Shown piece by piece: positions 1-64,000 of a stretch of DNA of 64,000 nt. The position numbers and the translations under genes are program-made. Under the pieces are notes generated by a model. It did no database searches and was not told the DNA's origin. It saw nothing but the letters and a program-made list of their open reading frames with translations. Source of the DNA: a virus; the IMG/VR virus record IMGVR_UViG_3300040786_000030, positions 124,001 through 188,000 of that record; one strand, given 5' to 3'. Position 1 is the first letter of the stretch, and each line of letters starts with the position of its first letter.

Positions 1-2550
1 TAAATCAATTTAAATCATTAATACCTAATTTTTCAGCTGTAACTATTACTTCTGAAACTTTAACAATTAATTCAAGCAATTTATATATAAATAATGAATC
101 AGGTACGTTTAATAAATCGGTAGAAAATTCAATATTGATAGTGTTATTTTTACAAGTGTTAATGGTCGTAATATAAGTACTTGTTATGATTTTAACGCTA
201 CAGTTAAAATAGACCCATTACCTACAGAAATAAGTAATAAATGTGGTTGTATTACTGGTGAAATTGATAAAATTATGAGTCTTTGTATAGTACAAAAAAG
301 AACAGAATAATTCACAATCTACAATTTGTACGGATAAAATGATTAAGGTTACTGAAGATAATGAAAATGGTGTTTATATTTTGATTATTACCAATATAAC
401 CCAGATGGTTCGATATTCCCAAGTGGTGGGGAACCAATACCTAATACTTCAAATTATGTAACTTCTGGTTGTTGTGAATATATAGGTGGTATACCAATGT
501 ATACTGAGATGTTTGAAAATAATGTGCTGGTTAATGCTGGTTATTTTGTCAAATTAAAGGGTTTGTTACTAATAACATAATAATTGCTAATAATGATATG
601 GCATCGACTGTTAATGGTAGTTCTGGTGGTCAATCATTAAATAATGTGTTATCTAACGATACGGTAAATGGTTCACCAGCAACACTAAATGATGTAACAC
701 TTACTCAGATAAGTACTACAAATTACAATGCGAATATTAACGTATTAGATGGTTCTGTTAATGTTAATAGTGGTAGTAATGGTAGTTATACGATTGTATA
801 TGAAATATGTCAGATTGATAATATAACTAATTGCGCAACAGCAACAGTTAATGGTAATATATTTACTAGTGCAATAGTGGCTACTAATGATTCTGGTAAC
901 CCTGTTACTGGAACAACTGGTGGTGTTTCAGTTTCAAATGTATTAATAAATGATACACTTAACGGTAATCAAGCGACATTATCAAATGTTACTTTAACAC
1001 AAATAAGTACAACTAATAACGGTGTTAACCTTAATGTTAGTAATGGTTCGGTTAATGTTAATAGTGGTGTTCCAGTTGGTGATTACGTAGTTTATTATCA
1101 GATATGTGAAATAGGTAACCCTACTAATTGTAATACCGCTACAGTAACAGTACCAGTTAAACCAGAAGATGCACCATTTGTGGTGGAAGCTGATTATATG
1201 GTATTAACTTATGAGTTTACAGATGGTCAAGATTTAGATACGAGAACAAGAGTTGTAACACCAATTATTGGTCAAACAACAACTTGTGAATATGTTGGAT
1301 GGGATAAACGTAATTCATTCCCAATTAATAATACTTGGTCATCAACAGTAATCCCAACTGGTTATTTAGTTGATTGGGCTGGTGATAATACTGGGAATGG
1401 TTTTGAATCTGTTTTAATCAATTTAAAACAAATAAGGTTAAATAACCCGACTCAAAATGAGTTAGTTGTAGATTGTAGAGCTTTTGGTATACAACTAAAG
1501 GTAACAACCCAGTTAATGTAAAAGCAACGTTCTATCTAGGTGGTACGATGGTTAAAGGTTCACCAGCGACATTTAAATATACTAATACTGGTTATACTAG
1601 TACTTTTGAATATTTAGCTACAGGTGTAGAGGTAACTCAACTTAACACAGCATTTTCACAAATTAATGGTCAAAGAATAACAACATTTAACTATAATTTT
1701 ACTAATAATGTTGGTTACTTTAATAATAATGATGTATCAACACCACTACCAAGTGCGTGTGGTATTGAGTATTCATTCTCAACAGGTACAACAGCTTCAG
1801 GGTCAGCTTGTTTTGAAACTGAATTCCAACTTTAAAATATTCGCATGATGCGCCACTAGTTGTTAATTCATTAATATATAACGATAAAAAAGAAACAACA
1901 TTATTTAATGGTGGTAATTTATATTATAAATTAGGTGATAATTCTTATAGAATAACAGCTAACGGTGTTATTAGTGAAATTTATGATTGTACTACTCGTA
2001 CTTATCCATATTGTGTTGGAACAACTAGATATACAAGTCCAACGACTAGGATTTACGATTCACTGTTATGTGGTGGTAATGGCTCTGGTGGTACTTGCGT
2101 TTTAGAAGGTACAGATATAACTTTAGCTGATGGTACTACTAAGAAAGTTGAACAATTAATTATTGGTGATGAATTAAAATCTAAATTAGTTGATAGTTTA
2201 ACTACGGATAATGTTGATACTAGTGATTGGAATACTAACGAATTAATATTAAGTGATGATATTGTAACTGTTACAAATAACGAACCTTCAAATGTTACTT
2301 ATGTAAATAGTATTAATGATGGTTTATTAGTTGTTACTGATTCACATATACATTTAGTTAAACATAATAATACATGGTCACTAAAAGAACTATTGAATTA
2401 TCGGTTGGTGATTATTTAGTTGATGAATTTGGAACCGAAATTGAAATATTTAATATTACGATATTAGAAGGTGAATTTACAGTTTATGATTTAGGTGTTG
2501 AAGATAATGATTTATATATTGCAAATGGTGTATTAACACACAATAAATAA
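1..2550 (+). CDS. Tail/adhesin-type structural protein with C-terminal Hint domain (5' end outside window, frameshifted)
   Basis: A long protein enters from the left edge and can be followed through at least four frame changes to a TAA at 2548-2550. The middle (about 600-1170) has two copies of a Bacteroidota surface repeat with the pattern NVLxNDTxNGxxATLxNVTL...SVNVNSG...YxICExxNxTNCxTATV, known from flavobacterial adhesins. Then comes a beta-rich stretch (1180-2090) and a Hint domain (2096-2550). Low-complexity Asn/Thr/Gly composition and the neighbouring structural genes suggest a secreted or virion surface role, probably tail fibre or baseplate. Function is inferred; the repeats and the Hint motifs are seen directly. 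Confidence 0.7.
2096..2550 (+). other. Hint (hedgehog/intein) domain at the C-terminus of the preceding protein
   Basis: The domain begins with a Cys (CVLEGTDITLADGTTKKVEQ, intein block A type) and shows a TxxH block B (VTDSHIHL). After a one-base frame change near 2390 it ends with a block F/G-like segment (YDLGVED...YIANGVLTHNK). The penultimate His-Asn is the usual Hint end, and the stop comes one residue later, so there is no C-extein. This is a bacterial-intein-like or hedgehog-type arrangement that could cleave or cross-link its host protein rather than splice. Confidence 0.8.
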
Positions 2551-2555
2551 AAAAG

Positions 2556-2568
2556 ATAATATTTATAT
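2556..2568 (+). promoter_or_regulatory. Late-type promoter motif (AATATTTATATAAA)
   Basis: Variant of the recurrent ATATTTATAAT box, placed about 12 bases before the ATG at 2580. Confidence 0.4.
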
Positions 2569-2579
2569 AAAAAGAAAAA

Positions 2580-4692
2580 ATGAGTTGTTTAAGTTACGAT
2601 ACGATAATAAATAATGGTGGGTTAATTAATGAGAATATTGATGATTCAGTAAGTGTTTTTGTTAATAATTCTGGTAGTCTTGTTCCATATATATTAACAA
2701 AAAATTGTTGCGAACTATTAAAAACTGGGTATACGTTTGACATTGACACTCAAATATGTAATTGGACTACAAGTACTACAAATTCATGTTTAACAGAACC
2801 AATTAAAATAACTCTAAACCCTAGTGGTGATAATGGTGCTGTTTTCATTATTAATGATGATAGAGATTATAATTTAACTATTAGTTTTGATTATTTGTTT
2901 AGTCTTAAATGTGAAACTATTTTAAACAAATTAAATGAACCTTATAATATAAATAATTTAAATTGTAACACACCTTTAAACATATTTGAAGGGTTAGATG
3001 TTTCACTTAATTTAGATATTATTACATCAGCAAACACAACGGAAACTGTTTATTCTAGTAACTTATTTCCAGCTATTGGTGATGGAAACTTATATGAATA
3101 TATTACAACTAATGTTGATAGTGGTTTTATGTTTGTGGTGAAGCGAGTGTTAATGAAACATTTACAGGTTGCACACCCTTTATTATGTCAACAACAGCTG
3201 ATAACTCTTTTACTGCGAATCTATAATCGTAAATATATCTCAAGGGTTATACTCAGAATCTGGATTAACACCAGAGGAATTTGCAACCTCAATACCTGAA
3301 AATTCATTTAAATCTAAATGGTTAAGATATAATTATACAATTTCAGACCAAAGTGTTATTGAGTTATTAAAAAATAAAAAATAAAATTAAGTCTTGATGT
3401 TAATAAAACTTGTACAGATATTTGTATATTGTTAGATAATATAGAGCTTAATAGAGAATTTACAGTGGTTACAGATAACAATATATTTATTAGTCAATCA
3501 CCTGGTTTTAATTTAGAAAGAGTTATAGATAATAAAAAATCTTGGGTTGATTCTACTTTGAATAGACAATCATCAATATCAAATAATGATGGTAGTAACA
3601 CTATTAGACAAACAAATTATAATATTAATGATACTAGGTTAGTTTTAAACTCAAAAGAGGTTGATTTAGATATAAGCATTGCATCAGGTATTGAACATGA
3701 TGTATGGTGTTATATTGTTGATAATCCATGTCTACTAAGTGGTGTATCAACATGTAATGATTGTACCACAAACTGTTGTGGTGATAATAAATTAGATTTT
3801 GATAATTTAATGACACAACCATTAAGTAATATTTTAACGGTTGAAGATTTTAACCATTATCTAATTTCTGAATTAATTGATGCTAAATCAAGACAAACAC
3901 TTTCTGGGTATCCAACACTTAGAGCGATATATGATAGGTATTTAAATAGTGAACTATATTGTTCAACAGTTAGTGCTAAGTTTAATTATTTAAATATGGA
4001 CCAATTTGCTGGTCTTATTGGTGATTATTGGGTGGATATTGTTGAACAAGTAATCCCAGCAACAACATTATGGGAAGTACTAAAATATATTCAAATAGTG
4101 TATTCGATACACAAAAATTTAAATATAGGTCATATACTACATTACTAGGTTATAACCCATTTTATAATTCTAAAATATCTAATCCTATTAACGGTGTAAG
4201 TGGTCTTTGTAGTGTTGTAGGTGTTGAAGTAGTACAATTAACTACTAATAGTGGTAGTACAATATTTGATAAAAAAATTGTGTCAAAATATGATAATTTA
4301 TGTTTAGCACAAATGAATTTTGGGTCTGAATTCATTGGTGGTGTAATAGTTGGTGATAATTATTCTAATAGTGGTGGTATTTTTATTGGTGAAAACACAT
4401 TATACGTGATACTTACTAATACAAACGAATGTGATGAAGGTTTAGGTTCAATGACAGCAACTGTTAGTGGTGGTCAAGCACCATATAATTATTTATGGAG
4501 TAATGGTGAGACTACTAGGGTAGCTGTAAGTTTAACTAATGGTGAGTCTTGGGTAACAGTAACCGATGCTAACAGAAACACTAAAACGATAAATTTCAAT
4601 AATGTAATAATATCGTGTTACCAAAAACAATATCAAAGTGGAGAAGGTTTGATTTTATGGATGGTTTTGGTTATGGTTTTATGAATCAATAA
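2580..4692 (+). CDS. Structural protein with C-terminal SprB-type repeat (frameshifted)
   Basis: Starts at the ATG at 2580, behind an A-rich leader, and continues through frame changes near 3135, 3385 and 4070 to a TAA at 4690. Sequence is Asn/Thr/Ser rich with many Cys. Near the end (about 4430-4570) it has one SprB-like repeat (SMTATVSGGQAPYNYLWSNG followed by VTVTDAN), a module of Bacteroidota gliding-motility adhesins. Lies between two other tail-type genes on the same strand, so a baseplate or tail-tip role is likely. The exact function is not recognised. Confidence 0.65.
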
Positions 4693-4720
4693 TAATAATA
4701 AATAATATAATTAAAGAAAA

Positions 4721-6977
4721 ATGGCATATTTAACGTCGAGAATCTCAGCATCTGGGGTATCATTAAATGATTTAATACATATAGTTAAACCTGATGATTT
4801 AACTCAAAACCCAGCTGGTAGCTCGTATAAAATAGCTATCGGTAATTATACTAGTATATTTCCAAATACTTACACTGTTAGTAACACATTTAACCCTAGT
4901 ACGTATGATTTAACAATTACTAGAACTGATGGTGTACAACTGACAACTAATTTATCTATACTATCTAGTGATATGACAATTACTGGTGGTACATATAATA
5001 ATGCTAACGGTACAGCTACATTTGTAAATAATAGTGGGTTTTCGTTTAATGTAACTGGTTTTATCACTGGTTTTACTGATAACAACACATATGTAACAGG
5101 TGGTACATATTCAAGTGGTACAACAACCCTTAATACTAATAGTGGTACTACAGTTTTAATCACTGGTTATACTGATTCGCCATTTAGTTTAATAAATGAG
5201 GGTAGTGGACAAGGTATTGTGATTAGAGCTAGGAACCCACTAAATTATGGTGCAATTGGTGATTTAGCTTTTGATATTAGTAATTCTAGTAATGCTTCGA
5301 ATACAGTTGGAGCGACAGGTACCGCCTCATTTGCTCAAGGTTCCAATACGATAGCTTCTGGTATTGCTTCAGTAGCTTTTGGTAGTAACACGATAGCTGG
5401 TGGTACTGTAAGTTTAGTTTCTGGTGTTGGTGGTGTTGAAACGGGTTACGCTAACTTTCTTACTGGTGCCTATAATGTAGTTACTGGTGGTGCTTACGCT
5501 ACAGTAGTTGGTCAATTTGCTAATAGTGTGACTAATCTTATAAGTGATGTTAATAATGGTATAAATACTATGTTCGCAGTTGGTAATGGTACAGCTACAG
5601 GAGCTGGAACACCTTGTACGTAGTACAGCCTTCAGGTTTATAGAAGTGGTAGTATATTAGCACCTACATTATCAAGGACCTTAATTAATGCGGAAACTAC
5701 TGGTAAAATTTTAGTAACCAAAGAATACGTAACTGGTCTTACAGGTAATGGTATTGTTACTGGTGGAACTTATACAGCTGGAACTGCTGTATTTAGAAAT
5801 AATACTGGTGGTACATTTAACGTAAGTGGCTTTAGCACAGTAGCTAACGACACTGTTGTTACTGGTGGAACGTATTCTAACGGAACCGCTGTATTTAGAA
5901 ATAATACTGGCGGTACATTTAACGTAACTGGATTTAGTACTGGTGGTGGTGTTGATGTATTTGTTACAGGTGGAACTTATACAGCTGGAACAGCAACATT
6001 TAGAAATATTACTGGTGGAACATTTAACGTAACTGGATTTAGCACAGCCATATCATATTGGTCAGCTGGTACTGGTACATATGGGATATCTACAATTTTG
6101 GTGATAACGTAGCTAGTGGTCTTCGTTCAGTAGCTATTGGTTATTTAACAACTGCTAGTGGTGTATCTTCGTTCTCTCAGGGTCAAAACACTAAAGCTAA
6201 TGGTGATGGGTCACATGCTCAGGGTGGCACTACAATTGCTAGTGGAATATATTCACATGCTCAGGGTAATGCTACGACTGCTAGTGGGATGTTTTCACAC
6301 CTCAAGGCCAATATAGTTTAGCTAGTGGTGGTGCTTCACATGCTGAGGGTGATTCAACAATTGCTAGTGGTAATTTTTCACATGCTGAAGGTACTCAAAC
6401 TAAAGCCACTAATACTGGTAGTCATGCTGAAGGTGATACAACTGAAGCTAATGGTTCTGCTAGTCACGCTGGTGGTCTTAATAGTAAAGCTAATGGTCAA
6501 ACATCGTTTGTTCATGGTGTTAATTCACAAGCAACTGGTACTAACACAATAGTCTTTGGTTCTGGTATATCAGGTACATCATCTGACACTATGTACGTTG
6601 ATAATCTTAATATAAAACATTTACTGGTAGTTCTAGTGTTAGTACTTTAGGTGTTACTTCTACTGGTAAAGTAGTTATTGCTGAAATTATGCAAAAACAA
6701 TTACTGGTAGTTACACTTTATTAAGTGCTGATAATGATTATACTATTATCGTTAATAATGGGGCTACGAATATAACAATAACAGTACCAACCTTATTAGT
6801 AAGTAAATTTAATGCTGGTTTCATACAACAAGGTAGTGGTACAGTTAGTTTTGTTGCATCTGGTACTACGATTAGAACACCAGTTGGTTTAAAAATTAAA
6901 GGGTTAATTATAATGCGTATATTGAAAAAGTGGGTACAACTGAAGTATTTCATTTATTAGGTAATTTAATAGTATAA
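4721..6977 (+). CDS. Tail fibre with YadA-like head repeats (frameshifted)
   Basis: ATG at 4721; the reading frame changes near 5620, 6085, 6305, 6550, 6615, 6690 and 6900, and the protein ends with TAA at 6975. The N-terminal part (MAYLTSRISASGVSLNDLIH) resembles a fibre attachment segment. It is followed by repeated VTGGTY...FRNNTGGTFNVTGF modules and then many YadA/trimeric-autotransporter head motifs (SVAFGSNTIA, SFAQGSNT, SHAQGNATTASG). Such repeats form left-handed beta-roll trimers. A related repeat array lies in the minus-strand fibre at 60859-62260. Confidence 0.75.
5765..6048 (+). repeat. Three tandem fibre modules of about 90-95 bp
   Basis: Three consecutive copies of a unit reading ACTGGTGGAACTTATACAGC, then about 20 bases, then GGTACATTTAACGTAA and GGCTTTAGCACA. 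They encode VTGGTYTAGTAVFRNNTGG-type modules. Near-identity of the copies at DNA level suggests recent duplication or recombination. Confidence 0.7.
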
Positions 6978-6978
6978 T

Positions 6979-7217
6979 ATGAGAAATTTTAGAAGAAATA
7001 TTTTTAGTAGTGAAATTGAAAGTGGTGGTGTATCAGGTACGTCTTATCAGCTTCAAAACGGAGGACAATCTGACGCAACTTATAGCTACAGAGAACCAGG
7101 AACTAATACGCTAATTAGTACATTTTAGGTGGATTTGAAACTACTACAATTTGTGCTGTAAATGGTTCAGTATCAGCAGAAAGCGCAATCAACGTATCAG
7201 AACTTGGGTCTTGTTAA
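6979..7217 (+). CDS. Small structural-region protein
   Basis: About 79 residues from the ATG at 6979, starting MRNFRRNIFSSEIESGG, with one frame change near 7128, ending in VSELGSC and TAA at 7215. It begins two bases after the previous stop and lies in the tail gene block. No domain recognised. Confidence 0.5.
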
Positions 7218-7251
7218 TAATTAAATAAATAATGATTAAATAAAGAGATAA

Positions 7252-7492
7252 ATGGCACAATTATTAAAAAAAATAGAAGGAGAATTTCTAACCAATGTTG
7301 AAACAAAAAATTGGCTTAAAAGCTGTATTGGGCGAAATACAAGACCGAGATTTTATTAAACTAAATGGTTTAATTGCTTTATTACAAAATTTTAGTAATA
7401 TTGAGGAAACAATAGAATTATCTAAACCAATTAATTTTGGGTTAGTGAATAGTATTAACATGGCTAGAATAGAATTACAAATTAATTACTAA
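7252..7492 (+). CDS. Small hypothetical protein of the tail block
   Basis: ATG at 7252 (MAQLLKKIEGEFLTNVETKN), one frame change near 7320, then a predicted helical sequence to ELQINY. The stop overlaps the ATG of the next gene (TAATG at 7490-7494), so translational coupling is likely. About 80 residues, mostly helical by composition, unlike its beta-rich neighbours. Function unknown. Confidence 0.5.
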
Positions 7493-8914
7493 TGAGATAT
7501 CAAGAAAGGATATATATACAAAACAATAACGATGCAGTTAGAAATAAGGACATATTAAGCTTTAATATGAGTTCTGATATGTCAATATTTGAAGGTCCAT
7601 TATTTAACGTTTCTGGTGCCTCTAAAATCGATTGTACTGGTATTACAAGTTCATATGTTATATCAACAGGTACTACAATACCATTAACATTCGTATTCAC
7701 GGCAAATACTAATAGTTTTACTGCTAATACAACATCATTTAAATATGAAGTTTATAAATTCGATAGTAATTTAACTGCATTTACAACGATACCAGTTTAT
7801 AAATCTAACTTATTAGAATATTCTGGTTTTAGCGGTACAAATAGTACTTATCAGACAATACCTGTAAATCAACTTTTATTAGATGGAGAATATTTAATAA
7901 AAGGTTATTATGAATATTCAAATACTACTGAATACCTAAATAAACTAGGTATAAAAACAGATACATTATTATTTAAAAATGGTGTTGAGTATGGTATATA
8001 TGATAAAATGTAGATTATTATTTTAATGCGATAAAGTCAGCGAGTATACCATTATTTTCGAACAATGGTTCAAACGTTCCATTAATTAACTCATTATTCC
8101 AACAATTAATTTTCCCAGAAACAATTAGTGCAAATACTATAAATGTAACTGTTGGTTATGTTGGTGCTGTTATTTTAACTTTAAATGGTGCTGTTTTAGC
8201 GCCAACATTAGATTATACTATTGATGGTAGTGTAATCGTTTTAGCTGGAGATGTATCACCTGATGATTTATTAACGTTAGTTTATACTACGAGTAATGTT
8301 AATAATTTATCCAGTGATATACTTTACATTACAACACCTATTGCTAGTGGTTCTACAGATAATCAAGGTAGTAACACATCATATTATAATACTACTACTG
8401 GTAAATATGAAATATATACTGATACAACACCACTAGAGGGTAATTCAATTTTAGTAATGTTAAATGGTGTTACATTGGCGAATGGTGGTGACTATTACCA
8501 ATCAATTTCTAACCCTAAAAGGATAATATTAGAGGTGATTTATTAATTGAGGATATAATAACAATTGTTTATTATCCTACTACAACGGTCATTAATGGTT
8601 TAATAACGTCAAACCCTATTGTAAGTTGGCGAATAGCTAACTCACCAGAATTAGTAAATGGTAATTTTATATTAGAAGTTAGTGATAACAATATGTTTAG
8701 TAGTTTTATATATACTGGTGTAACGGATTATGTTATCGGTCAGCTAGAATATAACGATAATTTTATTGCTAGTGGGTCAATTGGTAGTAAATTATATTAT
8801 AGGGTAAAAAATGTTAAAGATTATATCACATTTTGTGGTAATATAATTAATAGTACTGTTTACAGTGAAGTAATACCATTAACAATACAAACTAACGCCA
8901 TAAATTCATACTAA
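7492..8914 (+). CDS. Tail/baseplate structural protein (frameshifted)
   Basis: ATG at 7492 overlaps the stop of the upstream gene. Reconstructed through frame changes near 8010 and 8523, it gives about 473 residues ending QTNAINSY. The composition (Thr, Ser, Asn, Gly, Tyr) and short beta-strand repeats such as NSILVMLNGVTLANGGDYY are typical of phage tail surface proteins. No specific family recognised. Confidence 0.55.
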
Positions 8915-8970
8915 AGGTTTACTATTAGATATTTATGACTAAAATATCTGGTATAAAATAAAGTATCTAA

Positions 8971-8980
8971 TATTTATAAT
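8971..8980 (+). promoter_or_regulatory. Late-type promoter box TATTTATAAT
   Basis: Exact copy of the recurrent box, 14 bases before the ATG at 8995. Confidence 0.5.
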
Positions 8981-8994
8981 AAAAACATAAAAAC

Positions 8995-11116
8995 ATGTCA
9001 TACATAATTAACGGGACAAACCCATTCGTATCGATAAAATTAACTGAAAAGGGCGTGAGCAACTTAGTATGGGTCAACTTACGTTTTCACATTGGATTGG
9101 TGATTCTGAAATTAACTATAATAGAGAAATAATTGTAGATGCTAATCCAAATGATGTTACATTATCTGCTAGTAGCAAGGTACTTAGACCATTAGATAAA
9201 CAACCTAATTGTAAATATTTTATTACACCAATAGGTGCTTCAAGCCCTATCAAATTTTAGATGGTGGTAGTTTAAACGTTATAAAAGCTGTTGTTAATAA
9301 TGAAGCGACTGAAAGAGGTTTCTTTTCAGGGACGACTTATAAAACTTTAACTGGTAGTACTTATTCACCATATTCAACAACCTTCTCAAACAGTTACTTA
9401 ACTGGTGGTACGGTAATGAATGGTTTTACAGCTACAACTAAATTTAATGTTGGTGATTTATTATTAAATTAAATAATAATAGTTTATCAGGTGCGCCAGC
9501 TGTAAATACTAATACAGTACCAAGACCTAATATTTGGTATAAAATAATTGGTGTTAATAGTACTTCAATAACTGTTGATAGAAAATTACCTAATTACTCA
9601 TCACAAAATAGTTACTTATCAGAATTAATTACATATAAAAGTGGTGAGGTTTATGATACAATTGCTACTGGTAATACAAGCGCATATTGGGATAGTGGTA
9701 CTTTGTCTTTTGATTCTGCATCTAATATAACGTGTCATGATGTTCCAGTTTGGAATATGAATACTGTTTGGTGTGAAAATCTTGCTGGTATAACTGGTTT
9801 AACTACAACAAACTTATATGAAGATTACACTAAATTTGGTTCATATCAATATTTGGGTGATAAATCACCATATTTAGATTATCCTTGTGGTTCTGACCTA
9901 ACAAGTACTGCGTCAACATGTAATACTGTTGGTTTAAGTTATGATGATGAAGTATCAAAATCGATATCTATTTTACATTATACAAATAACGCTATTTCAA
10001 GTCTATATGGGGAATTCTTATATATTGATGCTACAAATAATAAAATAGTTAAATTAATATTTCCAGATTTAATGTACCATAGGTCTAAATTTGCTACAAC
10101 AAGTGGTGTTACCATGGGTATGTCATTTATAGCTACTGGTTCAACAAAATATGTTACAAACACAAATATAGAGTATGTAGACTTAATCGAAGACTCAACA
10201 TATGTTTCAGGAACACCTTTAGTTATTGGTAGAGTATATACTCAATTAAAAACTATTGTAATTCATAATGATGAAATTATAGCTGCTCTATCTTACAAAT
10301 CAAATAGAAACTGGACATTACCAAAATTAGCAGCAACAGTAGCATCACCAAGTGGTGGTACATCTACTGGTATATTATTAGTTGATAGTACAATTTACTT
10401 AACATATTCACTTGAAAGCACAATAGATGGTTTACAAACTAGTCTACCTTGTCAAGATTATGTTAAATTAACAAATACTACAAATGCACCTAAAGATATT
10501 GCATTTAGAATTAGTCAAACTGATTTATTACCTTTTATGCGTAAAATAGAAGGTGGTTATGATGGTCTAGGATTTTATGCTGATAAATTTAAATTATTAT
10601 ATCAAATTGTTAGTGATGAAAATACTCGCCCCGACCCAGGCGCTTGGAAATCTTATGATTATACATCCACAGCCATAACTGGTAATGTTGGTGAAACAAT
10701 TGACCCTAAAAAATTAGAAATACAAACACCAACAATAACTGGGTTTATGTTAGATACGATTAAAGATTCTACGGCTACAATTTTGATTTAACAAAATCAT
10801 TAAATATGGCGGCAAATTCTTCACCTACAAGTTTACAATTTGGTGATGAACGTTTTTTCTATGGTAATATAAAACATATATTGGTGCGACAATTTTCAAA
10901 ACGATATTTGATATTAGAGTTAACTCTGGATTATTCAACGCAACAACAAATCCAACAAGAAGTAAAGATTTATCAACAAACCCACCTAATATTAAAGTGA
11001 GTGAAGTTGGGATATACGATATAAATAAAAATTTAGTTTGTATTGGAAAATTAAGCAAACCAGTAGCTTTAATAACTGGTGATACGATAATGATAGAATT
11101 AGCACTAGACTTTTAA
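8995..11116 (+). CDS. Baseplate/tail protein starting MSYIINGTNPFVSIKLTEKG (frameshifted)
   Basis: Start at 8995 behind a TATTTATAAT box and an A-rich leader. Frame changes occur near 9058, 9250, 9470, 10785 and 10890, with the stop at 11114. About 705 residues. The C-terminal part (IKVSEVGIYDINKNLVCIGK) is closely echoed at the end of the next gene (RISEVGLYDTNGNIIAIAK), so the two share a C-terminal domain. Both are probably baseplate or tail components. No enzyme motif seen. Confidence 0.6.
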
Positions 11117-11119
11117 AAG

Positions 11120-12325
11120 ATGGGATATAACACAACAGCCGCAACACAAACATTAATAGCTAAGCTTACACCGCTTGGAAGACAATTATTAGTAACTTCA
11201 AATAATACTTTGATAACTAGTTTTAGTCTTGGTGATTCAGATGCTAATTATAACGCACTATTACCTTTAACTACTGGGCAAATACCAGCAGAATCTGGGG
11301 AATTATTAATCAATGGTTTACAAAGTAATAGTACTCAAGTAAACACTAGAATTAAGAGTTTATTAAAATTTGATACAAATGGGGCATTACAAAACCAGTT
11401 GAATCACAATCAAGTCTTGTGACAAGTGAAACTATCACAAATGGTCAAACATTAATTAGTGGTGCAAATATATCACAAATTACTGTAGCTAGGTCAAATT
11501 TTTTAACTGATAGTTATGTTAATTTATTTTATTCTTTTGGGCTTCCATTAAATAGTGTCGATGATAATAAATATACTGGTACAACATATGTAAATGGTGG
11601 TTATTCAGATACTGCTTTAAGCGCTGTAGCTAAAACTAAGATAGTTGTTATCAGTGTTGATACTTCACAATATGGTGAGACTATAGATGGTAAATCAATT
11701 AAAATATCGTTACCAACATCTGGTGGTACTTATAATATATATAGCACATTCCAAAATAAGGGTATACAAGCAACTGTTGAGGATGCAAACCTTAGGGAAA
11801 CATCTACACTTGGTAACCCATTTGGTGATAATGTAGCTTTCTTATTCTCTGACGAGATATTAAAACCAAACGGTGGAAATCCATTATTAAGTTGGGGTAC
11901 TGGCTATGGAACTGTTAAACCTTTTAGTTTAAATAATAAATTGTTATATAATTTACAAACAAATAGTAATATTGGGGTAAGTGCTGATACAATGGTTGGT
12001 GTAGCTTACTTAGATAAGGGTTTAATAGTAATCACTGACCCGACAATAATTGCTAATTATGAATTAGCAACAGGTATGACTTCAGGTGTAACAGTAACTC
12101 TTAGCAGTGTCTCAACCTCAGTTTTCAAAATATTACATGTATTGCTGGTAGAGGTGAATTTGGAACTTCAACTAATCCATCTTTTGGGTTATTAGATAGT
12201 CCAAGAATTAGTGAAGTTGGGTTATATGATACTAATGGTAATATAATCGCCATAGCAAAACTGACCGACATATAGTTAAAAATATCAATGAATTCATAGC
12301 TCTTGGTATAAAAATAATGATTTAA
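11120..12325 (+). CDS. Baseplate/tail protein paralogous at its C-terminus to the upstream gene (frameshifted)
   Basis: ATG at 11120, three bases after the previous stop. Frame changes lie near 11398 and 12123; the protein ends KIMI with TAA at 12323. The N-terminal LTPLGRQLLVTSNNTLITSF and the C-terminal SEVGLYDTNGNIIAI segments match the layout of the 8995 gene. The pair was probably made by duplication. It closes the tail block before the replication genes. Confidence 0.55.
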
Positions 12326-12365
12326 TATTTACATTCTATGTATTAGAATTATTTTAAATGAAAAA

Positions 12366-12994
12366 ATGGAAGATAAAAAATATTTGTTAGCTTTAGATGT
12401 TAGTACTAGTTGTATTGGAATAGCATTATTTGAAGATTTAGGGACAAAAGGTAAATTAACACTACTTAATCATGTAGCACCTAAAGTAAAACCATTACCA
12501 ACAAGTAAGATGGAAGAATTATTTCGTAAAGTAGAAATATTTGAAAAAGAATTTTTAACAAACTGTGTCGGTTTTAATATCACAACAGTGGTAATAGAAG
12601 AACCATTATTACAGTCTAATAATGTTAATACAGTCGCTACTTTATTAAGATTTAACGGTATGATTTCTAAATCAGTATTTGATACGTTAGGTGTTGTCCC
12701 AGATTTTATTTCATCATATGATGCTCGTAAATATAGTTTCCCAGAATTAATGAGTGTTAGGAAATTTAAAAAATGGAACTGCATTAACTGATAAACAAAT
12801 AAGTAAAAATGTACCAGTATTATTTGGTAATTATCCATTTGATGCTGATAAAAATATATCCTTTGGGAAAAAGTTTCAGAATTAGAACCACAAATTATAT
12901 GGTTTTGATAAAAAAATAAACTAAAAAAGAAACATTTGATATGAGTGATGCATATGTTTGTGGTTTAGCATATTTTAATAAAAGAAATTTATAA
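12366..12994 (+). CDS. RuvC-like Holliday junction resolvase
   Basis: Ribonuclease-H-fold resolvase of the phage/pox RuvC type. Visible acidic motifs are LLALDVSTSCIGIAL (first Asp, residue about 11), VVIEEP (Glu, about 79) and DMSDAYVCGLAY near the C-terminus (Asp pair). These fit the metal-binding residues of the family. It would cleave four-way junctions before packaging. The frame is broken near 12770, 12870 and 12910. Starts at ATG 12366 after an A-rich leader and leads into the primase gene. Confidence 0.75.
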
Positions 12995-13012
12995 ATTTAA
13001 ATTATTTATTCG

Positions 13013-13020
13013 TATCTTTG
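13013..13020 (+). promoter_or_regulatory. Host-like promoter -7 box TATCTTTG
   Basis: Bacteroidota-type box only four bases before the ATG at 13025, so the transcript would be nearly leaderless. Confidence 0.55.
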
Positions 13021-13024
13021 CCGA

Positions 13025-13950
13025 ATGAATATACTTTTAGTACACATACTTGAATCTTTTTAGGTGAAACTCGAAAACATAATGAAGACACAGGACAAAT
13101 CGCATTTGATTGTCCTGTATGTTCAGGCGAAAAGGTTTAATAGATGGTGATGGTAAAGGTAATCTAGAGATTAATTACAATAGGAATATGTTTAAATGTT
13201 GGGCTTGCCCTGACACTAACTACATGCATGGCCCTGTAATTAAATTATTAAAAAACATGGTACACCTAAAAACACTAGAGACTACTTGCTAGTAAAACCA
13301 GATGCTGATATAATAATTTCTAAAGAAAAGAAGAAATAATCGTTGAACTTCAGAGGGTTATCAAAAACTTTCAGATTGTACACCTAAAGACTATGGTTAT
13401 GCTAACGCTATGTATTATTTAAAATCTAGGGTATAACCAATGATATAATAAAAGAATTTAATATTGGTTATACTACACGTGGACCTTTATAATAGAATAA
13501 TAATCCCATCATATGATTTAAATGGTGATTTAAATTATTTTATCGCTAGATGGTACCCAAAAGAATACAATAAACTTAAATACATCAACCCAAAAGCTGA
13601 AAAGCAAGAGATAATTTTCAATATTGGCAAATTAAATTTAGATGCTACAATATATCTTGTAGAAGGTGTAACTGACCATATAGTAACACCTAATTCAATA
13701 CCATTATTGGGTAAGGTTATATCGTCAGATTTATTAGAATTATTACACGATAAAGCTCAAGGGTTAATTGTGATTCTTTTGATGGTGATGCGTATATAGA
13801 TGCAAAAATATTATACAAAAGCTAAATTTTGGTGATTTAACTGATAGAATTAGAATTTGTGTACCATCAGAAGATTATGACCCATCAAAAATATTTGAAA
13901 AGTTTGGTAATGCTGGTATAGTAAACCTTTACGTAGTAGCCATAAATTAA
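13025..13950 (+). CDS. DnaG-like DNA primase
   Basis: Short primase with an N-terminal zinc finger (FDCPVCSGE ... MFKCWACPD, CxxC twice) and a TOPRIM domain. EGVTDH (about residue 220) supplies the TOPRIM Glu, and FDGDAYIDAK (reconstructed across a frame change near 13778) the Asp motif. It would make RNA primers for lagging-strand synthesis. Frame changes also occur near 13060, 13132, 13260, 13330 and 13430. The start is the first ATG after the promoter box. Context with RuvC, RecB-type nuclease and SbcCD supports a replication/recombination operon. Confidence 0.8.
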
Positions 13951-14018
13951 ACTACTTAGAATTATAATAAAATGTTGTTACTTTTATAAAATAATCGTAT
14001 GTTTGCAATAAAAAACAT

Positions 14019-14797
14019 ATGAGTAAAGCAAAACTATGGGTTGGTCCAGTTTATTTAGAACCAATAGCACATAAATATATACATAGAGAAACGAATAAGA
14101 AATATTCATCTGTTACTACAACTCTTTCTTCAATCGAACCACATTTTGACGTGGAAGGTGTATCAGCTGCTATCGTAAAACAACAGGATAGTGCAAAACA
14201 AGAAAGATATATTGACTAACACAAATGCAGATAATAGATTATTGGCAAATGCTTAACGATGAGGCAAATGTTTATGGTACCATGGTACATGATATAGTAG
14301 AAAGATATTTATTGGCTGATAAGTGGTATTTCCCACCTGATACTGAAGAAGGAAAATTTGAACAAAAGTAATTGATGGGTATAATAGCCTTGAAATTGAT
14401 GAAGGTATAGCTGTTTGGCCAGAACGTATACCATTTGCTGAGCAATATGAATTAGCTGGTATGTCAGATTTAATTATCGATATTGATGATGTATATTTTG
14501 ATGTTTTGGACCATAAACCAATAGAGTATTTAATTTTATAACCCATTTGGTAATGAAACTTTATATAAACCGTTTGACCATTTGCAAGCATGTCAATGGT
14601 CTATTTATACATTACAATTAAGTGTTTATGCTTATATGTATGAATTAGAATTCCTAAACGTAAATGTCGTCAAATAGTGGTATTATATTGGGATAAAACT
14701 AAAGATACTTTTGAGAAGATACATATTATGTTCCTCAAGCACGAAGCAAAAAAAATTAATTGAATTACATCATTATAACCTTATGAAAAATGGTTAA
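14019..14797 (+). CDS. PD-(D/E)XK nuclease of the RecB/Cas4-like type
   Basis: Reconstructed across frame changes near 14215, 14370, 14530 and 14660. Motifs in order: GTMVHDIVERYL (His motif), LAGMSDLIIDIDD (Asp), VLDHKTN (DxK), and HLQACQWSIYTLQLSVYAY (Gln-Leu-Tyr motif of RecB-family nucleases). It probably degrades or trims DNA during replication. The last codons (FLKHEAKK...HHYNLMKNG, stop at 14795-14797) are duplicated 1.5 kb downstream, where the ancestral ending MKNK survives. The copy attached to the gene uses different synonymous codons (TTC CTC AAG CAC for Phe Leu Lys His). Confidence 0.75.
14741..14791 (+). repeat. Left copy of a direct repeat flanking the HNH cassette
   Basis: About 49 bases from GAAGCAAAAAAA to CCTTATGAAAAAT recur at 16291-16340, differing only in the length of an A run. 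The repeat is the 3' end of the nuclease coding sequence. Confidence 0.9.
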
Positions 14798-15445
14798 AAA
14801 AATCTTTTGATATCTCGATTAAAATAAGAACATAATGGTTGGAGATTACTGAAGTGATTTAATTTCAGTAACTCTTCTTCTGTTATTGCTGATGAACTAG
14901 GTATTATGTGGTCAATATCCCAACCATATTCTGGTGTACCGTTGTATAAACCATAATTATCCCATATCATCCACGGTTAAAACCTTGATTCAAGGTATTT
15001 TCTAAATTCTTTAATACTGCAACTTAATATTTTATTTGTTGTGTTATTTTTATCAAAACCATTTCGTTTAATAGAGTTTCTTATTAAACATCTAATATAT
15101 TTGATAATTTAAAAAGAAAATCGGTTTTACTACGTTCTTTAATATATTCGTTATAGTAATTAGGTCTTTTTTTCTAACTATCTTTTTTAGTTTCTTTAAC
15201 TTTATTTGGATTATTTTTAAACCACTCTTTTAGAATTTTGTTAGTTTCTAAATTATTTTTAACCCACTCTTTTTACGAATAATTTCTTTTTCTGATTTAG
15301 CTAAATCTTTTAAAATAATTTGGGTTGTTCTTAACCCAATTTGATTGTAATTTTTTATTTTTTCTTTATTTTTTTCTCTGTATTCCTTATTATATAAACG
15401 TTTGGCTTCTTTACGTTCTTCTTCGGTTAAATATTTTTTATTCAT
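14794..15445 (-). CDS. HNH homing-type endonuclease (minus strand)
   Basis: Starts MNKKYLTEEERKEAKRLYNK at 15445. After frame changes near 15265, 15173, 15090 and 14975 it ends with a clear HNH core: EYGWDIDHIIPSSSA, then LNHFSNLQPLCSYFNRD. The DH, the second H and the N are the expected metal and catalytic residues. Its stop overlaps the convergent stop of the nuclease gene. Together with the upstream minus-strand ATPase it forms an insertion bounded by a direct repeat, so a homing role is likely. Confidence 0.8.
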
Positions 15446-16202
15446 TTGTATCTTTATTTATTAATGTTCTTAAGTATTCAGATAATGATAAATCTAAAAT
15501 TAATAATTTTTTCGTTAAATTAATATATAATTCATCATTTACTCTAAAACTTAACAAATGGTCTTTATTTAATTTTATTTCTGGTGAGTCCTCCAAATCC
15601 ATCTCAATTTTAAATGTTTCAGAATCCACAATGAGTTTATATTCTTCATATTTTTAATGTTTTCTTCATCTATACTCCAGTGTAAATTATTTTAATAAAA
15701 TTATTTTCATTATCGTTAAATAAATTATTAAAAATGAACTCCCTTTTGTTAGAAGATGCTATGATTAATTTAGAGTTAAATTGACTACTTAATACTGGTA
15801 TGGTATATGATATTATATCATCTAAACGATTAATAAACATGCATTATCGATAATGACATGTGTAATTGCAACCTCTTAAACCATCTAAAGTTGAAGCTAT
15901 TTTATTAAATTACCATTTTCTAATTGTAATGTAGAAACAGTATCTTTTATTTTTTTAAATCTGATATTCTACCATCAAGTCTAATTTTATTTAATAGATG
16001 TTTAGCTGAGGCTAATTTTTCTGTGAATAAAATAATTGTGTTATTACTAGTATTATTTTGTTCTAATAAAGTTTCTATGATAAATTCTGCTAAAACAGTT
16101 GAAACACCCATCTGTCTAGAGTGTTTTATAAGTGAAAATTTATTAGTATGTAAAGATTCTAATAGTGTTGTTTGATAATTTTAATTTCATTGTAATACAT
16201 TT
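15438..16202 (-). CDS. Terminase-like ATPase fragment with C-terminal ribbon-helix-helix-like segment (minus strand)
   Basis: Begins MYYNEIKIIKQ at 16202. The stretch KHSRQMGVSTVLAEFIIETL matches the deviant Walker A region of phage large terminases (RQxGxST). The family-typical FTEKLASAKHLLNKIR and a possible Walker B (VIIDNA) follow. There is no nuclease domain; instead the C-terminus (LLSFRVNDELY...LDLSLSEYLRTLINK) looks like a ribbon-helix-helix DNA-binding unit. Frame changes lie near 16165, 15955, 15905, 15865, 15840, 15680 and 15655. The stop overlaps the ATG of the HNH gene, so the two are a coupled pair. Confidence 0.55.
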
Positions 16203-16238
16203 TAAAAATTTGTTATACAAATAAATATGTGTAAAATC

Positions 16239-16269
16239 TTGTAAAGACCAAAATTATTTGGTATATTTG
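16239..16269 (+). promoter_or_regulatory. Host-like promoter (TTG, 19-20 bases, TATATTTG)
   Basis: TTG at 16239 and TATATTTG at 16262-16269 lie upstream of the gene-end remnant and the ClpP gene. Confidence 0.55.
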
Positions 16270-16280
16270 TATTTCGATAG

Positions 16281-16346
16281 TTTTTAAAACATGAAGCAAA
16301 AAAATTAATTGAATTACATCATTATAACCTTATGAAAAATAAATAA
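16281..16346 (+). pseudogene. 3' remnant of the RecB-type nuclease gene (right copy of the direct repeat)
   Basis: Encodes FLKHEAKKLIELHHYNLMKN then Lys and TAA at 16344-16346, in one intact frame. It matches the nuclease C-terminus at 14729-14797. The first codons differ synonymously from the upstream copy (TTT TTA AAA CAT here) and use the AT-rich codons typical of this genome. It is probably the original gene end, cut off by the HNH cassette. Confidence 0.8.
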
Positions 16347-16905
16347 ATGGATATAGATTTTAAATTAGAAGATAGAAATATTTTTCTATCGGAACAAATA
16401 ACTCAAGAGTCGGTTAAGTCTGTAATCGAAAAATAATTTTAATAAATGAATCAGATAAAGAATTAACTAAAAAAAGCTAAAAGATTTGGGTTTAAATATA
16501 AAAGTAGTCCAATTGTAATCTACATTGACTCATATGGTGGAAGTGTTTACCAATGTCTTGGGTTAATATCGGTAATGATGAATTCTAAAACTAAAATACA
16601 TACAATTTGTTGGTGTAGCTATGAGTGCTGGGTTTATGATATTAATTTCTGGACATAAAAGATTTTCATATAAACATTCAACACTATTGTATCATCAAGC
16701 TAGTAGTTTTAGTAGTGGTGAACTTAAAAAGATAGAGGAAGATGTTGAAGAAATGAAGATTACAAACACTATTAGAAATAATAGTGTTAAGTAGAACAAA
16801 TATAACTAAAGCTAGATTAACTAGAGTCTATGTTGAGAAAATAGATTGGTTTATTAGTGCGGATGAAGGTTAGAGTATAAAATAATTAATAAAATTTTAG
16901 GGTAA
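16347..16905 (+). CDS. ClpP-family protease, first paralogue
   Basis: Serine protease of the ClpP/crotonase fold. Visible are the glycine-rich strand (IYIDSYGGSVYQCLGLI), the nucleophile region VAMSAGFMI (Ser), YHQAS (His) and the C-terminal EKIDWFISADEA (Asp) followed by YKIINKILG. The full triad is present. Frame changes lie near 16430, 16475, 16607, 16785 and 16868. Its stop overlaps the next ATG (TAATG at 16903-16907). A second ClpP is encoded at 40433. With a host unfoldase it could degrade tagged or misfolded proteins, or it could process virion proteins. Confidence 0.75.
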
Positions 16906-17857
16906 TGGTAAAAAAATAGTACATCTTGCAGATATTCACATTAGAACAATGAGAATGCATTCTGAATATTTAGATAGTTTTAAAAGTTTAATGGTAGATT
17001 TAAGAGAACTTTAAAAGATTATGAGAGAGAAGAAATTAGATTGTTGTTGCTGGTGATTTGGTTCATCAGAAGATAATTGTATCTAATGAACAAATAATGT
17101 TGGGTGCTTGGTTCTTAAGGAAATTAGAGGAAATTGCACCAGTTGTTCTTATTGCTGGTAATCATGATTTATTAGAAAACAATAAAGACCGTATGGATTC
17201 ATTGACACCAATGGTCCAATTTTTACCAGATAAAGAGATTAATTATTTTAAAGAGTCTAAGTGTTATTTAGATAATAATATAGTATGGTGTGTTTATTCT
17301 ATTTTTGAGGAAAACGCTAAACCAGATATTGAATCTGCTAGAGTACAATTTGGTGATGATAAAACATATATTGGATTATATCATGCAGCACTACTTAACG
17401 CTAAAACCGATATTGGTTATGAAATAGACCATGGTGCTGGGTTAGAGATTTTGATGGTTGTGATATTGCTATGTTGGGTGATATTCATAAAAGACAATCA
17501 TTCAACCATAAAGGTATTATAATCGCCTACCCAAGTTCACTAATACAACAAAACTTTGGTGAAAATATCAGTGGGCATGGTTTTTATTGTGGATGTTGAG
17601 CAAAAAATTTTACTGAGCATGATGTTGAAAATAAAACACCATACTACCAATTTAAGATAAAATCAATTGATGATATTGAAACTGGTTCTGAAAAATTAAC
17701 AAATGGGTAGATATATTAAACAACCAAAATATTTTTATTTCATTTATGGTGAATTAGGTTATTTTGGCCCTTACTTAAAAAACCAGATGGTTATACTAAT
17801 ATTAAAAAATTTAAATTAGTTGAAATAGTTGATGAAAATAAAATAATAGAAAAATAA
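16905..17857 (+). CDS. SbcD/Mre11-like nuclease subunit (T4 gp47 type)
   Basis: Calcineurin-like metallophosphoesterase. Motifs in order: LADIHIR (DxH), VVAGDLVH (GDxxH), VVLIAGNHDLLE (GNHD), YHAAL and MLGDIHKRQ (GDxH). These are the metal ligands of Mre11/SbcD. It pairs with the SbcC-like ATPase two genes downstream to process DNA ends in recombination-dependent replication. Frame changes occur near 17012, 17040, 17447, 17595, 17700 and 17775. Confidence 0.85.
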
Positions 17858-17868
17858 AATAAAATATA

Positions 17869-18114
17869 ATGACATTAAGCGAATTAAAAGGGTTTATAAA
17901 TAACCTACCAGAAGAAATGGGTGAATTTACGGTTGTAAATGGTGAAGTTAGGTACTTAGATGTAGAAGACGAAAATAGTGCGGTATATCGCTTAGATAAA
18001 CCAATAATAGCATTATATGTTGACGAGAAGGATGAAGAAATTTGTTTTTTCCACCAAACGCAAGATGACGTAAAAGAAATGTTAGTAAAAGACGATAAAA
18101 ATGGTACTGAATAA
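17869..18114 (+). CDS. Small acidic hypothetical protein between sbcD and sbcC homologues
   Basis: Intact 81-residue frame starting MTLSELKGFINNLPEEMGEF, acidic, no membrane segment or known motif. Its 3' end overlaps the next gene's ATG at 18102 by 13 bases, so it is in the same transcription unit as the SbcCD pair. Confidence 0.7.
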   Translation: MTLSELKGFINNLPEEMGEFTVVNGEVRYLDVEDENSAVYRLDKPIIALYVDEKDEEICFFHQTQDDVKEMLVKDDKNGTE

Positions 18115-20727
18115 AAAATTAGAGAAAGAGATATTAGATTATTGTTTAGTTAATAATATTATTAATGTTGATAAATTTTAAATGATATTATTAGTCGAGG
18201 ATTTACGATAGCAAATACGGTAATAATCCAAAGTTTACTAATAATGTTTTAGATAAAACCGTGTAATTGAGGAAATAAATCCATTACCGTTAGAAGTAAC
18301 TGACCCGATTAAAAGGTTAAGGAGATAAAAGAAAAGATTAATAAAGTAATTGAAACTGGTGAATTAACAAAAATACCAAAAGAATATTTTGGTAAAATAT
18401 GTATGGGGAATAATTTAAATGTGGTCTTACTATACCACCATATTCTAAAATTAAAGTTTATTGGGACGAAAAAGCTGAAAATTATAGTAGAGCAGCTAAA
18501 AATAAGATAACTAATTATTTTGCCACTAAATATGGTGTGAGTAAAAATAATATAAACGTCCAATATAGGCGAGTTATGGTTAATGGTAATGGTGATACTA
18601 TTGAGGTTACGGGTGCTGGTATTGAAAATATCATGGATATAAATTATCAGCGTTCATTAATGAAAGAGGTCTTGAAAAGAGACGAAAAGACCGTTGATTT
18701 TAATCGTTTAATTATGTTAGATGAAAAGTTAATGCTGAGTTAAACGTTGATTTAAATGCTCCACAACAAAGGAATTGGACTGTTAAATGGCTTATGGTTG
18801 ATAATTTCTTATCTTTGGTGAGAATAACTATTTACCATTCAGTAAACTAAAAGGGTTAACCATAGTAAATTCAATACCTGAAAATCAAGGTGGTAAAACA
18901 ACGTTAACGATTGACGCTATTAAATTTTTATTACATGGTAATACCACAAAACCGATACTAATGATGAAATTTTAATACATTTAGTGGTAAGAATGATTTA
19001 GTTGTACGTGGTATGATTGATATTGAAGGTGATGAAATAATTATTGAACGTAAGATGAAGCGTTCAGCTAAAAAAGATGGTGGTTGGAATATAACGAATA
19101 GAGTAAACTATTATAAATTATTACCTGATGGTGAGGAAGACCCATTAAACGAAGAAGATTCAGAAGCAAACAACTAAAAAAATAAGGGAAAGTGTAGGTA
19201 GTGAGAAAGATTTTGAAATGTTAGTTTTAGCTACCGAGAAAAACTTAGAGGATTTAATTGGTTTAACAACTACTGAGTCTGGTAAAGTGTTAACTAGACT
19301 TATAGGTTTAGAAATATTAGAATTAAAGGAAACAGCTGCTAGAGCTATGTATAATGAGTTTCTAGAAGAAAAATCAAATAGTTATGATGTAATTACTTTG
19401 GGTGATGAAATTGAGGATTCTGAAAAAATTATTGAAAGTACAAACTTATTTTCACATTTAACAAAAGTTAGCTGAAAATAAAACTAATATTGGTTTATTA
19501 AGTCTGGAAAATGATAGATTATTAAATAGTAAGGAAAAAATAGATGTTACAATTTTGAATTGAACCCATCTAAATTAGATGGTGATATTAAAATATTAAT
19601 TGAAAATGGTATTACTTTATCTGAAAAGTTAAAAAAATAAAGTTAGAGATTGATAATTTTGGTTTAATTGATTTTGATGAAGATAAGTTACATGGGTTAA
19701 ATAAATTATATAACGAAAAATTTACTGAAAAGGCATTAAAGAAGCAGACCTTAATAGATTAAATAAAGTTATTACTGATTTAATTTCTGGTGGTATTTGT
19801 CAGTCTTGTAATAGGAAGCTAGATGATGTAGATAATACAGAACATATAAAATCTCATGAATTAGAGGTAAAAAAAATAGAAAATAATATATTTATTATTG
19901 TAACCCTATTAAATACCACTAAATTATCTATTGACCATTTAAATGAAACTAAATTATTAATTGATAATAGGTTAGATTTAGATAAAGATAGAGCTGAAGT
20001 TGAAATGGGTTCATTAAAATACAATAACTGACAAGAAAAATGATTTAAAGAAATATAACCTTAATTTAAGTGCTATTGAATTAAATAGGAAAATCGATTC
20101 TGAGGTATCTAAAATTAAAACTGATTTGATAGTTTGTGAGTATTCTAAGACTGAAACAATTACAAGCTTAGAACGAGTTTCTAGAGATATTACATTAAAT
20201 GAGGCAAACGTAATAAACAAAACTAAATTAATTGATACAATAAAGAAAGAAGAAGAAGTTGATAAAATATATAAAACATATATTGAGTTGGTTGGTAAAA
20301 AAGGTATTAGTAAATTAGTACTTCGTTCTGTTTTACCAATAATAAATTCTGAAATGGAAAGATTATTAGAAGATGTTTGTGATTTTGCTGTTGAAATTTT
20401 TATTGATGATAAAAATAATGTACAGTTTCTGATAGTTAAAACGGTGTAACTAAAAACTTAAGTCTGGTAGTGGATTAGAAAAAACTATTGCTAGTATAGC
20501 TTTAAGGTGTGTTCTAGGTAAAATATCAACATTACCTATGCCTAACTTTATCACCTTTGACGAAGTATTAGGTAAAATAGCCCAAGTTAATTTAGAAACC
20601 TAAAACAACTTTTGATAAAATTAAAGATATGTATGAAATTGTTTTCTTTATTACGCACAATGATAGTGTTAAAGATTGGTCCACTACTATATTAACAGTT
20701 ATTAAGGAAAACGATATTTCAAAATAA
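18102..20727 (+). CDS. SbcC/Rad50-like ATPase (T4 gp46 type), frameshifted, with N-terminal extension
   Basis: The core begins WLMVDNFLSFGENNYLPF, the usual SbcC start. Walker A follows (ENQGGKTTLT), then a long coiled-coil-rich middle with a CxxC hook (GGICQSCNRKL near 19792-19825). The ABC signature is SGSGLEKTIASIALR, Walker B is NFITFDEVLG, and the H-loop is FITHND. About 220 residues upstream read into this core without a clear stop and may be an extension or a fused small gene. Many single-base frame changes. It works with the SbcD subunit on DNA ends. Confidence 0.85.
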
Positions 20728-20762
20728 CATTAAAATAACGATACTAATTAAATATATTATCG

Positions 20763-20770
20763 TATATTTG
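20763..20770 (+). promoter_or_regulatory. Host-like promoter -7 box TATATTTG
   Basis: Lies 18 bases before the ATG at 20788 in the gap after the SbcC gene. Confidence 0.45.
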
Positions 20771-20787
20771 TTAAAAGATTATTATAT

Positions 20788-21244
20788 ATGAAATTTAGAA
20801 ATTACTGTGTTATTATTTTAGGTAACACATCTGATGCAATAAGTGAAATTGAAAAGTTAGTGATAGTAAAATAAACATCCTTGATGCTAAGGGTGTTTAT
20901 ATCGCAACATTACATCAAAAGTCTCACCAAAGAGATTACCAATTTTTTATTTTAAATAAAAGAAGTTTTTTTGTTTTGATTTAAACGAAAATAATTCTGG
21001 GTTTAACATAACTAGAAAACCAGTTCATGATGGATTATTTGAATTCATAAATGAAGCTGATTTAATTGAAAAAAAAAGAATCAGATACACCAATAATTAA
21101 AGTAAAAGAGATTAATGAAGATGATATTAATAAGATGAGTATTAATGAAAAAAAGAAATGTTCGATAAAATATTAGATAAAGGTGCTGATAAACTAACCG
21201 AAAATGATAAGAAGATAATACCTTTTGATAAAATAAAGAGTTAA
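20788..21244 (+). CDS. Hypothetical protein of about 150 residues
   Basis: Reconstructed from ATG 20788 (MKFRNYCVIILGNTSDAISE) through frame changes near 20862, 20965, 21070 and 21155 to a TAA at 21242. Mixed alpha/beta N-terminus and a charged, Lys/Glu/Asp-rich C-terminal tail ending IIPFDKIKS. It has its own host-like promoter upstream. No family recognised. Confidence 0.5.
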
Positions 21245-21249
21245 AGGCA

Positions 21250-21279
21250 TTGACTTTATGAATATTTGTCGTATATTTG
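21250..21279 (+). promoter_or_regulatory. Host-like promoter (TTGAC, 17-18 bases, TATATTTG)
   Basis: TTGAC at 21250 and TATATTTG at 21272-21279, upstream of the sigma factor gene. Confidence 0.6.
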
Positions 21280-21320
21280 TAATACTAACATAACAAAATA
21301 AAAAAAGAATTCAGGAATAA

Positions 21321-22138
21321 ATGAGTACTAAAAATGTAAATTATGACGTTGAAGATAGTATTGGAAAATACTTTAAAGATGTTAGAAAATCAGTTATTTT
21401 AACTTCTAAAGAAGAAGTAGATTTAGCTAAAAGAATTAAAAGGTGATGAAAAGCTGTTGATTTATTAGTAAGTGCAAATTTAAAATTTGTTATTTCTATC
21501 GCCAAAGAATATCAAGGTCAAGGGTTATTACTTTCTGACTTAATAAGTGAAGGTAATTATGGTTTATTAAAAGCTGCTAATAGATTTGACCATACTAGAG
21601 GTTTTAGATTTATTTCTTATGGTGTATGGTGGGTCAGACAAGCAATTTTACAAAGCTTAAACGATAACGCTAGAATGGTTAGATTACCAGCTAATGTTAT
21701 TAATAAATTAAGTTATTTAAACAGGGAAATAGCTAAGTTTGAATTTATAAATGAAAGAGAACCAGTTTATGGTGAAATTTTAGATAAAGATAACGTTAAA
21801 ATGGATTTACTTTATTTCCCTAAATGTGTATCGTTAAATGATGCTATAAATGAAGATGGTGATGAGTTAATTGATTTAATAGCTGATGTTGATTCAGATG
21901 AAAATCAAGTTGATATTGATTACAAAATAAAGGAAGAATTGAATAAAACATTATCAGTATTAGATGATAGAGAAATAATTGAAAATTATTTTGGTATTAA
22001 CACACTTTGAACCCATGACACTTGAAGCAATTGGTGAAATATTCATTAACAAAGGAAAGAATTAGACAAATAAAAGAAAAGGCAATTAGAAAATTAAGGC
22101 ATAACTCGAATGGTTTATTCACATTAATGAATCATTAA
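21321..22138 (+). CDS. RNA polymerase sigma-70 factor (primary-type, Bacteroidota-like)
   Basis: About 272 residues. Region 2 is complete: LLVSANLKFVISIAKEYQGQ (2.1), DLISEGNYGLLKAANRFD (2.2), and GFRFISYGVWWVRQAILQSL (2.3-2.4). Region 3 (RLPANVINKLSYL) and region 4 (LTKERIRQIKEKAIRKLRH) follow. Region 1.1 is absent and the layout is like the short Bacteroidota primary sigma factor. It should redirect host RNA polymerase, probably to one of the promoter classes seen here. Frame changes lie near 21442, 22003 and 22050. A terminator follows. Confidence 0.9.
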
Positions 22139-22142
22139 ATTA

Positions 22143-22168
22143 AAATGGGCCTAATGCCCATTTTTTTA
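22143..22168 (+). terminator. Rho-independent terminator after the sigma gene
   Basis: AATGGGC, four-base loop region, GCCCATT followed by a T run. Confidence 0.85.
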
Positions 22169-22172
22169 TATT

Positions 22173-23291
22173 ATGAAGATAGAATTTAGATACGTAGTTT
22201 TAATAATGGCACTTTCAGTAGCTGGATGTGCCGCATATTTTCAGTTTGGGGTCTTAGTCAATTATTTGCTGGGGCTGCTTTATCTGTTATTTTAATGGCA
22301 TCTGTATTAGAGGTTGCCAAGTTAGTGATAACAACAGCCCTACACTTATTGGGACAAATTAGCTAAATCACTTAGAGGTTATTTAATATTTAGTATTATA
22401 ACTCTTATGTTAATAACTTCAGCTGGTATATATGGTTTCCTATCCAATGCTTACCAAAGACTGCAAATAAATTAGAAATACATGATGGTGAAGTGGGATT
22501 ATTAGATGGTAAAAATTAATATATCAAAAATATTGATAGTAACGATAAAATAATAGCAACTAAAATAACCGCTTAAATCAGTTAAGTGGTCTTAGGACTA
22601 ACCAAGAGGTTAGAATAGATGGCTCCAAATCAAATAGAGATAAAACTGCGATTAGAAATGATATTAAATCGTCTAATAATGAAATACAATCACTATCAAT
22701 TGAAATTAGTGAGTTAAATACTAAAAATAGTGTACTATCAGATTCTATTGGTAAATATGAAATGTTAATATTAGGTGTTAAAAGTAATAGTACTGTTTCT
22801 GGTGAGGTCGGACCGTTAAAATACATTGCAGAACTTTCAGGTGTATCAATGGGTAGAGTTGTTAGTACTTGATATTATTATTAATTTTGTCTTTGACCCA
22901 TTAGCTATTGCGTTAATATTAGTTACCAATAGAATTTTGAATTAGATGGTAAAAAAACACCATTTGAACCAAATTTAGTTGGTGTAACAGAAGTTATTCC
23001 GCAAGTTATGCCGCAAGTTATGCCACAAGTTATGCCGCAAGTTATAGATGATGCTGTAAATGATGGTGTAACAGAAGTTATGCTGCAAGTTATGCCGCAA
23101 GTTATGCCGCAAGTTATAGATGAGGGTACAAATGAGGGTACAATTGAGGGTACAATTGAGGGGTAAGTGATATTCCACCAACTAGAAAAGTAGGATTAGA
23201 TTAGAGGATATCAAAGAAAAACCCAAATTATAGAGGTTATTCAGTACCAATACCAGCCGCTAGACCAAATAACGGAATTTCTAGAGTTTAA
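22173..23291 (+). CDS. Membrane protein with coiled coil and MPQV repeats
   Basis: Starts MKIEFRYVVLIMALSVAGCA. Two or three N-terminal membrane helices (to about residue 90) are followed by a Ser/Asn/Glu-rich coiled coil (about 140-220). Another hydrophobic helix comes next (LILLLIFVFDPLAIALILV). The tail contains a degenerate PQVM repeat and ends in NNGISRV. The topology resembles DUF4407-type phage membrane proteins, but this is only a topological match. Several frame changes; the stop is at 23289. Confidence 0.6.
22993..23115 (+). repeat. 12-bp tandem repeat array (CAAGTTATGCCG)
   Basis: About four copies at 22999-23045 and three more at 23085-23115, encoding PQVM units. The two blocks are separated by a partly repeated GATGATGCTGTAAATGATGG-type spacer. 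Likely to vary in copy number. Confidence 0.85.
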
Positions 23292-23303
23292 ATAATATTA
23301 ATT

Positions 23304-23912
23304 ATGAAAATAGATGATAGATTTTATTACCTATTGGTAATTTTATTAAAGTTGAGAGTATTAAAAAAAAGATAATAATAGGTGATACTTTTAATCATGA
23401 TATGCAACATGTTATTAGTTGGACGCATAGGTATAATGGTGAATATAAAAAAACAGCACCATTTACTATAGGTAAAGATGGTGTAATTTATAAACACTTT
23501 AACCTAAATATCAATCATTATATTTTAACGATTTAGATTTAGATAAGAACAGTATTCTTATTTTATTAGAAAATGATGGTTGGTTAATTAAAATGAAGAA
23601 CAAAATAATTTTATTTCATGGTTAGGGTATATTTATAATGGGAAGATATTTTTAATCGAGGATGGAAGGGTTATAATTATTGGTGTGGTTATAGTGAAAA
23701 ACAAATGGTTTCATTAATTTTTTTAGTTAGAAAGTTAAGTAAAGAGTTTTCATACCATTAAACGCTATGAGACATAATACTAAAGTTGAAGAAATAGATG
23801 ATTCTATTGGTATTGTTTATAAAAGTAACTTAAAAGTTATTATACTGATTTAAACCCATCTTTTGATTTTGAATATTTTGCAAATAATATTAATATAAAA
23901 AATAGAGTAATT
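23304..23912 (+). CDS. Probable N-acetylmuramoyl-L-alanine amidase
   Basis: Reconstructed from ATG 23304 (MKIDDRFY). GDTFNHDMQHVISWTHR supplies a His-rich zinc-site region, then APFTIGKDGVIYKHFNPKY and SILILLENDGWL follow. This is the order seen in amidase_2-type cell-wall amidases. It would cut the peptide stem from glycan strands and take part in lysis or entry. Frame changes near 23330, 23512, 23590, 23660, 23750 and 23838. The end is uncertain because the frame runs on into the next gene; a stop just before 23905 was probably lost to an indel. Confidence 0.55.
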
Positions 23913-24523
23913 ATGAAAGAACGTATCGATGAATATGATATGGCTAAAAAAATGATGAGCATTCTTAGAGGTGGTTACAAACCATTACTTAATGAATTCA
24001 TAAATGCGCCTGATTTAAACACAGACCAAACACAAGGTAGTGTTAATGACAACCCAGCTATGGGTGATGACCAAAATAATACTAATAATCAAAACAATAA
24101 TCAAAATATGGCAAAGCGCCTAGTGAAGGTCGTGAATCATTAGTCCCATTAACTGATAACTATTTTGAACTTGAAAAAAATGATGATAGATATAAAGCTT
24201 TAGTTAATAATCTAACTAATATTGTACCTCAAGCTAAAGTTACAAGTGTGTATATCTCAAAAGAGGGTGGTTTAGCTATAAATGGTAATGCACTAACTTT
24301 TGGGGTAGTGGTGGTTTATTTTTACTATGATGTATTCTGACGATACAGTTATTGTTAATAGTGAAGAAGTTCAAGGTAAGATTGGAGCTGAAGTGCAATT
24401 ATCTTTACAGAGATTTTTGACACTCTAAGGGCTGATGTTGCAAACGCAAAACAATATTTGTATGACCCAATGATTGATAAAATAAATAAAATTAAAACAA
24501 ATACGATGAATTTAATAAAATAG
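23913..24523 (+). CDS. Hypothetical virion-region protein with Asn-rich linker
   Basis: Starts MKERIDEYDMAKKMMSILRG, has an Asn/Gln-rich linker (about 24015-24105), then a mixed domain ending with a helical segment (RADVANAKQYLYDPMIDKIN). Frame changes near 24110, 24300 and 24412. The 3' end abuts a GTG start of the next gene. Function unknown. Confidence 0.5.
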
Positions 24524-25083
24524 GTGATTTTTGAAAAATATAGTAGTATTATATTATTACTAGTTGGGTTTTTAATTGGTTCGTTAATGACATGGAATCA
24601 TAACAAACCATCAATTAAAACAACAGTTGAAACACAGTATGTAATAAAAAACCGTATAGATACTATAATTACTAAACCAATAGTAAAATATAAGTATAAA
24701 ATAAAATAGTCCGTATAACCAATAAAGACACTGTTATTAATAATTTTAAACCTATTAATTATGAGTGGACTTATGTTAAAACGGATACAACTAAAAATAA
24801 AAAAAAGTATTATCACTGTCAGTGCTAATGGTTGGGGTAATTTGGATAGGTTAGATTATGTTATTACAACTAAAGATAGTACAAAAATAATAACTAAGAC
24901 AATTGAAAAAACTATAATAAAATACTAATACGCTATATTTATCAGGGACATACAATACTAAAAGAATTTTGGTGTTGGTGTAGATTGGACGATTAAAATA
25001 AACTGATAATTGGTAGTGTTGTTGAATATGATAGAATAGACAAAACACCAATAGCTGGAATTAAATTAGGTATTAAATTATGA
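24524..25083 (+). CDS. Membrane-anchored protein, spanin-like or DUF6808-like
   Basis: An N-terminal membrane helix (SSIILLLVGFLIGSLMTW) is followed by a polar extracytoplasmic region with repeated strand motifs, ending GSVVEYDRIDKTPIAGIKLG. This one-helix layout with a beta-rich periplasmic part is common in Bacteroidota phage lysis regions. Start is probably GTG at 24524. The stop overlaps the next ATG (ATGA at 25080-25083). Frame changes near 24708, 24805, 24915, 24965 and 25000. Confidence 0.5.
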
Positions 25084-25522
25084 AAGAAAAAAAATTAAAT
25101 AGAATAGTTGAAAAACGTTTTGAAGATAGAAAACTTGAAACACCATTATATGACCCATACAGGTGAAGTTAATGTTGATTATGAAAATTAACAGGTAAGT
25201 AAATCCTTTAATAGATACCCAAAACCCTCTATATTACTCAAAAAAAATTAATGATTATAGGTTTGAGAATTCAACACATTTTGATACTAGTAATTTAATT
25301 CCGATAACCTTAAATTTTAAAAAAAAATAATAGATTTTAGTTAATTTACCAACTGATTTTGAAATAGAGCCATGTCAAATTGAATCAGTATCTGAAATTA
25401 AAATTTCATTAGATTTTTTAAATTATGTGAAATATGAAAACATTAATTTTGTAATTAGAGAGTCTGAAGATAAATCATATTTAAATTTTATCATGGGTAA
25501 AATAATAAATAAAGAAAAATAA
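25080..25522 (+). CDS. Hypothetical protein (strongly frameshifted)
   Basis: Starts MKEKKLNRIVEKRFEDRKLE by an ATGA overlap. The frame is disrupted near 25160, 25190, 25250 and 25325, and the end is NKEK at 25522. It may be one gene of about 145 residues or two small ones. No domain recognised. Confidence 0.4.
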
Positions 25523-25543
25523 TTTTATCGATAGATAAGGTAA

Positions 25544-25681
25544 ATGGTAGAATATAGTAATGATACAGTATATATCGAAGGTATAGTAACAGGTGCTTCA
25601 ACTAACAATTTAAATTATTCAAATGATGGTATTTACACTTTAACAATGACTTTAATGCCACTTTCCGTTAAAAGTATCTAA
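25544..25681 (+). CDS. 45-residue hypothetical protein
   Basis: Intact frame MVEYSNDTVYIEGIVTGAST to LSVKSI, TAA at 25679. Predicted beta-rich. Followed directly by a terminator, so it ends the transcription unit. Confidence 0.5.
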   Translation: MVEYSNDTVYIEGIVTGASTNNLNYSNDGIYTLTMTLMPLSVKSI

Positions 25682-25698
25682 CACACAACTAATAAAGA

Positions 25699-25720
25699 AA
25701 GCCCAATTATGGGTTTTTTT
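25699..25720 (+). terminator. Rho-independent terminator
   Basis: GCCCA-ATTA-TGGGT followed by seven T. Confidence 0.8.
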
Positions 25721-25732
25721 GTTTTATCCTAT

Positions 25733-25742
25733 ATATTTATAA
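25733..25742 (+). promoter_or_regulatory. Late-type promoter box TATTTATAAT
   Basis: Directly after a terminator and 12 bases before the ATG at 25755, which is good context for a promoter. Confidence 0.6.
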
Positions 25743-25754
25743 TAAAACAAAACG

Positions 25755-25996
25755 ATGGTTAAAATGGTATTATATTAAATGAAGAGTTAAATAAAACTGA
25801 TATTTCTAAAGAAGTTAAGGTTTATATGACTAGTGATGAGTTTAAAACAAAAAATTGAAAAAATCGTCAAAGATAAATTAAAAATAATAAAGAATTAGAG
25901 GATAAAGTCGTTGAAATAACTAGCAATGTCCCTAACTCAATTATTTAAAACACTTTGGGTTAAAAGAGGTGTTTGGAAAACTGGTTTAACAAATAA
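25755..25996 (+). CDS. Hypothetical protein of about 80 residues
   Basis: MVKNGIILNEELNKTDISKE..., with a Lys/Glu-rich helix (EKIVKDKLKNNKELEDKVVE) and an end at VWKTGLTNK. Frame changes near 25760, 25850, 25885 and 25930. It begins a new unit behind a late-type box. Function unknown. Confidence 0.45.
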
Positions 25997-26006
25997 AATA
26001 GTTAAA

Positions 26007-27370
26007 ATGATAAAATTAAAATAACCGAAGAACAATATGCTAGACTAAAGAGTGCTGGGTTGATTAAAGAATCGACTAAAACTTCTGATGAAAACCAGAA
26101 CCAAAAGTTGATGACCAAATGACTAAAGAGACTAGAGAATTGATTAAATATTTTTATAGAGAGTCAAAAAAAATTTATCTGAATTTTGGGGTGAACATGA
26201 TTTAACTTATGATGATATTTGTAAAGCTTTAACTAGTAAAACCTTATAGTGAAAAAAGGTGATAAATATATGGTACCTAGAACTCTTGGTTCAAATGAGG
26301 AAGCCATAAAAAGAATTGAAAATGAATTGAGGTTATTAACTAAAATGCCAGAAAATGAAAATGAGATGACAATCTCTGAAGAAACTGATGATATTGAAGA
26401 AGTAGTGGTAAACAATACTGGTTATGATATTTTCGTGTATAATGATGAATTGATAATATTAAAATCTGTAGCTGATAATAAATTCTTTTATTAGATTTAA
26501 ACCATGAAAATATAATTAATTATGAAGGTGAAGAATTAAGTGAGGAAGATATTTTCAATTTTTTTAAATTCTGTTGAGGACAAACTCCCATCAATATTAA
26601 TACCTATTGATTTAAACATATTAAGTGAGTTATCTAATATGTATGATATTAATAAATACTTCACATCAAAGCTAGAAGAACTTAAAACATTAATTAGTGG
26701 TAGTATAAATGAAGATTGGGATGATTATAAAGGTAAACTTTATAGACATAAAACACCAGAAGAAGAAAAAATAGAAAAGGCTAAGATAAAACCAATAAGA
26801 GATAAAGAATTAGCTAGTAGAAAACCAATGGCAACTAAAACACCTGAGGAAGAAACCCCAGAAGATTTAGAAGAAACTAGCGCTATGGGTGGTGGCGGTG
26901 CATTTGGTGGTAGTAGTACTGGACAATTTACTGGCCCATTAACACAACCAATTAAAGGGAAATTAAAACCGTTAGTGAAACAACTGTAGCTGGTGCTGGA
27001 AATTTTCAATACGATGCGCCTGGATTGGTAAATATTGGTAGAAATGGTGAATATAAAAAAGGTCCTAAAACAAAGGCTGAAGTAACACCTCAAATATCTG
27101 GTGGTAGTTTTGTTGAACAACCTGAATGTTCAAACTAAATAATAATAAAGAAGCGCAAAATGGGGTTGTAGTTCTGGTGCGAGTACAGCAAAATCTAGAA
27201 AAGCTAAAGGGTCGATAACAACACCATCATTAGGTGAAAATAAAATATTTGAAGAAGTTGCTAAACAAACAGGTAAAACAATTGAGGAAGTAATGGGAAT
27301 AATCAAATCAAAAAATAATAATGATATTAACTTTAGTAAAAAGTTAGATATTTATAATAAAATCGTGTAA
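26007..27370 (+). CDS. Virion-region protein with Gly-rich middle (frameshifted)
   Basis: Reconstructed over frame changes near 26010, 26090, 26170, 26245, 26485, 26560, 26985, 27130 and 27165. An acidic N-terminal half (EEQYARLKSAGLIKES ... SEETDDIEEVVV) is followed by a Lys/Pro linker. Then comes a Gly/Ser/Thr-rich stretch (SAMGGGGAFGGSSTGQFTGP) and a C-terminal helix (FEEVAKQTGKTIEEVMGIIK). Probably a structural or scaffold-type protein. No family named. Confidence 0.5.
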
Positions 27371-27372
27371 AG

Positions 27373-28880
27373 ATGGATAAAAATATAATTAAGAATATTT
27401 TAAATGCTAGATTCATAAATGAAGAAAGTACACCTGGAATTGATGTTACTAAGAAAGTTCAAAAGCTTCTGAAAAGATTAATAAAACTGGTATTAGTGAC
27501 ATGGCTAAAGGTAATTTAGAATATGATAAAGCAATTAAAAAAACAGATAAAACACCTAAACCAGATAATAAATTTAATTATAATGGTGATAAAGAAAAGA
27601 ATACCATGATGAAATGGAAATTTTAACGGTCAAGAAATGATTCAATACGATAGAGAACCCAACGAATTGTTTAAAGCACGTGCTAAAGAATCAATAGAAG
27701 GTAGTTCTAGAATGGGTAATAAAGGTGGTCCAGGAATGGGTAACGCAGAAGCAACATGGGGCGCATCAAATGATGACTTTGGTAAAACTTAGTTAAATTA
27801 GCTGCTGATTCAGCTAAGAAAAGACAAGAAGCTGAAAGAGGTATTATTAGTTTTGGTGATGATATTGAAACGGTACCAAAAAATAATAAACCTATGTCAA
27901 ACATTCAGCATTTAATGAAAACACTGAACAAGCTAGTAAAGATATTGAATCTAATAAACCTTATGGTTCAGAAGATGAGTACGAGTTTAATAATGACGAA
28001 AATAATAAACCAAAAAATAAAGAACCAAAATAAAAGAATCAATGAAAAGACTTAAATTTAATAAAGAATTCAATGGCGTTGAAATGCCTTAAAAAATGAT
28101 ACCAGAATCATATAGAACGGATAATAAAGAATTCGAAATGACTGATGGTGTAGAATCATATAGAATCCGTTGGGAAGGTACTCTTCTGAAGGTAAAGCTA
28201 TAATATTAACCGCAGCAAATAAAACTATGGTTAATGAGGATATGGAGAATATGAAACGTCTTATGGGTTATAAATCACAAGATACTCTTGGATTATCTAA
28301 GGGTAAAACTAGATTAGATGAAAACGCTATTTTAGTGACATCTATAATAAAACAAAGGCACTTTTAGAGGGTGAAGATATCGAAGACCAAGACGCTGCAA
28401 CAGGTGACTTAGATGACGCTGTATCACAAGCTAAAGAAGCTAAAAAACACGTTGAAGGAAGTGTTTCTACTGATAAAGGTACACAAGCACCAAAACCTAA
28501 AACAGGTACTATGGAATCATTAGATGATACAGTATCACAAGCTAAAGAAGCAACTAAACATGTTGAAGGAAGTGAAACTAGTGGAGTTGGTGTTGGATTA
28601 GGTGTTAAAGCTAAAACAGGTGAATGGGATAAAATTAATGTACCACAAGCGGCTGATGCTAAAAAACACGTTCAGATGACTGAAGGGTTTAAAAAAAAAA
28701 ATAAGGTAGGTATTTTAATAGGTGAATCCTATTTTGAAGAAATGGAAGACCTAGATTATGGGGATATGTCAGATTTTAAACATGAGGGTTATGGTGACGA
28801 TAATGTATTAAGTAGATTATCTGCTGAAGAGAGAAGAAAAATTGGAAACACAACCAGTATATTCTGAAGAATTGGAATGA
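27373..28880 (+). CDS. Large charged virion-region protein with internal duplication (frameshifted)
   Basis: Starts MDKNIIKNILNARFINEEST, resembling the short N-terminal leader shared by several other genes here. It is highly charged and probably helical. A middle segment (MENMKRLMGYK) is followed by two copies of a DxVSQAKEAxKHVEGS repeat. It ends ... SEELE at a TGA (28878) that overlaps the next ATG. About 500 residues. Frame changes near 27463, 27600, 27790, 27895, 28035, 28093, 28185, 28340 and 28858. Function unknown. Confidence 0.5.
28408..28575 (+). repeat. Two-copy coding repeat (DDxVSQAKEAxKHVEGS)
   Basis: Copies at about 28414-28465 and 28519-28575, sharing CACAAGCTAAAGAAGC and CACGTTGAAGGAAGTG-type segments. 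Confidence 0.7.
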
Positions 28881-29049
28881 ATGATAATGATTAATTCGTA
28901 AATTTTTTATTCTTAGATTCGAAAGACAACCAGAACAAGATATTAGTTATTTTGAAACTTGGAAGGAAAGATTAAATAAACCTAACCCAGAAGGATATAT
29001 GGACAATAAAAGTATGGAAGTCTGGAACAGATTAAAATACGGGGAATAA
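28877..29049 (+). CDS. Small hypothetical protein
   Basis: ATG at 28877 overlaps the upstream TGA. After a frame change near 28892 it reads FERQPEQDISYFETWKERLN and ends NRLKYGE. About 58 residues, charged. A terminator follows 16 bases downstream. Confidence 0.5.
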
Positions 29050-29064
29050 ATTAAAAACAAAAGA

Positions 29065-29090
29065 AAAGCTACCTAATGGGTAGCTTTTTT
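29065..29090 (+). terminator. Rho-independent terminator
   Basis: AAAAGCTACC, four-base loop, GGTAGCTTTTTT. Confidence 0.85.
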
Positions 29091-29100
29091 CTTTATAGCA

Positions 29101-29110
29101 TATTTATAAT
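29101..29110 (+). promoter_or_regulatory. Late-type promoter box TATTTATAAT
   Basis: Exact copy, between a terminator and the endolysin ATG at 29123. Confidence 0.6.
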
Positions 29111-29122
29111 AAAAGAAATATT

Positions 29123-29730
29123 ATGAGTTTAATTAAATTACAAGAAAAAATTGGTGTTAAAGCAGATGGGGCATTTGGTCCAGCTACATTAAAAGCGGCA
29201 ATGAAATATTACAAAATGACACCTGAAAGAGCTGCACACTTTTTTGGACAAACAGCACATGAAACAGGTGGTTTTAATACTTTAGTGAAAACCTAAATTA
29301 TTCAGCTACTGGGTTACGTGGAACCTTTAAAAATATTTTCAAATGATTTAGCAGATGACTATGCTAGACAACCAGTTAAAATTGGGTCTAGGGTTTACGC
29401 TAATAGAATGGGTAATGGTGATGAGAAATCACAAGAAGGTTATTTTTTTAGAGGAAGAGGTGCTTTGCAAACTACTGGTAAAATTAATTATTTAGCATTT
29501 TCAAAGTTTATTAAAGACCCTAAAATAATGAAAACACCTGATTTACTTGCAACTGATTATTCTTTGAGGCTGCTTTATTTTTCTTTAAAGAAAATAATCT
29601 TTGGGTTATTTGTGATAAAGGTGTTAATGCTGATACTATTTTAGCTTTAAGTAAAAGAATAAATGGTGGGACTAACGGTTTAGAAGATAGAGTTTCTTTA
29701 ACTAATAGGTATTATAAATGGTTAACTTAA
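29123..29730 (+). CDS. GH19 chitinase-like endolysin with N-terminal peptidoglycan-binding motif
   Basis: Residues 1-30 (LQEKIGVKADGAFGPATLKA) match a short PG_binding_1 repeat. The catalytic domain follows: HFFGQTAHETGGFNTL carries the general-acid Glu, and YFFRGRGALQTTGKINYLAF is the family-typical substrate-cleft segment. The end is a NGGTNGLEDR motif. It would hydrolyse peptidoglycan glycan strands at lysis. About 202 residues, typical for phage GH19 lysins. Frame changes near 29290, 29325 and 29567. Confidence 0.88.
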
Positions 29731-29781
29731 TAACTATTTATTTTATTGATAATATTGTATATTAATTAAAACAATTAATCA

Positions 29782-30279
29782 ATGAGCAGTAATAATGATG
29801 GTTTCATGAATTATATTAATAAGTATATGGATAAGGGTGATATAATTATGTTATATAACCAAAACAATATAAAATTTCAAAAATGTGAATTATATAATGA
29901 TTTCACACAGTCATTACTTATGACAATATTTGACACATATCTTGGTGATGATGTTACTAATATTGAACACCAAGTTATTCATTTTAATTGGGCTTGGAAT
30001 AGAACTATCGATAATTTTATAGATGAAAGTCTGGACTTTGAAGAAGATAAATTATATAATTATTTTTTAGAGTTTACATTAGAGATGTTCTATTCGATAC
30101 CAAACAAAACTAAATGGGAAAATAATCGAATATTAAACATATGGGTTGAAATTTTGATTATACCAAAAGAAAGACTAATTCTGATATAGATGTGTTAATA
30201 GAAATCTATATTATTTTGAAAAGCGTTAAAAATCATATAAAAAAAAGGTTTTACTATTTATTTTACCAAAAATTTACTT
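29782..30279 (+). CDS. Hypothetical protein, acidic and aromatic-rich
   Basis: ATG 29782, MSSNNDGFMNYINKYMDKGD; intact to about 30145, then one frame change, continuing IDVLIEIYIILKSVKNHIKK. About 160 residues, mostly helical, no known motif. It stands alone between the lysin and small genes. Confidence 0.6.
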
Positions 30280-30290
30280 AGTATTACAAT

Positions 30291-30500
30291 ATGGAAACAA
30301 ATAGACTCACACAAATTATTATTATGAGTTTATCGTTGGATATTATTAAAGCTGAAAATTCACTAGAACAAGAAATCAATTCAACTAATAATATTGACGC
30401 TAAACTAATTAAAATTAAAGAATATTTAGATGTTTTAATAATGTCTGAAAATAGATTAAATAAATTTAATAGTATGATGGGTTTAAATAAACCAGAATAA
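30291..30500 (+). CDS. 69-residue helical hypothetical protein
   Basis: Intact frame METNRLTQIIIMSLSLDIIK to GLNKPE. Predicted all-helical. Followed by an A-rich leader and the histone-like gene. Confidence 0.65.
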   Translation: METNRLTQIIIMSLSLDIIKAENSLEQEINSTNNIDAKLIKIKEYLDVLIMSENRLNKFNSMMGLNKPE

Positions 30501-30524
30501 AATAAAAACTAAAAAAAAAAACAA

Positions 30525-30694
30525 ATGGAAAATTTTAATGAATTAAAAAATTAGTAGAAGATATGCAAGAAGATATCACTAAATTTTACGAAAAGATAAT
30601 AAAGCCGCTGGTTAGAATTAGAAAAGCTCTACAAGGTGTCAAAGAAACTGCTCAAATTATGAGAAATGAAGTTTCAGCTAAAAATAACGCATAA
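30525..30694 (+). CDS. Histone H1-like DNA-binding protein (Bacteroidota type)
   Basis: About 56 residues: MENFNELKKLVEDMQEDITK, then FYEKDNKAAG, RIRKALQGVKETAQIMRNEV and SAKNNA. The order of FNxLK, KFYEK, NKAAGxRxRK and helical Lys/Arg tail is that of the small Bacteroidota histone H1-like (Hc1-type) proteins. These bind DNA non-specifically. A phage copy could compact its own genome or alter the host nucleoid. Frame changes near 30548 and 30610. The next gene's ATG lies two bases after its stop. Confidence 0.75.
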
Positions 30695-30695
30695 T

Positions 30696-30905
30696 ATGAT
30701 TTTAGAAATTCTCAATAAAATATTAACACTTTCTTTTTTCTTAGCGTGTCTTACAACGTTTAGACATGGTTATTATTTTATTCAAGCTTATTTATCGTCA
30801 ACGGACGAACCAGTTAAGTATAGATTATCAAATAGAGCGTTATTATTATTGGGTATCTCTATAGCATATTTATTTACAGTAATTTTTACTGGTGTAAAAC
30901 TATAA
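30696..30905 (+). CDS. Small two-helix membrane protein
   Basis: Intact 69-residue frame MILEILNKILTLSFFLACLT ... with a second helix ALLLLGISIAYLFTVIFTGV. The size and two membrane helices would fit a holin or accessory membrane protein; there is no direct evidence for either. Confidence 0.6.
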   Translation: MILEILNKILTLSFFLACLTTFRHGYYFIQAYLSSTDEPVKYRLSNRALLLLGISIAYLFTVIFTGVKL

Positions 30906-30909
30906 AAAA

Positions 30910-31715
30910 ATGAACATACAAAAAACACTTGATTCACTCCAACCATATGTTATTGGTATTCGCTATTTAGATGGTATACCTTTAGTTGATGTGGTTTTAA
31001 AGAGGGTTGGCAACTACCAGAAGACACTAAAATACAAAAAATAAAGGTAATGAAGAAATGAATTACTATATGTTATTTAGTGAAGTGGCTGGTGTTGGGT
31101 TAGATGAATTATTAACTTTGTTGAAAAACTATAAAGTTTAATATTGAACGTGAAAAGAAACATGAGTTATTACGAACTATGGTAAATGATTTAAAAGAGA
31201 TATTTAAAAAGAATTCTTTAAGTAAAATTAAAACACTTAAGTTCGTATTCACGGAAGAAGACTTAGTACCATCATTTAATGATTTTGATATTGACATTGA
31301 CGATGATATAACTATTCCCGAAACTATAACACCACCAGTAATAGATGAATTAGAACCTATTGATTATGTTGAAAATGAATTAGAACCTATTGAGTATGTT
31401 GAAGAACAAAAGAGTCAAGGTAATGATAAAGAACAAATACTAACCAAACAGTTAGTTATTTAGATGAAAACGGAGAACCAATAATGGGTTCAGAAGAAGA
31501 TGCTGAATTATTAGAGGAAGAACTTAGAGCTGAAAGAAATATTGCAATTTTAGAGAATAAAAGAAAAAATCGGTGATTAAGAATGGTAATAAAGTGGAGT
31601 TACCACCTAAAAGAAAAATGCCACAAATAGTTTCAACACCAACATCATCATCAGGTGGTTATTGTGACTGTGGACCAGAAGATGCCTGTGAAAATGTATC
31701 GATAGTAAATATTAA
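30910..31715 (+). CDS. Hypothetical acidic protein, virion-region
   Basis: Starts MNIQKTLDSLQPYVIGIRYL. A folded N-terminal domain (to about residue 85) is followed by an acidic tail with repeated ELEPIDYVEN/ELEPIEYVEE units and a Cys-containing end. Frame changes near 30998, 31050, 31120, 31450, 31570 and 31695; TAA at about 31713, just before a terminator. Function not recognised. Confidence 0.5.
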
Positions 31716-31741
31716 AAAGGGCCTTATAAGGGCCCTTTTAT
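31716..31741 (+). terminator. Rho-independent terminator, possibly shared by both strands
   Basis: AAAGGGCC-TTATA-GGCCCTTTTA with the minus-strand gene ending beside it. Confidence 0.75.
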
Positions 31742-32090
31742 TTATAAGTATATTGTAGTTGTTATTATGATTTTACTCTCTAAAGCCTCTTGAAGTGTAT
31801 GTGTTAACCATACACCAGCTGTTGAAACTAAACCATTTAAGAAAATCATTAAATATGTGTTAGTAATCATTCCCATAGGTGTTAAATTAGCATAACCAAA
31901 ATAGTATAGTAACCCTGAGACCATAAATCCATCCATGTACCTAAACACATAAAACAAGTAAATAGTTTATATAAACTATAACCACTAGTCCCTAGCTTAC
32001 TTAAACTTTTCGAAACCCTTCAAATAAAGAGCCATAAATAATATTGTTACATGCACCGTAACAAATCAAAATAAAAATAATTGTATTCAT
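31742..32090 (-). CDS. Small membrane protein, DUF1360-like (minus strand)
   Basis: Begins MNTIIFILICYGACNNIIYG at 32090. The layout of an N-terminal helix, YGSLFEGFRK, then FTCFMCLGTW followed by two or three more helices is like DUF1360-type phage membrane proteins. Frame changes near 32018 and 31945. A late-type box lies just upstream on the minus strand. One of the few minus-strand genes in this region. Confidence 0.55.
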
Positions 32091-32097
32091 AAGTTTT

Positions 32098-32108
32098 TTA
32101 TAAATATA
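32098..32108 (-). promoter_or_regulatory. Late-type promoter box on the minus strand (TATATTTATAA)
   Basis: Reads TATATTTATAAAAAACTT on the minus strand directly before the ATG at 32090. The motif therefore follows gene orientation. Confidence 0.5.
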
Positions 32109-32180
32109 AGTAATAATGTTTGACTAATCAATAGTTTTACATATATTTACCAAAAACATAATTATGGGGTAACAGATAAG

Positions 32181-32383
32181 ATGATTTCAAAAGAAGTTGT
32201 AGAGTCAGAAAATGAGAAAAAAATGTTTGCTGATAATAACGAAAGAAAGAAACAACAATTAATTAGTGAGATTAAAAGTGGGTTAGGTGTTAACATCATG
32301 AAAACCCAGGTAAACCAAAATCATTAAAAAACTAAAACGAAACAATAACTGACTGGTTTAGAAAAATATTTAATAAATTTTAA
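32181..32383 (+). CDS. Small charged hypothetical protein
   Basis: MISKEVVESENEKKMFADNN..., Lys/Glu-rich, about 66 residues after frame changes near 32300 and 32335; ends RKIFNKF. The next ATG follows two bases after the stop. Function unknown. Confidence 0.45.
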
Positions 32384-32384
32384 T

Positions 32385-32615
32385 ATGACATACGAAAACT
32401 TAATAAATACGGTATCGGTTATCGTTGAAAATGAAAAATACTAAAAGAAGGTTTAACTTTAGTATATGAATTAGAAGAAAAACCATAAAAGCAATGAATG
32501 AAATTCTATTTTATAAATCAAACCCAAATTCAGCAATAATAACACCAACAGATATTTTGAGGTTGAAATAGGTGGTGTTTTAATAAAATTTACGAAAAGG
32601 TATAAAATATTCTGA
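32385..32615 (+). CDS. Small hypothetical protein
   Basis: MTYENLINTVSVIVENEK..., about 76 residues with frame changes near 32440, 32488 and 32562, ending TKRYKIF. No recognised motif. Confidence 0.45.
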
Positions 32616-32633
32616 TATTTAAAATATTAATTG

Positions 32634-32641
32634 TATATTTG
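32634..32641 (+). promoter_or_regulatory. Host-like promoter -7 box TATATTTG
   Basis: Three bases before the ATG at 32645, so the transcript would be leaderless or nearly so. Confidence 0.5.
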
Positions 32642-32644
32642 CAT

Positions 32645-32927
32645 ATGGAAATAAACGATATAATAGGTTCAATTGGTGTACTAATGATGTTAGTAGCCTT
32701 TTTTAAATATAATTGATATTGTTGATGATGATGACATTAGTTATATTTTATTAAATTTATTTGGTGGGGTAATGGCTTTTATCGCATCATATTTAATTAA
32801 TTATATTCCATTTATGGTTTTAGAGTCTGCATGGACAGTAATATCATTATGGGGATTATATGATTATATAATACGAAAAACAAATGAAAAAATTAATTTA
32901 AATGATTGTAAAAGGGTGATATCTTAA
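32645..32927 (+). CDS. CBU_0592-like small membrane protein
   Basis: Reconstructed across a frame change near 32705. It has IGSIGVLMMLVAFF, YILLNLFGGVMAFIASYLIN and VLESAWTVISLWGLYDYI, the three-helix pattern with LNxxGG and LExxWxxIS that marks the CBU_0592-like family. Role unknown. Confidence 0.6.
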
Positions 32928-33137
32928 TCAGCTCTCAAGGTGCAAAATTAGAATATGTTTCTAAAACACCTTGAAACATTATACATATTTAGACCACGTT
33001 GTTAAATATGTAGTAGATAAAGATAATGAAACATTTGATTTTGAAAACTACGGAACTAGAACTAACGATGGATTTGTATTTGCTAAAATAGAAAACCTGA
33101 AACCGACCATGACATTATTGATATAATATCAGTATGA
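32902..33137 (+). CDS. Small hypothetical protein overlapping the rnhB start
   Basis: Probable start [20 protein letters not shown] at 32902 (one frame change near 32915, another near 32972). The end is HDIIDIISV with TGA at 33135 overlapping the RNase HII ATG. About 77 residues. It looks like a small beta-barrel-type sequence, without known family. Confidence 0.5.
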
Positions 33138-33730
33138 AATTAGATAAAACATTAGAGTACGGACCAGAACACTTAATTAAATTTGAATATCTTTGTGGTA
33201 TTGATGAGGTTGGTAGAGGTTGTGGGGCTGGACCAGTTGTTACAGCGGCAGTTATATTACCAAAGGTTTTTCATCACCACTATTAAGAGATTCTAAAAAT
33301 TGTCCGAAAAACAAAGAACTGAAGCGTATAAGTTAATAATTGATAACGCATTAGCTATTTCTTGTGAGGCTGGTTCGGTTACTGACATTAATGAGTTAGG
33401 TATAAACCCAGCAACTTTTAAAACTATGCATAAATGTCTTGACAAATTAACAATGACACCAGATTATGTGTTACTTGATGGTACTGTTTGGGATAATGTT
33501 GGTAAATATAAAATTGAATTAGTCACAAAGGTGATGATACATACCTTTCAATTGCAGCTGCGGCTATTGTAGCTAAAGTTAGACGAGATGAGTATATGGT
33601 TAAATTACATGAGTTATTTCCATCATATGAATGGAATTCAAATAAGGTTATTTATCACCAACTCATATATCGGCAATAAAATATCGGTGTCTGTAAGTAC
33701 CATAGAACACAATATGTTAGAAATTTTTAA
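33134..33730 (+). CDS. rnhB: Ribonuclease HII
   Basis: Cleaves RNA in RNA-DNA hybrids, probably to remove primers. [20 protein letters not shown] contains the DEVGRG active-site motif (Asp, Glu, Arg). DSKKLSEKQR follows across a frame change near 33298, then VLLDGTVWD (third Asp) and [16 protein letters not shown] (fourth acidic site). About 195 residues, usual for the family. Frame changes near 33268, 33530, 33648 and 33680. Start overlaps the upstream TGA. Confidence 0.92.
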
Positions 33731-33746
33731 AATAAACGTAAAAAAC

Positions 33747-33775
33747 TTGACACGAGTATAAAAAAAGTATCTTTG
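33747..33775 (+). promoter_or_regulatory. Host-like promoter (TTGACA, 15-16 bases, TATCTTTG)
   Basis: TTGACA at 33747 and TATCTTTG at 33768-33775, 36 bases before the DUF2828 gene. Confidence 0.8.
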
Positions 33776-33811
33776 CTTCACTTAAAAAAAATAACTTAAA
33801 AAATAAATATC

Positions 33812-35289
33812 ATGAGCACTTTAATACAAGCAATTCAAACAAAAAATTCTTTAACAGAAAACGGTATGGTTACAAATTCTACATCGTCAAATAATTGTGT
33901 TGATTTGTTTTTCAGATTGGACTATGAGAGGTCAAGATAAACAGCGTTTGATAAATTCATTTACAAAGGCATTTGGTGAAAACAATTAACAGCTATGAAG
34001 TTATTATTTTGGGCACGTGATGTTCGTGGTGGTGCTGGTGAAAGACAAGTATTTAAGGATATTATCAATATCTTGCAAAAAATAGAACTGAAACTTTACG
34101 TAAAATTTAAACCTTATTCCAGAGTTTGGAAGATGGGATGACTTATTGATATTAGTTGGAACACCATTAGAAAAGATGCGTTTAAATTAATCTCTAAGGC
34201 TTTAAGTGAAAAAAATGGTCTTTGTGCTAAATGGATGCCACGTCCAAATGTTACTAGTATTGAAAATAAAAAATACGCTAATGCGTTAAGAATTTCTTAG
34301 ATTTATCACCAAAAAATTATAGAAAGTTACTTGTTGAAAACTCTAATACAGTTGAGCAATTAATGTGTTCTAAGTCATGGGATAAAATTGAATATTCTAA
34401 ATTACCATCAAAGGCTATGTCTGACCTTATGAAAGCATTTTCTAAAAAATGACTTAGTTAGGTTCCAAGAATATTTAAGCTCAGTTGAAAAGGTGATGCT
34501 AAAATTAATGCTGGTGCTATATATCCGTATGATGTATTAAAAGTCTTATGCAAGGATAAAGGTGCTAACGCACAATGGAATTCATTACCAAATTATTTAG
34601 AAGGTAGTCTTGAGCGTTTTATCCCAGTTGTTGATACATCTGGTTCGATGTTTTGGGAAACTGCTAAAATTAGTGGTGATTTATACGCTGGGCACGTGGC
34701 TATGTCACTAGGTATGTATATTTCAGAGAGAAATGAGGGTGCATTTAAAGATGCTTTTATCACTTTTAATAACCCAGCTTTACAAGTAATTAGTGGTTCA
34801 TTATCCGAAAGATATAATCAATTACAACATTCAAGGTTGGTGGTAGTACTAATCTTGAAGCTGTGTATACGTTGCTATTGAAAAAGCGATTGAGTCTAAT
34901 GTGCCTGAAAGTGAAATGCCAACAATGATTATGATATTTTCGGATATGGAATTTAATCAAGGTACTAGTGGGAATTATTCTTTAACAGCTCAAGAGATTG
35001 CTGAGAATAAATATGCGATTGCTGGTTATAAAATACCTAAAATTGTTTATTGGAATTTATCTGGTAGAAATGATGGTAACAAACCAGTTAAATTTGATAA
35101 AAATGGTGCTGCTTTGGTGTCAGGGTTTTCACCATCTTTGTTATCAAATCTATTAGGTGGAAAAGATATGACACCTTATAGTATGATGATGAATGTGATA
35201 GATAGCGAAAGATATCAATCAATTATAATATAAAAAAAAAGTTTGTTAAGAAAGATAAGTTCAGCAAAAAAAAAAAAAAACAAAGCTAA
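33812..35289 (+). CDS. DUF2828/TROVE-like protein with von Willebrand A domain (Ro60-like architecture)
   Basis: About 490 residues. The N-terminal half shows the helical-repeat signature KLLFWARDVRGGAGERQVFK typical of DUF2828, related to the TROVE (Ro) ring. The C-terminal half is a vWA domain with the MIDAS motif PVVDTSGSM and later TMIMIFSDMEFN. A Lys-rich tail (KKFVKKDKFSKKKKK) follows a last frame change near 35230. Ro-type proteins bind Y RNAs and misfolded RNAs and work with exonucleases. It has its own strong host-like promoter and is followed by a hairpin-rich segment and terminator. Frame changes near 33910, 33985, 34075, 34110, 34165, 34298, 34450, 34490 and 34835. Confidence 0.8.
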
Positions 35290-35425
35290 ACTATAAAAAC
35301 GTGCGTAACTTGATTACGTAGAAATTGACCCAGTAAACTAATATTAGTTTACAAAACTTCTTAATAAGGTTTTATTAGGGTAACCTAAAAGAAGTAAAAA
35401 ACCAACTATCTTGTAACAAACAAAA
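35290..35425 (+). ncRNA. Candidate structured RNA downstream of the Ro-like gene
   Basis: No coding frame is seen. Three hairpins lie close together: CGTAA/TTACG (35304-35318), a perfect 20-base palindrome GTAAACTAATATTAGTTTAC (35333-35352), and CTTCTT/AAGAAG (35357-35394) with an inner GGTT/AACC. A strong terminator follows. It could be a Y-RNA-like partner of the protein above or simply a structured 3' UTR. Confidence 0.4.
35333..35352. repeat. Perfect 20-bp palindrome
   Basis: GTAAACTAATATTAGTTTAC is identical to its reverse complement. Confidence 0.95.
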
Positions 35426-35449
35426 GACCCCTTTATTGGGGTTTTTTTA
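35426..35449 (+). terminator. Rho-independent terminator
   Basis: GACCCC-TTTATT-GGGGTTTTTTT. Confidence 0.9.
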
Positions 35450-35508
35450 TGTCTTTAATTAGTGTTTACAATTTGTTATTTTTTACTAAGTTTATAAAAA
35501 TTTAAAAT

Positions 35509-36027
35509 ATGAAATTAAAAGAATTATTAGATAATATATTTGATTCTGGTGTAAGACATTATAGCGAGGGTAATAATAGTGATTATTATTTATCACATGT
35601 TATGTTAGATTTATTACGTGATAAATTATTAGAATGTGATGAGTTTAAAATGTATCATCATTAACTATTATCGCTAGTCCGAATACAAATATATCAGGTA
35701 AAGACTTAACAATTAATAGTATGAAAATACCCGATGGTTTTACATTTTCTGGAGATGTATATATTAATGCGATATTTTTAACGCCATTAATTTACGACCC
35801 AAGTAATCTTTTGATTTCTGTAAAGATGGTGCTAATATAACACCACAATTTTATGATACAATAACCTTTGCCCCTATAGGAAAATTATTATACCATATAA
35901 AACATGTGATAATATTGGTTTAAGTAGAGCTGAAACCCACAAATTATTAGATAAAATATTAGACAATGAAGATGAATATATGACAAAAGGTACACGAGGT
36001 ATTATGATAAGAGGAATATTTCTTTAA
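35509..36027 (+). CDS. Hypothetical protein of about 172 residues
   Basis: MKLKELLDNIFDSGVRHYSE..., reconstructed over frame changes near 35665, 35810 and 35880; ends TRGIMIRGIFL. A middle segment (SGKDLTINSMKIPDGFTFSG) looks beta-rich. Function unknown. Confidence 0.5.
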
Positions 36028-36091
36028 ATATTTATAAATACTCTTTACACATAAATATAAAATAAGTAACTTTAGTTATTAAATAGAAAAT

Positions 36092-36312
36092 ATGAAAAAC
36101 ATTATAATAAAAGAGGTTGATAGACTATATAGTCAAATCCATAAAGATAAACAGATTAGCGAATATTTGATATATTTGATGGAAGGTGATGTTAAAGTTA
36201 GTTGTATTAATGTTATAGGTGAGAAAAAAAAATGCATTATTTATCTTATACATGGTTGGTAAATAAAAATAACGTAAAAGAGGTTAATTACGAAGAATTA
36301 AATAAAGAATAA
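36092..36312 (+). CDS. Small hypothetical protein
   Basis: MKNIIIKEVDRLYSQIHKDK..., about 73 residues, mixed composition, one frame change in the A run near 36230. The next ATG begins at its stop codon. Confidence 0.5.
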
Positions 36313-36657
36313 ATGGAAGAACAATTATTAAAAAAAATGGATAGATTAATAGATTTATCACATAAATTTTCGAAAAGTAAGGAAGAATTATTTTCGGATG
36401 ATATCTCAAAGACCACACTAGTATTTTTTCTGGTAATATAACTATTGGTAGTCAAAGTAGTAATATTTTTACTATAAATAATAGACAGATATATGTGGAT
36501 GAATATGGTAATGTAAAAGTAAAGATAATACACCATTATCGTTAGCTAATAGTATTAGATTTAAATATGAAATTAAAGCTATTTTAGCTGATGAATTTGA
36601 TGAATATAACAATTTAAGGAGGAACTTAAAAATTATTTCTCTGCCTTAACAAAATAA
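36313..36657 (+). CDS. Hypothetical protein of about 114 residues
   Basis: MEEQLLKKMDRLIDLSHKFS..., then after frame changes near 36375, 36400, 36520 and 36615 SGNITIGSQSSNIFTINNRQ and a C-terminal helix FKEELKNYFSALTK. No known motif. Confidence 0.45.
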
Positions 36658-36666
36658 AAAAATAAT

Positions 36667-37005
36667 ATGAACACAGAATACCCATTAATAGCCTTCTATA
36701 TGGATAGAGATGATGACATCAGAATTTATGCCACAGTATGTTGAATCAGTTAATCATATGATAGCTGAGAAAAACCTTAATATGCTTGCATTCTTTTACC
36801 ATGTGCAGAGGGTGAATCAGAAAGGTTAGAATGTATCAATCCGAAACTTGTTGAGAAAACAGAAATGGATAGAATTAATAAAATTGTTTTAGATATTAAG
36901 ACTAAATTTTCAATCGATGCAGACATTAATATTGCAGATGTTGAAATATTACTTGATGATAAAAAATGTGAATGCAATAATAATTGTAAATGTAAAAATA
37001 AATAG
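36667..37005 (+). CDS. Hypothetical protein with C-terminal Cys cluster
   Basis: MNTEYPLIAFYMDRE... to KKCECNNNCKCKNK, about 112 residues. The closing CxCxxxCxC could bind a metal. Ends with TAG, one of few amber stops in this window. Frame changes near 36705 and 36790. Confidence 0.5.
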
Positions 37006-37037
37006 AGAATATGAGAAATGACGAAAAGCATTAATAT

Positions 37038-37196
37038 ATGATGAATGTATTAGAGAGCGATAATTTACAAAGAGTAAATTCTAGATTAAAATCAGATTTT
37101 GTTGGTAATATACCGCCACATATCCAAGAACAAATAGATAATAATGATAATCGGTTACAATTTTTAGTTAAACGACTTGAAAGTTTATTTAGTTAA
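37038..37196 (+). CDS. 52-residue helical hypothetical protein
   Basis: Intact frame MMNVLESDNLQRVNSRLKSD to LVKRLESLFS. An upstream ATG at 37012 would need a frame change. Two bases separate its stop from the next ATG. Confidence 0.5.
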   Translation: MMNVLESDNLQRVNSRLKSDFVGNIPPHIQEQIDNNDNRLQFLVKRLESLFS

Positions 37197-37198
37197 TT

Positions 37199-37652
37199 AT
37201 GAATAGTGTGGATAGTAAATTTAAAATAGTTTGGGATAATAAAGGTATTGATAAAGATTCACAATCAGATTGGTCCCAAACCTTACATACCATAATTAAT
37301 GAAATAACTGTAAAAATATATAAATCTACATTTTATCTTGTAACCTAATTACCATACATAGTTCATTACTACCTTTATTCGAAAGGTTAAATTATTATTC
37401 TAATGAGAAAAAAATGTTAAATGGTAGGTTTAAATTAAAATTAGATGACACGTTAGACACTAACAAAATTTTTATTAGTAGTAAACTTAATAAACGGTTA
37501 TCAATCCCTTTTATAAAATAATTGTTGATGAATATGGTTTAGAGACTGAACATCTTCAATTTAAACCAGATAACAAATGCACTTTAGGTGAAGTTGAGGA
37601 TTATAAAACAAAATCATATGGTGTTATAACTATTGAGAACTATGAAAACTAA
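37199..37652 (+). CDS. Hypothetical protein of about 150 residues
   Basis: MNSVDSKFKIVWDNKGIDKD..., reconstructed through frame changes near 37335 and 37500; ends SYGVITIENYEN. It overlaps the start of the following short frame. Function unknown. Confidence 0.45.
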
Positions 37653-37742
37653 AGAAGATTTAAACATCCTAATAATAGACGATAAAGGTGAAGTACATAC
37701 CATTGTAAATAGAAATAAAAGATTAGAACAATATTTTTTAAT
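37642..37742 (+). CDS. Short hypothetical protein (about 32 residues)
   Basis: MKTKEDLNILIIDDKGEVHT... The literal frame reads on through the terminator at 37744, which suggests that a stop (TTTTAA) was lost to a homopolymer indel near 37735. Confidence 0.35.
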
Positions 37743-37743
37743 A

Positions 37744-37771
37744 AAACCCACAATTAATTGTGGGTTTTTTT
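37744..37771. terminator. Bidirectional terminator between convergent genes
   Basis: AACCCACAA-TTAA-TTGTGGGTT with T runs in both directions' contexts; genes converge on it. Confidence 0.85.
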
Positions 37772-38422
37772 ATGGTCTTGTACTTGTTTTACGTATTTTA
37801 ATATATGGCCAACCAGTTTCTTCATGTATAATATCATACATTCTAGTTCTAGTTGCTTTAGTAGCTGTACCCATAAATAAAAGGTTTTAATTTTTTGTTT
37901 TTACAAATTTTACTTAAAGTATGGTGAAGTCTTTGTGCATCTTCTAAGTTTTTACAAATAACCATATCAAATTGGTTTTCATTATAAATTATTAATTTAT
38001 TATAAACAACGATAATTTCTTTAACCATCTTCTTACCATGAACACCAATCATCAACCTTTTCACTATTTCACTAATTGTTGACCTTTCAGTTGTATTATC
38101 TAAACCATATATCCAGAATGTTTCCTCAATTTGATATTTTGAAGCGGATAAAATTGTCCAATCACCTAAAGGTTTTCTGTATATAATTTACCATAACCAT
38201 CTCTTAATACTCTAAATACATCATCTTTTCGGTTGTTTTAGTTACACATATTTGATATTTAACTGGTTTAATACCGTTACTATTAATAAATACTTTTGGA
38301 AATAATATTTTATTATTTTCTTCTATTAATTCATGGAAAAAATAAAAGACGATTCTATTTTCATAGATTTATATAATGTTTTTTATATTCTCCATTTTTA
38401 GTAAAATTACTCTATATTTCAT
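37770..38422 (-). CDS. Hypothetical protein of about 215 residues (minus strand)
   Basis: Starts MKYRVILL at 38422 behind a minus-strand late-type box. Includes GDWTILSASKYQIEETFWIY and a Lys/His-rich middle, and ends GWPYIKIRKTSTRP. Frame changes near 38390, 38330, 38235, 38180 and 37890. No recognised domain. Confidence 0.5.
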
Positions 38423-38440
38423 TTTGTTTAAATTATATCT

Positions 38441-38450
38441 TATAAATATT
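38441..38450 (-). promoter_or_regulatory. Late-type promoter box on the minus strand (AATATTTATA)
   Basis: Lies 18 bases before the minus-strand ATG at 38422. Confidence 0.45.
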
Positions 38451-38509
38451 ATAAATTTATTGTATTTTAATTTAATTATAAGTAAATTTGTAGAAATATA
38501 AAGAATCTT

Positions 38510-39529
38510 ATGAGTAAAAAAATTATTATGATATTCTAGGTGTTAAAAAAGACGCTAACCCTAGTGAGATAAAAAAATCATATAGAAAATTAGTTAAAGA
38601 ATATCATCCTGATGTAAACCCAGATAATAAAGAAGCTGAGGAAAAATTTAAGGAGATATCATCAGCGTATGAGGTTTTATCAGATACAGATAAGAAATTA
38701 AAGTACGACCAGTTTGGTGATAGTGATGGAAACCAATCTAGAGGCTTTGGCGGTTTTGGTAATGGTTTTGGCGGTTTTGACTTCAATTCCAAGAACAAAA
38801 CCACCACAAAGAGTTGGTTTAAACATGACCCTAATTTTAAAATTGACACTTGAAGAAATCCATAATGGGGTAACTAAAAAATTTAAATACAAAAGAAATG
38901 ATACTTGTAAGACGTGTCATGGTCATGGTGCTATGGACATTACAAATTGTGAGGTATGTAATGGTAATGGTGTTATAAATAGAATTATGCAGACACCAAT
39001 AGGTGTTATACAACAAAGTTTCCCTTGTCATAATTGTCATGGTGTTGGTAGTACGTTTGTTAATAACTGTCTTGACTGTAATGGTACTGGTAGTAAAAGT
39101 ATTGAAGAAATTATCGAAGTTGTATCACCGCCTGGGATTAGGGAAGATAGTGCATTTATTATGCATGGAAAAGGTCAAGCGATTAAATCTGGTAAGTGTG
39201 GTGATTTAATAATTAACGTTAGTGAAATTTCACATGATGTATATGTTAGAAGTGGACATAATTTAAATTTGAATTTAAAGTTAAACTACCCACAATTAGT
39301 GTTGGGTGATAAAATTAGTTTAGATACCATTGATGGAACTAAGATTTTAGTTACTATACCAGAGCATAGTGAAGTCGGTTCTAATTTAAGAATACCATCT
39401 AAGGGTCTTAATATTTTAAAAGGTAGTGGTAGAGGTGATATAATAATAACATTAGATATTACTATACCTAAAGATGTATCAGATGAACTTAGAAGTATGC
39501 TAATAAATTTAAAAGAAAAACTAGAATAA
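38510..39529 (+). CDS. dnaJ: DnaJ (type I Hsp40) co-chaperone
   Basis: A J-domain with the HPD motif ([14 protein letters not shown]) is followed by a Gly/Phe linker ([13 protein letters not shown]). Four CxxCxGxG zinc-finger repeats follow: [32 protein letters not shown]. The C-terminal substrate-binding domain is present. About 340 residues, so full length. It would stimulate host DnaK, perhaps for virion assembly or replication-complex remodelling as in lambda. Frame changes near 38522, 38730, 38790 and 38850. Confidence 0.95.
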
Positions 39530-39600
39530 GTTGTTTCTTATTAATTTTAATAGTATTTTGTAATAATAAAATAACAGATTAATTAACACAATAAAATAAA

Positions 39601-40009
39601 ATGGCAAAATATCAACAACCATTCGAAGAGACCCAAGCATTATATGATGAGAAAATAAGAGCTAGTGGTCTAGACGCATACATCAACATTACAATTCTAT
39701 CTAGCAATAAAGCTAAAGAAATAGTAACATTAGTAAAACCTAATGAACTATTTAATTATGTAACTAAAAATGATATCTATATCATTGTTAATGAGAAAAT
39801 TTTGACCAATTACCAGAACCGCAAAGACATATAATTGTTGAAGAATCGTTAGCTGGTATTCATTACGATACTGAAAAAGTAAACTAATATTAACACAACC
39901 AGATGTTAAAGCTTATTCAGGTATTTTATCTAAATTTGGATATGAAACTTGGAATGTACTTAGAGAATCAGTTAAAACATTATATAAAGTAGATAAAGAC
40001 GAAGAATAA
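39601..40009 (+). CDS. Putative metallopeptidase-like phage protein
   Basis: MAKYQQPFEETQALYDEKIR..., then after a frame change near 39803 FDQLPEPQRHIIVEESLAGI and HYDTEK, ending YKVDKDEE. The segment around LPE..IIVEESLAGIHYD resembles phage proteins labelled putative metallopeptidase. I cannot see a clear HExxH, so this is tentative. The stop overlaps the next ATG (TAATG). Confidence 0.45.
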
Positions 40010-40452
40010 TGACTATTGAGCAAATAGATGGAATTAACCCTAACGCAATAGTGTGGGATGGGTTAGATGAAGCAATAGTTGGAATGGCAAATAAAGCTGT
40101 TAACGGTGAGATAATTATTTTAGATGGCGATGGAGAAGAAGTTATAATTGATTCATCAGATGATGCTTATTTAGAATATGGTGACGATGTTAATATAGAT
40201 AGATGGGATAGAGATGAGTTCGGACCAATAGTTGCATATGATATCGATAAAATGATAGAAATTTTAGCTAAAGATATGGAAGTAGATTTAGATGATTTAG
40301 ATGAATATGAAACAGAGGATGAAAGAAAATACACTTTGGCTTTAGAGTTTTACGATTACAACACAAATGGTGCTTATGTTGGTGAATTTACACCGTTACA
40401 TATTCATGTAAAAAAAATTAAAATAGATAAATATGGGATTAGATTATTATAG
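40009..40452 (+). CDS. Acidic hypothetical protein upstream of clpP
   Basis: Intact 147-residue frame starting MTIEQIDGINPNAIVWDGLD, strongly acidic. It overlaps the ClpP start by 20 bases; the true end may be an earlier TAG at about 40424 if an A-run indel is present. It is translationally coupled on both sides. Function unknown. Confidence 0.6.
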   Translation: MTIEQIDGINPNAIVWDGLDEAIVGMANKAVNGEIIILDGDGEEVIIDSSDDAYLEYGDDVNIDRWDRDEFGPIVAYDIDKMIEILAKDMEVDLDDLDEYETEDERKYTLALEFYDYNTNGAYVGEFTPLHIHVKKIKIDKYGIRLL

Positions 40453-41136
40453 TGAGTTTCAAAACTACGCAATAAAACACATGGGTATGAGTGGAATGGA
40501 ATTCTACCAATGGGAGCAATTACAAAACACAATTTACTCAAACGTAAGTGTTCAGTCAAGTTTAACACCTTATATCTTAGAAGAAAGAGAATTAAGGGTA
40601 ACGCAAATGGATATCTTTTCACGTTTGATGATGGATAGGATTATTTGGTTAGCTGGTCCTGTTAACGATAGAATGAGCACAGTTGTTCAAGCGCAATTAT
40701 TATTTTTAGATAATTTAGATAACAAAGATATTACTTTTCATGTTGATTCACCTGGTGGGTCTGTTAAATCTGGTCTTTCAATTGTTGACCAAATGAATTA
40801 TGTTAAATCTGACATTATTACGATAAATACAGGTATGGCTGCAAGCATGGGTAGTATATTATTAGGTGCTGGTACCAAGGTAAGCGATTTAGCCTACCAT
40901 CTAGTAGGGTAATGTTACATCAAGTATCAACAGGTGCTTCGGGTAATATTCAAGATATTAGACGCTCAATTGCTGAGGGTGAAAAATACAATACAAAATT
41001 ATTTGATTTATTAGGTGATTATTGTGGTAAATCACGTGAACAAGTATTAGAAGATGCTAATCGTGATTTATGGTTAGATGCTGAAGAAGCAAAAGCTTAC
41101 GGTATAATCGATGGTGTTATAACAAAAAGAAAATAG
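40433..41136 (+). CDS. clpP: ClpP-family protease, second paralogue
   Basis: VDSPGGSVKSGLSIVDQMNY is the glycine-rich region, GMAASMGSILLGAG carries the nucleophile Ser, VMLHQVSTG the His, and RDLWLDAEEAKAYGIIDGVI the Asp region. The triad is complete. About 235 residues with an N-terminal extension of some 45 residues relative to a typical ClpP. One frame change near 40895. Stop is TAG, with an in-phase TAA two codons later. Directly upstream of the tmRNA, the RNA that tags proteins for ClpP in bacteria. Confidence 0.9.
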
Positions 41137-41154
41137 AAATAAATTGTAAAATAC

Positions 41155-41185
41155 TTGATTTAAGTAAATTAATGTAGTATCTTTG
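41155..41185 (+). promoter_or_regulatory. Host-like promoter of the tmRNA
   Basis: TTGATTT at 41155 and TATCTTTG at 41178-41185, followed by a hairpin (41191-41216) that may be removed in 5' processing. Confidence 0.75.
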
Positions 41186-41246
41186 TATAAATGTGTGGGT
41201 TTATTAAAACTCACATATTTATTACAAATAAGTTCTTAAACATTAT

Positions 41247-41616
41247 GGGGTACACGGTTTTGACTGGATATAGTCGTAAATTGTAAGCATGTAGTGCTAA
41301 ATTGAAGCACTTAAAACTATCTATTAAAACATTGAATTGACAACGATTATATCGTATCAGAAAATTTCCTTAATGAAAGCAGCGTGTCTGTTTTCGAAGG
41401 AGAGGTTGCATTTGCCTAACAATTGTAAATGGTAGTAAACTACCTATGGTGTTGAAACACCAAAAAATACGTTTATAACGTGTTTAAATATATATAGGTT
41501 GTTATAGATATGGAACCATAATCATCTTAAAAGGATTGCCAGTTTATGAATTGGATAAACATGTAGAAATCGTTGAAGAATATCTTAGGACAGGGGTTCG
41601 AACTCCCTTACCTCCA
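41247..41616 (+). ncRNA. ssrA: tmRNA (ssrA)
   Basis: The 5' end GGGGTACACGGTTTTGACTGG is the tmRNA start with the TTTGAC element. The 3' end has a T-arm (AGGGG-TTCGAAC-TCCCT) and TACCTCCA, which pairs with the 5' end (one G of the 5' run may be missing). The internal tag reads ENFLNESSVSVFEGEVAFA and stop (41360-41419), possibly with one Ser before it, ending in the hydrophobic Ala-Phe-Ala a ClpX-type unfoldase would read. Downstream hairpins GGTAG/CTACC and GGTGTT/ACACC fit pseudoknots. It would release stalled ribosomes and tag their products. Confidence 0.92.
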
Positions 41617-41622
41617 AATTAT
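41604..41622 (+). repeat. tmRNA 3' end, left copy of a short imperfect repeat flanking the HNH gene
   Basis: TCCCTTACCTCCAAATTAT here and TCCTTACCTCCACAAATTAT at 42261-42280. Confidence 0.6.
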
Positions 41623-41731
41623 CAAAATTAACTCACCTCCACGTGGTGATAATTGGAAACAGATAAAGCTGGCAAAGAAGTTAATAAAAGTGGAGATATT
41701 CGGTTTTCTAAATATACACATATTTATATGT

Positions 41732-42260
41732 ATGGAAGTGAAAATAAAATATCATAGACCACAAAGCGAAGTTAAATGTTATTGTTGTGGTAATATTTTA
41801 AAAGATGGTAGTGAAATAAGACGCACTGAAAAATTAGGAAAGAACACTATTGTTCGTTTACTTGTGTTAGAACGGGTAGAGTTTCAAATATTAAAGGTAA
41901 TGTCTCATTTTTACAATCAGATAATAGAAAAGATAAATACACAGGTTTACGAGAACATTTAAATAGAGCTAAAAAACGAGGTAAAGAAGTTAGTATTGAT
42001 TTAGTGTATTTATTAGAAATATGGGAAAAAAAAAAGGTATTTGTCCATATACTGGTATAATTAACCCACCTAAAGACGCTAAATCAATACCAATGATGTA
42101 CAAAGCATCTTTAGATAGGATTGATTCATCTTTAGGGTATATAATAGGTAATATTCAATTTATCAGTGCTACAGCCAATTTAGGTAAAGGTTCTATGACA
42201 CATGTTGAAATGATAATGTTTTGTAAATTAATAAGGGATAATTGGAATAACGTAGATTAA
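41732..42260 (+). CDS. HNH endonuclease directly downstream of the tmRNA
   Basis: Starts MEVKIKYHRPQSEVKCYCCG; in-frame similarity seems to extend upstream (DKAGKEVNKSGDIRFSKYTH) with a frame change, so the true start may lie near 41660. A Zn-ribbon (CYCC ... HYCSFTC, after a frame change near 41843) is followed by the HNH core. The core reads GICPYTGIINPP, ASLDRIDSSLGYIIGNIQFI and SATANLGKGS. This is a phage-type HNH homing endonuclease. It is bracketed by the tmRNA 3' end and a partial copy of it. Confidence 0.75.
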
Positions 42261-42280
42261 TCCTTACCTCCACAAATTAT
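42261..42280 (+). repeat. Partial copy of the tmRNA 3' end after the HNH gene
   Basis: TCCTTACCTCCACAAATTAT lies two bases after the HNH stop. Confidence 0.6.
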
Positions 42281-42334
42281 TAATAATTGTTCAGAAATGA
42301 TTCTATCCATAACACCTTTTGGAATAGAACTAAC

Positions 42335-42372
42335 AACCCTCGATAAATCGCTTTGTCGGGGTTAATTTTTTT
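42335..42372 (+). terminator. Terminator-like hairpin with T run
   Basis: AACCCTCGA ... TCGGGGTTAATTTTTTT, after the tmRNA/HNH segment. Confidence 0.7.
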
Positions 42373-42383
42373 CATTTTTTGTA

Positions 42384-42393
42384 TATTTATAAT
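42384..42393 (+). promoter_or_regulatory. Late-type promoter box TATTTATAAT
   Basis: After a terminator and nine bases before the ATG at 42402. Confidence 0.6.
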
Positions 42394-42401
42394 TAAAAGA
42401 A

Positions 42402-42718
42402 ATGCGAAACTTTATAAATAAATTACTTAGTGGTGAATCAGAAATATCTAGCAAAAGGTTTATAACACTTGTTGCTTTTTCTTAATGGGAACTGGTTTTA
42501 TTACCAATTTATTTTGGGGTTTAACAGTTGAAGAATTTATATATGATTCAATGAAATGGATTGTAATTGGCGGTTTAGGGTTTACAGCTTCAGAACAATT
42601 TAGTAAAACAAAGAATGATAAGGATAATAATACTAAACAAGACACTAACGACGAAGAACCTATAGATTATTATAGTGATAAAAATAAAGGCCCATATGGG
42701 CCTTTAAATTATTCTTAG
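42402..42718 (+). CDS. Holin-like small membrane protein
   Basis: MRNFINKLLSGESEISSKRF, then two hydrophobic segments (LMGTGFITNLFWGL and MKWIVIGGLGFTASEQF) and an acidic polar tail. Size (about 105 residues) and topology fit holins, but this is only an inference. One frame change near 42478. A GGCCCATATGGGCC hairpin sits in its last codons. Confidence 0.5.
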
Positions 42719-42823
42719 GTGGTTTGCACCCACAATCTTTTGTGCTTTCATAGTTATATTTTTAGTTAATGTTATGTTATTTATAAATACTTTACAAAGT
42801 AAAAATAGTTAATATATTTATAT

Positions 42824-43058
42824 ATGTTAAAAGAAGAATATACGGTATCAATACTAGATAGTAAATGGAAAGAGGTAAAAAGAAATATTAATATTTTATT
42901 TATACCTAGAAAAAATGAATATATATACTTAGATGAACAATATTATGAAGTAATAAATATTGTACATGTAATTAATGAAAAACAAGATATTTTATAATTA
43001 TTGACGAGGTAGTTAAAAAGAAGTACCATAAAATGCTGATAATCAGGTGTTTAATAAA
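42824..43058 (+). CDS. Small hypothetical protein
   Basis: MLKEEYTVSILDSKWKEVKR..., about 76 residues, with an aromatic strand-rich middle (NEYIYLDEQYYEVINIVHVI). Frame changes near 42995 and 43035. A TATTTATATA box lies directly before the ATG. No family recognised. Confidence 0.5.
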
Positions 43059-43083
43059 TAAGTTAAAAATAAGGTAAAAAAAC

Positions 43084-43114
43084 TTGACATAACACGTATT
43101 TATTAGTATCTTTG
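43084..43114 (+). promoter_or_regulatory. Host-like promoter of the tRNA-Met cluster
   Basis: TTGACA at 43084 and TATCTTTG at 43107-43114, a strong match. Confidence 0.8.
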
Positions 43115-43119
43115 TATAT

Positions 43120-43480
43120 AATTAATAATAAACGTTCTTAAATATCTAAAAATAGTTTCGGCATACAAAAAAAACAATTAGAGAAAAGTTGTGAGTCTTG
43201 GTTACTTATTTAACGGAAATACAATGTGTTTTCTTATAAGTTCACGAAAGTGTAATAAAACTCATCATGTTATGGTATCATGTAAAAGTTAACCCATGAG
43301 CACGTTAATCATGTAAAATAATACGAACCACTATTTTGAGATAATAATATGGTAAAAGAATCAGTTCAGCAATTAAAACTTATAAAGTAAAAAATGATTC
43401 TGACCAAATAAATTACTATTTGCACCGATATGTGCGACACTGAAAAGTGAGAGGTGTAACCCCTTTATAGTAAACTAAAT
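43120..43480 (+). ncRNA. Unassigned structured leader or small RNA between promoter and first tRNA
   Basis: About 360 bases with no coding frame. Several local hairpins can be drawn, two with GAAA tetraloops: CAC-GAAA-GTG (near 43244) and CACT-GAAA-AGTG (near 43437). ACAA/TTGT (43173-43192) and GCAC/GTGC (near 43420) also occur. The start shares TATCTTTGTATA and GTTCTTAAA with the tmRNA leader. It may be a separate RNA processed from the tRNA transcript. I do not recognise RNase P, 6S or group I signatures. Confidence 0.4.
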
Positions 43481-43481
43481 A

Positions 43482-43553
43482 GCGGAATAGAGCAGTAGGT
43501 CAGCTCGCAAGGCTCATAACCTTGAGGTCGTAGGTTCGAATCCTTCTTCCGCA
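43482..43553 (+). tRNA. tRNA with CAT anticodon (Met or Ile2)
   Basis: Acceptor GCGGAA/TTCCGC, D-arm GAGC/GCTC, anticodon arm CAAGG-CTCATAA-CCTTG, T-loop TTCGAAT. One weak T-stem pair. Confidence 0.85.
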
Positions 43554-43580
43554 ACAACGTTGGAGAACATAAACTCATAT

Positions 43581-43647
43581 GGGGAAGTCGTCTAAGATTA
43601 AGAACCACCATTAGGTGGTGATAATGGTTCAAGTCCATTCTTCCTTA
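43581..43647 (+). tRNA. tRNA, anticodon unresolved
   Basis: Acceptor GGGGAAG/CTTCCTT and T-arm with TTCAAGT. The anticodon arm (ACCACCATTAGGTGGT) has too short a loop, so bases are missing. Confidence 0.65.
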
Positions 43648-43654
43648 CTAAATT

Positions 43655-43725
43655 GCGAGGTAGAGCAGTAGGTAGCTCAACAGGCTCATAACCTGAAGGT
43701 CGGTGGTTCGAGTCCATCCTTCGCT
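43655..43725 (+). tRNA. tRNA with CAT anticodon (Met or Ile2)
   Basis: Acceptor GCGAG/TTCGC, anticodon loop CTCATAA, T-loop TTCGAGT. Sequence is related to the CAT tRNA 170 bases upstream. Confidence 0.82.
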
Positions 43726-43800
43726 ACAAAAGAATAGTTACAGCAAATAAACAAAACTTTAAATCTTAATTAAACTAAAAACATACTATTCTGAAACACA

Positions 43801-43827
43801 AATCCTCACTCAAAAGTGGGGATTTTT
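43801..43827 (+). terminator. Rho-independent terminator
   Basis: AATCCTCACT-CAAA-AGTGGGGATTTTTA. Confidence 0.8.
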
Positions 43828-43857
43828 ATAATAATAAAGACTAAAACAAGTAAAAAA

Positions 43858-44535
43858 TGAAAACAATTCATTTAGAAATCAGAGATGGTAACGGTGGGTC
43901 CGATGCAAAGCTATTAGTAACACAAATGCAAGACATTTACACTAAAACAGCTAAAATTAACAATCTAGAATGTTCAATAGTTGACGTTAGAGATGGTTTT
44001 GTTCATCTATGTCTTTAGCGGTTCTGACCCAAAAAAATATTTAATAATGAACAAGGTGTGCATTCTTGGCATCGAGTCCCACCAACAGAAAAAAAAAGGT
44101 AGAGTTCATACAAGCTCCATAACAGTTGTTATTTTAGAAGATAATAACTATAAAGAGAAAAACCTTTCAACTAATGAAGTTAAAATCGAAACAACTAGAG
44201 GTCAAGGTCCAGGTGGTCAGCATCGGAATACCACAGATTCAACGGTTGTAATAACTCATGAATCCACAGGTATCAAAGTTGTTAGGAATGGAAGATGTCA
44301 ACATAAGAACAAAGCTGAGGCTTTAATTGAATTAACCAAAAGAGTTAATGAATTTTATAGATGTGGACATAATTCTATCGACATTGAACATCGAAGAGGT
44401 CAGATAGGTAATGGTGAAAGAAGTGATAAACGAAGAACATATCGTGTAAAAGATAATTCAGTCAGTGACCATATAACAAACAAAACAGCGTCACTAAAAG
44501 ATATACTTAGAGGTAAAATAGAATTATTATCATAA
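43858..44535 (+). CDS. RF1-type peptide chain release factor lacking domain 1
   Basis: About 226 residues. Domain 2 and 4 start at the N-terminus (EIRDGNGGSDAKLLVTQM). The stop-codon tripeptide region reads HRVPPTEKKGRVHTS, i.e. a PxT-type (RF1) motif, predicting UAA/UAG reading. The catalytic loop is RGQGPGGQHRNTTDSTV (GGQ), followed by domain 3 (RSDKRRTYRVKDNSVSDHIT). Only the N-terminal domain 1 of RF1 is missing. Such short factors (like RF-H) can act on stalled or damaged ribosomes. Frame changes near 44012 and 44045. Between tRNA clusters. Confidence 0.9.
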
Positions 44536-44537
44536 TT

Positions 44538-44562
44538 AAATTCCCCAATTGGGGAATTTTTT
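44538..44562 (+). terminator. Rho-independent terminator
   Basis: AAATTCCCC-AATT-GGGGAATTTTTT. Confidence 0.85.
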
Positions 44563-44596
44563 ATTTAAAAAGTTAGAATATTTAAATAAATAAATG

Positions 44597-44604
44597 TATC
44601 TTTG
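44597..44604 (+). promoter_or_regulatory. Host-like promoter -7 box TATCTTTG
   Basis: 25 bases before the ATG at 44629, after a terminator. Confidence 0.55.
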
Positions 44605-44628
44605 CTTTATGATAAATATGTTATAGAT

Positions 44629-44994
44629 ATGGGTATGTTTGATTTTTTAATAAATAGTAATAAAAAGCTAAGGTTGGTATAGAATATATCTATCTATCAA
44701 ATACAGCTTGGGTAGGTGGACTGAAAACCAGTCAAATATGGGTCAATTATGGTAGATGTTATTAAACTACCTAATGATTCTTTTGAGTTTACCGATAAAT
44801 TGAGTGGAATTAGATATACAACTAATTATGGGTGGTCTTTAGCTGAAAACACACCAGAGAATATAATGAGTATTAATGATTATTTAGTATCTAATGCTAA
44901 ATTAGAAATATTAGAAAGAAGTACAAGATTATTACGTAAGAAAATAAATGACTTAAATGGTCCTAGTAAAATAAATAATAACGATTTAAAATAG
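44629..44994 (+). CDS. Hypothetical protein ending in an amber codon
   Basis: MGMFDFLINSNKK, then after frame changes near 44665 and 44745 KVGIEYIYLSNTAWVGG and a helical C-terminus. About 120 residues. It ends with TAG at 44992, and this frame continues in phase with the ATG of the dNMP kinase at 45001. Function unknown. Confidence 0.55.
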
Positions 44995-45000
44995 AAAAAT

Positions 45001-45512
45001 ATGAATAATAATAAATTTCCTAAATTACTCTTGGTTGGAAATATGAGACATGGGAAAGATTCAATGGCTGAAATACTAGGTGAAAATTTTGGTTTAAAAT
45101 TTAAATCGTCATCACAAGCTGCTGCTGATATTTTATATATGATAAATTGAAGGTTAAGTATGGTTATAAAACATCTGAAGAATGTTTTGAAGACCGAGTA
45201 AACCATAGAAGTGAATGGTATGATATGATATGTGAATATAATTTAAATGATAAGGCTAAATTAGCTAAGGGTATTTTAGAAATCACTGATTGTTATGTTG
45301 GAATGAGGGATAGAAATGAAATAAGCGAGTGTATTAATCAAGGGTTATTTGATTTAATTGTTTGGGTCGATGCTAGTGATAGATTACCGTTAGAGGATAG
45401 TTCATCGTTTAATATTGATAAAGCATGTGCTGATGTTATATTAGATAATAATGGTACTTATGAACAATTTGTTGAGCGTGTTATTAGGTTTGGTAAAGTT
45501 TTAATAAAATAA
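45001..45512 (+). CDS. Deoxynucleoside monophosphate kinase (T4 gp1-like)
   Basis: A P-loop LLLVGNMRHGKDSMAEIL near the N-terminus is followed by KLKVKYGYKTSEECFEDRVN and HRSEWYDMICEYN, the pattern of phage dNMP kinases. LIVWVDASDRLP and the acidic SSSFNI segment follow. It would convert dNMPs to dNDPs for phage DNA synthesis. About 170 residues, one frame change near 45140. Six bases after the amber stop of the preceding gene, in the same frame. Confidence 0.75.
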
Positions 45513-45514
45513 TT

Positions 45515-45915
45515 ATGGCATATATAAGTAATGTTGAATACGAAAATATAAAAATGGTGCTATGGATGGTACCAAGGAAAACCCAGTTATTGGGAGATTT
45601 GATAAAACTATAAATTAGCTCTATATTTAGGTTACAAATTAAAATGGGATTATGATTATAGTTATAATAATTCAATTAATGGTTATTTTCATGTAATAGA
45701 ACCAATGTTTAAAAAAATCATATAATAGGTTTGACTTTGAATACGTGTCTGATGATACAATTAATTATACTTGGGATTTCATCATGGTAGAGGTTCTGCC
45801 TAAAATTAAAGAAGATGGTCTTTACGATGATACTATGAGTAAATCGTTAAATGATTTAGATTTAGTATCTCTATTTAATGCTATTATGGTAGTTATAAAT
45901 AAAAAATATATTTAA
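45515..45915 (+). CDS. Hypothetical protein of about 130 residues
   Basis: MAYISNVEYE..., then GYKLKWDYDYSYNNSINGYF and an acidic C-terminal helix (DLDLVSLFNAIMVVINKKYI). Frame changes near 45550, 45615 and 45715. No known motif. Confidence 0.5.
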
Positions 45916-45921
45916 TATTTA

Positions 45922-45952
45922 CTTGTATATTTAAAATATAGTTGTATATTTG
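45922..45952 (+). promoter_or_regulatory. Host-like promoter upstream of a tRNA pair
   Basis: TTG near 45923 and TATATTTG at 45945-45952; the tRNAs begin about 130 bases downstream. Confidence 0.6.
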
Positions 45953-46080
45953 CACAAGATAAATGAGGTGGTAACTTTTACTAGGATAAAAATCGTTGAA
46001 GCTAATAAGACAATTAGGTTGGTAAACAATACGTTGGGAGCTAATAGTTGAGAAAATAAAGCGGTAATAAATAACCAAAT

Positions 46081-46152
46081 GGTCTATTGGTCGAGTGGTA
46101 AGATAGTAGTCTCTAAAACTAAAGATGGTGGGTTCGAGCCCCACATAGACTA
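46081..46152 (+). tRNA. Trp-like tRNA with CTA anticodon, candidate amber suppressor
   Basis: Acceptor GGTCTAT/ATAGACT, D-arm GTC/GAT with GGTAA loop, anticodon loop CTCTAAA (anticodon CTA) on a four- to five-pair stem, variable AGATG, T-arm GTGGG-TTCGAGC-CCCAC. Layout matches the Trp tRNA at 55147, whose loop is CTCCAAA. A C-to-T read error could explain it. Confidence 0.7.
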
Positions 46153-46164
46153 CAAAAAATAAGA

Positions 46165-46236
46165 TTCCGTGTTGTGGGTAACGGCAACTTAACCTCGAAA
46201 GCAGGGGTGATTCTGGTTCGAATCCAGAGCACGGTA
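46165..46236 (+). tRNA. tRNA, anticodon unresolved
   Basis: Acceptor CCGTG/CACGG, D-arm GTTG/CAAC with GG in the loop, T-arm TCTGG-TTCGAAT-CCAGA. The anticodon arm (CCTCGAAAGCAGG) does not place a T at position 33, so an indel is likely. Confidence 0.65.
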
Positions 46237-46299
46237 CAAATTAACTTGACTTTTAATTAAATGTCATATATTTATTATTAACAAACAAAACAATAAAAA

Positions 46300-46648
46300 A
46301 TGAAGTAGGTAAACGAAAAATTAAGGGTAGTTACAAGACGAGATTTAAATCTTGCACATCAAGCAGTTCAATCTGGACATGCAGCTATTGATTTTCAACA
46401 TGAACACTTAGTTGAAGCAAAACAATGGCAAACACAATCAAATTATTTAGCATTTTTAACGGTAAACGATGAACCAGAATTAATTAAATTAATTTCTAAG
46501 GCAATACTAATTGGTATAAAGCACACTATTTTTTAGAGAACCAGATATAGGTAATCAAATAACAGCTGTAGCGTTTGAACCAAGTGATTTATCTAGGAAA
46601 TTAACTAGTTCATGTAGTTTATTAGGGAAGGAGTTATCCAATGCTTAA
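46300..46648 (+). CDS. Peptidyl-tRNA hydrolase 2 (Pth2) family
   Basis: LRVVTRRDLNLAHQAVQSGH then AAIDFQ is the Pth2 N-terminal signature (R-D-L, G-x-xAxQ-xxHA-like). It is followed by LAFLTVNDEPELIKLIS and AVAFEPSDLSRKLTSSCSLL near the end. It releases peptides from peptidyl-tRNA that drops off ribosomes. About 112 residues, usual for Pth2. The literal sequence has an in-frame TAG at codon 3 (ATG AAG TAG), either suppressed by the CTA tRNA just upstream or an indel artefact. Frame changes near 46503 and 46530. Confidence 0.8.
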
Positions 46649-46900
46649 TATATCAATACAAAAGAACTGATATTATTTTACACTTTAATAAAATGCATTT
46701 ACAAGATGCTAACATCCCAATGTGGGTAATTAAAGCTAAGGTCAGACATATTATGTAAATCATGTTGATATGGATTCTGGAATTGGTTTTCAACAAAAGA
46801 AACACCAGATAATCCATCAACAAAGGGTTCATTAAAATTTAAAGGTAAGTTAGATATAACTGATGAAAATAATACCGTAAACGCAAGGATTTACGGTTAA
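46641..46900 (+). CDS. Small hypothetical protein overlapping pth2
   Basis: Overlaps the Pth2 stop (ATGCTTAA). After frame changes near 46668, 46740 and 46785 it reads DIILHFNKMHLQDANIPMWV, GQTYYVNHVDMDSGIGF and KGSLKFKGKLDITDENN. About 86 residues. Function unknown, but coupled to Pth2. Confidence 0.5.
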
Positions 46901-46905
46901 AACAA

Positions 46906-46974
46906 GGCGAGGTAATCAAATGGTAGGTACAGTTTTGAAAGACTGGTATGTTGGTTCGAATCCAGCCCTCGCCT
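46906..46974 (+). tRNA. tRNA, probably Phe (GAA)
   Basis: Acceptor GGCGAGG/CCTCGCC, T-loop TTCGAAT. The anticodon arm CAGT-TTTGAAAG-ACTG has one base too many; dropping a T gives loop TTGAAAG (GAA). No long variable arm, so Ser (TGA) is unlikely. Confidence 0.75.
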
Positions 46975-47109
46975 CTGATAATAATAATAATAATTTAAAA
47001 AATAGAAACTATGAAATAGATACGAAAACCACCTTAAGTTTTATTACTTTACATGACTCGGATATTCAGTTATCAATAAAATAAAATTATAAAACTTAAA
47101 AAAAACAAA
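46975..47109 (+). other. Intergenic stretch without a convincing gene
   Basis: AT-rich spacer. It holds only a very short frame beginning ATGAAATAG at about 47011, too poor to call. Confidence 0.4.
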
Positions 47110-47479
47110 ATGAAAACACAAGAACAAAAAATGAAAGAAGCAAAAATTATCTTACTACGTCAGCACAACATTTATTTATCGTTAATGATAAATTTATTTT
47201 AAACTTATAGAATTTGAAGTAGATGGTAAATTACATTATGCTAAATTAATGGTTAACCCACAAAGTGTGACAATTACAAATATTGTTACGACTTGGTATA
47301 AGCAGAGTTATAAACAAGATTTGTTTCCACAATATTTAAAAAAAAATCGATACCTCATTTTAAAAAAAATGAAAGAAATTATAGAATTAGTTAAACGTGA
47401 TATTAGTTTAACTGATAATAAAGTTTTAATTGAAAAGATTAAATTATTAGCCAACAAATTTGAAATTGTAAAACAATAA
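47110..47479 (+). CDS. Basic hypothetical protein
   Basis: MKTQEQKMKEAK..., frame changes near 47145 and 47200, then KLIEFEVDGKLHYAKLMVNP and a Lys/Ile-rich helical C-terminus ending ANKFEIVKQ. About 122 residues. No known family. A terminator follows. Confidence 0.5.
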
Positions 47480-47490
47480 AATAATAAATT

Positions 47491-47513
47491 AAAGGACCTT
47501 ATGGTCCTTTTTT
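47491..47513 (+). terminator. Rho-independent terminator
   Basis: AAAGGACC-TTAT-GGTCCTTTTTT. Confidence 0.85.
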
Positions 47514-47544
47514 ATTTATCTGTATAATTATAAATAAAAATAAG

Positions 47545-48011
47545 ATGAAAAATTTAATCAAATTTATATTATCATTGTTTAAGGTTAATAAAAAATTACC
47601 TACGAAAACTTATACAATTAAATCACGTAACCCTGATGTATTTGAGAGTAAGGTTTTAGCTTTAATAAATGAATATAGAAAACCTATTAATCTTCCTGAA
47701 TTGAGATGAATAAAATTGTTTGTAATGTATGTTTTAAGAACAATGAGAGGATGATTTTAACGAATAACTTTTCGCATGATGGTGCGGTAGAAAGATTTAA
47801 TGAAGTCATGGCAATTTGTGACAGTTATTATGCTGCTGAAAATTTAGCAAAAAAATTATAATACAGCTGAATCGGTGGTAAATGCTTGGATAAAAAGTGA
47901 TACACATAGGAAAAATTTAGAATGTGCTAAATGTAATAGTTTTGGTATATCAGTTACAAAGATAGTTCCAATATCAATTATTATACAACAATGTTTACTA
48001 TAATTGATTAA
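47545..48011 (+). CDS. CAP/SCP-like superfamily protein
   Basis: A hydrophobic N-terminus (MKNLIKFILSLFKV) is followed by a CAP fold pattern. ALINEYR comes first, then after frame changes NNFSHDGAVERFNEVMAICD, AAENLA, and NTAESVVNAWIKSDTHRKNL with FGIS behind it. SHDG, AENLA and W..S..HRKNL are the conserved CAP positions. Bacterial CAP proteins are usually secreted; function in phages is unknown. Frame changes near 47690, 47710, 47857 and 47960. Confidence 0.7.
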
Positions 48012-48052
48012 ACCATTCGTTTACAATTATTAAATTTGAACTACATTAATTA

Positions 48053-48077
48053 AATGGGCCTATTATGGGCCTTTTTT
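48053..48077 (+). terminator. Rho-independent terminator
   Basis: ATGGGCC-TATT-ATGGGCCTTTTTT; imperfect loop, clear GGGCC/GGCCT stem with T run. Confidence 0.6.
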
Positions 48078-48088
48078 ATTTATATCGA

Positions 48089-48098
48089 TATTTATAAT
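48089..48098 (+). promoter_or_regulatory. Late-type promoter box TATTTATAAT
   Basis: One base before the ATG at 48100, after a terminator; a leaderless or read-in arrangement. Confidence 0.5.
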
Positions 48099-48099
48099 T

Positions 48100-49169
48100 A
48101 TGAAATTGTTAATTAAAAAATTACTTAGAGAAAACATACAGTTAGCTGATAAACTTTATTTTAATCAAAATAAATTATCACCACAAGCTAGAGAGCTTAT
48201 CCTTAGAATAACTAATGGTGACCCCTATACTAAACTAATAACTGATATGTACTATTATCAATTATTTAAAAGTCATAAAATGGATAGTTCTGCTATGGCT
48301 GGTGCTGACCCAAATTATAAAGAAAGTGAAACTCCTGAATCTGATATTTTAGCTATGCAAGATATGAAAGATATTAAAGGTTTATATAATATATTAAAAC
48401 ATATAACAAAAATATTTTCCCAATAAAGAGTTTCAATATCAATGGTGTTGATGACATTGGTACTTTTATGCGCACATTGAAAAATAGAGAAAAGATAATA
48501 CAAACTTTAAATAGTTTACCATCAATAGCTATTAGGAATATGAAAAATGATATTCGACAAGAAAGAGATTTTAGCGAAACTAAAGATTATATGCAAGAAC
48601 TAGACTATTTTCAAGGGTTATTTAGTCAATTGGGTAATAGAGATGTTGAATTAAGAAAAAATATTGAAAAGAAAATGTTTAGGTCTAATATTACGTTAGA
48701 AGATTTATTAGATTTTGCACAAGAAAAGGAAAACTTATTAGGTGGTGTAGAATTCACAAAGCAAAAGATAATCGAAATTGTTAAAGAAGAAAATAATGAA
48801 TACGATGAACTTAAAATAAAATTTAATAAGGGTGATGTTATGGTGATAGAAGTATCTGGACCTAACGGAATAAAAAAAATTGGATGTAATTCATTGTGGT
48901 GTTTTACATATGGTAGAAATGGGGCGATGAATTATAATGACTGGTATAATTATTCTACAAATGACTTAGTATATGTTATAATTGATTTTAAAGAACCAAC
49001 TGATTCGCCAGACTTTATGCACGTTCTAATTAAACCTTTAATGGTTGATTACTCGGTTGTTGGTAGTGATGGTGACGATGTTTTATTTAATATGGCAAAT
49101 AGTGGTGAGGAAGAACCTAATTCCATAATTCAACATTATTTTGACTTTGATTTCGCTAAAGACTTATGA
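48100..49169 (+). CDS. Hypothetical protein with MKxxIxxLLRE leader
   Basis: Starts MKLLIKKLLRENIQLADKLY, one frame change near 48405, then about 350 residues in total to DFDFAKDL. The C-terminal half (IKKIGCNSLWCFTYGRNGAM ... YVIIDFKEPTDSPDFMHVLI) looks like a compact alpha/beta domain of unknown type. The N-terminal leader recurs in several other genes of this window. Likely a virion or packaged protein by analogy only. Confidence 0.6.
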
Positions 49170-49760
49170 ATTTTGGTGTCAAAACCAGAGAGAACCCCAA
49201 AACCTAAAAAAAATAGAACAGACCCAAATCAATTATCGATTGACTTTAACCAACCAGCTGAAATAAACGAATATGATGATGAAGAAGATGACTACGAAGA
49301 TGACGAAGATGAATATTATTATGGTGATGAAGAACAATATTTTAAACCTAAATTAGATGCTGATGTTAAAGCAAATAGTTCTAGATATGAAGGTAGAAAC
49401 GTTGTTTGGTATGGTTCTATTGGTAATATGATTGTTTTAACTAGAGATGAAGTAGATGGTATGACTGGTAATATCTACGATGAGGAAAAATTAGCTTATT
49501 TAACCAAACTAATACGTGATTACCCTGAAAAGGTTGAGTTAGAATGTTCTTACGCTCACGGTCATGTTATTAATCTTATAGATATTAAAGAAGAATTAGA
49601 ATCATTTTATAATGATAGATTTGTTGTTGAATACGATGGGCATGAAGAACCCAACCGTACTGGTGATGAAGAACTTGATGAATATATTGGTAAAGACCTT
49701 GATAATAATTATTGGTATAATTTAGATTATGATAATGATAATATTGAACCATTTTTTTGA
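49167..49760 (+). CDS. Acidic hypothetical protein
   Basis: Probably begins at the ATG at 49167 overlapping the previous TGA, with one frame change before VSKPERTPKPKK. It has a Lys/Pro-rich start, a run of Asp/Glu/Tyr (about residues 33-55), then a folded-looking domain ending NDNIEPFF. About 197 residues. Function unknown. Confidence 0.6.
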
Positions 49761-50054
49761 AAAATAGAACAAGTGTCGCTCAAGGTAAAAGTGTAGATGA
49801 ATTAACATTAGAGTTTAAACAATTAAACCCAACAGAAAATGAAATCGATACCTTTAAAGAATTTATTAATATGGAGAACAAATTAAAAGATGCTCAAGCT
49901 AATGATGAGGGTGATTTTAATAAATTTAAAGTACAATTAGAGATGGTCACCATAGAGTATTCGCAGCCTTAATTCAGGTGAAAGATATGTTTGTGTTGAT
50001 TTAGTTGATGATGGTATTAAAAAATATAAAGGGTATTATAATTTAGTTAAATAA
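49757..50054 (+). CDS. Small hypothetical protein
   Basis: A TTG start overlaps the upstream TGA. KNRTSVAQGKSVDELTLEFK, mostly helical, with a frame change near 49958, then ALNSGERYVCVDLVDDGIKK. Ends where the next gene begins (TAATG). Confidence 0.5.
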
Positions 50055-51477
50055 TGGAAAATTTTATAAAAAAATTACTAAGAGAGTCTTTGATTAATGA
50101 AGGTGTAAGTGATATTACATATCATTTTACTAACACCTATAAACTTGATGAGATTCTAAAACAAATAAGATTAATTTATCAGCAGCTTTTGGTTCACCTT
50201 CTGATAATGAGATAAATAAAAATAAATTATTTTTCTTATCTACTACTAGTTCAAGAAATTCTGATATTGGATACGCTGCCTCATTACCTAAAGATAATAT
50301 GGTTAGAATAACCTTAAATGGAAGGTTATTAAACCAGAATAACAAATCTACTAGGGTTGACTATTGGCAAAGACCTAAAGACCCTAGAAACAAGCTCTAT
50401 AACCCAAATGATGTGCCTACAACTGGTAAAGACTTCTATAAAAAGTATCTAGACAAGATGAATTAGAAGATAGGTTTATTAGTGATAAAATGAGATTAAA
50501 CCAGCTAATAAATATATAATATCTATTGAAATTTTAGTGATAATAATATGGGTAAGTTGAAATATTTAAGTGATAATCTAAACATACCATTTTCGTTTAT
50601 GATAATATAAATTATTTTAATGGTTCAGTTAAGAATAAAGCTATTGAAGTTGCTTCTGATAGTATACCTAATGATGTTGAAAAACGTAGAGGTTATCTTG
50701 ATACTAATATTATTGCATATTTAGTTTTAGAGATGATAAATTAAGAGCTAAAATATTTAATGATATACAAGCTTTGATATTGATATTGATTGGGTTAAAA
50801 ATAAGGTTGATGATAAATGATAAATTAAATTATTATTTACGAAATGGAAGTGAATTTTATATAAATGATTTTGCGAGCAGTATGAGTGCTGATGTACATA
50901 ATATGAGGTCGAGTTCAAATGAATTTGATAGATACCTAATAAAAGAATTGGGTATGGATATGAAAAGGAATAATGTAAACTCAATCAAGGGTTATTTAAA
51001 TTATAAAGTTTGAAGGGTAAAAAACTCAAAATGATTATAATAAAGAGCTAAACCAAAAATTTATGAACTTTATTGAAGATAATTTTAAAGAACAAATTAG
51101 CAACTATACAAATTACTCTTTTGATGCTGATGGTGTTGAATATGAAAATATTTTAGATTATAAACCAATTATGGATTTATTTAATAACTTTTAATAAAAC
51201 TAAAAAAATATGTTTCAGATTATATGTTAACTAATGATGATATGTATAGATTAAAATATGTTTTAGATAGCTCACATATTAAAGAAACTGTAAATATAAG
51301 CAAACCTGAAATCAATAGTATACTAGATAATATTGATTTTATGGTAGTAAATTTACTGCCGATGATGTTAAAGCTATATTATATTATATTGTAAGTGATT
51401 TTAGTAATTATGCATATGATGAACTAGAACAAGCTAAAAAGAATTTAATGAACAATTCACATAAAATATTTGTTTAA
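50054..51477 (+). CDS. Large hypothetical protein, weak ADP-ribosyltransferase-like N-terminus (frameshifted)
   Basis: Starts MENFIKKLLRESLINEGVSD, sharing the LLRE leader. Next come DITYHFTNTYKLDEILKTNK, INLSAAFGSPSD and KLFFLSTTSSRNSDIGYAAS. YHFT...L..IL and FLSTTxSR remind me of phage ADP-ribosyltransferase-like proteins, but I see no complete catalytic set. The rest, to 51477, is helical and broken by about ten frame changes, so domain limits are unclear. About 470 residues if one gene. Confidence 0.4.
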
Positions 51478-51492
51478 TCAATAATTTAGTAA

Positions 51493-51500
51493 TATCTTTG
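51493..51500 (+). promoter_or_regulatory. Host-like promoter -7 box TATCTTTG
   Basis: Four bases before the ATG of the CCA-adding enzyme, predicting a leaderless transcript. Confidence 0.6.
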
Positions 51501-51504
51501 TTGC

Positions 51505-52694
51505 ATGAAAAATAAGATAGAACAAATATTAGGTGAAGGATTAGTTATTGGTAAACGAATTAAATTTGATTTATCAATACCTGAAGATATTAGTGAGTTA
51601 AACCATATCTTTAAAAGAAATGGTTTTGAACTATTTATTGTTGGTGGTGCTATACGTGATGCTTTATTAGGTAAATCACCAAAAGATTACGATTTAGCTA
51701 CCAATGCTTTACCTGACAAGGTTGAAGAAATGATGAATACAAACAACATTAGAACTATAGCTACTGGTAAAGCATTTGGTGTTATTAATGTATTTACCAA
51801 CCAAGGGGAATACGAAATAGCAACCTTTAGACATGATATTGGCTCTGATGGTAGAAGACCAGATAGTGTTAAATTTACTAATATTGAAGGGATGTTAAAA
51901 GACGGACCTCACTATCAATGCACTTTTACGATATTGAGAAAGGTGAGATTGTTGACCTTGTTGGTGGTATTAATGATATTAAAATGGTGTTGTTAGAACG
52001 GTTGGTTTAGCTGAAGATAGATTTGGTGAAGATAGACTTCGTATTCTTAGAGCAATTAGATTTGCTGCTAGGTTTGGAAGTGAATTAGAGACAAAACTGA
52101 TATAGCGTTACAAAAAAATGCAAATCTTGAAGGTATTTCCAGTGAACGTATTAGAGATGAATTCATCAAGGGTATTAAATCGGCTAAATCAACATCAGCT
52201 TTTTTAATGTTGAATGATAAATACGAATTGTTTGATTGGATATTCCCAGACTTAAAATTGTCAAGAGTATGTTTAATAGAGGTGATGATTATATGTTTAA
52301 TGATTACTTAGTTGTTTTAGCTAGGTTATTAAAAAACAATACCGTTGAAACTATTAGAGAAAAACTAAATATTTTAAGTTATTCTACTACAGAAATTAAA
52401 GGTATTATATTCTTAGTTACGTTATTAAAATTAGATTCTGATAATGCGTATTCCTGAAAAATCCCATTTAAAATCTGGTATTAGTAATAACCAAATTAGA
52501 GATTTTGGTTCAAGTGAAGGTATTCCATCTCAATTGCTAGATGCTTTTGAGGAATTTACATTAACAGTTTCTGGGTCAGAAATTATGTTTGATTTTAATT
52601 TAAAGCCTGGTAAAATGTGGGTGAATTGATGCAAAAAATAGAAACAGAAAACTTTAACAAAATATTAAAACCTTATCTAGTAAACTCTAAATAA
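51505..52694 (+). CDS. cca: CCA tRNA nucleotidyltransferase / poly(A) polymerase family
   Basis: Class II nucleotidyltransferase. FELFIVGGAIRDALLGKSPK and DYDLATNALPDKV carry the GG and DxD motifs. TIATGKAFGVINVF and YEIATFRHD follow, then, after a frame change, RFGEDRLRILRAIRFAARFG (the ERxxRxxR-like nucleotide-binding segment). About 395 residues. It adds or repairs the CCA end of tRNAs, and none of the 20 tRNA genes here clearly encodes CCA. N-terminal MKNKIEQILGE resembles the leader on other proteins. Frame changes near 51900, 51935, 51990, 52098, 52252, 52445 and 52618. Confidence 0.9.
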
Positions 52695-52737
52695 GGTTTA
52701 TTTTAATTAGAAAATAGTTATAATTATAAAAAAACAA

Positions 52738-53086
52738 ATGGCAAAATACTTAGCAACATTTAGTGATGTAATCGATGAAACCGAAATTAATGGTTTTACT
52801 ATTATGTCTGATAAAGAAATCGAGAAATTAGAAGAACTAGCATCAAGTATCACTTGGGCAATCTATTACAAATTTGATAATGGTAGTGAATTAGAATATT
52901 CTGATGGTGAAGATTTAATATCACGAATTGAGTTTAAATTACTATCAGCAAGTGATGTTGAAACAATTGGTAAATTATTTAATGATAGTTTTGGGGTTTT
53001 ATTGGGATGGATTTTTATTAAGTATTATTAACGATGTTGATGATGAAGAAGATATCGAAGACGATGACGAAGACGATGAGTATTAA
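52738..53086 (+). CDS. Hypothetical protein with acidic tail
   Basis: MAKYLATFSDVIDETEINGF..., one or two frame changes near 53000, ending in an Asp/Glu run (DDEEDIEDDDEDDEY). About 115 residues. Overlaps the next gene's ATG by 11 bases. Function unknown. Confidence 0.55.
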
Positions 53087-53519
53087 TTTCTTTAAACAAC
53101 CGACTGGTAATACTTGGTCCAACATGTTTAAAAATGGCGCAATCAACTATACTAGGTTTAACGGATTCTAACTTTCCAACTATAGATGAAATTGCTATAA
53201 TTTGTGGTACTGACTGGTTTGTAGGTACACCACCAGATAGAATGAAAAGGTATGGAAGCATTAAAAATGGTGTATACTGAACATATTGGCTCTAGATACC
53301 CATTTTATTATTAAATAGTGTTATAAATGATGGTAATATAGCTATTATTAGAACAATAAGCACTGGTGTTCCACATTGATAATCCCAGTTAGTTATGTAG
53401 ATAATATTTATAATATTAATGACCCATGGTTAGGTAGAATACAATACAGTATAGAGGAATTAAAAGTAATTTGGGGTATAAGAGATTATCAATTTTTGAA
53501 ATTAAAACAATGGAGATAA
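53076..53519 (+). CDS. Hypothetical protein of about 148 residues
   Basis: MSINFFKQPTGNTWSNMFKN, then after frame changes DEIAIICGTDWFVGTPPDRM and TEHIGSRYPFLLLNSVINDG. No known motif. Its 3' end overlaps the next gene. Frame changes near 53155, 53240, 53300 and 53380. Confidence 0.45.
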
Positions 53520-53964
53520 AATAGGGGTTCCAATAGAAAAAAGAGTTGAATTTGCTAACTGGGCATACCCTCATTTTAAACATGTTATTGGTAAAACAAT
53601 CTTTGATTTAGTAATTAATGATAGCGTAGATTTTCGAAAATCAGCATATATTATACAAGATGATACACTTTTAGGTCTTTATCTATTAGGCCCTACCCAA
53701 ATCTATAACCCAATCTTTAGTAAATTATTAGGGATTGAAGGTGTGTTATTAGCTGTAGATGAGTCGATTAGAGGTATGGGTTGGGGTAATAAATTAAAGA
53801 TTACCCAAAACACTTAACGTTGATTATATTTGGGGTTACCAAGCTGCTGGGTTAAATAATATAGAATATTGGTTAAAACGTAGGGTTTTAGTTAATAAAG
53901 AAAATAATTGTTACGTTACTTGTGAGATTTTGCTGATGACGTGATATTTATTAATAAAAACTAA
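53510..53964 (+). CDS. GNAT-like acetyltransferase (tentative)
   Basis: MEIK, then after a frame change GVPIEKRVEFANWAYPHFKH. GVLLAVDESIRGMGWGNKL has the RGxGxG-type acetyl-CoA loop of GNAT motif A, followed by YQAAGLNNIEYWLKRR as a motif-B-like helix. The substrate is unknown. Stop overlaps the next ATG (CTAATG). Frame changes near 53523, 53800 and 53930. Confidence 0.5.
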
Positions 53965-54437
53965 TGAGAAGATTTGATAAACAAAAAAATATCGCTGCTG
54001 CTAATTTATTATCAGAGCAAAGACACTTAACAGATAGAGACTCTGTAACTGAAGATTGGAAAACAAATGTAGCTGCTGGTTTAGCAACTATTGGTGGTGT
54101 GGCTGGAGCTAACGCTCAAACAAATAAACCAATGGCACCACAACAAGGTAAAGAGATTCAATATTCACCAAGTGAAAACCCACTTCAAATATGGCTAACC
54201 CATATGGTACAAAGGATGATTCAACTATTCACCCAAGAACAATACCAATCGTTGGTATACAATCAGGTGTGACTGATGGTAAGAGTGGACAATCAGCTGT
54301 TTATGTTTATCATAATCATTTACCAAGTGACCCTAATTTTAATGTTAAAAGAGATAGGAAACAGTTTATACTAAAATTTATCTGACTTATATAAAACACA
54401 AGAATATCAAGAATATAAAAGAAGTCTTAATAAATAG
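53964..54437 (+). CDS. Hypothetical protein, possibly exported or virion-associated
   Basis: MRRFDKQKNIAAANLLSEQR..., a hydrophobic AAGLATIGGVAGANAQ segment, then after frame changes near 54187 and 54383 STIHPRTIPIVGIQSGVTDG and HLPSDPNFNVKRDRKQFILK. About 158 residues. Function unknown. Confidence 0.5.
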
Positions 54438-54491
54438 TAGTAATCTAATAATCAAGTAATTACAAAATAAAATAAAAATAATTGTAAAAGA

Positions 54492-54523
54492 CTTGCTTTA
54501 TCTAAATAACCTTAGTATATTTG
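54492..54523 (+). promoter_or_regulatory. Host-like promoter (TTGCTTT, about 18 bases, TATATTTG)
   Basis: TTG at 54493 and TATATTTG at 54516-54523, heading a short transcript before the main tRNA cluster. Confidence 0.6.
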
Positions 54524-54604
54524 CATAAGAATTAAAACAAACAAAATAGTCTTTTATAAAAGACATATATTTATAACAAATGGAGAAATCAAAAATAAAA
54601 AAAA

Positions 54605-54703
54605 ATGAACACAATTAACATACATATGATATCGATTAGCAATTGGAGACGTAATAGTCATCTAATGTCGGGTATGTTAAATACTGGTGGTACTGAAGTA
54701 TAA
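54605..54703 (+). CDS. 32-residue peptide gene
   Basis: MNTINIHMISISNWRRNSHL to GGTEV. It sits alone between a promoter and a strong terminator, so the short transcript may be a leader peptide or a small RNA. Reality of the peptide is uncertain. Confidence 0.35.
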   Translation: MNTINIHMISISNWRRNSHLMSGMLNTGGTEV

Positions 54704-54727
54704 ATTTTAGAACACTTATAACAATAT

Positions 54728-54760
54728 AACCCGACTAGAGAAATCTAAGTCGGGTTTTTA
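54728..54760 (+). terminator. Rho-independent terminator
   Basis: AACCCGACT ... AGTCGGGTTTTTAATTT. Confidence 0.9.
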
Positions 54761-54773
54761 ATTTAATTAAGTT

Positions 54774-54943
54774 ATGGAACATGTAAGAAGATTAGGTAGA
54801 GAGAAAACTATAAATTTTAAAAAAGATTTTTATTTAATAGTTGATAAGTACAGACTGATTGCAAATGCAAGTGGTTATAATGGAGAATTAAGATTTCAAA
54901 AGAAGGTGGATTTACAGCTATTTTCGTTGAAATTAAAAATAAT
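54774..54943 (+). CDS. Small hypothetical protein before the tRNA cluster
   Basis: MEHVRRLGREKTINFKKDFY..., with a probable frame change near 54903 (EGGFTAIFVEIK), ending just before the tRNA-Ser. About 55 residues. No known motif. Confidence 0.45.
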
Positions 54944-55028
54944 GGAGAGGCAAGCCAATAGGTGGTTGCCACAGTTTTGAAAACTGTTCGGAGACAATGG
55001 CTCGTGGGTTCGACTCCCATCCTCCGCA
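54944..55028 (+). tRNA. tRNA-Ser (TGA)
   Basis: Anticodon arm ACAGT-TTTGAAA-ACTGT, long variable arm, T-arm GTGGG-TTCGACT-CCCAT. Acceptor pairing is imperfect, probably an indel. Confidence 0.82.
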
Positions 55029-55033
55029 AACAT

Positions 55034-55109
55034 GGTGATTGTAGCTCAGTTGGTTAGAGCGTTGGACTGTGAATCCAAAGGTCATGGGTTCGAACCCCAT
55101 TTTTCACCC
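55034..55109 (+). tRNA. tRNA-His (GTG)
   Basis: Anticodon loop CTGTGAA; a G(-1) opposite C73 as expected for His; T-loop TTCGAAC. Confidence 0.92.
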
Positions 55110-55146
55110 AAAAGTTGTTCGTTGACATATCGGTAAATATAAATAC

Positions 55147-55217
55147 ACGTCTATAGTGCAATGGTAGAATACGGGTCTCCAAAACCCTAGATGTAGGTTC
55201 GAGTCCTACTAGACGTG
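55147..55217 (+). tRNA. tRNA-Trp (CCA)
   Basis: Acceptor ACGTCTA/TAGACGT with G73, anticodon loop CTCCAAA, variable AGATG, T-loop TTCGAGT. Confidence 0.92.
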
Positions 55218-55227
55218 CAAAATAAAA

Positions 55228-55299
55228 GATTTGGTAACTCAGAGGCAGAGTGGCTGTTTGTTAGGCAGCGGGTCGAGATTTCGAAATTCTCCCAAATCG
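55228..55299 (+). tRNA. tRNA-Asn (GTT), first copy
   Basis: Acceptor GATTTGG/CCAAATC, anticodon arm GCTGT-TTGTTAG-GCAGC, G73, T-loop TTCGAAA. Confidence 0.88.
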
Positions 55300-55306
55300 C
55301 AAAAAT

Positions 55307-55380
55307 TCTTCAATAGCTCAGTTGGTTAGAGCAACGCACTGTTAATGCGTGGGTCCTAGGTTCGAGTCCTAGTTGGAGAG
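55307..55380 (+). tRNA. tRNA-Asn (GTT), second copy
   Basis: Acceptor TCTTCAA/TTGGAGA, anticodon arm CGCA-CTGTTAA-TGCG, G73. Sequence differs strongly from the first Asn tRNA. Confidence 0.9.
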
Positions 55381-55421
55381 CAAAATAAGTGAAAATAAAT
55401 TAGGTATATATGTAAAAGTTA

Positions 55422-55429
55422 TATCTTTG
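55422..55429 (+). promoter_or_regulatory. Host-like promoter -7 box TATCTTTG inside the tRNA cluster
   Basis: Followed by a GTGGTG ... CACCAC hairpin (about 55445-55485) before the next tRNA. Confidence 0.55.
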
Positions 55430-55490
55430 CAAAGCAAACTGAGCGTGGTGCTCGTATATTATCCATGTCTAGAAATGGTACACCACTAAT

Positions 55491-55575
55491 ACTATGCTTG
55501 ACTGAGTGGCCTAAAGTGACTCCGTTAAAGGAGTGCCCTGTAAAGGGGCCGTAGGTTCGAATCCTACACATAGTC
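55491..55575 (+). tRNA. tRNA with long variable arm, probably Leu (TAA)
   Basis: Acceptor ACTATG/CATAGT. The anticodon arm CTCC-GTTAAA-GGAG lacks one loop base and would read TAA; a second hairpin (GCCC-TGTAAAG-GGGC) is then the variable arm. A Tyr (GTA) reading of the second hairpin is possible but fits worse. Confidence 0.65.
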
Positions 55576-55582
55576 TAAAAAT

Positions 55583-55668
55583 GGCGAGGTGTCAGAGTGG
55601 CCGATTGAGCTGGTCTTGAAAACCAGAGGCCGTGAAAGCGGTCCAAGGGTTCGAATCCTTTCTCGCTT
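55583..55668 (+). tRNA. tRNA-Ser (TGA), second copy
   Basis: Anticodon arm CTGGT-CTTGAAA-ACCAG, long variable arm, T-loop TTCGAAT. Confidence 0.88.
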
Positions 55669-55670
55669 CA

Positions 55671-55719
55671 GTTTAATTATCGCAGTGATTGCGGCAATTA
55701 TCACCGCAAAGTGATTAAA
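55671..55719 (+). repeat. Nested hairpin between tRNA genes
   Basis: Outer stem GTTTAAT/ATTAAAC and inner stem TTGCGG-9-CCGCAA. Confidence 0.75.
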
Positions 55720-55739
55720 CTATAAACATAGGGTAAAAT

Positions 55740-55823
55740 TCATTGGCAATCGGCTCGGAAAGCGCATCGAGAGTTAGATATACGACTTAGTATGGAAAAA
55801 GTGGTTCGAATCCACCCAATGGA
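55740..55823 (+). tRNA. tRNA-like gene, anticodon unresolved
   Basis: Acceptor CATTGG/CCAATG and T-arm GTGG-TTCGAAT-CCAC are clear. The interior is unusually long and I cannot place D and anticodon arms with confidence. Confidence 0.6.
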
Positions 55824-55863
55824 GCAAGAAAAATAAAATATTAGTAAATAAAATTAATAAATT

Positions 55864-56157
55864 ATGAGTAAACAAAATGATAAATGGCTTGCCACCTATG
55901 CACTTTATTTTAGATAGTGAAACACGTAGGATATATGAAGGAGACTTTATTCAATATTTTGGTTCAAAAGATGTTTATATGTTTAAAGCAATATATTTCC
56001 AATCAATTGTTGATATCAACCTAAAAGTACTAGAGGTTGGTGATGAAGTGTGTTATGTCTTTGGTACTGGGTTAGATAAAGGGTTATAGAAAGTATCACA
56101 CCATTTGAATTTGGTACAAGTGGACCTAGGATTAAAATTAAGGGTAAGAAAAATTAA
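55864..56157 (+). CDS. Small hypothetical protein among tRNA genes
   Basis: Starts MSK, frame change near 55875, then MINGLPPMHFILDSETRRIY and EGDFIQYF. After another change near 56090 it ends SGPRIKIKGKKN. About 97 residues, predicted beta-rich. Function unknown. Confidence 0.5.
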
Positions 56158-56193
56158 TTAACGCATTTAATATTATGAAAATATAAAAATAAA

Positions 56194-56275
56194 TTGAGAT
56201 ATATCGAGGCACGCTGATAACGTGTATATTCGTAACTGGTTATTGTAAATGTGGGTTCGAATCCATTGTCTCAAC
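56194..56275 (+). tRNA. Atypical tRNA, Ile (GAT), no D-arm before the anticodon arm
   Basis: Acceptor TTGAGAT/GTCTCAA. Only nine bases separate it from the anticodon arm CACG-CTGATAA-CGTG. A 26-base variable region (with CGTAACTGGTTATTG) and a T-arm follow. Same plan as the next gene. Confidence 0.65.
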
Positions 56276-56280
56276 TAAAT

Positions 56281-56363
56281 TGGTCTGATACCGAGGCACA
56301 CTCATAATGTGTATAGTCGTAATTGGTATGTTGTAAATGTGGGTTCGAATCCACTTGGACCAC
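56281..56363 (+). tRNA. Atypical tRNA with CAT anticodon, no D-arm before the anticodon arm
   Basis: Acceptor GGTCTGA/TTGGACC, anticodon arm CACA-CTCATAA-TGTG, long variable region (CGTAATTGGTATGTTG), T-loop TTCGAAT. Clearly paralogous to the preceding tRNA. Confidence 0.65.
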
Positions 56364-56392
56364 AAAAAATAGGTTATTAAAATTATTTAACT

Positions 56393-56400
56393 TATATTTG
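56393..56400 (+). promoter_or_regulatory. Host-like promoter -7 box TATATTTG
   Basis: 28 bases before the ATG at 56429. Confidence 0.5.
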
Positions 56401-56428
56401 CATTTATTAATTATAAAAAAATAAGGAT

Positions 56429-56787
56429 ATGAGTTTTACTGGGTTTATGTTTGCTTTTATGTTAGCATTATTAACATTCTATGTTAATCAAAGAATAGCG
56501 AAAATGACTAACATTAAAATATTAATAAATACATTATTTGACATTTATGGTGGTGAGCAAGCGTTTGATGATTTTGATAGTAAAGAAGTTGCTACCAGAT
56601 TAATGAATGAAATAATCAATATTGAAAAGATGAATGATAATAATTTTATGTTAATTTAGAATTAGAAACTTTAAAAGAATTAAGGTTAGTCTATTATCGT
56701 TTTACAGATAAAGAGATAGCTAAAGAACAAATTAATTCTTTATGTTTTAATAGGTTAACTAGGAGTTTTATAATATTAGCTTTTTAG
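56429..56787 (+). CDS. Hypothetical protein with N-terminal membrane helix
   Basis: MSFTGFMFAFMLALLTFYVN (one helix) then a charged helical domain. Frame changes near 56648 and 56770; ends FIILAF with TAG. About 118 residues. Function unknown. Confidence 0.5.
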
Positions 56788-56828
56788 ATATAATCCCACC
56801 AAACATTAGATAATTAAATGATGAAACA

Positions 56829-57001
56829 ATGATAAAAATAGAACAAGAAAAAATTGAAGAAGTTTACGCTTATTTAGATAAAATGGGTTTTAATTACACG
56901 ATAGATAAAACCCTACACCTGAAAAGATTGCTAGGATAAAAGCGCAAATAGAAAAAATAAAGAAAGGTTTATTATTAATAAATAAATCCTTATACTTGTA
57001 A
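56829..57001 (+). CDS. Small helical hypothetical protein
   Basis: MIKIEQEKIEEVYAYLDKMG, frame change near 56912, then IARIKAQIEKIKKGLLLINK. About 57 residues. The next gene starts two bases after its stop. Confidence 0.45.
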
Positions 57002-57002
57002 T

Positions 57003-57545
57003 ATGGAGATATTAGTAGTAGATATAGAAACAACTGGGTTTTAGTAAATTCAGATGCAATTGTTGAGATTGGGATTAGCCTTGTCAACACACAAACAAAT
57101 GAAATAAAATTAGTTTTGATAATGTTATCAAGGATAAGAAGTTTAAAAAATGGAAACATAAAACGCTTGATTTTTAATAATACGACACTTGAAGTTAGTG
57201 ACGTTGAAAAGCTAAAACTTTAGAAAGTTATTTTGATGAAATTCAATCCCTTTTAGTAAATATAAAATGACCGCTTATAATTCAGCTTTTGACTTAAGAT
57301 TTCTTAGGGTGCTGGTTTTATTATTGACGATATTAAATGTTTAATGAAAACAGCTACTAAATATTCTAAATATAAGGATAAAAATGGTAGGGTTAAAACC
57401 AAGTGTTGAGGAAATTTATAATCAATTTTTCATGAAAAAAGGTCAAGTTTATATCGAAGAACATAGGGCTGGTGCTGATGCACTTGATGAGGGTAAAATA
57501 CTTTTACATATGGTTAAATTAAAGAATAAAAGATTAAAAAAATAA
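57003..57545 (+). CDS. DnaQ/RNase T-like 3'-5' exonuclease (DEDD family)
   Basis: Exo I motif ILVVDIETTGF (DxE), Exo II AYNSAFDLRFL (Asp), and Exo III EEHRAGADALDEGKILL (HxxxxD). These are the four acidic residues and the His of DEDDh nucleases. About 180 residues, free-standing. Could proofread DNA, or trim RNA 3' ends like RNase T; its position between tRNA clusters makes the latter attractive. Frame changes near 57042, 57115, 57175, 57205, 57250, 57310 and 57395. Confidence 0.85.
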
Positions 57546-57548
57546 AAT

Positions 57549-57617
57549 GCCGAGACTTATTGGAAAGAATTACCTTTCATATGGGTAGTCAAGTCGGTTC
57601 AACTCCGATACTCGGTA
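57549..57617 (+). tRNA. tRNA with CAT anticodon (Met or Ile2)
   Basis: Acceptor CCGAG/CTCGG, anticodon arm TACCT-TTCATAT-GGGTA, T-loop TTCAACT. Four bases after the exonuclease stop. Confidence 0.82.
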
Positions 57618-57632
57618 CTATATTAAATACAT

Positions 57633-57705
57633 GGCCCTATCGTTCAACTGGATAGGACTTAGCAGTACGATTGCTAGAATCAGGGTTCGAATCCTTGTAG
57701 GGTCA
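57633..57705 (+). tRNA. tRNA-Arg (ACG)
   Basis: Acceptor GGCCCTA/TAGGGTC, anticodon arm TAGCA-GTACGAT-TGCTA, T-loop TTCGAAT. Confidence 0.88.
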
Positions 57706-57726
57706 CAATTTTAAAAATATTAAAAG

Positions 57727-57799
57727 GCCCCTATCGTTTAACTGGATAGGACACAACTCTTCTAAAGCTGTAATCTGGGTTCGAATCCCAGTGGGGGTA
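57727..57799 (+). tRNA. tRNA-Arg (TCT)
   Basis: Acceptor GCCCCTA/TGGGGGT, anticodon loop CTTCTAA, T-arm CTGGG-TTCGAAT-CCCAG. Confidence 0.88.
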
Positions 57800-57848
57800 C
57801 AAATGGATAATTACGAGAGTGGTCATTAGAACAGCTCAAAATATTAAT

Positions 57849-57932
57849 GGAGAGGTACCCAAGTGGTTAAGGGCCTGTTTGCTAAATAGGTAGGGCTCGT
57901 AAGGGTCGCATGGGTTCGAACCCCATTCTCCA
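57849..57932 (+). tRNA. tRNA-Ser (GCT)
   Basis: Anticodon arm CCTGT-TTGCTAA-ATAGG, long variable arm, T-loop TTCGAAC. Confidence 0.88.
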
Positions 57933-57969
57933 CACACACTTACATAACCAGAACTTTTTAAATTATTTA

Positions 57970-57979
57970 GATATTTATG
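57970..57979 (+). promoter_or_regulatory. Late-type promoter box variant (TATTTATGAT)
   Basis: 28 bases before the ATG at 58008, after the last tRNA. Confidence 0.4.
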
Positions 57980-58007
57980 ATTAATGTAAATCAAATATTA
58001 AATAGTT

Positions 58008-58673
58008 ATGAAAAATAAAATACAATCAATATTAAGAGAATCATTAAATAAAACAATTATTGAAAATTTAATAGATGAGGATTACCCAATAAATTTTAAT
58101 ATGGATGAATTTAAGGGTTTAATAACATTTAAAGATAGAATAACATATTGTGATAATAATTTAAAGAAAATATCTTCTGGTAGCGGTAGAATTGTTTATA
58201 TGATTGATGATATAAAAGTATTAAAATTATCTAAAAAATAGTAAAGGTTGCTCAAACTAAAACTGAATCAGAATGGGGTCAAGATAGTTATTTTTCAAAT
58301 ATATTAGCACACACATTTGATTTTCACCCAGAATATTTATGGATTGAAATGGAGTTAGCTAGAAAGGTTACAAGACGTAATTTTATAGAAATTGCTGAGT
58401 GTAGTATTGACAATATGTCTTATTATTTAAGAAATGACTATTCAGAAAGAAACGGTCAAAACCTTTATTTGGTTTAGATAAAGATATCAAAGCTGAATTA
58501 GACGAAACCATTTTGTTAGTTTAGTAAAAGATTTTATGGGAAATACACAATCTGATGTTGGTGATTTTGGTAGATTAAATAGTTACGGTCTTGTAAATAG
58601 AAATGGTGTTGACGATATTGTAATTATTGATTTTGGGTTAACTAATGATATATATGATACCTATTATAGTTAA
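58008..58673 (+). CDS. Protein-kinase-fold protein (phage Ser/Thr kinase-like)
   Basis: Starts MKNKIQSILRESLNKTIIEN (shared leader). SSGSGRIVYMIDDIKVLKL resembles a glycine-rich loop with the Val-Leu-Lys of subdomain II. Later GDFGRLNSYGLVNRNGVDDI and VIIDFGLTND give an N-x-Y-G-like catalytic segment and a D-F-G. About 220 residues, shorter than a full kinase. Activity is uncertain because the HRD motif is not obvious. Frame changes near 58240, 58465 and 58515. Its stop overlaps that of the convergent receiver gene. Confidence 0.55.
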
Positions 58674-59104
58674 CGAATAAAGAATTCATTTATTTGATGT
58701 AATACGTTTAATTCTTGATAAGGTTGGTCTGTTTTAATATTAGTAACTTCTTTATATAAAAGTTCTAAAGAATCAGGGCTTTTAACTATATAATCATTTG
58801 CTCCACCCACTATATACTCAAAACCACCTTAATATCTTTTGGTTTGATAACACTATAATTGGTGTTGAAATATCTGTTTCTCTAATTTCTTTCAAAACGT
58901 CTAAACCAGTTAACCCATTTAAATCATTTAAAGTATGGTCCAATACTAGTAAGTCTAATATTGTGTCTTTATCGTTAAAATATTCTTCACGTGAGGTATA
59001 TTTCAATATCTCTACATCTTTATCTTTCTTTAGTATATAACTAATCATAGCTGAATATAGTTTACAATCATCAATTATCCCAACTAAAATTTCGTATTAT
59101 TCAT
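58670..59104 (-). CDS. CheY-like response regulator receiver (minus strand)
   Basis: Starts near 59104. ILVGIIDDCKLYSAMISYIL supplies the acidic pair, LDLLVLDHTLNDLNGLTGLD the phosphoacceptor Asp. PIIVLSNQ has the Thr/Ser position and ANDYIVKSPDSLELLYKEV the Lys. A stand-alone receiver of about 143 residues, without an output domain. Rare in phages; it could interfere with host two-component signalling. Frame changes near 59085, 58830 and 58815. Confidence 0.8.
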
Positions 59105-59196
59105 TGTTACAAGTTATTAGGTATAACTATAAATACCTTAAAAAATATAAAATGATAAAATATAGTTAAAATTAATATTATAACAATAAAAAATAG

Positions 59197-59204
59197 TATA
59201 TTTG
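59197..59204 (+). promoter_or_regulatory. Host-like promoter -7 box TATATTTG
   Basis: Three bases before the ATG at 59208, again predicting a leaderless mRNA. Confidence 0.6.
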
Positions 59205-59207
59205 CAC

Positions 59208-60140
59208 ATGAAAAATAATATAAAAGAGACATTAATAGATAATACCGTTAAAAATTCAATGGGTATTAATATTACAAAACCAAATTCAGAATTGATAATT
59301 TGTCGTGGAATCCCAGGCTCTGGTAAATCTACAAAAGCAAAATCTTTGGTTAAAAATGGTCGAATACATTCGACTGATGACGTAATAGAGGCCAGTGGTG
59401 ATTACAAATTGTTTTTTGAGACTATGATAGCATCAGAAGATTTTAGGGGTTTAAATAGAGCGCATTCAACGAACTTAAAAAACGCTATAGAATCAATGAT
59501 TAATGATGTATCACCTATTATTATAGATAATACAAATATTAAAGCCAATGAATCTAAAGCATATGTTGTTAAGGCGCTAGAGTTAGGTTATAAAGATAGT
59601 AATATTTCTGTTGTAGATATTGGTACTGGTGGTTTAACAGCTAAAGAATTATCTGAAAGGAATACACATGGTGTTCCATTTGATAAAATAGAAAAGATGA
59701 TTCAAGTATATAATTCAGTTGGTGAGTTGACAATTAAAAGATATTAGATTCAGCTGATATGTACAAAAAGTCAGATATTCTATATTCTGCGGTTGTGTTA
59801 AGCCAAGCGACTAAAAATAAATTATTAGAGGTTGTTGGTGATAGAATACCAGAGGGTTGGAAAATAATTGCACACCATATGACAATTTCGTTTGGTAAAG
59901 GTGTTAAAAACAAAGAAGATTTGGGTAAATCAGTTAATTTAACTGTAACCGATTTAGGTTTAAGTGATATGGCTATGGCTGTAAAGTTAATGGTTATGAT
60001 AGTTCTAATGATATAGCACACATAACTATCGCTATAAATCCAAATGGTGGTAAACCAGTTATGTCAAACCAAATAACCAAATGGCAAAATATTAAACCAT
60101 TTATTGTAGTTGGTATTGTAACTGATATAAAAAAGGTGCT
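59208..60140 (+). CDS. P-loop polynucleotide kinase fused to a 2H (cyclic) phosphoesterase
   Basis: N-terminal kinase: LIICRGIPGSGKSTKAKSLV (P-loop), then HSTDD and IIIDNTNIKANESKAYV, typical of T4-Pnk-like and tRNA-ligase kinases. The C-terminal part, reached by a frame change near 59745, has two HxT motifs (AHHMTISFG and AHITIAINP), the signature of 2H phosphoesterases. Kinase plus cyclic phosphodiesterase is the end-healing half of fungal and plant tRNA ligases. It would convert 2',3'-cyclic phosphate and 5'-OH ends for sealing. About 310 residues. Confidence 0.8.
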
Positions 60141-60157
60141 ATATAGCACCTTTTATT
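60131..60157 (+). terminator. Rho-independent terminator
   Basis: AAAAAGGTGC-TATATA-GCACCTTTT. Confidence 0.85.
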
Positions 60158-60228
60158 TGTTTAATTAGGTTAAATATTAATATCTTAAAATATAAGATTA
60201 AAGGAATGTTAAATAAAAATATTTTTAA

Positions 60229-60846
60229 ATGGAAAAAACGAATTAGCTAATTATGTTCTTAATGAACTTAACATAACAGAAGAAATTCTAAACATATATC
60301 CTTATGGTAGTCGTGTTTATGGGACATTTGATAAAGATTCAGATTCGGACTATATTATAGTCACAAAAGTGGTATACTTAAAAGTGGTGGATTTAAACAA
60401 AATGCGATATCAAATAAAGATAGGACTATTCAAGGTGTATTATATTCTAGGAGTGGATTCATTGATGCTATCAATAGGTATGATATTTCAGCACTAGAAT
60501 GTTTATCATTACCAGAATCTGATGTGGTAAAAAACTTTGGAACTTTAAAGTTCAAAAATGGGATGATAAAGAATTTATTAAATCGATAATAAGTAAAATG
60601 TCTATGAGTTGGTTTAGCGCAGATGGACATTCTAAAGATGGATATAAAGATTTAGCCAAAAAAGGTTTGTTTCATTCAATTAGAATCCTTATGTTTGCAA
60701 AACAATTAAAAGCGACTAAAACTGTTACTGATTTTACGGTTGCGAATAATTTTAAAGTGTCATTAAAATTAATTAATGACACTGATTTTGATGTTAGGGA
60801 TTTTATAGGTATTAGAGATAAATTAGTAGATGAATTAAAACAATAA
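60229..60846 (+). CDS. Pol-beta-type nucleotidyltransferase
   Basis: YPYGSRVYGTFDKDSDSDYI is the GSRxYG ... DxDxxI motif of minimal nucleotidyltransferases, with the metal-binding Asp pair. A helical C-terminal part (GLFHSIRILMFAKQLKATKT) follows. About 205 residues; substrate unknown. Frame changes near 60236, 60372 and 60545. It follows the RNA-healing enzyme, so an RNA-end or tRNA role is possible. Confidence 0.7.
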
Positions 60847-60858
60847 CATATATTATTT

Positions 60859-62260
60859 TTAATTCGAAATATAACTTACACTAGCTACCCAACGAGAATT
60901 AGCGGTTGTTGTTGGGTAAAATTGAACGGTTGCTGATGAAGTATTACCTTGAACAAACCCTGTACTATAAGGAGCTACACTACCAACGACAGAGCCAATA
61001 TATTGGGTTCCCTCACCACTATTTATGTTAAATGGTATAGTAGCAGTCAAACTAGTATTAGTTGAAGCTGATATCGGTTGAACAAGAAAATCAAATTTTA
61101 GGGTAACTATATTACCAATTTTAGTCCAAGTACCTAATCTATCTGTTGATGAACTACTAACATTAGTACCATTCACAAGTATTGGTGTAAAAGTCCCAGA
61201 TGTTATATTAGATACTGTACTAAATCCAGTTACGTTAAATGTTCCACCAGTATTATTTCTAAATGTTGCTGTTCCAGCTGTATAAGTTCCACCAGTTACT
61301 CTAATATCAGTTGGTAAATTTAAATAAGTTGTTGCTGATATTGTATTTGCACTTAAATCACCATATAATCTAGTGTTACCATATATTTGTAATTTATTAA
61401 CAGTATCATCTACTCCACCAACTGATAAATTACCAATATTAGAGATACTAGCTTGTTTAGTACTATTAGTGTAGAATGATAAACCACTAAAATGTCTCGC
61501 TCAACAGCTACATCAGTAATGTTGAAACCACCAAGACCCATTTCTAAACGCATGTTTGGGTATGAATTTAATCTAAACATAGGGTTTTCATCAGTTAATG
61601 AAGCAAACCCCTCAAAATGTGAACCAATTTGAGTTTTAACAGATGCTACAATACCTTTTCTATCAATTTCAAAACAGTTCTTTCATATGCAACATCATCA
61701 CTATACATTATTCTAATTTCTGGGTCTCCATCTCCAGCTTGTATTATTCTACCAATTTGAAATATAGGATTTGTAGATATACCTGAACCTGTTTGTACAC
61801 CTGAATTTTCCCCAGTGGTACTAAAGTCACGTTTAAATTTTTGGGCTACTTCTCCACCACCTTCAAGTAACATATTACCATCACCAATATGAAATAATTC
61901 ACCAGGTATATTAACTGAACCTAAACCGATATTCCCACCTGTTTGTGCAAAAGCTATCACCTAATGTATTACCACTAATGAAAAGTGGTAATCGATTAAT
62001 AGTGCCTTGTGAAAAGTATTACCAGTGCTAAAACCGCTTACATTAAATGTACCACCAGTATTATTTCTAAATAATGTAGTTCCATTTGAGTATGTTCCAC
62101 CTGTAACAACTGTATCATTTGACCCTGAAAAATAAGGCCCTAATGAGTTAACAAGAGTGTTAAATGTTGCTTGCGATGTAACCCCATCTGACACAATAGG
62201 TAAAATAGTTTGTTGATTGAATAAACCTTGAGGTAATTGAGTGATTTTACTATCAGCCAT
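60859..62260 (-). CDS. Tail fibre protein (minus strand, frameshifted)
   Basis: Starts MADSKITQLPQGLFNQQTIL at 62260. It then has VVTGGTYSNGTTLFRNNTGG modules like those of the 4721 gene, a middle section (IPGELFHIGDGNMLLEGGGE), a second module, and a C-terminal trimeric-tip-like domain (TDRLGTWTKIGNIVTLKFDF ... WVASVSYISN). About 465 residues. Frame changes near 62015, 61960, 61672 and 61495. The isolated minus-strand location suggests a separately acquired or variable receptor-binding gene. Confidence 0.7.
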
Positions 62261-62401
62261 GATTATAGTTTAATTTTAATGTTGTTTTATGTTAGTTTTA
62301 AAGTCCGTAATTAATAATTTAAATCAGTTTATAAACTACACATGATTTACTATAAATATAATTAAAAAGTAAATAAAACTTGTTAGTATTAAAAAATAGA
62401 T
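62261..62401. other. Divergent intergenic region
   Basis: AT-rich spacer between the minus-strand fibre and the plus-strand Nudix gene. On the minus strand it contains a TATATTTATAG box near 62350-62360; on the plus strand the promoter described next. Confidence 0.4.
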
Positions 62402-62409
62402 TACCTTTG
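62378..62409 (+). promoter_or_regulatory. Host-like promoter (TTG, about 20 bases, TACCTTTG)
   Basis: TTGTTAG near 62379 and TACCTTTG at 62402-62409. Confidence 0.6.
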
Positions 62410-62438
62410 TAATATGATAAATTAATAAATAATTATAT

Positions 62439-63053
62439 ATGATAACAGCACAAGTAGTTTTAATAAATCCAGATGGTTTAGTATTAGGTGTTTCCAGAAA
62501 ACATGACCATACTGATTTTGGGTTAATAGGTGGTAAAATGGACCCAGAAGATAATAATAACCAATAAACACAGCAATTCGGAGTGTAAAGAAGAAACTGG
62601 TTTAGATATCACTAATTTAAGGTTAGTTTTGCGATACATAAAAATGGTAATATGGGTTTTACCTATTTAGCCGATTATACTGGTGAAATTAACCATGATG
62701 AACCACATGTTGTTGAATGGTTGCCATTTGAGGTATTAGTAAAAGGTAGTTTTGGGAAATATAATAAAATGGTTTCAGAATCACTTACTGATATGGGTAT
62801 AAAATATATATTTGATATTGATATGGACCCACTTGTTGAAGAATTAGAAAAATTTATAAATTTAACCATTAGGAAGGGTTATATAAAACAGTTTATATTC
62901 GATGGAATATATCGAAATTTAAGTGGTTGGGGTAGTGATTTTAATATTACGTTAATTGATTGTAATGGTGATGATTTAGATAGTGAATGGGATGATTACG
63001 ATGACGAATATGAAAATAATATTATTTTAATTGGTAAAAAAATACCATATTAA
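62439..63053 (+). CDS. Nudix hydrolase with C-terminal extension
   Basis: The Nudix box reads GGKMDPEDNN...TAIRECKEETGLD after frame changes near 62565 and 62625 (GX5EX7REUXEEXGU pattern with the REC-EE core visible). About 205 residues; the C-terminal part (from about residue 120) is an acidic domain of unknown type. Substrate unknown; an NAD- or ADP-ribose-related role is suggested only by the NADAR neighbour. Confidence 0.8.
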
Positions 63054-63086
63054 TATTGGAATACCATCATACTATTATAAGAAATA

Positions 63087-63562
63087 ATGGACGTAATAAA
63101 TTTCACTAAGAATAACTTACCTTATGGTTGGTTAGGTAATATGTCACAATATCCAATAGATTTTGGTGGTGTTATATGGAAAACAACGGAAGCCTTATTT
63201 CAAGGGTTAAGGTTTAGGATAATGACATTAAAGAGTTAATAAGAAACGAAAAGTCACCAATGGGTGCTAAAGAGGTTATGAGGTCTAATTTTAAAGATAT
63301 TATCGTTACACCCCATTCTAAGAAAGATATTTCAAATATGAAAATGTGTTTAGTATTTAAACTAATGCAACATCCAAAATTAATTGAGGAATTAATAAAT
63401 ACTGGTGATTTACTAATAGTTGAAGATGTTACAACTAGGGGTAATGTTGGTGGTAATCTATTTTGGGGTGCAATGTTAGTTAATAATGAATGGGTTGGTG
63501 AAAACACTTTAGGTAAAATATGGATGGATTTACGAAATGAGCACAAAAAAATTGGAATTTAA
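63087..63562 (+). CDS. NADAR-family (YbiA/DUF1768-like) protein
   Basis: Opens with [20 protein letters not shown], then [13 protein letters not shown] (the E-x-x-F/Q-x-x-K/R region of NADAR). [36 protein letters not shown] and [15 protein letters not shown] follow. NADAR proteins act as N-glycosidases and some remove ADP-ribose from guanine in DNA. About 158 residues. One frame change near 63210. Follows the Nudix gene by 33 bases. Confidence 0.82.
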
Positions 63563-63574
63563 TATAATTAGTTA

Positions 63575-63582
63575 TACCTTTG
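63575..63582 (+). promoter_or_regulatory. Host-like promoter -7 box TACCTTTG
   Basis: 14 bases before the ATG at 63596. Confidence 0.55.
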
Positions 63583-63595
63583 TAAAAAAAATAGT

Positions 63596-63927
63596 ATGGA
63601 AAATATAGATAGAAGGTTTGAGTTAAGTAATAAATTTACTGAAATGGGTATGGCTTTGATAAAAGAAGGTAAAGAAGATGAAGACGTAATAATTAAATTT
63701 TCTGGGTCATTTTGAATTTTTATCTAATTTAATGTATGATGAGAAACAAATGATATTATTTTCAACTTTTGTAATATGTTTTCAGCTAAAAAATACTTGA
63801 AAATATGGAAGAAACTCAACATGATTACATCGCTTTTTTAAAGGGTAAAATGTTGGTGAAACTGATAGTGAATTTTAAAACGATTAAATGATTTGAAAAC
63901 AATCAAGGTAACAATGATATATTATAA
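63596..63927 (+). CDS. Hypothetical protein upstream of the RNA ligase
   Basis: MENIDRRFELSNKFTEMGMA..., helical, frame changes near 63700, 63775, 63795, 63850 and 63885, ending NNQGNNDIL. About 110 residues. The next ATG follows two bases after its stop. Function unknown. Confidence 0.5.
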
Positions 63928-63929
63928 TT

Positions 63930-64000
63930 ATGGAATTAAAAATAGTAGAATATTTAAAAAAAATGGGTTAGAAAAAACAATTCAGGATTTTAAACTTAAA
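63930..64000 (+). CDS. Probable RNA ligase, N-terminal fragment (runs off the window)
   Basis: MELKIVEYLKK then, after one A too many, NGLEKTIQDFKLK. This opening closely resembles the N-termini of phage T4-Rnl1-like RNA ligases. Only about 23 residues are visible and no nucleotidyltransferase motif is reached, so the call is tentative. Confidence 0.45.

Follow-up and report, generated by a model that had tools for sequence, protein, structure and literature searches.

A phage HNH–ATPase cassette that probably homes by replacing the 3' end of its target gene

Why should the last codons of a phage exonuclease gene be present twice, in two spellings, on either side of a pair of genes read from the opposite strand? 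The question was raised by a stretch of viral DNA of 64,000 nucleotides (positions 124,001 to 188,000 of IMG/VR virus record IMGVR_UViG_3300040786_000030), called the window here; the source record measures 193 kb. The window has a GC content of 28.6%, and single-base indels are so abundant in it that most ORFs are broken, and single frameshifts within it therefore mean little. A separate region (43481–57933) holds 14 tRNA-like genes, with the anticodon CTA, that of an amber codon reader, at 46081–46153.

The target gene (14019–14797, plus strand) encodes a DNA-repair nuclease, a PD-(D/E)XK exonuclease, and contains several frameshifts of the sequencing type; in relatives, which are 57–89% identical, it is an intact single ORF of about 260 codons, and the copy on contig L093 matches PDDEXK_1 (E 2.8e-5) and the PHROG 298 exonuclease family (E 3e-18). 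Its last 20 or so codons are found both joined to the gene and as a leftover at 16281–16346 (plus strand), which is the original 3' end of the exonuclease without the remainder of the gene. The duplicate gene ends of about 50 bp that the first-pass annotation had placed on either side of the minus-strand pair were located as direct repeats at 14749–14798 and 16298–16347 (94% over 50 nt), and the repeat continues leftwards at 14730–14754 and 16280–16304 (80%). Directly 3' of the leftover stands a ClpP-like gene (16348–16880, plus strand) whose DNA matches a phage gene annotated as ClpP. On the uninserted contig L095 the ClpP-like gene directly follows the exonuclease gene, and the DNA identity between the window and L095 over the exonuclease end and the next gene is 71% (837 nt).

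The gene-joined copy begins TTC CTC AAG CAC GAA GCA AAA and the leftover TTT TTA AAA CAT GAA GCA AAA, so that the synonymous recoding described earlier was recovered as five silent differences in the patch at 14731–14742 (plus strand). Both copies encode FLKHEAKKLIELHHYNLMKN; the accompanying claim that the peptide is the same holds up to the ending, where the final residue is G in the joined copy and K in the leftover. The remainder of the re-created end (14743–14797, plus strand) is leftover-like in its DNA and closes with GGT TAA as against AAA TAA; the approximately 45 bases beyond the patch are identical save for one added A in the joined copy (8 vs 7). Before the final codon, all five substitutions are silent and all fall within the first 12 bases of an alignment of about 62 (P ~1.2e-4 under random placement), and the joined tail of the window is recoded in only four codons. 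One of the patch codons, CTC, accounts for 1.1% of the Leu codons in the phage group of the window; the string CTC AAG CA(C/T) GAA GCA recurs on contigs L093 and L094, which carry the same cassette, and on L081 and L082.

Between the two ends lie an HNH endonuclease gene (14794–15445, minus strand), convergent with the target and overlapping the exonuclease stop with its own (14795–14797), and an ATPase gene (15438–16190, minus strand), both of them frameshifted in the assembly. L093 carries all three genes intact (exonuclease 260 aa, HNH 222 aa, ATPase 250 aa). The HNH protein of the window, which is 79% identical to its L093 counterpart in the C-terminal half, shows an HNH motif when read from the sequence (WDIDHIIP...LNHFSNLQPLCSYFNRDIK); the Pfam HNH match is weak (E 0.04, under the cut-off), a homologue on L122 matches PHROG endonuclease VII (E 1e-10), and comparison with PDB sequences returned nothing useful. 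The ATPase, 66% identical to that of L093, matches the Terminase_6N profile (E 2.1e-6), T4 gp17 chains (E ~2e-9) and, as a structural model (pLDDT 60, pTM 0.67) searched with Foldseek, gp17 again (E 2e-7): it is gp17-like by sequence and by fold. The protein terminates past the ATPase domain in a strand–helix–helix segment. It thus shares a homologous ATPase domain with the T4 large terminase gp17, but it lacks the C-terminal nuclease domain of TerL, has a ribbon–helix–helix-like C terminus and is only about 250 aa long. The pair had been annotated as including a TerL-like ATPase with such an end; the ATPase stands, and the ribbon–helix–helix assignment is suggested by a weak NikA-like profile match in L122 (E 5e-4, below the curated cut-off) together with predicted secondary structure. 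Relatives of the ATPase were found by a single-sequence scan on the L093 and L094 contigs only; an alignment-based scan added the L122 contig and a weak match at 25%.

A scan for relatives of the exonuclease returned 54, the majority without a cassette. Contigs L091 and L092 are empty; L093 and L094, which come from two other metagenomes, carry a cassette related to that of the window in the same arrangement. The insert of L094 measures 1,560 bp and interrupts the empty-site sequence at TATCT^TAAACATG, between flanks that are almost unchanged (left 4,476 bp, 99.6% identical to L091; right 4,495 bp, 99.87%). Within the exonuclease, 0 of 240 body codons differ between L091 and L094 as against 13 of the 21 tail codons, 10 of these silently (Fisher p 6.6e-17); between L091 and L093 the body differs at 15 of 240 codons (p 1.5e-9). 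The leftover of L093 begins TTAAACATGAAGCC, exactly at the point at which L091 is interrupted, and the leftovers of L093 and L094 are identical to the end of the empty-site gene. The cassette is present or absent at an allelic site. It separates the full-length target, a chimera, from a 3' fragment that is the former end of the recipient's gene. Insertion into the gene with restoration of its ending, which had been proposed from the window alone, is in this way confirmed by a before-and-after pair: the insertion is clean, a divergent 3' end is gained and the old end is left behind. Since L093 and L094 are identical over the cassette (0 of 1,560 differences) and the new tail (100%) in spite of a 4% difference in the left flank next to it, the cassette has evidently been moved or copied recently. 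As far as sequence comparison can demonstrate them, insertion, end replacement, a stranded old end and recent spread of the cassette are established, and so is the fact that insertion within the last 20 or so exonuclease codons loses no target bases.

We consider it probable that the cassette is a homing element and that homing supplies the target gene with a substitute 3' end. Weighing against this are the recoding of no more than four codons in the window, the occurrence of CTC in some lineages without a cassette, the leftovers at a minority of the convergent HNH loci surveyed, their lack on L018 and L122, and the sub-threshold Pfam HNH match. The competing account with most to recommend it, unlikely as we judge it, is that the 3' end was never recoded for protection: the cassette would have been carried along when diverged phages recombined in the usual way, with codons that are simply those of the divergent donor allele. 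The tails of the lineages vary widely anyway, and joined tails do resemble the alleles of other lineages. Ordinary exchange is, however, at odds with the window, where every substitution ahead of the final codon sits in the 12 bases adjoining the insertion point and the joined tail otherwise equals the leftover. It also fits poorly with the 1%-usage codon CTC at this spot, which the window shares with the L093/L094 cassette and cassette-free L081, and with the stranded fragment, which demands an insertion and not a plain exchange of alleles.

Several exonuclease alleles free of the cassette bear on the same end of the gene. L081 and L082 differ from L083 at 24 of 240 body codons; at codons 240–250 they differ at 10 of 11, nine silently, after which identity with L083 resumes, and the block matches the cassette-type tail (2 of 33 bases differ from L093). 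Such a block is expected of a conversion tract or of an escape allele, and L081 and L082 are candidate resistant alleles without the element. On L109 a cassette-type tail is followed by a 27-residue HNH remnant, which marks this locus, to judge by its sequence, as a decayed element. The rare Leu codon CTC (1.1%) is also found at the insertion-point Leu of cassette-free L097, L101, L108 and L116, perhaps further escape alleles.

A transposon- or integrase-like element with the 3' end of the gene as its attachment site would account for the restored ending, the usual outcome of site-specific integration, but is highly improbable: the 1.56 kb cassette contains no integrase or transposase, and the joined end and the leftover differ in the empty/occupied pair, where attachment cores would be identical. 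An old tandem duplication, unrelated paralogous fragments or an assembly artefact might have been suspected from the many indel errors in the window and from the repeats common in these phages; such readings retain practically no credibility, as they are refuted by the comparison of L091 with L093 and L094, the arrangement recurs in separate metagenomes, and leftovers are stop-terminated C-terminal fragments upstream of the HNH start. A group I intron or intein bearing the nuclease, phage HNH genes being frequently intronic, is equally implausible, because the joined gene has its own stop, the cassette is antisense and Rfam gave no match, hence no group I intron RNA, at 14000–17000 of the window.

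The layout was also surveyed at other gene ends. Among 76 distinct genes of the HNH family with sufficient flank, 43 are convergent with the neighbouring gene, and a C-terminal fragment of that neighbour was detected upstream of the HNH gene at 7 of these 43 distinct convergent loci, an exonuclease case (L003) included; the loci were chosen for holding this HNH or this target and are not a random sample. Control genes not adjoining such an HNH gave a match of some sort 25 times out of 979, for the most part with tandem paralogues, tail proteins among them (Fisher p 2e-4, to be taken as a guide since the survey criteria differ slightly). The remaining convergent loci may have lost the leftover or may not move in this way. 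The leftovers are C-terminal fragments that reach the stop. They lie upstream of the HNH gene, 40–123 bp from its start, and some 830 bp away where the ATPase gene is present. By profile, the targets comprise a primase, a RuvC-like resolvase, a sigma factor, polynucleotide-kinase-like and protease-like genes and one unknown gene. On L013 an RNase R-like target appeared in two other searches and is absent from the 43-locus survey. Duplicated gene ends beside related nucleases are thus found for the same HNH family at several genes; L018 and L122, where the ATPase and the HNH are both present, have no detectable leftover. A search for an empty-site relative of the L068 target found none.

The RuvC-like gene of L049 is likewise a chimera with its former end beside it. 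Its body is closest to L087 (89%) and its leftover is 88% identical to the same contig; its joined tail is only 52% identical to L087 and 87% identical to L129. Since the tail is nearer L129 and the body and leftover are nearer L087, body and old end evidently belong together and the new end comes from elsewhere. Three of the control matches proved to be elements of another nuclease family, with GIY-YIG nucleases between a RuvC-like gene and its leftover C-terminal fragment (L099:3585-4640, L126:2660-3520 and L132:1652-2480).

Some further arrangements were recorded during the survey. At L021:5060-6020 and L043:5410-6380 the last 15 or so residues of the HNH protein (IKRNFWKSGLSNKTT) are similar to those that close the gene before it (VKRNFWSSALSNKPT); it looks as though the HNH reading frame extended into a leftover. 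Three HNH genes of the same family stand in tandem within 4 kb on L024 and L025 (2492–6357), and in isolated Flavobacterium elemo phages distantly related HNH genes are co-directional with their neighbours. The exonuclease at L132:4516-6288 is interrupted in frame, at the DWK motif, by about 330 codons that include a homing-endonuclease domain (Hom_end E 5.6e-5) and read like an intein, and an HNH gene lies directly 3' of the exonuclease gene; the exonucleases of L128, L129 and L133 are interrupted near the same residue.

Just before the leftover of the window lies an outward-facing promoter-like block, TTG-N20-TATATTTG (16239–16269, plus strand). A TTG...TA(T)nTTTG block is common to the window and L093, and it recurs on L122, at the right end of a cassette with a different insertion site. 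TAnnTTTG, a type of motif which we take to be the Bacteroidota promoter consensus, was found at most 110 nt before the leftover in six of eight elements, as compared with 10% of random positions, a generous control in that these include coding DNA.

Homing with end replacement could proceed as follows. In a co-infected cell the HNH enzyme would cleave the gene that lacks the cassette, near (C)TTAAA(A)CATGAAGC. Of the two broken ends, the left would pair with the donor gene body and the right with the donor leftover and the genes downstream; repair would copy the donor 3' end plus the cassette. The new gene would escape further cutting, as the changed bases would prevent recutting; we infer, in agreement with the first-pass annotation, that the joined end "hides the cut site". 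The outward promoter would maintain the expression of the downstream genes. The TerL-type ATPase with its ribbon–helix–helix-like end may play an accessory part, perhaps as a motor that binds DNA and loads or remodels the target, or possibly as a regulator of the pair. The "recoded" end may be a diverged donor allele that was kept since it was uncut, or it may have been changed codon by codon for protection; in the window, conversion would have returned most of the joined tail to the resident sequence, sparing the positions at which it would have restored the cut site.

The closest parallel is provided by the WHO elements of Torulaspora and Lachancea yeasts: homing gives FBA1 a new 3' end, the one that the recipient had before persists downstream as a fragment, and resistant alleles and tandem build-up are reported (PMC7282813). 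Common to both are a nuclease gene beside the 3' end of the target and a full-length target composed of the recipient body and the donor 3' end; as described there, the WHO proteins differ in being of the intein/HO type with zinc fingers, and act on FBA1 in eukaryotes (PMC7282813). The phage elements have an HNH (elsewhere a GIY-YIG) nuclease, several targets, a TerL-type ATPase in some cases, a cassette that is often convergent with the target, and an outward promoter. Membership of the WHO family was rejected, the HO/intein-type zinc-finger endonuclease being absent and HNH and TerL-type ATPase genes standing in its place; by analogy the element appears to work like WHO without being a member, its proteins, organisms and targets being unrelated. 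The free-standing T4 seg/mob homing endonucleases, in the excerpts consulted, likewise combine a nuclease gene beside a conserved gene with cutting and co-conversion in intronless homing: the recipient is cut, the donor flanks are copied and the replaced target is assumed to be resistant (PMC2988022, PMC12724721). Their insertions, as far as the same excerpts go, lie between genes or split them, whereas here a 3' end is restored and a fragment is stranded (PMC2988022, PMC12724721). In the open-licence literature searched, no description of end replacement in phages was found.

Synthetic cleave-and-rescue drives pair a nuclease with a recoded, uncuttable target and are engineered and Cas9-based; the phage element resembles them in this pairing but is natural and does not use Cas9. 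Tentatively, the elements may form an undescribed and widespread phage class of gene-end-replacing homing elements that arose separately in the HNH and GIY-YIG families, with conserved replication, repair and transcription genes as targets and with escape alleles left behind as in natural gene drives; in one branch a captured terminase motor, fused to a DNA-binding domain, would aid homing. If this is true, phages possess a natural cut-and-rescue gene drive in which the nuclease travels with the cut-proof spelling of its target. It would explain how homing genes come to lie within conserved genes with neither intron nor intein, and why the 3' ends of such genes evolve patchily. The recoded patches would indicate the bases read by the enzyme, and near-identical empty and occupied phages together with cassette-free recoded alleles would offer a simple system in which to test resistance to gene drives.
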